DNA of 37,758 nt, from the NCBI GenBank assembly GCA_016937695.1, contig JAFGWC010000006.1, positions 1 to 37,758 of the forward strand, given 5' to 3'. The position numbers were made by a program, and so were the translations under genes. Below, piece by piece: positions 1-37,758 of the stretch. Each line of letters starts with the position of its first letter. The stretch's first letter is position 1. This stretch comes from Bacteroidales bacterium (GTDB lineage Bacteria; Bacteroidota; Bacteroidia; Bacteroidales; NBLH01). The notes beneath the pieces are model-generated. The model made no database searches. It was not told the DNA's origin and saw only the letters and a program-made list of their open reading frames with translations.

Positions 1-404
1 TGGTAAAAGATGCAATTTCAGTTGCTAAACTTATCAATATTGATGATTTTAAAACTGTTTTTGATAAAAAAGACGTGAAAATATTATTAGTAGATTGCCG
101 AGAAGAAAGTGAATATAAAGAAGGACATATACCTGGAGCTATTAATATTCCAAGAGGAATGTTAGAGTTTTCAAAAGATTTAACAGACAGAAGAGTTAAA
201 CTTTATGTTTATTCACAAACTACTGACAGAGCTGCATTAGCATATGAGTCTTTAAAAAAGCTTAAATTTTCAAAATTGTCAATTATAGAAGGCGGCTGGG
301 TTGCTTGGACAGATAAATATCCTGACTTAAAAGAAGAAGGAAGCGGAGACGCACATAAAGGAGAAGCAAAAGAAGAAGAATCAAGTGGCGGATGCGGCGG
401 TTGA
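1..404 (+). CDS. Rhodanese-like domain protein, 5' end cut by window edge
   Basis: The reading frame is open to the left edge (first full codon at base 3), so the start lies outside the window. The internal GTG at 75 falls inside the domain and is not a real start. The rhodanese fold is clear: LLVDCREESEYKEGHIPGAI near the front and a closing IIEGGWVAW. At the active-site loop the family has C-x4-x-R, but here the text is YVYSQTTDRA, with Ser where the catalytic Cys should be. The C-terminus is a charged Lys/Glu-rich linker ending SSGGCGG, which gives a single Cys on a flexible Gly tail. It opens a co-directional run with DsrE-like and TusA-like genes (39 bp and 82 bp gaps), which suggests sulfane-sulfur handling. 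Canonical rhodanese activity is unlikely; the tail Cys as a sulfur carrier is inference. Confidence 0.85.
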   Translation, partial: VKDAISVAKLINIDDFKTVFDKKDVKILLVDCREESEYKEGHIPGAINIPRGMLEFSKDLTDRRVKLYVYSQTTDRAALAYESLKKLKFSKLSIIEGGWVAWTDKYPDLKEEGSGDAHKGEAKEEESSGGCGG

Positions 405-443
405 TAAATAAAATCAAAATACACAACAAAAAAAAGTAAAATC

Positions 444-863
444 ATGGAAAATAAAAAATTATGCATGGCTCTTTTTTCCGGAAGCATCGATAAACTTACC
501 GGCGCAGGAGTGATATTAAGTGGCGCAGCTGCTGATGACATGGACATTGACATTTATGTATTGTTAATGGGCGCTCGTGCTTTTATTAAAGGCAACGAAA
601 AAAAAATTACAGAATTATCAGAATATCCTGAATTAAAAGATGAGTTTTTTGCATCACTTGATAAATTAAAAGTATCAACATGGGTCGATTTCTTTAAAAT
701 GGCAAAAGAGCTTACAAACGTAAAAATTCATATTTGCAGTTTAGCTGGTAAAATGTGGGGAGGCGAAAAAATGGAAGACTTTATAGATTTAACTGATGAT
801 ATTTGCGGAATTGGTGAATATATTACTTCTGCACAAGAAGCTGATGTTCATTTGTTTATATAA
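444..863 (+). CDS. DsrE-family sulfur-relay protein
   Basis: A 139-residue protein of the DsrE/DsrF/TusD type (small alpha/beta sulfur-transfer proteins). The first strand is followed by a Gly-rich stretch, the middle has DIDIYVLLMGARAF, and a Cys at residue 98 lies in KIHICSLAGKMWG, the place where DsrE proteins carry the persulfide-forming Cys. A second Cys is at residue 121 (DDICGIG). Length fits single-domain DsrE or DsrE2-like proteins. It sits between the rhodanese-like and TusA-like genes, the same gene set known to pass sulfur in Dsr and sHdr sulfur oxidisers. No membrane segment or signal peptide is seen. The partner is probably the downstream TusA-like protein. Family assignment is good; the exact subfamily is uncertain. 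Confidence 0.82.
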   Translation: MENKKLCMALFSGSIDKLTGAGVILSGAAADDMDIDIYVLLMGARAFIKGNEKKITELSEYPELKDEFFASLDKLKVSTWVDFFKMAKELTNVKIHICSLAGKMWGGEKMEDFIDLTDDICGIGEYITSAQEADVHLFI

Positions 864-945
864 AGTTAAAGTAATAAGCATAATAGATAATAAAAACGAT
901 TTTAATAAATCAAAATAAATTAATAACATTTAAAAAATAATAATC

Positions 946-1197
946 ATGACAACAGATGAATTACAAGGCTTAACAGTTAGTAAAAGTGTAGATGCGAGAG
1001 GAACAGCTTGTCCAGGTCCATTATTAGCAGCAAAAAAAGCAATTGGTGAAATAAAAACAGGTGAGATAATGGAAGTTCTTTCTGCTGATGAAGGTACAAA
1101 AAAAGACATCCCAAAATGGGCAGAAAAAAAAGGACATGAGTATTTAGGAACTGTTGAAGAGTCTGGTTTTTTTAAAATTTATATGAGAAAAGGATAA
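946..1197 (+). CDS. TusA-family sulfur carrier protein
   Basis: An 83-residue protein with the TusA signature CPGPLLAAKK; the sulfur-carrying Cys is residue 22 and is followed by the family's Pro-x-Pro turn. The rest fits the small beta-alpha-beta-alpha fold: GEIMEVLSADEGTKKDIPKWAEKKGH, then a final strand FFKIYMRK. TusA proteins carry a persulfide and hand it to other enzymes (tRNA thiolation, Moco synthesis, or Dsr/sHdr sulfur oxidation). The setting next to DsrE-like and Qmo/Hdr-like genes favours a dissimilatory or redox sulfur role over tRNA thiolation, but that is inference. It is the last gene before a 210 bp intergenic region with a long inverted repeat. Confidence 0.88.
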   Translation: MTTDELQGLTVSKSVDARGTACPGPLLAAKKAIGEIKTGEIMEVLSADEGTKKDIPKWAEKKGHEYLGTVEESGFFKIYMRKG

Positions 1198-1268
1198 ATT
1201 TTAAATTCGAAAAAATTAAAGTATTAATACTTGTTTTTAATTACTTTATTGAAAGATTCTTCAAAATC

Positions 1269-1330
1269 AAATTGTTTTATTGCTAAGTTGTTAATATGCA
1301 ATAATTTAGCAAAGGGCAATAAAACAATTT
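1269..1330 (+). repeat. Perfect 15-bp inverted repeat between tusA-like and mvhD-like genes
   Basis: Arms 1269-1283 (aaattgttttattgc) and 1316-1330 (gcaataaaacaattt) are exact reverse complements around a 32 nt loop. Inside the loop, gctaa (1282-1286) can also pair with ttagc (1306-1310). There is no T-run directly after the right arm, so it is not a textbook terminator. It separates the sulfur-carrier genes from the electron-transfer genes. A 14-bp palindrome (aagtattaatactt, 1219-1232) lies just upstream. It could be a terminator, an mRNA processing or stability hairpin, or a regulator site. Confidence 0.6.
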
Positions 1331-1407
1331 AGCATTACTTTTATCAAATAATTAAGAATAATTTAAATAAATTGGTCATAGACCTTAACTTTTTAATAAA
1401 AAGAAAA

Positions 1408-1818
1408 ATGGAGGATATTACAAAACCAAAGGAGGCCAAAATTTTGGTGTTTTCTACCGAAAAAATTTCAGATCCGGCAATAGATCTTGCAGGATTGCTA
1501 AAAATGCACTATCCTCCAAAAGTTTATACTATAAACGTTCCTTGTTCAAGTGCAGTAAAGCCTCGTTGGGTAATGCATGCTTTTGAGAAAGGTTTTGATG
1601 GTGTATTTATAGCCGCAGATGGAACAGACTGTTCTTATAGCGAAAAATGTACGGATAATACTTCAGCGCTGATTACTTTAATTCATACTCAAATGAAGGA
1701 AAAAGGAATGGATCCGGCCAAATTAAAAATGGCTGCAATTTGTTCTGTTTGTGCTGAACCTTTTGTAAAACACATGATTAATTTCGCTAGTTTTTTATCA
1801 AATATAAAATCTAATTAA
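1408..1818 (+). CDS. MvhD/FlpD-like (hydrogenase delta-subunit type) iron-sulfur protein, degenerate
   Basis: Resembles the MvhD/FlpD domain, which in Qmo systems is usually fused to the C-terminus of QmoB and passes electrons between HdrA-type flavoproteins and partners. Visible family marks are DLAGLLKMHYPPKVYTINVPCSS (Cys 46), the Ala-Phe-x-x-GFDGVFI segment, and TDCSYSEKC (Cys 75 and 81) in place of the usual GCxxGDCHY, then AAICSVCAEPF near the end. The N-terminal Cys pair of the family (normally right after the first strand) is absent, replaced by FSTEKISDPA, so the iron-sulfur centre is probably altered. ATG 1408 is chosen; an in-frame TTG at 1372 would add 12 residues that do not look like the domain. 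The stop lies one base before the next gene, so they are co-translated. About 137 residues. Confidence 0.7.
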   Translation: MEDITKPKEAKILVFSTEKISDPAIDLAGLLKMHYPPKVYTINVPCSSAVKPRWVMHAFEKGFDGVFIAADGTDCSYSEKCTDNTSALITLIHTQMKEKGMDPAKLKMAAICSVCAEPFVKHMINFASFLSNIKSN

Positions 1819-1819
1819 T

Positions 1820-3121
1820 ATGTCGGACCAAACAAATAATTACGATGTACTTGTTGTTGGTGGTGGTATTGCCGGTGAAGAAACTGCTCTAAATCTTGCT
1901 AACATTGGATATAAAATCATAATGGTGGAAAAAGATTTATCGATTGGTGGAAAAATGATTCACTTAAGTAAAGTTTTTCCAACGCTTGATTGCTCGGCTT
2001 GTATTACTACACCAAAAGTTTCTGAAACAGCAAGGCATCCAAATATAAGTATTTTTACCAACAGCGAGGTTGGTGAAATTGAAAAAATATCGGAAAATAA
2101 TTTTACTGCAATATTAACGCAGAAACCAAGATATGTAACCGAAGATTGTACAGGTTGTCAATTATGTGAAGAAGCTTGCCCGGTTAGTGTTGAAGATCAG
2201 TTTCAATACGAATTAGTTGGGCGAAAAGCTGCATATATTCCTTTTAGTATTGCTAACCCGCGAATTGCAGCAATTGATATAGAAAATTGTATTTTATGTG
2301 GTTTATGCGAAAAAGTATGTCCTGCTGATTGTATCGATTTTACTCAAGAAGCAATAAAAACTAAAATTAATATTAAATCTGTTGTAATGGCAACAGGATA
2401 TCAAATTTTTGATCCAACAATAATTACACGTTATGGTTTTGGTAAGTTTAAAAATGTTGTAACAGCAATGCAAATGGAACGACAATTAGTTCCAACAAGA
2501 CCTTTCAATGCAGTTTTAAGACCAAAAGATGGCAAGATGCCTGATAATATTGCATATGTTTTATGTACAGGATCTAGAGATGATACTGTAGGTAATCCAA
2601 TATGCTCACAAGTATGTTGTATGTATTCTACAAAGCAAGCACAATTGTTAATGGGTGCACTTCCAATGGCTGATGTTACTATTTATTATATACATGTAAG
2701 AGCTTTTGGTAAAGGTTTCTGCGAGTTTTATAATCAAACAGTAGGAATGGGAGTTGAGTATATAAAAGGGAAAATTGGTAAAATTGATGAAGCAGAAAAT
2801 GGAGATTTAATTGTCAGATATGAAGATATTGAATCCGGTAAAGTAAAAGAAGCAAAACATGACCTTGTTGTTCTTGCAACCGGAATTTTAGCTAATAGAG
2901 ATTATCAATCAATGTTTAAAAATATTGTGCTAGAACCTGATAAATTCAATTATGTTAAGCAAGTAAATGATTTATCTAGTCCTTCCAAAACAAGTATTGG
3001 AGGTGTTTTTGTTGCCGGAACAGCATCCGGACCAATGGATATACCTGATTCAATTTTGTCGGCAGGTGCAGCATCAGCAGAAACAGCAAGTTATTTAAGG
3101 AGGGCTTACAATGAAAAATAA
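1820..3121 (+). CDS. QmoA-like / HdrA-like FAD iron-sulfur oxidoreductase
   Basis: A 433-residue HdrA-family flavoprotein. The dinucleotide-binding GGGIAG is at residues 14-19, followed by VEKDLSIGGKM. LDCSACITTPK (Cys 58 and 61) is the HdrA signature. Two complete ferredoxin-type motifs follow: CTGCQLCEEACP (Cys 110, 113, 116, 120) and CILCGLCEKVCP (Cys 157, 160, 163, 167). Then come VLCTGSR and ICSQVCC, the conserved HdrA Cys region, and a closing FAD segment with GVFVAGTASGPMDIPDS. It lacks the HdrA N-terminal domain, which the next gene has, so this is the short QmoA-type partner. By family it should be a cytoplasmic subunit passing electrons via FAD and [4Fe-4S] clusters. The gene overlaps the next one by 11 bp. 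Confidence 0.85.
   Translation: MSDQTNNYDVLVVGGGIAGEETALNLANIGYKIIMVEKDLSIGGKMIHLSKVFPTLDCSACITTPKVSETARHPNISIFTNSEVGEIEKISENNFTAILTQKPRYVTEDCTGCQLCEEACPVSVEDQFQYELVGRKAAYIPFSIANPRIAAIDIENCILCGLCEKVCPADCIDFTQEAIKTKINIKSVVMATGYQIFDPTIITRYGFGKFKNVVTAMQMERQLVPTRPFNAVLRPKDGKMPDNIAYVLCTGSRDDTVGNPICSQVCCMYSTKQAQLLMGALPMADVTIYYIHVRAFGKGFCEFYNQTVGMGVEYIKGKIGKIDEAENGDLIVRYEDIESGKVKEAKHDLVVLATGILANRDYQSMFKNIVLEPDKFNYVKQVNDLSSPSKTSIGGVFVAGTASGPMDIPDSILSAGAASAETASYLRRAYNEK
3097..3104 (+). promoter_or_regulatory. Strong Shine-Dalgarno inside the end of the qmoA-like gene
   Basis: The run aaggaggg ends 6 bases before ATG 3111 and lies within the coding end of the upstream gene. It fixes the start of the QmoB-like protein and should couple its translation to the QmoA-like protein. 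Most other starts in this window have only A/T-rich leaders, as is usual in Bacteroidota, so this site stands out. Confidence 0.75.
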
Positions 3122-5042
3122 AATTGGAGTTTATATTTGCCAATGTGGCTCAAACATCTCAGATTATGTTGATGTTGAAAAAGTAAAAGAAGCTGTAATG
3201 GCAGAAGATGTTGTATTACTTTCAAAAACAACAATGTTTGCTTGCGCAGATTCTACTCAAAAAGAAATGGCAAGTGATATAAAGGAACAAAATCTTGATG
3301 GTCTAGTTGTTGCTTCTTGTTCGCCAAAGTTACATCTTTATACATTTAGAAATGTTGCAATAAGAGCAGGATTAAATCCATATAATTATGTTCAGGTAAA
3401 TATTCGAGAACAATGTTCATGGGCACATTCTGATAAACCAAAAGATGCAACTGAAAAAGCCATTAAACTTGTTTTAGCAGGTATTCATAGAGCAAAACAC
3501 TCAGTTGCTTTAAAAAAGCAAAAAATTTCATCAGAAAATACAGTTATTGTTGTAGGTGCCGGTATTGCCGGAATGCGATCATCAATTGAGTTAGCAAATA
3601 TGGGTTCTCAAGTCTATTTGATTGAAAGAGAGCATTTTGTGGGTGGCAGAACATCTCAATGGAATGAGCTTTTTACAACAGGTGAAACTGGAAGGGATGT
3701 GATTTCTGAATTATATAAACAGATAAAGTCAAATAGTAATATTACTCTATTTACAGGTGCAGAAGTAGTATCTAAATCAGGGAGTGTTGGAAATTTTGAA
3801 ATACAAGTAAAAATAACACCTCGTTATATTAAGCCCGATTGTGAGCTTGATATGGAAAAATTCGAAAAAGTTCTCGAAGTTTGTCCGATAGAAGTGGAAG
3901 ATGATTTTAATTTTGGTTTGAATAAAAGAAAAGCAATTTATAAAAATTATCCTAGTGAGTTTCCTGAAATACCTGCTATTGATGATAAAACTTGTACCAG
4001 ATGTGGAGAATGCGTTAAATTATGTCCTGAAATTGATTTTGAGCAAAAAGTTGAGACTTTAAATTTAATTGCTGGTGCAATTCTTTTAACCACAGGATTT
4101 GATCCTTATGAGCCAAAAGAAGGAGAGTTTGGATATAAAACTGTAGATTCGGTTATTACACTTCAGCAAATGAAGCGATTAATTGAATTAAATAATAAAG
4201 AGCTTATTTATAATGGCAAGAAAATCAGTAAAATAGGATATATTTATTGTGTAGGAAGCAGACAATCTGATGGCGAAAATAAATATTGCTCGAGATATTG
4301 TTGTACTTCTGCAATTCACACAGGAATAATTACCAAAGAAAAGTATAAAAACATTCAGAATTTTCATTTTAATCGTGGAATAAGAACTTACGGAAAACAA
4401 GAGCTTTTATATCATGAAGCATCTGAAAGCGGCGATGTCTTTCTTCAGTTTTTTGATGATACTACACCAAGTATAACAATGAATGGGAAAGGTCCAAAAG
4501 TTATAATTGAGGATTTTTTAACTAAAGGTAAAGAAATTGAAGTTGACCTTGATTTATTGGTATTGGTTACAGGAATGGTTCCAAGAAAAGAAAGAAGAAT
4601 CTCTGATATATTGAAAGTTCCTATTGGAAGAGATAAGTTTTATAATGAAATTCATCCGAAACTTAGACCAGTTGAAACTGTTATTGATGGTGTTCATATT
4701 GCAGGTGCATGCCAATCGCCAAAAAATATTACTGAATCTGTAAAATCTGCATTAGCAGCAGCAGCAAAAGCAAATTCATTAATCAGTAAAGGTGAAATTG
4801 AGTTAGAACCTACTCTTGCAATTATTGATAAATCAAAATGTAAATCATCAGGCGATTGTATAAAAATTTGTCCGTACGATGCAATTAGAACTGTTGAGCA
4901 TGATGGTAAAACAGTTTCGGAAGTCAACAATTCAAGTTGTAAAGGCTGTGGTATGTGTATTCCTGTTTGTCCTGAAAATGCTATTCAATTAATTGGTTAT
5001 ACTGATATTGAAATTGAAAGCATGATTGAAGCGCTTATTTAA
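3111..5042 (+). CDS. QmoB-like / full-length HdrA-type flavin iron-sulfur protein
   Basis: A 643-residue HdrA-family protein. The N-terminal HdrA domain shows GVYICQCGSNI (Cys 10 and 12), VVASCSPKLH and NIREQCSWAH. The FAD fold follows with VVGAGIAGMR near residue 150 and an inserted ferredoxin region with one full motif, CTRCGECVKLCP (Cys 295, 298, 301, 305). The cluster that usually precedes it has decayed to DCELDME...EVCP. The HdrA Cys motif YCSRYCC is at 393-398. The C-terminus has two ferredoxin motifs: CKSSGDCIKICP, where the second Cys is replaced by Ser 580, and the complete CKGCGMCIPVCP (Cys 610, 613, 616, 620). QmoB normally ends with an MvhD domain; here that domain is a separate gene upstream. 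Likely forms a complex with the QmoA-, QmoC- and MvhD-like proteins. Confidence 0.85.
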   Translation: MKNKIGVYICQCGSNISDYVDVEKVKEAVMAEDVVLLSKTTMFACADSTQKEMASDIKEQNLDGLVVASCSPKLHLYTFRNVAIRAGLNPYNYVQVNIREQCSWAHSDKPKDATEKAIKLVLAGIHRAKHSVALKKQKISSENTVIVVGAGIAGMRSSIELANMGSQVYLIEREHFVGGRTSQWNELFTTGETGRDVISELYKQIKSNSNITLFTGAEVVSKSGSVGNFEIQVKITPRYIKPDCELDMEKFEKVLEVCPIEVEDDFNFGLNKRKAIYKNYPSEFPEIPAIDDKTCTRCGECVKLCPEIDFEQKVETLNLIAGAILLTTGFDPYEPKEGEFGYKTVDSVITLQQMKRLIELNNKELIYNGKKISKIGYIYCVGSRQSDGENKYCSRYCCTSAIHTGIITKEKYKNIQNFHFNRGIRTYGKQELLYHEASESGDVFLQFFDDTTPSITMNGKGPKVIIEDFLTKGKEIEVDLDLLVLVTGMVPRKERRISDILKVPIGRDKFYNEIHPKLRPVETVIDGVHIAGACQSPKNITESVKSALAAAAKANSLISKGEIELEPTLAIIDKSKCKSSGDCIKICPYDAIRTVEHDGKTVSEVNNSSCKGCGMCIPVCPENAIQLIGYTDIEIESMIEALI

Positions 5043-5050
5043 AATTAGTA

Positions 5051-5157
5051 AATTAGTGTATTGGTTTATTAGTCATTGGTCATTGGTCATTAAAATACAC
5101 TAATTACTAATATACTAATTATCAATGCACTAATTACTAATAGACCAATGACTAATA
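5051..5157 (+). repeat. Interleaved inverted and direct repeats between qmoB-like and wHTH genes
   Basis: Two perfect inverted pairs interlock: 5051-5062 with 5094-5105 (12 bp) and 5067-5081 with 5143-5157 (15 bp). A direct repeat cactaattactaata occurs at 5098-5112 and 5128-5142 (30 bp apart), and a 7-bp tandem attggtc lies at 5075-5091. The repeats are variants of attagt/actaat words, so slippage-driven growth is likely. The block lies inside an apparent operon, so it may also act as an mRNA structure separating the large flavoprotein genes from the membrane subunit. Confidence 0.6.
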
Positions 5158-5173
5158 TACTAAATAAAAATAT

Positions 5174-5452
5174 ATGAAAACAAGTAAAACAATCGATCAT
5201 ATAAAAAAAATAAGGACGGTTTCGGAAGAAGTTAAAGCAAAAAGAAAAGAGTTTAACACAATAAAAAGAACATTGTTGAAAGCTCTAGAATCAGGTCCAA
5301 AATCTATTCCTCAGTTAGCTGAAGAAGTTGAATTGCCAATTGATGTTATAACATTTAATATAATGACATTAAGGAAATACGGCGATGTTGAAACCGGCGA
5401 GATTGATGATTCAGACGAATATTTTTCCTATCAATTAAAACAAAAAAAATAG
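5174..5452 (+). CDS. Small winged-helix-like protein in the Qmo/Hdr operon
   Basis: A 92-residue, Lys-rich protein. Residues about 25-75 read as a winged helix: RTLLKALESGPKSIPQLAEE, then a recognition-helix-like stretch DVITFNIMTLRKYGDVETGE, and a short wing. No other domain, no Cys, no membrane segment. It lies 4 bp ahead of the QmoC-like gene and is surely co-transcribed with it. It could be a local DNA-binding regulator or a protein-protein adapter in the complex; the sequence does not decide. No confident family name can be given. Confidence 0.7.
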   Translation: MKTSKTIDHIKKIRTVSEEVKAKRKEFNTIKRTLLKALESGPKSIPQLAEEVELPIDVITFNIMTLRKYGDVETGEIDDSDEYFSYQLKQKK

Positions 5453-5456
5453 TAAA

Positions 5457-6515
5457 ATGGCAAATATAAATCCAGATTTCGCAATTGAACTAAAAAAATA
5501 TGGTTCTGTAAACTTTAACGCATGTTATAATTGCGGAACTTGTACAGCAGTTTGTTCTTTGTCTACCGAAGAAGATTCATTTCCTCGTGAAATGGTGAGA
5601 TACAGTGTTTTGGGACTTGAAGATGAAATACAAGCTTCGTTAAAACCATGGCTGTGTTATTATTGCGGCGAGTGTAGCGAATCTTGTCCAAGAACTGCTA
5701 ATCCGGGCGAATTAATGATGGCTCTAAGACGTTATCTTACGGCTAAATATGATTGGACAGGACTTTCCGGATTGTTGTATAAGTCGCTGCCTATGAGTAT
5801 AATAGCTTTTATTGTTACAGCAATTGCAGTAATTTATTATAGCTTTTATGAAAGCTTTAATGTTGAAAAAATAATGCATTTTGGTCATTTATTTGAAATG
5901 ATTTCAATTGCAGCTGTTTTTTCAATTATTCTTGTGCCAAATATAATACGCATGTGGTGGATGACTGTTTTGAAACAAAAAGCTAAAGTTCCTTTTACTG
6001 CATACTTTAAAAGTATTTGGGATCTGATTGTACACATGTTTACCCAAAAACGTGCTCGTGATTGCGATGACAATGAATTTCGTTGGCTTGAGCATCTTGT
6101 ACTAGTAATTGGATATCTAAGTTTATTATTTACAACAGTTGTTTTGGATTGGTTTGGAACAGATAATTTATTTATTATAATTTTAGGATACATCGAAAGT
6201 GCAATAGTATTTATTGTTACAGTTGATTTTGTTTCAAGTCGTATAAAACAGAAAAAGGAAATTGCCAAATTTTCGCAACCATCTGACTGGTTTTTTGTTA
6301 TTTGGTTATTTCTTTTAGGATTTACGGCATTTGTAGTAAGAGTTTTTATCGATTTGAATTTAATTGAAACAAACCTTTGGATGTATTTAATTCATTTAAC
6401 AGTACTTGTACAATGGGCTTTATTAATTGTTCCTTTCGGTAAATGGACACATTTCTTATATCGTTCTTTTGCAATGTATTTTGATAAATTATTAAAAGAA
6501 CCTGTAAAGGCGTAA
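5457..6515 (+). CDS. QmoC-like membrane subunit (HdrC ferredoxin domain plus cytochrome b domain)
   Basis: 352 residues in two parts. The N-terminal HdrC-type domain has CYNCGTCTAVC (Cys 23, 26, 29, 33) and CYYCGECSESCP (Cys 67, 70, 73, 77), two [4Fe-4S] sites. From about residue 105 there are five or six membrane helices of the HdrE/NarI cytochrome b type, with His residues at helix positions suitable for heme (MHFGHLFEM, LEHLVLVIG, LIHLTVLVQW, KWTHFLYR). This two-part layout is that of QmoC, which links cytoplasmic electron carriers to menaquinone. It is the last gene of the run and is followed directly by a strong terminator, which marks the 3' end of the operon. Confidence 0.87.
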   Translation: MANINPDFAIELKKYGSVNFNACYNCGTCTAVCSLSTEEDSFPREMVRYSVLGLEDEIQASLKPWLCYYCGECSESCPRTANPGELMMALRRYLTAKYDWTGLSGLLYKSLPMSIIAFIVTAIAVIYYSFYESFNVEKIMHFGHLFEMISIAAVFSIILVPNIIRMWWMTVLKQKAKVPFTAYFKSIWDLIVHMFTQKRARDCDDNEFRWLEHLVLVIGYLSLLFTTVVLDWFGTDNLFIIILGYIESAIVFIVTVDFVSSRIKQKKEIAKFSQPSDWFFVIWLFLLGFTAFVVRVFIDLNLIETNLWMYLIHLTVLVQWALLIVPFGKWTHFLYRSFAMYFDKLLKEPVKA

Positions 6516-6529
6516 AGCAAATTTTATTA

Positions 6530-6563
6530 AAAAAACACGATAGAATTTTCTGTCGTGTTTTTT
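6530..6563 (+). terminator. Rho-independent terminator (bidirectional)
   Basis: Arms 6530-6545 and 6548-6563 pair over 16 bp with a single G-T pair (aaaaaacacgatagaa against ttctgtcgtgtttttt); the A/T flanks give a U-tract in both directions. It sits between the convergent QmoC-like and MoxR genes. Confidence 0.85.
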
Positions 6564-6597
6564 TGTTTCTCAACTTTAATTTTAAAAGAAAATTTAT

Positions 6598-7575
6598 CTA
6601 TCTCGGAATTTCAACACTCTCAATTATTTGTCTTATAACTTTCTGAGTACTAATGCCTTCTATTTCTTTTTCAGGAGTTAAAACTATTCTATGATTTAAA
6701 ACAGGATAAACCATTTCTTTAATATCTTCAGGTTTTACAAAATCTCGTCCATTAATAGCAGCATAAGCTTTTGAACTGTTTAATATTGCAATTGAAGCTC
6801 TTGGAGATGCGCCTAAAAATAATGAATTATTATTTCTTGTTTTAATTACAATTTCAGCAATATATTTAATCAAGTTTTCTTCAATATGAATATCTTTTAT
6901 TAGTTTTTGATATTCAATTATTTTTTCTTTTGATAATATTTTTTCAATATTATTTAATTCAGTTAAATCATTTTGATTATTGTGTTTATCAATTATTTTT
7001 ATTTCTTCTTCAAAAGAAGGATAATCAATTTCTATTTTAAAAATAAATCTATCTAACTGTGCCTCAGGAAGTTTGTAAGTTCCTTCTTGTTCAATTGGGT
7101 TTTGAGTTGCAAAAACAATAAAAGGAGCATTCATTATGTAAGTATTTCCATCAACAGTTATTTGACGTTCTTCCATAACTTCAAACAATGCAGATTGTGT
7201 TTTTGCCGGCGAACGATTTATTTCATCAATTAAAAGAATGTTAGTAAAAACAGGTCCCTTTTTAAATTCAAATTCAGAATTTTTAATATTAAAGATAGAT
7301 GTTCCTAAAATATCAGAAGGCATTAAATCAGGTGTAAACTGAACTCTAGAAAATTCAGAATCAATTGTTTTTGCAGTAAGTTTAGCTGCTAATGTTTTTG
7401 CAATTCCCGGAACGCCTTCTAAAAGTACATGCCCATTTGAAAGTATTGCAACTAACATATAATCAATCATTTTTTCCTGACCAACTATAACTTTCTCAAT
7501 TTCAGCTTTTAATAAGTCTATAGAGCTTTTTAAATCATCTAAATTTATTCTATTTACAAATATTTTTTCTTCCAT
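6598..7575 (-). CDS. MoxR-family AAA+ ATPase
   Basis: A 325-residue AAA+ protein of the MoxR/RavA group. Walker A is GVPGIAKT, Walker B is LLIDEINRS followed by the MoxR-typical PAKTQSALFEVMEER, sensor 1 is FATQNPIEQEGTY, and LPEAQLDRF and GASPRASIAIL are also family marks. MoxR proteins are chaperone-like ATPases that usually work with a neighbouring vWA or DUF58 protein to mature metal enzymes or cell-surface systems. No such partner is next to it: downstream is the terminator of the Qmo operon and upstream is a divergent MoeB-like gene. The partner may lie elsewhere. Confidence 0.9.
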   Translation of the reverse strand: MEEKIFVNRINLDDLKSSIDLLKAEIEKVIVGQEKMIDYMLVAILSNGHVLLEGVPGIAKTLAAKLTAKTIDSEFSRVQFTPDLMPSDILGTSIFNIKNSEFEFKKGPVFTNILLIDEINRSPAKTQSALFEVMEERQITVDGNTYIMNAPFIVFATQNPIEQEGTYKLPEAQLDRFIFKIEIDYPSFEEEIKIIDKHNNQNDLTELNNIEKILSKEKIIEYQKLIKDIHIEENLIKYIAEIVIKTRNNNSLFLGASPRASIAILNSSKAYAAINGRDFVKPEDIKEMVYPVLNHRIVLTPEKEIEGISTQKVIRQIIESVEIPR

Positions 7576-7714
7576 TAATTAATATAATTGAGTTAATTTC
7601 AATATTTTTTGTAAGATGCTAAAATACAATAAATATTTAGAATTTTTTTTAATTATTAAGGCATTGATAATAATTTTCTACATCGTTTTATTTAAAATTA
7701 CTATAAATTTAATA

Positions 7715-7722
7715 TAACTTTG
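7715..7722 (+). promoter_or_regulatory. Bacteroidota-type -7 promoter box (TAACTTTG)
   Basis: Matches TAnnTTTG and lies about 30 bp ahead of ATG 7753, so the transcript would have a leader of around 25 nt. No clear -33 TTG at the right distance. It overlaps the in-frame TTG at 7720, which argues against that codon as the start of the MoeB-like gene. Confidence 0.45.
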
Positions 7723-7752
7723 CAGGCTTTTTTGTTTAAAAAATACATAAAG

Positions 7753-8838
7753 ATGTTTTCTAAAAGCGAATTAAAAAGATATAACAGACATATTATTTTA
7801 CCTGAAATTGGTTTAGAAGGCCAAGATAAACTTAAATCGGCAAAAGTATTAGTTGTTGGTGCCGGTGGTTTAGGATGTCCTGCTTTGCAATACATTGCAG
7901 CTGCAGGAGTTGGTACAATTGGTGTTTGCGATTTTGATTTTGTTGATGAAAGTAATTTACAACGGCAAATTTTATTTGATACTAATGATATTGGAAAATC
8001 TAAAGCAAAAATTGCTGCTGAAAAACTTTCAAAACAAAATCAATTTGTTAAAATAAATACACATAATGTTAAATTAGACAAAGAAAATGTTTTAGAAATA
8101 TTTTCTGATTATGATATTATTGTTGATGGTTCAGATAATTTTCCAACGCGGTTTTTAGTCAGTGATGCCTGTGTAATATTAGGAAAACCATTGGTTTTTG
8201 GAGCTATTTATAAATTTGAAGGACAACTTTCTGTTTTTAATTATAAAAATGGTCCAACTTACAGATGTTTGGTTCCAGAAGAGCCTGAAAGTTCTGAAAT
8301 TTTGTCTTGTTCGCAGATAGGCGTAATTGGTGTTTTACCTGGTATAATTGGTTCTTATCAAGCAAACGAAGTAATAAAAATAATCACTGGAATTGGCGAA
8401 ATAATGAGTGGGAAAATATTATTGCTGGATACTTTAAATATGACTCATAATATTATTGAAATAAAAAGAAAAGAGAATCTAGCTAATTTATCAAATTTGG
8501 GAGAATATGGCGATTTTTGTGGAAATAATTATTCAAATGTTAAACAAATAACTTCTGCAGAATTAAAGCAAATGCTTGATAATAAGAAAGATGTGCTGAT
8601 TGTTGATATTAGAGAATCAGAAGCTTTTAATCAATATCATATAAAAAGTGTGAATATTTCTATTGATAAATTATTAAATAATGCTGATAATTTGCCAATA
8701 GATAAACCAGTAATTTTAATTTGTGAAAATGGAAATAATAGCATGGCAGTAATTGAAAATTTTGAAAAATTATATGATTTTAAAAATTTATTTAATTTAA
8801 AAGATGGAATACAATCTTGGTTAAAAAATAATTATTAA
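7753..8838 (+). CDS. MoeB/ThiF-type adenylyltransferase with C-terminal rhodanese domain
   Basis: 361 residues from ATG 7753. Residues 1-250 are an E1-like adenylating domain: RYNRHIILPEIGLEGQ, the nucleotide loop VVGAGGLGCP, and DFDFVDESNLQRQILF. SCSQIGVIGVLPGIIGSYQA closes the domain. The C-terminal 100 residues are a rhodanese domain with DIRESEAFNQYHIKSVNI and the active Cys in LICENGNNS. Such fusions adenylate the C-terminal Gly of ThiS- or MoaD-like sulfur carriers and help load sulfur, serving thiamin or molybdopterin synthesis. The zinc-binding CxxC pairs of MoeB are missing (TYRC instead of CYRC). No ThiS/MoaD gene is adjacent, so its true client is unknown. Confidence 0.85.
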   Translation: MFSKSELKRYNRHIILPEIGLEGQDKLKSAKVLVVGAGGLGCPALQYIAAAGVGTIGVCDFDFVDESNLQRQILFDTNDIGKSKAKIAAEKLSKQNQFVKINTHNVKLDKENVLEIFSDYDIIVDGSDNFPTRFLVSDACVILGKPLVFGAIYKFEGQLSVFNYKNGPTYRCLVPEEPESSEILSCSQIGVIGVLPGIIGSYQANEVIKIITGIGEIMSGKILLLDTLNMTHNIIEIKRKENLANLSNLGEYGDFCGNNYSNVKQITSAELKQMLDNKKDVLIVDIRESEAFNQYHIKSVNISIDKLLNNADNLPIDKPVILICENGNNSMAVIENFEKLYDFKNLFNLKDGIQSWLKNNY

Positions 8839-8885
8839 ATTGCTGAGTTGTTTAAATAATAAATAATAAAAATATAATAAAAAAC

Positions 8886-9356
8886 ATGAATCCTAATAGT
8901 GAATTTATGGCCGAAGCAATTCGCCTTTCTAAAGAGAATGTTGAAAATGGCGGCGGACCTTTTGGCGCAGTAATAGTAAAAGATGGAAAAATAATAGCAA
9001 AAGCTTCAAATTCGGTTACAAAAATAAACGATCCAACGGCACACGCCGAAATAAATGCAATAAGAGAAGCATCAAAAGTATTAAACTCATTTGATTTAAG
9101 CGGATGCGAAATTTATACATCGTGTGAACCATGTCCGATGTGTTTTGGTGCTATTTATTGGGCTCATTTAGATAAAATTTATTATGGAAATACAAAATCA
9201 GATGCTAAAAATATTGGTTTTGATGATTCTTTTATTTACCAAGAATTGGATTTAGATATGGATAAACGGAAAATTCCTGCAAAACAGCTCATGCCAAATC
9301 AGGCAATCGAAGCTTTTAAAATGTGGGAAGAAAAAGATGATAAAGTTGAATATTGA
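8886..9356 (+). CDS. guaD: Guanine deaminase (cytidine deaminase-like zinc enzyme)
   Basis: 156 residues, the usual length of the small Bacillus-type guanine deaminase, not the large amidohydrolase form. Zinc ligands and proton shuttle are in THAEINAI (His and catalytic Glu) and SCEPCPMCFGAIYWA (PCxxC). GFDDSFIYQEL and RKIPAKQLMPNQAIEAFKMWEEK near the C-terminus match the guanine deaminase group rather than tRNA adenosine deaminase. It should convert guanine to xanthine plus ammonia in the cytoplasm. It follows the MoeB-like gene after 47 bp and may share its transcript. An SsnA-like amidohydrolase at 28975-30243 could be part of related purine handling, but this is speculative. Confidence 0.88.
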   Translation: MNPNSEFMAEAIRLSKENVENGGGPFGAVIVKDGKIIAKASNSVTKINDPTAHAEINAIREASKVLNSFDLSGCEIYTSCEPCPMCFGAIYWAHLDKIYYGNTKSDAKNIGFDDSFIYQELDLDMDKRKIPAKQLMPNQAIEAFKMWEEKDDKVEY

Positions 9357-9396
9357 AAAAATATAAAAAAAATATTAAACTGAGCAATTTATAGAT

Positions 9397-9445
9397 AATA
9401 ATCATTGTTAAGTAGCTTTTTATCAGCGATTTAATAATGATTATT
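9397..9445 (+). terminator. Intergenic hairpin between convergent genes
   Basis: Arms 9397-9411 and 9431-9445 pair over 15 bp with one G-T pair, around a 19 nt loop. It lies between the guanine deaminase gene (+) and the putative lipoprotein gene (-). There is no clean T-run, so terminator function is plausible but not certain. Confidence 0.5.
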
Positions 9446-9462
9446 GCTTGGTGAAATTTAAC

Positions 9463-9981
9463 TTACTCCAGAAAAAAATCATCGCTAATACTTATACTGT
9501 CATTTTTTATAATATCGTAAACAGTAACTTTAATAGAATATTTGCCAATTTTATCATTTTTCGACGAAGAATATGAAGCATAAGGTGCTTTTAAAATATT
9601 ATTTTCAAAATTGGCATGTCCACTACTTCCAAATAAATTACTTCTAGTCATAACAAGCTGACCAATAGCATCATAAACTTCGAGTTTCATCTCAGCATTA
9701 TTTAAACTATCTGCACCTTTTACGAATTCCCCAACATTTTTTAAAACAAAATATACTTCATCGCCGCGTTGGTAGATAGCTTTGTTATATTGAATAAAGT
9801 TTCTATTTTCCATTATTGCAAAATCATAATCTTCAACATTTAATTTTTTATTTTCAACTATTGAATTTGTATCTGTTTCCTGATTTTTCGAATTGGAATT
9901 ATTATCGTTCCGGTTTTTACACATATGAAAAGTAATGGAAATAAAAATAAGAAAAATTATAAGTTTAAGATATTTGTTCAT
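9463..9981 (-). CDS. Putative secreted lipoprotein of unknown function
   Basis: 172 residues. Basic start MNKYLK, a hydrophobic stretch LIIFLIFISITFHM and then Cys 21, which could be the lipid-bearing Cys although the residues before it (FHM) are not a classic lipobox. A polar Asn/Ser-rich linker follows. The remaining 115 residues look like one beta-sandwich domain (QYNKAIYQRGDEVYFVLKNV, KLEVYDAIGQLVMTRSN, GKYSIKVTVYDII). This resembles extracellular Ig- or PapD-like folds, but I do not recognise a family. A TAACTTTG promoter box lies 24 bp upstream of its ATG. Divergent from the hemerythrin-like gene. Confidence 0.7.
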   Translation of the reverse strand: MNKYLKLIIFLIFISITFHMCKNRNDNNSNSKNQETDTNSIVENKKLNVEDYDFAIMENRNFIQYNKAIYQRGDEVYFVLKNVGEFVKGADSLNNAEMKLEVYDAIGQLVMTRSNLFGSSGHANFENNILKAPYASYSSSKNDKIGKYSIKVTVYDIIKNDSISISDDFFLE

Positions 9982-10004
9982 TTTATTATTTTTTAGTAAA
10001 CAAA

Positions 10005-10012
10005 CAAAGTTA
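10005..10012 (-). promoter_or_regulatory. -7 promoter box TAACTTTG for the putative lipoprotein gene
   Basis: On the minus strand, 24 bp upstream of ATG 9981. Same octamer as the box at 7715-7722. No clear -33 partner was found. Confidence 0.4.
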
Positions 10013-10179
10013 AAAAATGATTTTTAAACATCATTAAATTAAAATAGAATTATTGATAATATTTTTATAACAAGCATAAAAATAAAATAATGCTGATAAT
10101 AGTCATTGTATTTGAATAAAAAATGTATGAATTTTACAAACTGAAATGAATTGTTTTTTCAAAATTAAAACCAAATAAA

Positions 10180-10560
10180 ATGACAAGTCAATTGGCGTTG
10201 GAAGCAATAAAGGCAAACAAGCAGAAAATATCTGATTTAATAAGTTTTTTCTCAAAATCAATTGATGAAAATAATGGAGAAAAAGAAATTTTAAATATCT
10301 TTCATAAATTAAGTTTTTACAGCTCAGAAATATTTATAAGCGAAGAACTTATCATGAAAAAGTATGAAATTTCATCTTTATCTGAACATATTTTGGAACA
10401 TAAAGATTTTGTAGATAAAATGAAATATTTTCAGCAAGAATATGAGAATAAAAATGAAGGTTTATGTGTAGAACTTTTAAATTATTTAAAAAAATGGCAT
10501 AAAACTCATATTTTAAAATTGGATGAAGATATTATAAATTCTATTACATCAAAAAAATAA
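10180..10560 (+). CDS. Hemerythrin-like four-helix protein with incomplete diiron site
   Basis: 126 residues in four helices. Retained hemerythrin ligands are Glu in ISEELIMKKYE (helix B), the HxxxH pair in SEHILEHKDF (helix C) and His and Asp in THILKLDED (helix D). The helix A His is missing (KANKQKISDL has Lys at the place of IDxQH). The first helix B His is also missing (SSEIFISEE has Ile where HFxxEE is expected). Bacteriohemerythrins bind O2 or supply it to membrane oxidases; with two ligands gone this one may bind one metal or act as an altered sensor. No signal peptide. Convergent with the DUF2797 gene after 24 bp. Confidence 0.72.
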   Translation: MTSQLALEAIKANKQKISDLISFFSKSIDENNGEKEILNIFHKLSFYSSEIFISEELIMKKYEISSLSEHILEHKDFVDKMKYFQQEYENKNEGLCVELLNYLKKWHKTHILKLDEDIINSITSKK

Positions 10561-10584
10561 ATTTACGATTCTGCTTGATTAAAA

Positions 10585-11379
10585 TTAATAATCCAAACTT
10601 ATTAAATATCCTGTATGCTTTCTGATATTAATTACCGTATTGTCTTCAAAAATTAAGTACTGACCTTTTATTCCAATTAATTTTCCTTTGTAAATCTCAA
10701 TATTATCAAAATTAACACTTTTTATTTTTTTAGGATATTCAATTACCGGATAATTTATTTCTGTAATATCGTCATCTTCAGTTATATATTGCTGTAAATC
10801 AGGATTTAATAATTCCCAGGCTTTTTGTTTTTCATCTTCTAAATCGATATTAAAATTTATATCATTTTTAAGCATTTTTTGCCAGCTGGTTTTGTCGCTC
10901 ATATAGTTTTTAAGCTCAACTTCAATTAAACCTGCTAAATTTCGGTTTGGAGTTTCTGCAAGTTTTATTGCTTTCCATGCGCCTTGGTCAATCCATCTTG
11001 TAGGTATTTGAGTGGCTCTGGTAACTCCAACTTTTAATCCGCTTGAAATAGCAAGATAAACATAATGGTTTGTAAGACAATGATTTTTAGACCATTCCAT
11101 ATCTCTTGAAATTCCTAAATGTGCTTGACACAATTCCGGTTTTAAAATACATTCAGAAGTTTCAGGAACACTAATAAAGCAATTATAGCAATATCCTTGC
11201 GCAAAAGATGTTTTTGTTGTTTTTCCGCAAGAAATACAATTTATTTGTTTTTCAGATTTTAACTCTATTTCTTTACCAATTAACTCATTCATATAAATTA
11301 TTTCATTACCAATTGGCAAATAATATTGAACTGTTTCTTTCAGCTCGGTTTTCATTTTTAATAAATTGCCTTGAATCAT
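10585..11379 (-). CDS. DUF2797 family protein (zinc ribbon plus GIY-YIG-like domain)
   Basis: 264 residues. A zinc ribbon (CISCGKTTKTSFAQGYCYNC) is followed by PELCQAHLG, typical of DUF2797. Then NHYVYLAISSGLKVGVTRATQIPTRWIDQGA resembles the GIY-YIG nuclease core, to which this family has been related. The C-terminal third carries a small beta domain (GKLIGIKGQYLIFEDNTVINIRKH). Function is unknown. ATG 11379 is the first start; an ATG eight codons further in (MKTELKETVQ) fits the family's beginning equally well. Confidence 0.85.
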   Translation of the reverse strand: MIQGNLLKMKTELKETVQYYLPIGNEIIYMNELIGKEIELKSEKQINCISCGKTTKTSFAQGYCYNCFISVPETSECILKPELCQAHLGISRDMEWSKNHCLTNHYVYLAISSGLKVGVTRATQIPTRWIDQGAWKAIKLAETPNRNLAGLIEVELKNYMSDKTSWQKMLKNDINFNIDLEDEKQKAWELLNPDLQQYITEDDDITEINYPVIEYPKKIKSVNFDNIEIYKGKLIGIKGQYLIFEDNTVINIRKHTGYLISLDY

Positions 11380-11400
11380 TATTTTTTATTTTATTTTTTT

Positions 11401-11457
11401 AACCATATAAGTTAATATAAGTTTTTACTTATGTTTTCTTATGTTTCTTATATGGTT
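11401..11457 (-). repeat. 11-bp perfect inverted repeat
   Basis: Arms aaccatataag (11401-11411) and cttatatggtt (11447-11457) flank an AT-rich loop with several cttatg words. It lies downstream of the lolE-like gene and upstream of the DUF2797 gene, both on the minus strand. It lacks a U-tract in the minus direction; it may be an operator or a weak transcription pause. Confidence 0.4.
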
Positions 11458-11502
11458 TTAAATTTTATTTTATAATGCGTTTATTGTCAATGAATTATGG
11501 TT

Positions 11503-12717
11503 TTAAATTAATAAATGCTTTTTTGTAATATATCTTACAGGATACCAAGATGCAAAAAAACCTATAAGTAAAACCGTGAAAAACACGTAAACAAAATCCA
11601 TAATTCTCATTTCAACCGGATAATATCTTACAATAAAATATTCCGGAAATTCGATTATGCCAAATTCTTTTTGTAAATAACTTATAAAAGCACCAAATAT
11701 TAGTCCTAATGCAGCGCCAATTAAAGAAATAAACCAACCTTCAAATAGAAAAATTTTTCTTATTAATGAATTATTGGCTCCAAGATGCTGCAAAGTAATA
11801 ATATCTTCTTTTTTATCAATAATTAACATTGTTAATGAGCCAATTAAGTTAAAAGAAGCAATTATTAAAATAAATGTTAAAATTAAGTAAATAACCCATT
11901 TTTCTGATTTCATTATTTTAAATAAAAACTCATGCTGCTGAAATCGGTTTTTAACAATAAAATCTTTTCCCAAAATATTTTCCATTTTGGACTGAAAGGT
12001 CACATTATCAATGTTTTGATTTGATTTTATTTCTAAAGAGCTTACTTCATTTGTGTATTCTAGAAGTTTTTGTGCAAAATTTAAAGGAACAATAATATAT
12101 TCAGCATCATATTCTTCCTGATAAACAGAAAATAAACCTATTGGAAAAATATGTTTAATATTAAAAGCATTACTTGCATCAATTCCTGGTTTTGCGTTTC
12201 TTTTTGGCACCCAAATTTTTAAAGGAATTAATAAATTTAAATTTACAGCAAGATTATTAGCCACACTCCAACCTAAAATCGCATAATTTTCTTTATTGGT
12301 TCTTAATTTATATTCGCCACTTATTATCATTGAGTCTATTCCGGATGTTTTATTAAAATTATCCGAAACGCCCTTTATTTTTGCAATGTCTTGTCTTTTT
12401 TCATATTCAATAAGTGCATTTTCTTCTAAAACTTCGGTATAAAATGCAATTTCATCAAGTTTAATAAGCTTTTGAATTTTTTCATCATCCAAAGAAAATA
12501 CTTTCCCTTTTGCTATAGTAACTTTAAAATCCGGGTCAAATGTGTTGTAAAAAGATTTTATAAGACTGTCTAAACCATTAAAAACAGACAAAATAATAAT
12601 TAATGCCATTGTCCCAATTGAAACTCCAAGAATTGAAATACCTGAAATGATATTAATTAAATTCCTTGATTTTTTTGCAAAAAGGTACCTTTTTGCTATA
12701 AATAAGTGTAGATTCAA
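11503..12717 (-). CDS. LolC/LolE-like FtsX-type ABC permease
   Basis: 404 residues, FtsX/LolE architecture. The cytoplasmic N-terminus FIAKRYLFAKKSRNLINIISG precedes a first helix (GISILGVSIGTMALIIILSVFNG). A periplasmic domain of about 210 residues follows, then three C-terminal helices starting near WVIYLILTFILIIASFNLIG. Lipoprotein-releasing permeases work with the LolD ATPase to send lipoproteins toward the outer membrane; no ATPase gene is adjacent. The start is TTG: an in-frame TAA lies shortly upstream, there is no ATG before helix 1, and MNLHLFIAKRYLF aligns with the usual start of Bacteroidota homologues as I know them. It follows rbfA after 90 bp. Confidence 0.87.
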   Translation of the reverse strand: MNLHLFIAKRYLFAKKSRNLINIISGISILGVSIGTMALIIILSVFNGLDSLIKSFYNTFDPDFKVTIAKGKVFSLDDEKIQKLIKLDEIAFYTEVLEENALIEYEKRQDIAKIKGVSDNFNKTSGIDSMIISGEYKLRTNKENYAILGWSVANNLAVNLNLLIPLKIWVPKRNAKPGIDASNAFNIKHIFPIGLFSVYQEEYDAEYIIVPLNFAQKLLEYTNEVSSLEIKSNQNIDNVTFQSKMENILGKDFIVKNRFQQHEFLFKIMKSEKWVIYLILTFILIIASFNLIGSLTMLIIDKKEDIITLQHLGANNSLIRKIFLFEGWFISLIGAALGLIFGAFISYLQKEFGIIEFPEYFIVRYYPVEMRIMDFVYVFFTVLLIGFFASWYPVRYITKKHLLI

Positions 12718-12807
12718 AATGAAAGGTTTTACAAATTCAAAATTTTATATAAAATAGATTTAATTTAAATATTATATTGCTATATAGCTGAATATGAAAG
12801 ATATAGC

Positions 12808-13143
12808 TTAGTTCAATAGTTCGTCAATTCTATCTGCATAATCTAAAGAATCATCAATAAAAAATTTCAAATCAGGAATTTTTCTTAATTGATTACGCAA
12901 TTTTTTACCAATTTCATATTTAACTTTACCAGTTGAGGCATTTATTAATTCCAAAATTTCTTCAATATTTTCAGACGGAAAAATGCTTAAATATACTTTT
13001 GCAATAGAAATATCAGAGCTTAATCTTACTGATGTAACCGAAATTAATTTGCCTTGATAACTAGTATATGAATTTTGTTGAAAAACTATACTTAACTCTT
13101 TTTGCATAAGTCTTTCAACTTTTTTTAATCTTGTTTGGTCCAT
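12808..13143 (-). CDS. rbfA: Ribosome-binding factor A
   Basis: 111 residues, the compact KH-like RbfA. Recognisable are the start TRLKKVERLMQKELSIVFQQ, the middle SVTSVRLSSDISIAKVYLSI and KIPDLKFFIDDSLDYADRIDELL, which matches the RbfA ending (P-x-L-x-F-x-x-D). It helps mature the 30S subunit (16S 5' end) in the cytoplasm. It starts with ATG 13143, with a TAAATTTG promoter box 36 bp upstream, and is followed by the lolE-like gene, an arrangement common in Bacteroidota. Confidence 0.92.
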   Translation of the reverse strand: MDQTRLKKVERLMQKELSIVFQQNSYTSYQGKLISVTSVRLSSDISIAKVYLSIFPSENIEEILELINASTGKVKYEIGKKLRNQLRKIPDLKFFIDDSLDYADRIDELLN

Positions 13144-13178
13144 ATTAATTATTTTATTTCAACTTTTGTTTTAGATAT

Positions 13179-13186
13179 CAAATTTA
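13179..13186 (-). promoter_or_regulatory. -7 promoter box TAAATTTG for rbfA
   Basis: Minus-strand match to TAnnTTTG, 36 bp upstream of the rbfA ATG, back to back with the promoter of the SprB-repeat gene. Confidence 0.4.
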
Positions 13187-13203
13187 TTTATAAAATAAAA
13201 CTT

Positions 13204-13232
13204 TTTGTAGTTCTATATATTTTCTAAATTTG
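13204..13232 (+). promoter_or_regulatory. Promoter with -33 TTTG and -7 TAAATTTG for the SprB-repeat gene
   Basis: TTTG at 13204-13207 and TAAATTTG at 13225-13232 are 17 bp apart, within the spacing reported for Bacteroidota sigma factors. The start codon TTG 13276 lies about 44 bp downstream. It is the only promoter in the window where I can see both boxes. Confidence 0.5.
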
Positions 13233-13275
13233 TTTAGTTATCTTAAATTATTTGCAAAGTTAAATAAAATAAAGC

Positions 13276-15915
13276 TTGGTTCGTAAATCAGAAAAAATAA
13301 AGAGCATATTTATTTGTGTTTCAGCAATTTTGTTGCTGAATATTTTTTATTTTGATTCTTTGTATAGTCAAAATGATAAAAATGTTTTTCCTGAAATTGG
13401 GACAAATTTTATTATGGCAAAAGCAAAAATTTATCCTAAACTTAAATTAAGAATTGACGATTTAGGGCAAAATGACTGGGATATTACAGAATTTAATCCA
13501 GATGATTTTGATACTTTAAGATTTAAAAAGCCTGAAAAAACACGATATGGAAAGCGTTTTCCTAATGCAGAAGTTGCAATTGTTACAAATTCGTACAACA
13601 TGCAATATATTTATCAGGATTCGGGAAAAGTTTTTGTAACCGGGCTTATTGGCGATTTTATGGAAATTAACATTCCTGTTTTGTTACAATTTAAAGAAAA
13701 AATGCTTTTTAAAAACAAAGAGCAAAGCATTGATAATGAATATATTAACGTTGCAACAACAAGTTTTGCTTCGCCATATTATCATAAACCGGGAACCGAT
13801 TCTATTAGAGCAGATATTACTTTAAAACGCACTGCCAGAGTTGATTCTAGAGGATATTTAAATACTCAATTAGGGAAATTTAAAGCTTATAGAGAAGTAA
13901 GTTTTTACGAGAAAAGAGTAAGAGGCTATAAGTTTTCTTTATTTGGCTGGACACCTGCAAATGAATATTCTTTAGATAAACATTACACCGTTTACAGATG
14001 GTATGACGAAAATGGTGGCGGAATGCCTTTAGCTGTCGCTTATATTAATGATGAAGATTATGTTGAAGAAATTCATTATCAGTATAATTCATCTTTAAGG
14101 CTTTTTTTTAGTTCTCATCACGTAAGTTGTAAAAACGGAAGCGATGGAAAAGTTGATTTAACAGTAAGAGGTGGAATTCCTGATTATACATACGAATGGT
14201 CTAATAATGAGACTGTTGAAGATTTAATTGATATAAAAGCCGGAACTTACCGTGTTAAAGTTACAGATAATAGAGGAAGCAGTATTACAGCAAGTTACAC
14301 AGTTACAGAGCCTTTGGTTGCTTTGAACGTAAAGTTTAATAAAAAAGATATTAGTTGCAAATCGGCTAAAAATGGAGAGATTTCTATAAAAATATCAGGC
14401 GGGAAATTTCCATACGATTTTGATTGGGCTAATGATTCAATTAATGATAAAATCACAAATCTAAAACCGGGATTTTATAGTGTTTTTGTTAAAGATGCAA
14501 ACGGATGCTTTTTAAATGACAGTATTGAAATTTTAGAACCTGAAAAAAAATTATCAGCAAAATTAGGTATAAAAAATATTTCTTGTTATAACGGAAACGA
14601 TGGACAAATTACTATAAATGCTGAAGGCGGAACATCGCCTTATATTTACAAATGCTCAACTGGAGACACCGCCAAAATAATTAAAAATTTAAAAACCGGA
14701 AATTATTCGGTTTTAGTTACAGATAAAAATAATTGCACATATTCAACAAATGCATTTATAAATCAGCCACAAACTGAAATAAAAATTGTAAAAGATATTA
14801 GTAATGTGAGCTGTTTTAATGGAAACGATGGCAAAATTGAACTTCTGGTTAGAGGCGGAAAACCACCTTACGATTATTTATGGAACGATGAATCGACAAA
14901 AAAAAGTTTGAAAAATATCAGTAAAGGAATTTATAAATTTAAATTAACCGATAATAATAATTGTATAATCGAAGATAGTGTTTTAATAAGTCAACCTTCT
15001 GAACCACTGATTGTTACGTGCACAAAAGAAGATGTAAAATGCTTTGGCGATAACAGTGGTAAAATTGATATTATTGTAAAAGGCGGAACGCCTGAATATC
15101 AGTATATTTGGTTGAATGGCGAAACAAAAAACAATTTAAGGAAATTGACACAAGGAAAATATACCATTAAAATTGTTGACAAAAATTTATGCCAAACATA
15201 CGATACAATTAATATTTTATCTCCCGAAAATCCTTTATTTGCAGAAGCAGAACAAAAAAACGTTAAATGCGCTGGCGGATTTGACGGACAAATTAAACTT
15301 GCAGTTAGTGGCGGAACAGAACCATATTCTTTTTTATGGTCGAATAAATCTAATAATCAGGAACTTATAAATTTGAAAAAAGGAAAATATAATGTTAAGA
15401 TTTTGGATAAAAATAATTGCGAATTAGATAAAGAATATATTATAACAGAACCGGAAAAGGCTTTTAATGTAGATGTTGAAAAGTCTGATATTAAGTGTTT
15501 TAACTCAAAGTCAGGCTCAATATATCTAAATCCAACAGGAGGAATTCCACCTTATACTTTTGAATGGTCAAACAGTAAAAATATTCAAAATTTAATTGGA
15601 ATTGAAGCAGGAAAATATTCTGTTTGTGTAACTGACAATAATAATTGTAAAAAAGTATTAAACATTGAAATAAATCAGCCAAAAAATATTACTATTGAGG
15701 CTCAAATAACTAATTCTGAAAATGATAAACAAAACGGTTCAATTGTTTTAACAATTTCAGGCGGACTTGAACCTTACAAAATTTTGTGGGATAATGGTGA
15801 GAAAACAGAAAAAATTGAAAATTTAAAGAATGGAACTTACGAAGTAACTATCACAGACTCAAACAATTGCGAAACATACAAAAGTTTTGAGCTAAAAAAT
15901 ACAATACAGCCCTAA
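13276..15915 (+). CDS. Secreted SprB-repeat protein
   Basis: 879 residues. Starts at TTG 13276: an in-frame TAA lies two codons upstream and only this start keeps the signal peptide (KIKSIFICVSAILLLNIFYFDSLYSQ region, cleavage near residue 32). Residues 33-275 form an N-terminal domain I do not recognise. From about residue 280 to 874 there are eight SprB-type repeats with a 76-residue period, each with SCxxGxDGxI, a GGxxPYxxxW core, LxxGxYxVxVTDxNxC and a closing xxP. SprB in Flavobacterium is a surface adhesin moved by the gliding machinery and exported by type IX secretion. Here no C-terminal type IX sorting domain is visible: the protein ends right after repeat 8 with LKNTIQP. The histidine kinase gene starts 3 bp after the stop. 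Confidence 0.88.
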   Translation: MVRKSEKIKSIFICVSAILLLNIFYFDSLYSQNDKNVFPEIGTNFIMAKAKIYPKLKLRIDDLGQNDWDITEFNPDDFDTLRFKKPEKTRYGKRFPNAEVAIVTNSYNMQYIYQDSGKVFVTGLIGDFMEINIPVLLQFKEKMLFKNKEQSIDNEYINVATTSFASPYYHKPGTDSIRADITLKRTARVDSRGYLNTQLGKFKAYREVSFYEKRVRGYKFSLFGWTPANEYSLDKHYTVYRWYDENGGGMPLAVAYINDEDYVEEIHYQYNSSLRLFFSSHHVSCKNGSDGKVDLTVRGGIPDYTYEWSNNETVEDLIDIKAGTYRVKVTDNRGSSITASYTVTEPLVALNVKFNKKDISCKSAKNGEISIKISGGKFPYDFDWANDSINDKITNLKPGFYSVFVKDANGCFLNDSIEILEPEKKLSAKLGIKNISCYNGNDGQITINAEGGTSPYIYKCSTGDTAKIIKNLKTGNYSVLVTDKNNCTYSTNAFINQPQTEIKIVKDISNVSCFNGNDGKIELLVRGGKPPYDYLWNDESTKKSLKNISKGIYKFKLTDNNNCIIEDSVLISQPSEPLIVTCTKEDVKCFGDNSGKIDIIVKGGTPEYQYIWLNGETKNNLRKLTQGKYTIKIVDKNLCQTYDTINILSPENPLFAEAEQKNVKCAGGFDGQIKLAVSGGTEPYSFLWSNKSNNQELINLKKGKYNVKILDKNNCELDKEYIITEPEKAFNVDVEKSDIKCFNSKSGSIYLNPTGGIPPYTFEWSNSKNIQNLIGIEAGKYSVCVTDNNNCKKVLNIEINQPKNITIEAQITNSENDKQNGSIVLTISGGLEPYKILWDNGEKTEKIENLKNGTYEVTITDSNNCETYKSFELKNTIQP
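14110..15897 (+). repeat. Eight tandem SprB-type coding repeats (about 228 bp each)
   Basis: Repeat starts are spaced close to 228 bp (for example the agt-tgt codons at 14125 and agt-tgc at 14353). The copies are diverged at DNA level but aligned at protein level by GG-xx-PY and VTDxNNC. Repeat 1 lacks the second Cys and repeat 8 lacks the first; repeats 2-7 have both. Confidence 0.85.
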
Positions 15916-15918
15916 TAT

Positions 15919-16161
15919 ATGGATAGTAAAAAAATAATCGCAAAAGGAATTAATGCAATTAATGATAAAATTTTAAATCTTACAATTTTAATAAGCGTAA
16001 TATTTTCTATTCCTGTATTAATCAGCTCTTTATACAGAATAAGTACAACCGGATTTAATTCTATTTTTATTATCCAAATATTCCTTAGTCTATCATTAAT
16101 TTTATTATATTTTTTTAAAGAAAAACTTAATTTTAATCTCAAATTATTAATATTTGTTTAA
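15919..16161 (+). pseudogene. N-terminal membrane fragment of a split sensor kinase
   Basis: 80 residues with ATG 15919, three bases after the SprB-repeat gene stop. It encodes a short cytoplasmic start and two to three hydrophobic helices (ILNLTILISVIFSIPVLISS, FIIQIFLSLSLILLYFF, LLIFV). It ends at TAA 16159-16161 in the middle of a hydrophobic stretch. The same reading frame continues immediately as IASVLIIIGMFTFG into the kinase gene, so this is best read as the amino end of one gene broken by a nonsense codon (TTA or CAA to TAA would be one base). Confidence 0.7.
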
Positions 16162-16170
16162 ATTGCCTCG

Positions 16171-17754
16171 GTGCTGATAATAATTGGCATGTTTACATTT
16201 GGCGTTTTAGGTTTTTGGGGATTATTTATTGTTTTTATCATTTTATTAATCAGTGCTTTTTTTAAAAAAGTATACGGAATTTCCTTTTTAATTGCAAGCA
16301 TTATTTTAATGTTAACAGCAAGCTATTTGTTTAATAATGAGATAATTAAATTTGATTTTGATATTGTAAAATACGTAAAAAGTTATCCTGTTTGGATAAA
16401 TATGATAACAGGAATTGCATACATTTCAGCAATGCTTATATTTCCTATCAGTTTACAACGAAAATTTTTTATTTCAACAATTGATGAATTAATAATTGCA
16501 AAAGAAAAAGCAGAAAAAAGCGATGAACTTCAAAAAGCAAAAGATAAAATAGAAGAAAGCGAAAAGAAATTTAAACTATTATTTAATAAAAGTAATGATG
16601 CAATATTATTGCTTGATAATCAGAAGTTTGTAGATTGCAATGATGCAACAGTAAAACTTTTAGCTTATGAAACTAAGGATGAAGTTTTAAACACACATCC
16701 ATCTGAATTATCGCCTGAATTACAGCCAGACGGAAGATTTTCCTATGAAAAAGCAAATGAAATGATAGAAATTGCTTTAAAAACAGGTTCAAATAGATTT
16801 GAATGGTTACATCAGAAAAAAAACAAAGAAAATTTTTATGTCGATGTTAGGCTTACTGCAATACCTTTAATGGGAAAAACTATAATTTATACTGTTTGGC
16901 GTGATATTACAGAAAAGAAAAAAGCAGAATCAGAATTAAAATTAAAAAACGAAGAATTAACTATTTTAAATCAAGCATTTCAAACTCAAAATAAAGAATT
17001 ACTAATTGCAAAAGAAAAAGCAGAAGAAAGCGATAAATTAAAATCATCGTTTTTAGCAAATATGAGTCATGAAATAAGAACACCATTAAATGGAATTTTA
17101 GGTTTTGCCAGTTTGCTCGAAAACAGAGATTTAAGTGCTGAAAAACGAGAAAAATTCGTTCAGATAATAAACAATAGCGGAAATCATCTTTTAAATATTA
17201 TAAATGATATTATTGATATATCAAAAATTGATGCAAACCAGCTTAATTTATTGCCGGAAAAATTTAGTTTAAATATATTTTTATATGAAATTATTGGATT
17301 TTTTAAATCAATTTTAGAAGGAAAAAATAAAAATAATATTACTATTAACTTAATAAAAGCTTTTAAAGATGAAAGTGATATTATTTATACTGACAAAACA
17401 AGATTAAAGCAAATTTTAAATAATTTGATAGGAAATGCAATTAAATTTACTAATAATGGATTTATAAATATCGAATATAAATTAATAAACAATAAAGAAT
17501 TACTATTTACTGTAACAGACTCAGGAATAGGCATTTCACAGCATGAATTAGAAATAATTTTTCAACGTTTCAGGCAAGCTGATGAATCAAATACAAGAAA
17601 ATATGGCGGAACAGGCTTAGGATTAGCAATTTCAGAAGCATGTGTAAAACTGCTTGGAGGCGAAATTTCTGTTAAATCTGAACTTGGAAAAGGCACAAGC
17701 TTTTCATTTACAATACCTTATATAACTAAAGAATCAGCTAAATTCATAATTTAG
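16171..17754 (+). CDS. PAS sensor histidine kinase (C-terminal part of split gene)
   Basis: 527 residues counted from GTG 16171; the first ATG is 16189. Order: remaining membrane helices (residues 1-100), a coiled coil (IAKEKAEKSDELQKAKDKIEES), a PAS domain (KLLFNKSNDAILLLDNQKFVDCNDATV to YTVWRDITEKKKAE), a second coiled coil, HisKA with the phospho-His in FLANMSHEIRTPLNGILGF, and a HATPase domain with NLIGNAIKFTNNG, DSGIGIS and YGGTGLGLAI. There is no receiver domain and no response regulator nearby. All catalytic motifs are intact, so the kinase part may still be made by reinitiation, but with only part of its membrane sensor. It follows the surface SprB-repeat gene and could sense surface status; that is inference. 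Confidence 0.85.
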   Translation: MLIIIGMFTFGVLGFWGLFIVFIILLISAFFKKVYGISFLIASIILMLTASYLFNNEIIKFDFDIVKYVKSYPVWINMITGIAYISAMLIFPISLQRKFFISTIDELIIAKEKAEKSDELQKAKDKIEESEKKFKLLFNKSNDAILLLDNQKFVDCNDATVKLLAYETKDEVLNTHPSELSPELQPDGRFSYEKANEMIEIALKTGSNRFEWLHQKKNKENFYVDVRLTAIPLMGKTIIYTVWRDITEKKKAESELKLKNEELTILNQAFQTQNKELLIAKEKAEESDKLKSSFLANMSHEIRTPLNGILGFASLLENRDLSAEKREKFVQIINNSGNHLLNIINDIIDISKIDANQLNLLPEKFSLNIFLYEIIGFFKSILEGKNKNNITINLIKAFKDESDIIYTDKTRLKQILNNLIGNAIKFTNNGFINIEYKLINNKELLFTVTDSGIGISQHELEIIFQRFRQADESNTRKYGGTGLGLAISEACVKLLGGEISVKSELGKGTSFSFTIPYITKESAKFII

Positions 17755-17801
17755 TTACATAAACTTAATTATCTACTAACATAGAGCTTAAATCATTTCT
17801 A

Positions 17802-17809
17802 TACTTTTG
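17802..17809 (+). promoter_or_regulatory. -7 promoter box TACTTTTG
   Basis: Matches TAnnTTTG, about 60 bp ahead of ATG 17870, and could drive the metallophosphoesterase-glycosyltransferase pair. No -33 box at the right spacing. Confidence 0.35.
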
Positions 17810-17869
17810 TCTATTAAATACTGATTTATATTTAATTAAATCCTTAATTATTTATAAAAAGAATAATAG

Positions 17870-18757
17870 ATGAAAAAAAGCATTCAAGATAAGCGAAAAG
17901 TTGAGATTTTAGTACTTTCAGATATACATTTAGGCACTTTTGGAAGTAAAGCTAAAGAACTTCTAAATTATTTAAAAACTGTAAATCCTGAAATTTTAGT
18001 GCTAAATGGTGATATTATTGATATTTGGCAATTCAACAAACACTATTTCCCAAAAACACACATGAAAGTTATAAAGCATTTCACAACATTACTTACAAAC
18101 GGAACAAAAGTCTATTATATAACTGGTAATCATGATGAAATGCTTCGTAAATTCAAAGGCTTTAAAATAGGAAATTTTGAAATATTAAATAAGTTAATTT
18201 TAGAAATAGATGGTAAAAAAGCATGGTTTTTCCATGGAGATGTTTTTGATATCACAATGAAATATTCTAAATGGCTTGCCAAACTTGGAGGAATTGGATA
18301 TGATTTACTAATCATAATTAATACTTTTTTTAACTACATAAGTCAAAAACTTGGACAAGGCAGAATATCATTATCAAAAAAAATTAAAAATAGTGTTAAA
18401 AGAGCATTAAAATTTGTTGACAATTTTGAAGAAACAGCAGCCGAAATAGCAATTACAAATGGTTTTGAATATGTTATTTGCGGACATATTCATCAGCCTC
18501 AAATGAGAGAAATTACAAACAAAATCGAAAACAGCGTAATGTATTTAAATTCAGGTGATTGGATAGAAAATCTGACATCACTGGAATATTCAGATGGAAA
18601 ATGGAAAATATATGAATATTTTAAAGACCAAATTGCTCAAAACATCGACAATAATGAATCATTAAAAGAACAGCATTTAAGTAATTTAGATTTAGAACCC
18701 AATCAAATTTTCAACGAACTTTTAAAAGAACTCCAATTTAATAAACAGTTTGCATAG
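17870..18757 (+). CDS. LpxH-like calcineurin-type metallophosphoesterase
   Basis: 295 residues with the full set of metal-binding motifs: SDIHLGTFG, NGDIIDIW, TGNHDEML, FFHGDVFD and CGHIHQPQ. The group (COG2908 type) includes UDP-2,3-diacylglucosamine hydrolase of lipid A synthesis, and Gram-negative Bacteroidota need such a step. The length and central helical part (KLGQGRISLSKKIKNSVKRA) differ from the classic 240-residue LpxH, so it may be a related envelope phosphoesterase. It is followed 57 bp later by a MurG-like glycosyltransferase, consistent with an envelope lipid or glycan role. Confidence 0.8.
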   Translation: MKKSIQDKRKVEILVLSDIHLGTFGSKAKELLNYLKTVNPEILVLNGDIIDIWQFNKHYFPKTHMKVIKHFTTLLTNGTKVYYITGNHDEMLRKFKGFKIGNFEILNKLILEIDGKKAWFFHGDVFDITMKYSKWLAKLGGIGYDLLIIINTFFNYISQKLGQGRISLSKKIKNSVKRALKFVDNFEETAAEIAITNGFEYVICGHIHQPQMREITNKIENSVMYLNSGDWIENLTSLEYSDGKWKIYEYFKDQIAQNIDNNESLKEQHLSNLDLEPNQIFNELLKELQFNKQFA

Positions 18758-18814
18758 TTTTTAAATTTATAAATAATTGAATTAAACTCCAAACAGTAAT
18801 AAAACAAAGTAAAA

Positions 18815-19804
18815 GTGAAAATATTATATGCAATTCAAGGCACAGGAAACGGACATTTAAGCAGAGCTGTTGATATTGTGCCTATTTTACAAAAAAAAGC
18901 AAAGCTCGACATATTAGTAAGTGGAATTCAAGCAGACTTAGCACTGCCTTTTAAGGTGAAATATAAAATGAAAGGCATGAGTTTTATTTTTGGCAAAAAA
19001 GGCGGAGTAGATATTTTAAACACATACAAAAAAACAGATTCAAAAAAAATTTATCAAGATATTCAATCACTTCCTGTTAAAGATTATGATTTAATAATTA
19101 ACGATTTTGAACCAGTTTCAGCTTGGGCTGCAAAGCTTAAAAATATAAATTGTATTTCTTTAAGTCATCAATCTGCCATTTTGCACAAAAAAGCTCCTAA
19201 GCCCGAAAGTTCAAGTTGGTTTGGCGAAAAAGTACTAAAATATTATTCTCCTTCAAATTATCAATATGGTTTCCATTTTAACAAATACGACGATAATATA
19301 TTTACACCAATTATAAGACAAAAAATTAGAACTCAGGATATTAAAAATTATGGCCATTATACTGTTTATTTACCTGCTTACAGCGATGAAAAAATTATTA
19401 GTCAACTATCTCAAATTGAGAATATTAAGTGGGAAGTTTTCTCAAAACACAGCAAACTAACTTATAGAAAAAAAAATATATTTATTAGACCAATAAATGA
19501 CGATGATTTTGTGAAAAGCATGGCTACTTGCGAAGCTGTGTTATGTGGCGCAGGTTTTGAAACACCTTCTGAGGCAATGTTTTTAGGAAAAAAACTAATG
19601 GTAATTCCAATGAAATCTCAATATGAGCAACAATGTAATGCTGCAACTTTGAAACAAATGGGAGTTTCTGTTATTAAAAGTCTTAATCAAAAGCATTTAA
19701 ATGAAATAAAAGAATGGATAAATTCTAACAACAGAATTATTGTTAATTATCTTGATAATACAGAAGAAATTATTGATAAAATATTGAATTCGCATTTAGG
19801 TTGA
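18815..19804 (+). CDS. MurG-like glycosyltransferase (MJ1255-type family)
   Basis: 329 residues starting with GTG 18815, which places the conserved KILYAIQGTGNGHLSRA at the very N-terminus. The C-terminal half has VLCGAGFETPSEAMFLGKKLMVIPMKSQYEQQCNA, the donor-nucleotide site of GT28/GT1-like enzymes. No signal peptide or helices. This uncharacterised family is recognised by its GTGNGH start and EQ..NA end. It is paired with the LpxH-like gene and likely adds sugar to a lipid or envelope acceptor. A strong terminator follows. Confidence 0.82.
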   Translation: MKILYAIQGTGNGHLSRAVDIVPILQKKAKLDILVSGIQADLALPFKVKYKMKGMSFIFGKKGGVDILNTYKKTDSKKIYQDIQSLPVKDYDLIINDFEPVSAWAAKLKNINCISLSHQSAILHKKAPKPESSSWFGEKVLKYYSPSNYQYGFHFNKYDDNIFTPIIRQKIRTQDIKNYGHYTVYLPAYSDEKIISQLSQIENIKWEVFSKHSKLTYRKKNIFIRPINDDDFVKSMATCEAVLCGAGFETPSEAMFLGKKLMVIPMKSQYEQQCNAATLKQMGVSVIKSLNQKHLNEIKEWINSNNRIIVNYLDNTEEIIDKILNSHLG

Positions 19805-19826
19805 TAATTATTAAAGGCGTTAGTTT

Positions 19827-19855
19827 ATACCTTGCCGATTTTTTCGGCAAGGTAT
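19827..19855 (+). terminator. Rho-independent terminator
   Basis: Perfect 12-bp stem (ataccttgccga at 19827-19838, tcggcaaggtat at 19844-19855), 5 nt loop, followed by tttt. It lies between the convergent glycosyltransferase (+) and S46 peptidase (-) genes. Confidence 0.88.
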
Positions 19856-19865
19856 TTTAAAAAGT

Positions 19866-22028
19866 TTATTTAACAATTGTCATTTCATCAAGTAAATATC
19901 CTGCCCCGGCATATTTATCAATTATAAAAAGCATGTATCTAATGTCGATAGAAATATTTCGGCATTGATTAGGATCGTACATAATATCGCTCATTGTTCC
20001 TTCCCAGTTTCTGTCGAAATTAATTCCTAATAATTGGCCTTCGCCATTTATTATCGGACTGCCCGAATTTCCGCCTGTTGTATGATTTGAAGCTGTAAAA
20101 CAAACATGTATTTTTCCATCTTCAGCATATTGTCCGTAATCTTTGTTTTTGTATAGTTCTTTTAATTTTTCAGGCACTTTATAATCGTAAATATCGGGAT
20201 TATCTTTTTCAATAATTCCATCTAAAGTGGTGTAATGCAGATATTTAACTCCATCAACAGGAAAATAATCGTCAACTTGTCCATATGTAACTCGAAGTGT
20301 AAAATTAGCATCAGGATATAATTTTTGTCCTTCTTTAAACTCCATAATCGCCTGCATCCAGGTTCTGTTTAATGTTTCAAGCTTTAAATTTGCATCATCA
20401 ATAGGTTTTTGCAAAACATCAACATATAAATCTATAAAACTTGTAAAAAGTTTAAAAAACGGATCGTTTTCAAGTTTTTTTACTGATTTTTTTTGATTGT
20501 ATGTATTCAAGAAATCATTTAATCTTGCTTTATCTGTAAAAATTGATTTTTTATAAATAAAATCAGCATATTTTTGAAAATCTGTTTTAAATTTTGATTC
20601 TAAAACTCCAAATTCCTTTGGATGAAATTTTTTATCGATATTTTTATAGTACATCGATAAAGTTTTAACAAAAAGTTCTTTGTCAAGCGGTGTGTAATAA
20701 TCTTTAAAATGTCCTTCTACTCTATCTTTCATCGCTTTTACAGTTTTATCGATATCTTCTTGTTTTGCATCTTCTTTAAGTTTTGTTAAACTTCTGTATG
20801 GCGATGCTAATCTTGAAATATCTAAACGATAAAATGCTTCGTAAAAATAATCTTCGGTAAGTTGATATGGTGTAAGCTCTTCATATATAGACTTATAGCT
20901 ATTTAACAGATTTCCATATTTTTTGTTTCTGCTTTCATCTTCTTTCATCCATAAAGTAATAGCTTTTTCAAAATCTTCTTTTTTCTGAATGGCATTTAAT
21001 TTTTTAAGGCCTTTATTTTCGCCAATCCATTTTTTCCAATAATTGCTAACTCCTGCATATTTCGAAGCATATTTAATTCTAATTCCCGGATCGCTTTCCA
21101 TATATTTAGACATAATATTAATAATTGCTTGTCTAACAGCAATTTGGTGCGGATTTTCGGTTTCAGAAATCATTTTAACTGCATAAGAAGTTAAATATTC
21201 CTGTGTTCTGCCGGGATATCCAAAAACCATAGTAAAATCACCTTTTTGAACTCCTTTTATTGAAATAGGAAAATATTTTTTTGGTGTAAACGGAACATTA
21301 TCTTCCTTATAATCAGCAGGTTCGTTGTTTTTGTCGGCATAAATTCTAAAAACAGAAAAATCGCCTGTATGTCTGGGCCACATCCAATTGTCTGTATCGC
21401 CGCCAAATTTTCCTATTGTCGATGGCGGCGCACCAACTAATCTAACATCTTTATAAACCTTTGTTACAAAAAGATAATATTCATTTCCATAGAAAAAAGG
21501 CTTTACTTTTGTTCCAAATTTTCCGTTTTCGGTATTATTTTTTTCAATAAATTCAATTTGTTTAGCTATTTCTTTTTGTCTTTCGGCTTCTGTCATGTTT
21601 TCATTAACATTTGCAAGCACCTGATTAGTAACATCTTCCATGCGTTCGAGAAAAGTTACGGTAAGTCCTGCATTCGAAAGTTCTTCGGCATTTGACATTG
21701 CCCAAAATCCATCAGTTAAATAATCGTGCTCAACAGAACTGTGGCTTTGAATACTTCCAAATCCGCAATGGTGATTGGTAATAATTAAACCTTTATCTGA
21801 AATTAATTCGGCAGTACAACCGCCGCCAAAAATCATAACAGCATCTTTCATGCTGGCTTTGTTAATACTATAAATATCTTCGGCAGTAAGTTTAAATCCT
21901 TTTGCCTGCATATCCTTTATATTATATTTTTTTAATAATAAAGGAATCCACATTCCTTCATCGGCACGCAAAAAAGGTGCTGTCAAAAAAAGGAAAATCA
22001 GTAAAATTGAAATTTGTTTTTTAATCAT
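19866..22028 (-). CDS. dpp11: S46-family dipeptidyl peptidase, DPP11 type
   Basis: 720 residues from ATG 22028; the TTG at 22049 would place a polar stretch before the signal peptide (KKQISILLIFLFLTAPFLRA) and is rejected. The chymotrypsin-like halves show GCTAELISDKGLIITNHHCG (catalytic His) and TTGGNSGSPI (catalytic Ser 655). INFDRNWEG has Arg 673, the position that separates Asp/Glu-specific DPP11 (Arg) from DPP7 (Gly) as I know the family; both numbers match those quoted for Porphyromonas DPP11. It should release acidic dipeptides from peptides in the periplasm. WMWPRHTGDF and DTDNW are also conserved. Last gene of a minus-strand run after maf. Confidence 0.92.
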   Translation of the reverse strand: MIKKQISILLIFLFLTAPFLRADEGMWIPLLLKKYNIKDMQAKGFKLTAEDIYSINKASMKDAVMIFGGGCTAELISDKGLIITNHHCGFGSIQSHSSVEHDYLTDGFWAMSNAEELSNAGLTVTFLERMEDVTNQVLANVNENMTEAERQKEIAKQIEFIEKNNTENGKFGTKVKPFFYGNEYYLFVTKVYKDVRLVGAPPSTIGKFGGDTDNWMWPRHTGDFSVFRIYADKNNEPADYKEDNVPFTPKKYFPISIKGVQKGDFTMVFGYPGRTQEYLTSYAVKMISETENPHQIAVRQAIINIMSKYMESDPGIRIKYASKYAGVSNYWKKWIGENKGLKKLNAIQKKEDFEKAITLWMKEDESRNKKYGNLLNSYKSIYEELTPYQLTEDYFYEAFYRLDISRLASPYRSLTKLKEDAKQEDIDKTVKAMKDRVEGHFKDYYTPLDKELFVKTLSMYYKNIDKKFHPKEFGVLESKFKTDFQKYADFIYKKSIFTDKARLNDFLNTYNQKKSVKKLENDPFFKLFTSFIDLYVDVLQKPIDDANLKLETLNRTWMQAIMEFKEGQKLYPDANFTLRVTYGQVDDYFPVDGVKYLHYTTLDGIIEKDNPDIYDYKVPEKLKELYKNKDYGQYAEDGKIHVCFTASNHTTGGNSGSPIINGEGQLLGINFDRNWEGTMSDIMYDPNQCRNISIDIRYMLFIIDKYAGAGYLLDEMTIVK

Positions 22029-22111
22029 AATATTTGTTTTTAGATGCAAGTTAGTAATTACGAATTTTTAATTGTTTAAATTTTAATCGTTTTTTGAATG
22101 CTACCTAATCT

Positions 22112-22696
22112 TTAAAATTTCTGCAATTCTTTATACAATTTTTGAATTGGCAAACCCATAACATTATAAAAAGAGCCTTTTATTTTTTTTATTGCAATAA
22201 ATCCAATCCATTCTTGAATTCCGTAAGAACCGGCTTTATCAAAAGGTTTGTATTTGTCAATATAATACTCTATTTCTCTGTCTGTCAGTTTGTTAAAATA
22301 AACTTTTGATGTTGCTTTAAAACATTTGTTTTTATTAATTGAGCTAATACAAACGCCGGTAATAACTTTATGCTTTTTACCCGAAAGTTTTTTCAGCATA
22401 TTTATAGCATCGTTTCTATCTTTTGGTTTATTTAAGATGTTATTTTTGCATTTTACAATTGTATCAGCAGTAATTAAAATAGTGTTTTCTTGTATGAAAT
22501 TTGCAAAAGCCTTTGCTTTTTCTTTAGCCAAAAAAATGGGAACATCATTTATCGGAATATTTTCAGGAAAAATTTCATCAATTCCGCCGGCAGCAATTAT
22601 GTCAAATTCTATATCTATGCCTTTTAAAAGTTCGTGTCTTCTTGGCGATTGAGATGCAAGTAATATTTTTTTGTTTGCTAAGTTGTTTAAAATCAA
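22112..22696 (-). CDS. maf: Maf-like nucleotide pyrophosphatase
   Basis: 194 residues. Maf signatures are KKILLASQSPRRHELLKG at the start, LITADTIVKCKNNILNKP, HKVITGVCI, DKAGSYGIQ and GSFYNVMGLPI. It hydrolyses non-canonical or ordinary NTPs to NMPs (house cleaning). The start is TTG 22696: a stop lies two codons upstream and no ATG precedes the SQSPRR motif. This TTG follows the ubiA-family stop by 3 bp, so translation is likely coupled. Confidence 0.92.
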   Translation of the reverse strand: MILNNLANKKILLASQSPRRHELLKGIDIEFDIIAAGGIDEIFPENIPINDVPIFLAKEKAKAFANFIQENTILITADTIVKCKNNILNKPKDRNDAINMLKKLSGKKHKVITGVCISSINKNKCFKATSKVYFNKLTDREIEYYIDKYKPFDKAGSYGIQEWIGFIAIKKIKGSFYNVMGLPIQKLYKELQKF

Positions 22697-22699
22697 AAT

Positions 22700-23653
22700 C
22701 TAAAAATTATAAGTGAAAATATATGCCTCAACTAGCGAATACAATATGCCGATAAGCATAATTATTTTAAGTAATGTAGAAATAAATTTGTAATCGTCCT
22801 TATTTTTTGCAGTAATTAGCTTAAAGCTGATAAATAATAAAGGTGAAATTTCGCCAATAATTATGTACCAAAGTGTTAAATCAGAGCCTATTAAAAATTT
22901 AAAATATACATAAGCAAGAGAAATCAATGTTAAAATAATAAGTATTGAAACCACTAATTTAGTATAAAAAATTCCTAAAATTATTGGTAAAGTATTTCTG
23001 CCGTAAGCACTATCACCTTCATAATCTTGCATATCTTTAACTATTTCTCGAATTAAAGTAGTTATAAATGCAAAAAATGAAAATCCTGCAACCCAGAAAA
23101 AAACATGATTAAAATTAGCTTTTTTGGCCAATAAAATTTCATAATATTCTTTGTTTAAAACCGGCATTTCAAAAAGAATAACCATTAAAGGGACTAAACC
23201 TGTAAGAATTGCAACAATTAAATTTCCAATTAAAAATTGACGCTTGTAAGATGTTGAATAATACCACAATATGCCTGAAACCAGAAAGAAAATAAATCCA
23301 AGTTGATAAAGTCCTATTTTATATGAAATATAAAAACCGCCAATAATTGCAATAATGTTAAAAATCAAATGTATGGTCATTGCAGTTCGTCTGCCTATTT
23401 TTCGACCAACTACAACAGAATCGGGGCGATTTAAAATATCTGTTTTTGTATCGAAATAATCGTTTATTACATAACCTGCAGCAGTTAATAATACTGTAGA
23501 AAATACTAAAATAAAAAAATTAAAATTACTTAGTTGTAATTCAAAATTATTAATTTTTAATATTGGTTCAATAATAGCATAGCGCATAAGATACTGTGTA
23601 ACAGCTACTATTATTAGGTTTTGTATTCGTATAAGTTTTAAAAATGCTAACAT
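22700..23653 (-). CDS. UbiA-family prenyltransferase (possible geranylgeranylglycerol-phosphate type)
   Basis: 317 residues with about eight membrane helices. The two Asp-rich motifs of UbiA enzymes are NDYFDTKTDILNRPD and DMQDYEGDSAYGRNTLP. Bacteroidota homologues next to maf and a KdsC-like gene are commonly labelled geranylgeranylglycerol-phosphate geranylgeranyltransferase; they transfer an isoprenoid to an unknown or polar acceptor. The real substrate cannot be read from sequence. It lies between kdsC-like and maf in a co-directional cluster. Confidence 0.87.
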   Translation of the reverse strand: MLAFLKLIRIQNLIIVAVTQYLMRYAIIEPILKINNFELQLSNFNFFILVFSTVLLTAAGYVINDYFDTKTDILNRPDSVVVGRKIGRRTAMTIHLIFNIIAIIGGFYISYKIGLYQLGFIFFLVSGILWYYSTSYKRQFLIGNLIVAILTGLVPLMVILFEMPVLNKEYYEILLAKKANFNHVFFWVAGFSFFAFITTLIREIVKDMQDYEGDSAYGRNTLPIILGIFYTKLVVSILIILTLISLAYVYFKFLIGSDLTLWYIIIGEISPLLFISFKLITAKNKDDYKFISTLLKIIMLIGILYSLVEAYIFTYNF

Positions 23654-23762
23654 CTTGTATTAAATTAAAAATGTAAAATTATAAATTAAAAATTGCAGAA
23701 TGACAAAAATATTAGAATGTCGAATTTATAAATTGATATTTCATATTTAGTAAATCTTTTTT

Positions 23763-24275
23763 TTACTTATCAAATTTCAACCATTTACCTTGAGCCCTTA
23801 AAACTTGTTCAATAATATCTCTTACACAACCGTGTCCGCCTTTTTTATCAGAAATATAAACCGAAATTGCTTTTATTTCTTCTGCAGCATCAGAAGGGCA
23901 TGTTGGAACGCCTACGGCTTTCATTACTTCATAATCAGGTAAATCATCGCCCATGTATAAAACTTGCTCTTTTTTCAAATCATATTTATACATAAAATCC
24001 TCAAAATCTTCTAACTTATTTGTAGATTTAATGTAAATGTCTGTTAGTCCAATTGCCCTAAAACGCTCACTTACAGCCTCTGAATATCCACCTGTAATAA
24101 TACAAGCTATGAAATCGGCTTCATTAACAGCATAATAAAGTGCAAAACTGTCTTTTGTATTTATTGAGCGAAGCATATCGCCATTTGGATGTAAAAATAT
24201 ATTTGAAGAAAAAACACCATCAACATCAAAAACAAATGCTTTTATATTTTTTAAACGTTCTTTAAAATTATCCAT
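23763..24275 (-). CDS. kdsC: KdsC-like HAD phosphatase (KDO 8-phosphate phosphatase)
   Basis: 170 residues, the usual length of KdsC. Motif I is FDVDGVFSS, motif II is IITGGYS, and motif IV is MGDDLPDYEVM; the small tetrameric C0-type HAD tail HGCVRDIIEQVLRAQGKW is present. KDSFALYYA also fits KdsC. It removes phosphate from KDO 8-phosphate for lipopolysaccharide core. Other KDO genes are not adjacent; instead it sits in the DUF2520-kdsC-ubiA-maf cluster typical of Bacteroidota. Confidence 0.88.
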   Translation of the reverse strand: MDNFKERLKNIKAFVFDVDGVFSSNIFLHPNGDMLRSINTKDSFALYYAVNEADFIACIITGGYSEAVSERFRAIGLTDIYIKSTNKLEDFEDFMYKYDLKKEQVLYMGDDLPDYEVMKAVGVPTCPSDAAEEIKAISVYISDKKGGHGCVRDIIEQVLRAQGKWLKFDK

Positions 24276-24356
24276 GTCTTTTATAAATTTACAATCTAAA
24301 ATCTTATTTATATATGTGAATTACAATGAATTGCATTTTGAATTTTATGTTTTAGT

Positions 24357-25136
24357 TTAAAAATGTTTTTTGTAAATATCCTCGCTAATTAATTTATAGA
24401 TTTGAATAAATTCAGGCTTTGAAGATAATAAATCTAAATGTTTTTTTATGCTTTCTGTATCATTTCTTACAGCAGGTCCTGTTTGAGCATCGAATGCACT
24501 AAGTTGCAAAAGTTTATTTGCAGTTTCTTGAATTAAAGGGTTAAGTATCTTATTATCAATATTTTGCTCTTGTAATATATTACTTGCAATATAAAACATA
24601 TGGTTTGCAAAATTACTAGCAAAAACACCGGATAAATGTAAATATTTTCTTTGTTCAGAATTCATTTTGTACACTTTATTGCTTATTTTATTTGCTAAAT
24701 TAAATAAAAAATCTTCGAAATTTTTATTGCTTGCTTCAATGCAAATAGGAATTTCTTTAAAATTGATATTTTTACCTTTAGAAAATGTTTGAAAAGGGTA
24801 AAAAACTCCATAGTTTTCGCTGTGGGTTTTAAAAACTTCAATACCTACACTTCCGGCAGTGTGAACAATGTTATCTGTTTTAAAATCAGGATGTTGAATT
24901 ATTCCTTTTATCGCATTATCGGTAATAGAAACTATATAAAGATCAGCATTTTTATTTAACAAATTTAAATTATTAGTGTAATCTGAATTTGTTTTTTGCG
25001 CAAGTTCTTTTGCAGAATCAATGTTTCTACTATAAATCTGTAAAATATTACAGCCAGTATTTAAAAGTTCTATGGAAAGATGACTTGCAACATTTCCTGC
25101 ACCAATTAGTACAATATTTAAATCCTTTTTTTTCAT
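24357..25136 (-). CDS. Rossmann-like/DUF2520 NADP-binding protein
   Basis: 259 residues. N-terminal dinucleotide fold starts LNIVLIGAGNVASHLSIEL; YGVFYPFQTFSKG and SGVFASNFANHM lie between the domains. The C-terminal DUF2520 helix domain carries AFDAQTGPAVRND. The family resembles pyrroline-5-carboxylate reductase and 6-phosphogluconate dehydrogenase relatives, but its substrate is unknown. First gene of the minus-strand cluster with kdsC-like, ubiA-family, maf and DPP11. Confidence 0.88.
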   Translation of the reverse strand: MKKKDLNIVLIGAGNVASHLSIELLNTGCNILQIYSRNIDSAKELAQKTNSDYTNNLNLLNKNADLYIVSITDNAIKGIIQHPDFKTDNIVHTAGSVGIEVFKTHSENYGVFYPFQTFSKGKNINFKEIPICIEASNKNFEDFLFNLANKISNKVYKMNSEQRKYLHLSGVFASNFANHMFYIASNILQEQNIDNKILNPLIQETANKLLQLSAFDAQTGPAVRNDTESIKKHLDLLSSKPEFIQIYKLISEDIYKKHF

Positions 25137-25370
25137 TAAACAAATGTAATAAAGTAAAAAGACAAAAGTGAAAAGTAAAAAGATAAAAAAGAATAGCGAA
25201 TATTAAAATGGAATGAAAATTTAGCTTGAAAATTATTTTTATCCATTTTTGTTCTTAAAAAAATCTTGTATATATTAGCAAATTAGAGTTCTTTAAATCA
25301 TATTTTTAGGATTCTATTAAATTGATTTTTATAAACTTTGGAGATTTAAATCATTATAAATTTAATTATT

Positions 25371-26561
25371 ATGAAGATGAAGAATGTTTACTTATTTGTG
25401 TTGATTATTTTTTTAATCAGCAATTCTAAAATAGTTGGTCAGGAAGGATATAAATTTACTGATATAAAACGATTGCCTGTAACATCAGTAAAAGATCAAT
25501 ATCGTTCAGGTACATGTTGGAGTTTTTCGGGACTTGCTTTTTTAGAAGCCGAAATGCTAAGAATTGGAAAAACAGATGTTCCTGATTTGTCAGAAATGTT
25601 TGTAGTAAGAAATTGTTATTTCGACAAAGCAGTTAAAAATGTTCGTTTGCACGGGGCACTTAATTTTGGCGGCGGCGGAGCTTTTCACGATGTTATTTAT
25701 GTTCTTAAAAATTACGGTTTGGTTCCTGAAGAAGCATATTCCGGTTTGCAATATGGCGAAGATAATCATGTGCATGGCGAATTAGACGAAGTGCTTAAAG
25801 ATTATATTGATGGTGTAATTAAAAATGAAAACAAAAAGCTTTCAACTGCTTGGAAAAATGGGTTTAGTGGAATTTTAGACGCATATTTTGGACAACAATT
25901 TATGAAATTCACTTATAAAGAAAAAGAATATACACCAAAAAGTTTTGCAAAATCAGTAGTTGGACTAGATGAAGATGATTATGTAACAATTACATCTTTT
26001 AATCATCATCCTTATTATCAGCCATTTATACTTGAAATTCCTGATAATTGGCTTTGGGGACAAGCTTACAATTTACCTATGGATGTAATGTTGCAAGTTG
26101 TTGATAATTCTATTGAAAATGGATATACAGTAGCTTGGGCAACAGATGTTAGCGAAAAAGGTTTTTCTCATAGAAATGGTGTTGCTATTGTTCCCGGAAA
26201 AGACATTAAAGAAATGAATGATACAGAAAGAAGTAAATGGGAGAGTTTAACAAAAAAAGAACAAGAAGCTCTTTTATATTCATTTGATAATCCAATTGAA
26301 GAGAAAAAAATAACACAACAAATACGTCAGGAAGATTTTGATAATTACGAAACTACTGATGATCATGGAATGTTAATAATTGGAACTGCAAAAGACCAGA
26401 ATGGGAAAAAATATTATATTGTTAAAAATTCGTGGGCAGAAAGCAATAAATATAAAGGTTATTTATATGTTTCTGAAGCATTTATTTTATACAAAACCAC
26501 AAATATTATGGTAAATAAAAATGCTATTCCAAAAGAGATAAAGAAGAGTTTAAAATTATAA
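25371..26561 (+). CDS. Secreted papain-like cysteine peptidase (C1B, bleomycin hydrolase-like)
   Basis: 396 residues. Signal peptide MKMKNVYLFVLIIFLISNSK, cleavage near VGQ. The catalytic Cys is in YRSGTCWSFSG, with the Gln of the oxyanion hole four to five residues earlier (VKDQYRSG). The His is in TTDDHGMLIIGTA and the Asn in VKNSWAES. A long insert (HGALNFGGGGAFHDVIYVL and on) is of the aminopeptidase C/bleomycin hydrolase type. No type IX sorting tail is seen, so it should be periplasmic. Together with the DPP11 gene it points to use of peptides. The 234 bp before it holds no gene; a near-match -7 box (aaactttg, 25333-25340) lies 30 bp upstream. A strong terminator follows. Confidence 0.9.
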   Translation: MKMKNVYLFVLIIFLISNSKIVGQEGYKFTDIKRLPVTSVKDQYRSGTCWSFSGLAFLEAEMLRIGKTDVPDLSEMFVVRNCYFDKAVKNVRLHGALNFGGGGAFHDVIYVLKNYGLVPEEAYSGLQYGEDNHVHGELDEVLKDYIDGVIKNENKKLSTAWKNGFSGILDAYFGQQFMKFTYKEKEYTPKSFAKSVVGLDEDDYVTITSFNHHPYYQPFILEIPDNWLWGQAYNLPMDVMLQVVDNSIENGYTVAWATDVSEKGFSHRNGVAIVPGKDIKEMNDTERSKWESLTKKEQEALLYSFDNPIEEKKITQQIRQEDFDNYETTDDHGMLIIGTAKDQNGKKYYIVKNSWAESNKYKGYLYVSEAFILYKTTNIMVNKNAIPKEIKKSLKL

Positions 26562-26580
26562 GACAATTTGAGCTTTGATA

Positions 26581-26618
26581 AAAAAAGCCATTCATAAATA
26601 TTTATGAATGGCTTTTTT
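26581..26618 (+). terminator. Bidirectional Rho-independent terminator
   Basis: Perfect 18-bp inverted repeat (26581-26598 with 26601-26618) containing agccattcat and flanked by A-run and T-run, between convergent peptidase (+) and foldase (-) genes. Confidence 0.9.
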
Positions 26619-26636
26619 TTAGTTTAAAAATATCTA

Positions 26637-28766
26637 CTAATAAAACTTAGAGCGTTCGTCAGTAATTTCTGATGAAGTTTTTAAAGCTTTAAAAATTTGT
26701 TGCATTGTTCTTTGTTGTAAATTTCTTGTTAATTTGCTTTTTTCAACTATTAAATTCATGTTTTCAATAGCAGGAGCAGGAGTAACAGATTTAACTTTAA
26801 TAACATAAACACCGTTTTCGCCTTCGATAGGAGCAGAAACTTTATCTTTTTCTAAGCTAACTGCATTTGCAATAACATTTGGCTCATAACCTAAACCCTG
26901 AATTTGGAAACTTGTAAAACTAACATTGCGAGCTTCTTTAACTTCTTGAGATAGTTTATTTGCAAGTGTTTCTAAATCAGACGGTAAAAGTTTAGATATA
27001 TTTTCTTTTAAAAGAGCTATTTTTTTCTCTTTGCTAACATAAAATTTAATTTCATCATTAACTTGTTCAATAGGAGCAATTCCTTTTTCTCTGATTTCAG
27101 TTAATGCTGCAATAACATAATTGTTTGCAAACTCAAAAACTTGAGAAACATCATTTTTTTCAGCTTTAAAAGCCCAACGAATCATTTCTCTTGGTGATTC
27201 AAGTCCGGCAATAAAAGTTTCGCTTTGAGTTATTCCCGGAGCTACTTTTTTTATCAGTTTATTTGCTTCAACAGATTTTTCAAATTTTGAAAGGCTTCTG
27301 TTTTCGCCTGCAAATTTACTTGCTTCAGAATATACTGATTGATAAGTTTCTGAGCTAGCCATGATTTTTCTTTCAACTACGCCAACTTTAATTTTTTTAG
27401 ATTCTGCACTTTTGTCGGAAACAGCAATTAAATGAATTCCATAATTATATTCAAGAATAATAATTTTGTTCAAAGAGCTGTCAACCAATAAATTAAAAGG
27501 TTTAATTTGGAAAGGAGCAGCAGCTTGATTTTCAATGTACCAACCCATTTCGCCACCTTCTTCACCGCTTTTTTTATCAGTAGAATAGTTTTTAGCAATT
27601 TCAGCAAAATTACCGCCATTTTTAATTACAGTTTTTAAACTGTCTGCAATAGCTTTTGCTTGATTTATATCAACAATATTTTTTCCGTTTGGCTGAATTA
27701 AAATATGCTTAACTTTTACAGAATCAGGAAGATTTTTAACTTCCAGTAATTTTGCAAGTTTGTAAGAACCATCTTCAAAATAAGGACCGTAAATTGTATT
27801 TACTTCTGAATTGAAAAGTATGCTATCTACATCAATATTAGGATATTCACTTTTTTTATAATGACTTTCGTCTAGTGATATATCAGAATTGAAATTTATA
27901 AACTGTTTATTGTCATCAGTTGTAGTAAATTCTTTAAGAATTTTATTTATCCACTCTTGAGTGTATAACGAATCTTTTGAAGAAGGAACAACTGTAAAAG
28001 TAACATATGCCAAATCTCTGGAAGCTTCTTGCTCGAAGTCTTTTTGATGTTTATCGTAATACTCTTTGATGTCTGCATCAGTAATACTAATAGAACTGTC
28101 AGAAACATCGCTGAATTTACTGGAAATAAAATCAAAGTCAACTATGTAATTTCTATCTATAAATTCTTTTTCTGCTTCTTTGTTTGAAATGTATAAACCT
28201 TTCAATATCAGGTTCATATATTTTCTGTTTAATTGATTTTGCATTATTTCGCCTTCAAGAGCAATCCATGTTGCTTTACTGTTTCCGGATTTATCTTGAT
28301 CCATATTTTTCAGAAAATAAACAACAAGAGCTGGGTCAAATAATCCGGTTTGTTGATTTATAAAAATAGGGATTTGTCTCATCATCGGATCAATATTTTT
28401 ACCTTGAACAAGGTCGAAAAGCTCGTCTGGACTTACAAAAACGCCTAATTTTTCATATTCTTTACCCATAATGATACTTTGTATCATATCGTCCCAAACT
28501 TGTCTCTTTATCTCTTCTTTAAGCCTTTCATCAACCGATTGTATATTCATTCTTTGCTTATAAAGCTCAGTTGCTTCTAATACTTTTTGTTCATATTCTT
28601 GGTAATCAACTGAAACATCATCTATTTGGGCAATTCTAAATTGGTCGTTTGAAAAAAGTGAACCACCTGAATTTAGAAAATCTCCTAAAATAAATGCTAG
28701 CATAGCAAAACCGATAATTATTGCTACTAAAGGACCTCTTCTTCTTATATTTTCTAATGTAGCCAT
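26637..28766 (-). CDS. PpiD/SurA-like peptidyl-prolyl isomerase, membrane-anchored
   Basis: 709 residues from ATG 28766 (MATLENIRRRGPL); the upstream TTG 28793 adds nine residues not typical of the family. One N-terminal helix (VAIIIGFAMLAFILGDFL) anchors it to the inner membrane. A SurA-N-like region follows (QEYEQKVLEATELYKQRM, IMGKEYEKLGVFVSPDEL). A parvulin domain around residues 340-450 is marked by VKVKHILIQ, FAEIAKNYSTD and GGEMGWY. A second, degenerate parvulin-like part lies near the end. It should help fold proteins leaving the Sec channel. A TATCTTTG promoter box lies 38 bp upstream. Confidence 0.9.
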   Translation of the reverse strand: MATLENIRRRGPLVAIIIGFAMLAFILGDFLNSGGSLFSNDQFRIAQIDDVSVDYQEYEQKVLEATELYKQRMNIQSVDERLKEEIKRQVWDDMIQSIIMGKEYEKLGVFVSPDELFDLVQGKNIDPMMRQIPIFINQQTGLFDPALVVYFLKNMDQDKSGNSKATWIALEGEIMQNQLNRKYMNLILKGLYISNKEAEKEFIDRNYIVDFDFISSKFSDVSDSSISITDADIKEYYDKHQKDFEQEASRDLAYVTFTVVPSSKDSLYTQEWINKILKEFTTTDDNKQFINFNSDISLDESHYKKSEYPNIDVDSILFNSEVNTIYGPYFEDGSYKLAKLLEVKNLPDSVKVKHILIQPNGKNIVDINQAKAIADSLKTVIKNGGNFAEIAKNYSTDKKSGEEGGEMGWYIENQAAAPFQIKPFNLLVDSSLNKIIILEYNYGIHLIAVSDKSAESKKIKVGVVERKIMASSETYQSVYSEASKFAGENRSLSKFEKSVEANKLIKKVAPGITQSETFIAGLESPREMIRWAFKAEKNDVSQVFEFANNYVIAALTEIREKGIAPIEQVNDEIKFYVSKEKKIALLKENISKLLPSDLETLANKLSQEVKEARNVSFTSFQIQGLGYEPNVIANAVSLEKDKVSAPIEGENGVYVIKVKSVTPAPAIENMNLIVEKSKLTRNLQQRTMQQIFKALKTSSEITDERSKFY

Positions 28767-28803
28767 TTGTAATAAATTAGTATGATTTTTCAAAATTTAG
28801 CTG

Positions 28804-28811
28804 CAAAGATA
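28804..28811 (-). promoter_or_regulatory. -7 promoter box TATCTTTG for the PpiD-like gene
   Basis: Minus-strand TAnnTTTG match 38 bp upstream of ATG 28766; it supports that start, because a transcript from here begins near the alternative TTG at 28793. No -33 box at the expected distance. Confidence 0.45.
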
Positions 28812-28974
28812 AAAAAAAAACTATATGAAAAAACTAGCATTACAAAGTAAATTAACATCAAATTATTAATTAATTTATATTTTAATGTGAAATTGATGCT
28901 TGTTTTGATGTAATGTGCATATAATCAATATAATATGTGTTTTGCAGACCTTGCCTTTTTTGTGTTTTCAAATT

Positions 28975-30243
28975 TTAAATTTTCAGCTTTTGCCATAATC
29001 TGTTTGCTTGTTCTTTTGTGAATTTTAGAACTTCTTTTTCATTTATGTTTTTTATTTTGTAATCTTCAACTATTAGTTTTCCTTTAGATATAACGTGTTT
29101 TATGTGTTTTGAATTAATTCCGAAAATTAAATGTCCTAAAAAATTATTCTGATTTATTTGAGTAGGAGAGTCGTAATCTAAAATAACTAAATTATTTTCA
29201 TTGTCGCCTTCAAAATTGTTTATAGACAAGTAATTATGTGAATTCCTAAGTCTGGCATACATTGAATCGAAATTTATATTGTCGTGAGCTAAACCTGCAA
29301 AATATGCAAATTGTGCCGATTTTATCATATCGCTGTGCATTCCGTCTGTTCCAAACATTATATTATTTCCTAATCCGGCCGAATTAAAATTTCCAACTTG
29401 ATTGTTTAAATTACTTTCGGTGTTTTGAACAACAAATGAGTTCGATTTATTTATTATATCTCTCTCATTATCATCAATATGCAAACAATGAGCAAGTATT
29501 GTTTTTGATGAATTTAGAAATCCGAAATCGTTTAATCTTTCAACAACTCTTTTTCCGTATTTATTAATTGAGTCGGTTTGGTCGTATTTGTCTTCAGCTA
29601 CGTGAATGTGAATGCCGGAATTGTATTTTTGCATTAAATTTTGAGCTGTTTTTAAACTATTATCGCCAAGCGTAAAAGAAGCATGTAAACCTATAAGTGC
29701 TTGATTATTTTGCAGATAGCTTTCTGTTTCTTCAAAAGCTTGTTTTGTTTTTTTGGCGCCGTCTCTGTCAGAAATTTCGTAACAAAGCAAATGGCTTAAT
29801 CCAACTTTTTCGAAAGCGTTTGCAAGTATTTGTAAAGAGCCTTTTATGTGGTTTTGCGATGAATGATGGTCGATAACAAATGTGGAACCAGCTTTGGCAC
29901 AGGCAATTGCAGTTGCTAAAGCGCTTGCTTCAATCATTTCTTTATCAAGTAATTTGTCTATATTCCACCAAATATATTGCAGAATTTCGTTAAAATTGTT
30001 TGGTGTTTTTTTTGGTGCCGGCATTCCTCTTGCTAAAGCCGAATATGCGTGATGATGACCGAGTGCAAATGATTTTGTTACAAGTAAATTGCTACAATCA
30101 ATAATATCAGCAAAATTATTATTTTCGATATTGTTTGTAAATTCAATTTTTCCTGAAATTTCTTGGTTCACAATTATGTTTGTTTGCTTAAATTCCAGTG
30201 TTTTCCAATCAACGTAAGTTGCATTTTTTAATAAAATCGACAT
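28975..30243 (-). CDS. ssnA: SsnA-like amidohydrolase
   Basis: 422 residues of the ATZ/TRZ-type amidohydrolases, closest in motif order to SsnA. Metal-site region GHHHAYSALARGMPAPKK, DHHSSQNHIKGSLQIL, LCYEISDRDGA, GLHASFTLGDNS, GIHIHVAEDKYDQ, LAHCLHIDDNE, NTESNLNN and FGTDGMHSDM. In other bacteria ssnA lies among genes for selenium-dependent molybdenum hydroxylases and purine breakdown; its reaction is not settled. In place of NAHxH at the first metal site this protein has GHHHA, still with HxH. It lies 4 bp downstream of a small tautomerase gene and probably belongs to the operon starting with a MocA-like gene at 33221. Confidence 0.82.
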   Translation of the reverse strand: MSILLKNATYVDWKTLEFKQTNIIVNQEISGKIEFTNNIENNNFADIIDCSNLLVTKSFALGHHHAYSALARGMPAPKKTPNNFNEILQYIWWNIDKLLDKEMIEASALATAIACAKAGSTFVIDHHSSQNHIKGSLQILANAFEKVGLSHLLCYEISDRDGAKKTKQAFEETESYLQNNQALIGLHASFTLGDNSLKTAQNLMQKYNSGIHIHVAEDKYDQTDSINKYGKRVVERLNDFGFLNSSKTILAHCLHIDDNERDIINKSNSFVVQNTESNLNNQVGNFNSAGLGNNIMFGTDGMHSDMIKSAQFAYFAGLAHDNINFDSMYARLRNSHNYLSINNFEGDNENNLVILDYDSPTQINQNNFLGHLIFGINSKHIKHVISKGKLIVEDYKIKNINEKEVLKFTKEQANRLWQKLKI

Positions 30244-30247
30244 TTTT

Positions 30248-30613
30248 TTAAATATTTATGTTTGTTTTTCTATAGCTTTTTTTGTTGATTTCAGATATTT
30301 GAACTGTAATATCTAATTTTTGATTTTTATTTTCTGTTTCTATTTGTTTTTTTAAAATTTCGATGCATTTTTCCGAAATCATATTTTTAGTTTCCTGGTT
30401 TCTGCCTTCAAAAATTGAAATATTTAGGTTTGCAAAGGCTTTTATACTTTCGCTATCGCCAATAATGTAGTTTTGGTGAATTATTAATCGTGTTTTAATA
30501 TCATTTAATTGAAATAAATTTGTATTGGCCAGACATTTATTTATTTCAATTAAAAAGTTTTTTTTATTGCTGATTTTAATGTTATCGGAAATTTCTAAAG
30601 TGCAATGTGGCAT
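30248..30613 (-). CDS. CHMI-family tautomerase (5-carboxymethyl-2-hydroxymuconate isomerase-like)
   Basis: 121 residues starting MPHCTLEISDNI, so Pro at position 2 (Pro1 after Met removal) is available as the catalytic base. NDIKTRLIIHQNYIIGD, NISIFEGRNQETKN and the closing YRKTN match the CHMI family, as does the length. The classic member isomerises a homoprotocatechuate breakdown product, but no other genes of that pathway are here. Being 4 bp ahead of the SsnA-like gene, it may isomerise a product or substrate of that enzyme; that is inference. Confidence 0.82.
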   Translation of the reverse strand: MPHCTLEISDNIKISNKKNFLIEINKCLANTNLFQLNDIKTRLIIHQNYIIGDSESIKAFANLNISIFEGRNQETKNMISEKCIEILKKQIETENKNQKLDITVQISEINKKSYRKTNINI

Positions 30614-30697
30614 ATTTTATAAAATTTGATTAAAGTAAAACTTTATAAAATTATAAATAAATTTTAATTTTATTTTTAAAATGTTTTTTGTAGGATA

Positions 30698-32566
30698 TTA
30701 TGATTCAATTGAATAGTCTTGTTTTTGAACTGTGAATTTAAAAATACTTCCATTTCCGATTTGGCTTTCTGCCCAAATTTTTCCGCCGTTTTTTTCAACA
30801 AATTCTTTACATAAAATTAAGCCTAATCCGCTGCCAACTTCTTTATTTATGCCGTGTGTTGAAAAGTTTTTATCAATACAAAAAAGTTTATGAATATCTT
30901 CTTTTGAAATTCCAACTCCGTTATCAGAAACACTAATTTCAAAATGGTTTTCTTTTTCTTCTGCATTAATAATTATTTTACCGCCATAATTTGTGAATTT
31001 TATAGCATTTGAGATTAAATTTCTAATAACTGTGCTAATCATGTTTTTATCAGCTAATACAATAATTTTATCATCAATTTTATTTTTAATAGTAATATTT
31101 TTTTTATTTGCATTTAATAGTAAAATTTTCAATTCTTCTGATATTAAGTCGTTTACATTAAAATTTTTATTGCAAATTTCTAAATTTCCGGTTTGCGAAC
31201 GCGACCATTCCAATAAATTTGTTAGTAAATTTAAAGTGTGTTCTGATGTTTTTGAAATAACATCAGCAAATTGTTCAATTTTTTCTAATTTATTGCTTTT
31301 AATATGTTTTGTTAGCAAGCTGCTAAATCCTAAAATAGTATTAAACGGATTGCGTAAATCGTGCGCTATTATTGAAAAGAATTTGTTTTTTGTGGCATTT
31401 AAAACTTTTAATTCTTTATTTTTTCTTGCCAATTTAACTTTTGATTTTTTAAATTTTTTATTTTTCAATAAAATTTCAGCTTTTTGAATTTCAATTTGCT
31501 TGTTTTTTAAGTAAATGTTTTTTCGCGATAAAAATAGAAAAATTATAAAAGAAACTATTGCAAAAATTAGAACAAAACCTATTAAAAAATATAAAAAAAA
31601 TGCATCTTTTATGTGGTTTATTTTATTATCATCACTAAAACATACAATGTGTGCAACAGGCTCATTATCAAAGTTATATATTGGATAAAACATTACAATA
31701 TAATTATTTTCATGATGATTTATATGAACAGCTTTTTTATTAAACTTTTTTAATAATTCATCAGTATTATAATTTTTTATAAGTTGAGTTTTTAATTCTT
31801 CTATACTTGTTTTGTTTATTTTTGTTTGAGCAGGAAAGTTAGAGTCGCCTTTTTCGTTAAGAAAATTATTGCTTAAAATGTAATCTGAATAATTACAAAT
31901 ACCAAAATCGCCAACTTTTTTTGTAACTATTTCTTTTAAAATAATAAATTCGCAGGCAACTTTATCATATTGTTCTATTTGATAAGTAATAGCTCTAAAC
32001 GAAGGACTAATTTCAACTCCGCCGATATAATTATTTTTGTGAAATAAAGGATAAACATATCTAAAACCACTAAAAACTCTTCCTTCTTCAAATCCTTGAG
32101 CATAGGCTTTTTTTGTGTTTACGTATATAACGGTGCTTCTTATTTTTTCAAGATTATCTCCATATTTATCCGGTTTATGAAACCTAAAAAAGCTTGTATT
32201 ATCAGGCAAATAAAAATGAAATTGTCTGTAATTTGCTTGTTGTAAATTTTTGTAAGTTGGCTGTAATATTTCATGTAGATCTTTTCTGATTTTTTCTTTT
32301 TTTGTGCTGTCAGAGTCTTTTATTTCGCTGAATAAAGAAAGAATTTGTTCGTTATTAATTTTTTCCTCAAAAATTAATTTTGATGTTAATCCGTAAACGC
32401 TAATAATTCTGTTGTAGTTGATATCCAGAGAGTTGAGTCTTTCCTTGAAATATTTTTCTTTGGAAGTTTCGTACAGATTATAAATAATAATAATAAAAAT
32501 ACTTTCTATAATTAAAAATATAAAAACTATTGAAGTAATTTTTATTAATTTTTTCCTTTTCATCAT
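30698..32566 (-). CDS. dCache_4-type sensor histidine kinase
   Basis: 622 residues. One N-terminal helix (KITSIVFIFLIIESIFIIIIY), then a periplasmic double-Cache sensor domain of about 270 residues with the typical QFHFYLPDNTSFFRFHKPDK, GFEEGRVFSGFRYVYPLF and YIGGVEISPSF. A second helix near residue 325 (FFLYFLIGFVLIFAIVSFII) and a coiled coil lead to HisKA with FFSIIAHDLRNPFNTILGF. The HATPase domain has NLISNAIKFTNYG, DNGVGIS and GSGLGLIL. No response regulator lies nearby. It is co-directional with the MocA-like gene (49 bp upstream) and the tautomerase-SsnA pair (84 bp downstream), so it may sense a small ligand for that pathway. Confidence 0.88.
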   Translation of the reverse strand: MMKRKKLIKITSIVFIFLIIESIFIIIIYNLYETSKEKYFKERLNSLDINYNRIISVYGLTSKLIFEEKINNEQILSLFSEIKDSDSTKKEKIRKDLHEILQPTYKNLQQANYRQFHFYLPDNTSFFRFHKPDKYGDNLEKIRSTVIYVNTKKAYAQGFEEGRVFSGFRYVYPLFHKNNYIGGVEISPSFRAITYQIEQYDKVACEFIILKEIVTKKVGDFGICNYSDYILSNNFLNEKGDSNFPAQTKINKTSIEELKTQLIKNYNTDELLKKFNKKAVHINHHENNYIVMFYPIYNFDNEPVAHIVCFSDDNKINHIKDAFFLYFLIGFVLIFAIVSFIIFLFLSRKNIYLKNKQIEIQKAEILLKNKKFKKSKVKLARKNKELKVLNATKNKFFSIIAHDLRNPFNTILGFSSLLTKHIKSNKLEKIEQFADVISKTSEHTLNLLTNLLEWSRSQTGNLEICNKNFNVNDLISEELKILLLNANKKNITIKNKIDDKIIVLADKNMISTVIRNLISNAIKFTNYGGKIIINAEEKENHFEISVSDNGVGISKEDIHKLFCIDKNFSTHGINKEVGSGLGLILCKEFVEKNGGKIWAESQIGNGSIFKFTVQKQDYSIES

Positions 32567-32615
32567 TAAATCTTTTTTTAAAGATAATGTTTTTTTTGGA
32601 AAAAATAATCACTTA

Positions 32616-33221
32616 TTATGTGATATTTAGCACATTACCAAAGTATTTATAGTATTCTATTTCAGAGTTTATATTTATCAAAATATTTTTATCGTCTGTT
32701 TCGATTTTTTTGTGAGAAAAGTTTTTCAAAAAATCTCTGAAATTTATATTATTCTGATTTTCTGAAATAAGTTTTTTTATTAGTTTTTCAGATAATAATA
32801 TTGGATGTCCGCCTTTGTTTTTATAATATGGATTTATATAATCGTAGTTTTTTATATTTGATATTAATATTCTAAGTAAGTCGTTGTTAATGAATGGATT
32901 ATCGGAATTTTGAATAAAACACGGAGCATTATTTTTCAATGCAGAAAGTCCAATTTTTATCGAATAAAATCTTTCAAATTCAAGTTTGTTGTTTTCAATA
33001 ATTTTAACTGATTTTAAGTTTTTGATTTTTAGATTTTTAAAAGTTTCAATTCCGCTTTTATTTAAAACAATAATAATTTCTTGGCAATTAAAGTTTTGAT
33101 ATTTGTCGATAATTTTTTCGATAAAAGTTTTTGAATTATCAAATTTTAAAGCAAATTTTGCTTTTCCCATTCTTGATGAATTTCCTGCTGCTAATATTAT
33201 AACTGAGTAATTTTCGCTCAT
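32616..33221 (-). CDS. MocA/MobA-like nucleotidyltransferase
   Basis: 201 residues. The nucleotide-binding start is SVIILAAGNSSRMGKAKFAL and the second motif QNSDNPFINNDLL contains the Asp that holds the metal. NKGGHPILLSEKLI matches the MocA (molybdenum cofactor cytidylyltransferase) and related XdhC-neighbour group (GHP motif). It may attach CMP or GMP to molybdopterin, or act on a sugar. Placed with an SsnA-like gene, a molybdopterin-dinucleotide role is attractive, but no molybdoenzyme is in the window. First gene of a probable four-gene operon. Confidence 0.8.
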   Translation of the reverse strand: MSENYSVIILAAGNSSRMGKAKFALKFDNSKTFIEKIIDKYQNFNCQEIIIVLNKSGIETFKNLKIKNLKSVKIIENNKLEFERFYSIKIGLSALKNNAPCFIQNSDNPFINNDLLRILISNIKNYDYINPYYKNKGGHPILLSEKLIKKLISENQNNINFRDFLKNFSHKKIETDDKNILININSEIEYYKYFGNVLNIT

Positions 33222-33266
33222 TTTTTTTTGTTAAAATAAAATCTTAGATAATTTATTTCTTATTGT

Positions 33267-33274
33267 TACTTTTG
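33267..33274 (+). promoter_or_regulatory. -7 promoter box TACTTTTG and leader of dapD
   Basis: TAnnTTTG match 24 bp upstream of ATG 33298. An aagg at 33287-33290 sits 7 bases before the start as a weak ribosome binding site. Confidence 0.45.
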
Positions 33275-33297
33275 TTGAGATTAAAAAAGGAAAAATT

Positions 33298-34116
33298 ATG
33301 ACTGATAAATATAGAAAAATAATTGAAGATGCTTGGGATAACAGAGATTTATTAAATCAAGAAAATACAAAAAATGCAATTCGTGCAGTTATTGAGTTAA
33401 TGGATAAAGGAAAATTGCGAGTAGCAGAGCCAATTGAAAATGGCTGGCAAGTAAATGAGTGGATTAAAAAAGCAACAATACTATATTTTCCGATTCAAGA
33501 AATGGAAGTTTCTGAAGCCGGAGTTTTAGAATTTCATGATAAAATGAAATTAAAAACGGGTTATAAAGAACTGGGAATCAGAGTTGTACCACATGCAGTA
33601 GCACGATATGGCGCCTATATTTCAAGTGGTGTAATTTTAATGCCATCGTATGTAAATATTGGTGCTTATGTTGATGAAGGAACAATGGTAGATACTTGGG
33701 CAACAGTTGGTTCGTGTGCTCAAATCGGAAAAAATGTTCATTTAAGCGGTGGAGTAGGAATTGGCGGAGTTTTAGAACCAGTTCAAGCCGCGCCTGTAAT
33801 TATTGAAGACGACTGTTTTATTGGTTCAAGATGCATAATTGTAGAAGGCGTAAGAATTGAAAAAGAAGCTGTTCTTGGTGCAAATGTTGTAATTACAAAA
33901 TCAACAAAAATAATTGATGTAACAGGAAGCGAACCAATTGAATATAAAGGAGTTGTGCCAGCTCGTTCGGTTGTAATTCCCGGAACTATAAAAAAACAAT
34001 TTCCGGCAGGCGAATATCAAGTTCCGGCTGCATTAATTATTGGAAAAAGAAAAGAATCTACAAATCTTAAAACCTCGTTAAACGATGCTTTAAGAGAGTA
34101 TAATGTGGCAGTATAA
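33298..34116 (+). CDS. dapD: Tetrahydrodipicolinate N-succinyltransferase
   Basis: 272 residues, the normal DapD length. N-terminal helical part (WDNRDLLNQENTKNAI), then a left-handed beta helix of hexapeptide repeats with the conserved VMPSYVNIGAYVDEGTMVDTW, GSCAQIGKNVHLSGGVGIGG, GGVLEPVQAAPVIIEDDCFIG and SRCIIVEGV. It transfers succinyl from succinyl-CoA in the lysine/meso-diaminopimelate route. A succinylase branch is thus used for cell wall DAP. It has its own promoter box and is followed by a nested hairpin. Confidence 0.95.
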   Translation: MTDKYRKIIEDAWDNRDLLNQENTKNAIRAVIELMDKGKLRVAEPIENGWQVNEWIKKATILYFPIQEMEVSEAGVLEFHDKMKLKTGYKELGIRVVPHAVARYGAYISSGVILMPSYVNIGAYVDEGTMVDTWATVGSCAQIGKNVHLSGGVGIGGVLEPVQAAPVIIEDDCFIGSRCIIVEGVRIEKEAVLGANVVITKSTKIIDVTGSEPIEYKGVVPARSVVIPGTIKKQFPAGEYQVPAALIIGKRKESTNLKTSLNDALREYNVAV

Positions 34117-34240
34117 AATAGCTGTAGTTTAGATTTTATGTGATATTTTAAATATTTGTTTTGCTTGTTTTTTTGTAAGTAATTACTAATTACCTGATAA
34201 TTAATGCAAAACAAATAATATTAGTTATCACAGCTATTTT
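34115..34240 (+). repeat. Nested inverted-repeat element after dapD
   Basis: Three concentric inverted pairs: 34115-34125 with 34230-34240 (11 bp, aaaatagctgt), 34153-34164 with 34206-34217 (12 bp, tatttgttttgc) and 34179-34185 with 34187-34193 (7 bp). All are perfect. The outer arm begins inside the dapD stop codon. The layout suggests a long folded transcript end or a small miniature-element remnant with terminal inverted repeats. Confidence 0.6.
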
Positions 34241-34276
34241 AAACCAAAGCCTCAAAAAAATCTATAAAAAATAAAA

Positions 34277-35266
34277 ATGAATAAAAACAGTAAAAAATTT
34301 CTGGTAATTCAAACTGCATTTATTGGCGATGCAATTTTAGCAACATCAATACTTGAAAAATTAAATTCGTATTTTCCTGAAAATCAAATAGATTACCTTG
34401 TGCGTAAAGGAAACGATTCTTTGTTTAAAGAACATCCGTTTATTAAAAATCTTTATATTTGGGATAAAAATAAAGGAAAATACAAGCAATTATTTAAAAT
34501 TTTAAAATCAGTAAGAAAAGAAAAATATGACTATATAATTAATTTACAGCGATTTGCAACAACCGGAATTTTTACAGTATTTTCAAAAGCAAAAGTAAAA
34601 ATTGGCTTTAAAAAAAATCCGTTTTCGTTTTTATTTAATTATAGTTTTAATCATGAAATTAATAACGGCAAACACGAAGTTGAAAGAAATCAATTGCTTA
34701 TCGAAAATTTTACAGATAATGTTTATTCAAAACCAAAACTTTATCCATTACAGTCTGATTATGAGAAAGTTGAAGAACATAAGAAAAATGATTTTATTTG
34801 CATTTCTCCGGCTTCTGTTTGGTTTACAAAACAGTTTCCTGCTTCAAAATGGCTAGATTTTATTAATAATTTGGATGAAAAATATAATGTTTTTTTACTT
34901 GGCGGACCAGATGATAAATTATTATGTGATGAAATAAAAAATCAATCAATAAATAAAAAAGTAGAAAATTTGGCCGGAAAATTAAATTTATTGCAATCAG
35001 CAGCATTAATGAAAGATTCAAAAATGAACTACACAAACGATTCTGCTCCATTACATTTAGCTTCGGCAATGAATGCAAATGTTACTTCGGTTTTTTGTTC
35101 AACAATTCCGGACTTTGGTTTTGGTCCTTTATCCGATAATTCAAAAATAGTGCAAATAAAAGAAAAATTGGAATGCCGACCTTGTGGTTTACACGGAAAA
35201 AAGGAATGTCCTTTAGCTCATTTTAATTGCGCAATGAAAATTGATATAAATGATTTGAAATTTTGA
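34277..35266 (+). CDS. Family 9 glycosyltransferase (heptosyltransferase-like)
   Basis: 329 residues. N-terminal FLVIQTAFIGDAILATSIL and VRKEKYDYIINLQRF are those of ADP-heptose:LPS heptosyltransferases. The donor site has ISPASVWFTKQFPASKW and MNYTNDSAPLHLASAMN with Asp and His. The Cys-rich C-terminus (ECRPCGLHGKKECPLAHFNC) is common in this family. It should act at the cytoplasmic face on a lipopolysaccharide core, and fits other envelope genes here (kdsC, LpxH-like). Start ATG 34277. Confidence 0.88.
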   Translation: MNKNSKKFLVIQTAFIGDAILATSILEKLNSYFPENQIDYLVRKGNDSLFKEHPFIKNLYIWDKNKGKYKQLFKILKSVRKEKYDYIINLQRFATTGIFTVFSKAKVKIGFKKNPFSFLFNYSFNHEINNGKHEVERNQLLIENFTDNVYSKPKLYPLQSDYEKVEEHKKNDFICISPASVWFTKQFPASKWLDFINNLDEKYNVFLLGGPDDKLLCDEIKNQSINKKVENLAGKLNLLQSAALMKDSKMNYTNDSAPLHLASAMNANVTSVFCSTIPDFGFGPLSDNSKIVQIKEKLECRPCGLHGKKECPLAHFNCAMKIDINDLKF

Positions 35267-35276
35267 AAAAAAATAT

Positions 35277-35414
35277 TCTCGCAAAGCTGCAAAGTAATAA
35301 TTTTATAAATAAATATTGATAATTTGATATTTAATGACCTTAAAATTAATAATTTAGAAATTTTTTAAGATGTGAAAATATCTACTAATAAGCCTTTGCG
35401 ACTTGGCGGCTTTG
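35277..35414 (+). repeat. Imperfect inverted repeat with gcaaag words
   Basis: tctcgcaaagctgcaaag at 35277-35294 is roughly inverted in cctttgcgacttggcggctt at 35393-35412 (continuing tg). The 100 bp between the arms is AT-rich with no gene. Such gcaaag inverted words occur as dispersed intergenic repeats in many Bacteroidota; here it fills the 182 bp gap before the Sua5-type gene. Confidence 0.5.
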
Positions 35415-35448
35415 TTAGGGAAAAACACGTAAATAAGAGAATAAAATC

Positions 35449-36012
35449 ATGCAAGAAGAAATAAAAAAAGCATTAAATGTTTTGTATAAAGGCGGACTTA
35501 TACTTTATCCAACCGATACAATTTGGGGAATTGGCTGCGATGCAACAAATGAAGAAGCAGTAAAACGAATTTATGAAATAAAAAAACGTGAAGATTCAAA
35601 AAGCATGTTGGTTTTGCTTGATGACGCTACCAGAATACCTTTTTATGTTGATGAAATGCCTGAAATTGCTTGGGATTTAATTGAAGTTGCAGATAAACCT
35701 TTGACAATTATTTATCCAAATGCGAAAAATTTTGCAAAAAACCTTATTGCTAACGATAAATCTATTGGAATTAGAATTGTAAACGATAAATTTTGCAATG
35801 ATTTAATTCGTAAATTTAAAAAACCAATTGTTTCAACATCTGCAAATTTTTCCGGCGAAAAAAGTCCTTCAATTTTTTCTGAAATTACTGAAGAAATAAA
35901 AAAAAGTGTTGATTATATTGTAAATCACAAACAAAATGAAACTAAAAAATCACAAGCATCGCAAATAATAAAACTTGGAATTGGCGGTGAAATAAAAATT
36001 ATCAGAAAATAA
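35449..36012 (+). CDS. tsaC: Sua5/YciO/YrdC-type threonylcarbamoyl-AMP synthase
   Basis: 187 residues, single YrdC domain without the Sua5 C-terminal domain. GGLILYPTDTIWGIGCDATN, IYEIKKREDSKSMLVLL, PLTIIYPNAKN, SIGIRIVND and IVSTSANFSGEKSP are the family marks. It makes threonylcarbamoyl-AMP from Thr, bicarbonate and ATP for the t6A modification of tRNAs. A paralogue of unclear role (YciO) is the alternative. It is followed 48 bp later by a YafK-type lipoprotein gene. Confidence 0.88.
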   Translation: MQEEIKKALNVLYKGGLILYPTDTIWGIGCDATNEEAVKRIYEIKKREDSKSMLVLLDDATRIPFYVDEMPEIAWDLIEVADKPLTIIYPNAKNFAKNLIANDKSIGIRIVNDKFCNDLIRKFKKPIVSTSANFSGEKSPSIFSEITEEIKKSVDYIVNHKQNETKKSQASQIIKLGIGGEIKIIRK

Positions 36013-36060
36013 CTTTCATATAATTTAGTTATACTATTATTTTAATTAAATCTAATTTCT

Positions 36061-36978
36061 ATGCGACTGTATATTTTAATTTTTATATTGTTTATTTTGG
36101 CTTGTAATCAAAATGCTCAGGAAAAAAATAACATAAAAACAGATACAATTATTAAAATCACAAAAAAAGCTAAACTGCATAAAATCAATAATATTACTGA
36201 TATAGAAAAAGGCGCAAAAGAGCGTAGTTCTGTTTTTATTAAAGATAGACTTGAAAAACTTGTAGGTGCTTCATTAAAAGATATTTGTGTAGAAAAAGGA
36301 TTAGCATATCCGCCAAAATTTGTTCTTTTCCGTGCATTTAAAATGGAAAAAGAATTTGAAATTTGGGCAGCTAATAAAAGAAGCGATAAATTGCAGCTGA
36401 TTTTAACACTTCCAATTTGCGCTGTTGATAATCAGCCAAGTCCAAAACTTGAACAAGGCGACGGAAAAACACCGGAAGGTTTTTATAATTCGAGTATTTT
36501 ATATGGAAGTCAGGCTGATTTTATGTGGATAAAGCTTAATAATAAGGAAATTGATACTTATGGAAGTGTTGGTTATGGCTCAAGTTTTAAAATTTGCCTC
36601 GATTATCCTAATAGTTTAGATAAAAATCAAACAAAAAAAATCATGAAACACAGCAATCCCGGAAGTGCAATTTGTGTTCATGGAAATTGTGTTAGTATTG
36701 GTTGTATATCGTTTGAAAATAAAAATTATTTGCCGCTTTTTCTTATAGCTGCAAATCATAACGAAAAATTATACGGCAAAATAAAAATTCATATTTTTCC
36801 TTTTAGATTTACTGATGAATTAAAAAATAAATATTCAAAAAAAGAAAGTAGAATGTCTGAAAATCAAGTGCTTGGCTTTTGGAGTAATATTGAAGAAGCT
36901 TATAATCTTTTTGAGAAAAACAATAAAGCCTTAAAAATCAATGTTTTAAACAATAAATATATTTTTAGCGAATATTGA
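36061..36978 (+). CDS. YafK/DpaA-type L,D-transpeptidase-fold lipoprotein
   Basis: 305 residues. A lipoprotein signal is evident: MRLYILIFILFILAC with Cys 15 after LA. The YkuD-type catalytic part shows LPICAVDNQPSPKLEQGDGKTPEGFY and ICVHGNCVSIGCISF, with His, Ser-x-Gly-Cys of the active site. The E. coli relative YafK (DpaA) detaches Braun lipoprotein from peptidoglycan; in Bacteroidota the natural target is unknown. The C-terminal 60 residues are helical and specific to YafK-like proteins. An outer-membrane, periplasm-facing position is expected. Confidence 0.87.
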   Translation: MRLYILIFILFILACNQNAQEKNNIKTDTIIKITKKAKLHKINNITDIEKGAKERSSVFIKDRLEKLVGASLKDICVEKGLAYPPKFVLFRAFKMEKEFEIWAANKRSDKLQLILTLPICAVDNQPSPKLEQGDGKTPEGFYNSSILYGSQADFMWIKLNNKEIDTYGSVGYGSSFKICLDYPNSLDKNQTKKIMKHSNPGSAICVHGNCVSIGCISFENKNYLPLFLIAANHNEKLYGKIKIHIFPFRFTDELKNKYSKKESRMSENQVLGFWSNIEEAYNLFEKNNKALKINVLNNKYIFSEY

Positions 36979-36990
36979 AAAAACGATTTA

Positions 36991-37023
36991 ACCTGCAAGC
37001 GTCTATAGACCTTGCAGCGTTTT
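36991..37023 (+). terminator. Hairpin terminator between convergent genes
   Basis: ctgcaag (36993-36999) pairs with cttgcag (37011-37017) around gtctatagac with one bulged base on the left, followed by cgtttt. It ends the YafK-type gene and overlaps the end of the transposase gene on the other strand. Confidence 0.7.
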
Positions 37024-37699
37024 AAAATTTAGTTGGAAATTTTTCTTCACTATAAAGTTCATTATTAAAATCATGTAAAAACATAAAGTTTTCAATATCT
37101 TCAAAAATTTCAATTACTTTTTTTCTCATCAGTTTTGTTGGTTTGTTAGAAATGATAGAATGATAAGAGGTCCATTTGTAGTTTTTTACTTTATTGCTGA
37201 AGCCATGATTTACAGGATTAAAATGAATATATAGGATTAAATTTTTTAGATATTTTTCATTTCTTACTTCAATACGTTCAAAACGAGAGTCAAATAATTT
37301 ACCTGTTCTATTTTCAGATTTATTAAAAGCTTTTGAATATGCATTAAATAAATGTGAGAATTGTTTCTCTGGAACTGGCTTTTTTAATTCGGCAAATTTT
37401 TCAATCGTATAATCTTTGTCTGGAATAAATGTTTCCCATTTTTCTTTCGCTATTTTAGAGGTTTTATTTTCCGGAATCAAATATTCAATTTCTTCTTTTT
37501 CTTTTATTTTTAGTAATAAATGAAAATGATTTGGCATTAGGCACCATGAAAATGTTTCTGCAATTGAATTAATATATATTTTATAAAGATTTAAGAAATG
37601 ACTATAATTCTTTTCTGAATTAAAAATATTACAACTATTTATTCCTCTGTTGTAAATATGAAAATAGCTGCCATATTCAATTTTTGGTTTAATTTCCAT
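37022..37699 (-). mobile_element. REP-associated-type Y1 transposase gene (IS200/RAYT-like HUH)
   Basis: 225 residues; the gene is complete. The HUH motif is MPNHFHLLLKI. The likely catalytic Tyr is in LFNAYSKAFNKSENRTGKLFDSRF, followed by YLKNLILYIHFNPVNHGF and the WTSYHSI motif that is typical of the Y1_Tnp chromosomal group. These single-strand transposases are often domesticated and tied to short palindromic repeats rather than moving themselves. A 20-bp tandem repeat starts 12 bp upstream of its ATG. No terminal inverted repeat or target duplication is expected for this class, and none was seen. Confidence 0.85.
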
Positions 37700-37711
37700 T
37701 GTAGATGATTA

Positions 37712-37758
37712 AAAAAAATGCTCACATGTCTAAAAAAATGCTCACATGTCTAAAAAAA
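37712..37758 (+). repeat. 20-bp tandem repeat at right edge
   Basis: The unit atgctcacatgtctaaaaaa begins at 37718 and again at 37738, with a preceding A-run in phase, so at least two and a third copies; it continues to the window end and may extend beyond. Each unit contains the palindrome acatgt. It lies upstream of the Y1 transposase gene. Confidence 0.8.

Follow-up and report, generated by a model that had tools for sequence, protein, structure and literature searches.

A run of sulfur-carrier genes standing directly before a Qmo-like gene set raises the question of what a quinone-linked complex of this type exchanges electrons with when genes for APS reductase are missing. The window analysed here is the whole 37,758-nucleotide stretch at the left end of contig C43 of a Bacteroidales genome. 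Within positions 1-6515 it carries, all on the same strand, rhodanese-, DsrE-, TusA-, MvhD-, QmoA-, QmoB/HdrA-, winged-helix and QmoC-like genes (Table 1), and the contig edge cuts the 5' end of the rhodanese gene. The reading developed below, for which we put the chances at about even, is that of a distinct branch of the Qmo/HdrA family, served by TusA and DsrE, which would exchange electrons between carrier-held sulfane sulfur and menaquinone, likelier in the reducing direction and as an electron sink of fermenters.

The gene set and its cysteines

Table 1. Features at the left end of the window, with the evidence for each assignment
Feature	Position	Strand	Evidence
Rhodanese-like protein, probably a lipoprotein, 5'-cut	3..404	+	PF00581, 70.8 bits
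DsrE_2-family sulfur carrier	444..863	+	PF13686, 33.8 bits; 2qs7 match, E 4.5e-16
TusA sulfur carrier	946..1197	+	PF01206, 80.9 bits (cut-off 28.6)
MvhD-like subunit, rebuilt cysteines	1408..1818	+	FlpD/MvhD PF02662, 93.7 bits
QmoA/HdrA-like flavoprotein	1820..3121	+	HdrA2 model NF040770, 456 bits
QmoB/HdrA-like flavoprotein	3111..5042	+	HdrA2 model NF040770, 567 bits
Small winged-helix protein	5174..5452	+	AlphaFold2 model
QmoC-like membrane subunit	5457..6515	+	NF038018, 169 bits (cut-off 300)
Intrinsic terminator, perhaps common to a convergent moxR gene	6528..6565	+	hairpin folding

The gene names given by the initial annotation are borne out by Pfam and NCBIfam models for every protein except the 92-residue winged-helix protein. 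The latter matches no family in either collection, and its fold is confirmed by an AlphaFold2 model (pLDDT 90.7) with best PDB matches to SmtB and further ones to SqrR and BigR within the top ten; its DDxDEYFxY tail is conserved. The strong terminator noted after the gene set also holds, as the hairpin folds at -19.6 kcal/mol (z -5.95), a value equalled by none of 200 shuffles; a simple terminator scan did not pick it up. The start of mvhD is more likely the ATG at 1408 than the TTG at 1372 where the open frame begins, judging from homologues. A plasmid origin for QmoC was considered and dropped, the lead being one weak record with 21% coverage.

The set follows the general plan of Qmo, with two HdrA-type flavoproteins and a QmoC-type subunit. 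QmoA contains 4Fe-4S sites and the HdrA-type C58/C61 motif, and QmoB carries no fused MvhD domain and has Ser580 at a position held by a cluster Cys in 77 of 78 sequences. QmoC combines an HdrC-type domain with two 4Fe-4S sites and a membrane domain with conserved histidines. Among the carriers, Cys22 of the TusA CPGP motif is invariant (78/78), as is Cys98 of DsrE within its DsrE type (50/50); the window protein has Gly at +8 from Cys98 and thus lacks the Cys-X7-Cys motif given for DsrE3A in the available text of PMC4175335. The cysteines of MvhD are rebuilt. The canonical CNWC pair occurs in none of 79 sequences, whereas C58, C87 and C93 are kept in all 79, and C124 and C127, which form an ICxxC pair (ICSVC in the window), in 80 of 80. 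Neither Cys of this CxxC is found in the two apr-type QmoB C-termini and two Vhu MvhDs compared.

Conservation and relation to known systems

The initial annotation had made its proposal of a distinct system hang on consistent linkage of the sulfur genes to the Qmo genes and had advised a search for the same order elsewhere; linkage proves near-total in the relatives examined, in support of a distinct and conserved system. The sample comprises the best 80 of at least 588 QmoA relatives (by title 75 Bacteroidota, 2 Chlorobi/Chlorobiota, 2 Krumholzibacteria and 1 Aminicenantes), from which loci with short flanks (15/80 on the left, 28/80 on the right) were excluded for the respective counts. Within it, tusA and mvhD lie ahead of qmoA in 65/65 loci, mvhD always as a separate gene as in the window, and dsrE in 63/65. 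Downstream, qmoB, the winged-helix gene and qmoC follow in 52/52, and the exact order dsrE-tusA-mvhD-qmoA-qmoB-wH-qmoC is kept in 43 of the 45 loci flanked on both sides. Clustering these best 80 of at least 588 at 90% leaves tusA and mvhD in 53/53, dsrE in 52/53, and qmoB, wH and qmoC in 44/44. The window, L034-L043, L048 and L049 supplied the core-gene profiles, and five of the 80 loci (L064, L077, L091, L106 and L123) are on the same contigs as profile-building members. Found again in dozens of genomes, the order exceeds what chance would give.

An order-wide search with MvhD found tusA before and qmoA after mvhD in all 30 loci fetched (14 on the plus strand scored by script, 16 on the minus strand read from match rows). 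Matches of at least 150 bits place the system in 51 or more of the 295 genomes sampled from the order; the next best match scores 74 bits, and the tool's own tally at E <= 1e-15 is 67. Carriers include the cultured Prolixibacter denitrificans and two distant genomes of the phylum (L141 and L142), in whose MvhD the CxxC alone remains of the five family cysteines. Among 60 relatives' genomes the system occurs in 14, the window's own included; one of these 14 (G003) has a contig that shows qmoA to qmoC only, and another (G058) has two loci. Distribution is patchy even within the window's genus, a point against the preferred reading: the system was seen in 4 of 7 genomes, and the same-genus genomes G001 (92% complete) and G006 (97% complete) gave no QmoC match. 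A winged-helix profile run over 296 genomes of the phylum matched four, namely the window's own, G098, G318 and G191, the last without such a cluster. A literature search of titles and abstract openings, with subscription journals largely outside its reach, found no description of the cluster; the gene set is widespread and apparently undescribed in print.

The type I QmoABC complex shares with the window system the QmoA, QmoB and QmoC plan, the HdrC-type and membrane domains of QmoC, and the quinone link. An ordinary AprAB-linked Qmo, with its partner genes elsewhere in the genome, would account for this common domain composition and is extremely improbable. The absence of aprAB and dsrAB that the initial annotation saw locally extends to the genome, which is 99.6% complete: no AprA exceeds the cut-off (best match 20 bits, against 642) and DsrA has no match. 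Profiles for aprA and aprB, built like that for vhuA from L045, L047, L050 and L051, exceed 60 bits in none of the best 80 of at least 588 loci. The trees that the initial annotation had proposed place window-type QmoA and QmoB each in one group apart from the apr- and Vhu-types, with support of 100/99 and 100/100, in a tree of sequences other than type II and methanogen references. Three of the 60 genomes (G013, G020 and G058) have AprA over the cut-off, each with an apr-type qmo stretch lacking tusA and dsrE; in G058 this stretch has no more than a fragment of aprA, the AprA over the cut-off being encoded on a different contig. Two of them, G013 and G058, possess the tusA-linked system in addition to the separate apr-type stretch. 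Further differences from type I are the separate rather than QmoB-fused MvhD, the tusA/dsrE linkage and the extra winged-helix gene. The QmoC model scores 169 bits (below 300) on the window and 360 on the apr-type L051 of the same order, and the HdrA2 model scores 456 bits on the window's QmoA and 323 and 326 on apr-type ones, all below the 1100-bit cut-off for full HdrA2.

As for type II QmoAB(C), the higher HdrA2 score of the window's QmoA may indicate a place nearer to HdrA than that of the apr-type, and type II, too, may lack Apr and Dsr; carrier linkage, the MvhD signature and the winged-helix gene go unmentioned in the available part of PMC10504309, with which the comparison is by description only. 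Mvh/Vhu hydrogenase-HdrABC systems, including the Vhu-linked Qmo-type clusters L045-L047, likewise place MvhD beside HdrA-type subunits. These were rejected, since a vhuA profile, for the one hydrogenase type searched, exceeds 60 bits in none of the best 80 of at least 588 loci, and the window-type MvhD has lost the CNWC cysteines but has the CxxC. Of six Qmo stretches, three linked to apr and three to Vhu, none carries tusA or dsrE.

In sHdr systems, as here, tusA and dsrE adjoin HdrA-type genes, laid out beside hdrC1B1A-hyp-C2B2 with a lipoate-binding protein nearby. The window core differs in having two HdrA-type subunits and a QmoC-type membrane subunit and no HdrB1/B2, and sHdr is rejected for it because HdrB is missing. 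The missing HdrB catalytic subunit had been pointed out from the outset; the CCG proteins of the genome are LdhH/LutA and TfrB/TmcB-like, all below cut-off. Close to L042 and L043 lies an HdrB-HdrA-HdrC set that was at first suspected to be sHdr; it was discarded as a link, because HdrB-type genes occur in just 5 of 100 stretches (L042, L043, its duplicate L064, L118 and L122) and such sets are also present in the system-free genomes G014, G040 and G048.

The upstream half and sulfur supply

The upstream half of the island is very probably found on contig C69. This contig encodes two Crp regulators, a second TusA, a YedE-like transporter, rhodaneses and a porin; yedE and tusA2 are thus found there, and dsrE and tusA1 in the window. 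The window rhodanese has Ser in place of the usual active-site Cys (VYSQTTDR) and ends in a ...SSGGCGG tail. Complete homologues begin with a lipoprotein signal and end in a GGCGG-type tail, and the protein beginning at the C69 end, MRKKIIIYFSAIILIFLSACSSDMKKY, shows a lipoprotein signal with a lipobox. The rhodanese is therefore probably exported, and its original assignment as a cytoplasmic relay partner of TusA is probably wrong.

The YedE/TsuA-like transporter scores below all model cut-offs, and its import direction is one that we take from TsuA. Among the best 80 of at least 588 loci, only 8 have yedE upstream in the same orientation and 2 have it in the opposite one, so that the core is able to function in the absence of the import genes. 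In its yedE, tusA and dsrE the probable island resembles the YTD cluster of sulfur disproportionators (yedE-tusA-dsrE-chp1-3). It differs in being joined to a Qmo-like complex; the complete YTD set is reported from Desulfobacterota and Nitrospirota only, by the portion of PMC12998232 available.

Proposed mechanism, direction and alternatives

MvhD, QmoA, QmoB, the winged-helix protein and QmoC may together form a menaquinone-linked, HdrA-type flavin/iron-sulfur membrane complex, whose redox partner would be the sulfur held by TusA and DsrE, replacing the APS reductase of Qmo or the hydrogenase of Mvh/Vhu-Hdr. Sulfane sulfur, from polysulfide or thiosulfate, would probably enter through the porin and the GGCGG-tailed lipoprotein rhodaneses, and be carried inwards by the YedE-like protein to load TusA and DsrE. 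The rebuilt MvhD, with its invariant CxxC, is the likeliest docking point of the carrier persulfide, and an electron path would link this point with the pair of HdrA-type flavoproteins, QmoC and menaquinone. The net reaction is likelier the reduction of carrier-bound sulfur to sulfide, serving fermentative anaerobes as an electron sink; flavin-based confurcation, combining menaquinol with ferredoxin or NAD(P)H, would perhaps drive it. In G030 and G018, QmoA contains an inserted, GltD-like pyridine-nucleotide oxidoreductase domain, which points to NAD(P)H as the partner there.

The potentials bear on this direction, as S0/HS- lies at about -270 mV and menaquinone at about -74 mV. Reduction of sulfane sulfur by menaquinol alone would be uphill and requires a second, unseen low-potential donor, whereas the path from sulfide to menaquinone is downhill. 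The complex could instead run oxidatively, from sulfide or carrier persulfide to menaquinone, possibly bifurcating to ferredoxin or NAD(P)+, and yield sulfane sulfur or supply an oxidative branch, be it for detoxifying sulfide, oxidising sulfur or disproportionation. Sets of TusA, DsrE and rhodanese usually serve oxidation, as in sHdr and rDsr, and the YedE, TusA and DsrE of the island are like the YTD set (PMC12998232). The sections available of further reports agree: hdr genes flank the DsrE3A/TusA genes of the sulfur oxidiser M. cuprina (PMC4175335), Qmo/Hdr proteins have been proposed for sulfur oxidation in disproportionators (PMC4911364), and isolates, Bacteroidota among them, that possess a 'heterodisulfide reductase system' are taken as possible sulfur oxidisers (PMC11129491). 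This last, Black Sea study, as far as its text was available, saw no sulfide oxidation by its cultured strains. Pontosulfidobacter, a sulfur and thiosulfate reducer in print, was dropped as a lead, as it is among Bacillota strains. Also against oxidation, the core is without HdrB, and the genome has no COX1 match and lacks AprA over cut-off and DsrA, the sulfite enzymes searched; the transporter type, presumably an importer like TsuA, points inwards. On balance we regard the oxidative direction as rather unlikely. In favour of the preferred reading, the genome contains a PhsA/PsrA-like locus. Over the 60 relatives, the system shows no link to COX1 (7/14 genomes with it, 23/46 without) or to YedE-type genes (8/14 and 26/46), with Fisher p = 1 for both.

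TusA is a multifunctional protein, and as a shared supplier with other jobs it could weigh against the preferred reading. The redox partner of the complex, as a type II Qmo-like module, might instead be unrelated to TusA and DsrE, which would then be co-expressed only for sulfur sensing or for delivery elsewhere (cofactor or tRNA thiolation, or assimilation). The presence of a winged-helix protein and of Crp regulators, in the cluster or next to it, fits such a role. Type II Qmo proteins have been described both in the presence and in the absence of Apr/Dsr and have no function assigned, experiments being called for to clarify it (PMC10504309, in the part available). This reading is quite improbable, given that tusA and mvhD are linked to qmoA almost without exception in the loci studied, and that none of the four sequences of the apr and Vhu types compared has the MvhD cysteine set.

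If the TusA/DsrE-served complex does act as a sulfane-sulfur reductase or oxidase, many Bacteroidales counted as simple fermenters join the sulfur cycle. An Apr-free branch with near-invariant partners (DsrE, TusA, the rebuilt MvhD and the winged-helix protein) names a testable substrate class and would allow a direct test of where Qmo/Hdr-type machines meet protein-bound sulfur without HdrB; it suggests a sulfur-based mode of life not recognised before in anaerobic bacteria. More speculatively, and in our view unlikely, the system could constitute a new energy-conserving class, a flavin-based, electron-confurcating TusA-persulfide:menaquinone oxidoreductase whose MvhD has exchanged its [2Fe-2S] site for a persulfide-attacking CxxC dithiol. 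Lipoprotein shuttles with C-terminal GGCGG swinging arms would feed this enzyme, giving a cytoplasmic, carrier-based sulfur respiration that involves neither HdrB, Dsr and Apr nor a molybdenum reductase.

Gene order and distribution

The gene set forms a real and widespread, sulfur-carrier-linked branch of the Qmo/HdrA family that is, as far as the literature searched shows, undescribed. In the host genome (3.95 Mb in 159 contigs, 99.6% complete; the window is its contig C43:1-37758), the first 6.5 kb hold eight forward-strand genes, encoding a rhodanese truncated by the contig start, DsrE, TusA, MvhD, QmoA-like and QmoB/HdrA-like subunits, a 92-aa protein without a family, here called wH, and a QmoC-like subunit. 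A 17-pair hairpin ending in a U tract (-19.6 kcal/mol, z -5.95) lies beyond them.

A QmoC relative (E <= 1e-10) is present in 22 of the 60 genomes, the host among them, and the 20 stretches read fall into three kinds: the system itself, found in 14 genomes with that of the window; canonical Qmo beside APS reductase genes (apr-linked; genomes G013, G020 and G058); and clusters linked to a Vhu hydrogenase (G002, G028 and G058). Neither tusA nor dsrE was seen in the three apr-linked and three Vhu-linked stretches. Within the genus of the window, the system was seen in four of seven genomes. The Vhu-type [NiFe] hydrogenase genes of loci L045, L046 and L047 stand with QmoA-QmoC-QmoB-MvhD-like genes and would encode a hydrogen-linked Qmo-type complex. 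Clusters resembling HdrC-HdrB-HdrA with a membrane protein of 590-630 aa (L184, L187, L188, L189) are found both in carriers of the sulfur system and in genomes that lack it.

When named genomes were scanned with a QmoA alignment, at least 588 relatives came up, of which the best 80 were retained; going by record titles, 75 of the 80 belong to Bacteroidota, Prolixibacter denitrificans DSM 27267 being one. In these best 80, where the flank sufficed, qmoA is preceded by mvhD and tusA (65/65) and by dsrE (63/65; L074 and L082, the two exceptions, have dsrE nearby on the opposite strand) and followed by qmoB, wH and qmoC (52/52), with all seven genes in exact order at 43 of 45 loci; aprA, aprB and vhuA were found at none of the 80. 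A yedE gene adjoins the core at 10 of the same 80 (eight upstream on the same strand, two on the other strand). Clustering of qmoA at 90% identity leaves tusA and mvhD at 53/53 each, dsrE at 52/53, and qmoB, wH and qmoC at 44/44 each. An order-wide search with MvhD detected its family in no fewer than 51 of 295 genomes; at every one of the 30 loci fetched from it, tusA precedes and qmoA follows mvhD. The order tusA-mvhD-qmoA-qmoB-wH-qmoC is also present in two distant genomes of the phylum, in one of which a DsrE-family gene follows.

Subunit features of the proposed complex

The usual MvhD has a [2Fe-2S] cluster and hands hydrogenase electrons to HdrA. The cysteine signature of MvhD in this branch is specific and testable: the CNWC cysteines are kept in 0/79 members, C58 and C87 in 79/79, and C93 (79/79) and the C124-x-x-C127 pair (80/80) are new, being absent from the two Vhu MvhDs and the two apr-type QmoB C-termini compared. 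Of these cysteines, the two distant genomes have just the CxxC pair left, along with an N-terminal Cys of their own. A pair that persists where the other cysteines are lost, in a complex encoded beside TusA, is a good candidate for a site of persulfide or thiol reactions; in the Bacteroidales members, a cluster with different ligation is a possible alternative.

The QmoA and QmoB proteins of the system each form one group in the tree (support 100/99 and 100/100, respectively), apart from the apr-linked and Vhu-linked subunits. Against the HdrA2 model, QmoA scores 456 bits versus 323 and 326 for the two apr-linked proteins tested, and QmoB 567 bits versus 393 and 434. QmoA keeps the HdrA-type C58/C61, a motif that is shifted in the apr-type, and QmoB aligns through its residues 4-641 of 643 with a solved HdrA (5odc, 450 bits). 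QmoB of the genus of the window perhaps has a [3Fe-4S] site. The QmoAs of G030 (916 aa) and G018 (921 aa) carry a GltD-like pyridine-nucleotide oxidoreductase domain as an insertion, which suggests NAD(P)H as a partner in those two genomes. QmoC retains both HdrC-type cysteine sets and histidines 213 and 332 in 69/69 sequences; since four histidines common to three apr-type QmoCs are absent, its haem content may differ from theirs.

The 92-aa protein is confidently predicted to be a winged helix (pLDDT 90.7), for which Foldseek against the PDB returned SmtB at the top (E 5e-4) and SqrR and BigR within the first ten. An SqrR-like persulfide sensor role is unlikely, as the protein of the window has no cysteine and cysteines occur in just 9 of 73 family members; its role may be that of a subunit with a structural function or that of a regulator.

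Upstream block and host genome

The second TusA gene of the genome, tusA2, lies on contig C69 with the genes for a YedE/TsuA-like transporter (404 aa, scoring under every model cut-off), a lipoprotein-type rhodanese with a C-terminal GGCGG, a 325-aa second rhodanese protein, a Porin_O_P protein and a tandem rhodanese. Two Crp-type genes are divergent from tusA2 and the genes after it, and the contig terminates within a new gene whose product starts MRKKIIIYFSAIILIFLSACSSDMKKY, a lipoprotein signal. Contigs C69 and C43 are very probably neighbours, since in L049, L043 and L035 (yedE of the last being truncated by a contig end) the same block continues directly into rhodanese-dsrE-tusA-mvhD-qmoA and the genes beyond; no sequence overlap between the two was found. 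MoxR-type AAA and DUF58 genes usually form one operon, and if C69 and C43 adjoin, the sulfur island is placed within it like an insertion.

A GGCG or GGCGG ending occurs in 18 of the 1286 open frames taken from the 80 named loci, and all 18 are lipoprotein rhodaneses of this kind; a few other frames have near variants such as SGCGG at their end. The usual active-site Cys is replaced by Ser or another residue in the rhodanese of the window, its L034 homologue and others, with the tail Cys kept. As a guess, the tail Cys could be a sulfur carrier.

Neither DsrA nor an AprA over the cut-off was found in the host genome, nor any match to a haem-copper oxidase, and none of its CCG proteins is HdrB-like. 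A second sulfur locus, on contig C22, encodes three rhodanese proteins and a YedE half pair together with a PhsA-like molybdoenzyme (472 bits, short of the cut-off of 694) and one subunit each of the Fe-S and NrfD/PsrC types. By its gene content, the host looks like an anaerobe fitted out for sulfane sulfur or thiosulfate reduction.

Features of the window and of related loci
Sequence	Position (strand)	Feature	Remark
Window	4848-4850	QmoB residue 580, cluster Cys	Ser in window and L033, Ala in L034 (same genus); Cys in 77/78 aligned
Window	5043-5173	AT-rich stretch between qmoB and wH	Short repeated and inverted motifs, by eye
Window	6528-6565	Hairpin	
Window	6598-7575 (-)	MoxR-type AAA gene	Flank of sulfur island
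Window	7720-8838	ThiF/MoeB-like protein, C-terminal rhodanese domain	Just past moxR
L053 (C69 side)	3116-3604	Lipoprotein-type rhodanese	Conserved GGCGG tail; also in related loci, some without usual active-site Cys
L053 (C69 side)	7065-8411	DUF58 gene	Flank of sulfur island
L149 (C22)	4905-12520	Sulfur genes in a row	Molybdoenzyme PhsA/PsrA-like
L042	6812-9562	Long QmoA	GltD-like domain inserted in ferredoxin region
L048	3719-6484	Long QmoA	GltD-like domain inserted in ferredoxin region
L043	7578-8891	qmoA as two adjacent open frames	Same contig as L064

Direction of electron flow and published systems

Direction is the weak point of the proposed mechanism. Going by potentials, menaquinol by itself is too weak a reductant for sulfane sulfur; HdrA-type flavins could couple it with ferredoxin or NAD(P)H, and the NAD(P)H-domain fusions of QmoA agree with this. 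The reverse transfer, with sulfide or persulfide as donor and menaquinone as acceptor, is downhill, which speaks for the same complex running oxidatively. Against this stand the import-like transporter, the genome without Dsr/Apr and haem-copper oxidase, and its Phs/Psr-like locus, for which reasons reduction of carrier-bound sulfane sulfur is favoured and oxidation is given about half its weight. Across 60 relatives, the system is associated with neither YedE-type genes nor COX1; the arguments for reduction therefore rest on the host genome and not on correlation.

A search of titles and abstract starts found no description of this cluster. In the main text of PMC10504309, which distinguishes type I from type II Qmo and assigns the latter no settled role, no word starts with "Bacteroid"; the available part of PMC12998232 places complete YTD clusters only in Desulfobacterota and Nitrospirota. 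As far as the available excerpts go, sulfur is passed from YeeE/YedE to TusA in the model of PMC12142623, and the DsrE of the window lacks the second cysteine of the DsrE3A group (PMC4175335). The heterodisulfide reductase system of Black Sea isolates including Bacteroidota, interpreted in the accessible text of PMC11129491 as possible sulfur oxidation, may be this cluster. Several related MAGs with isolate names beginning Zod appear to come from the spring for which PMC9040765, in the part available, describes much reductive sulfur metabolism.
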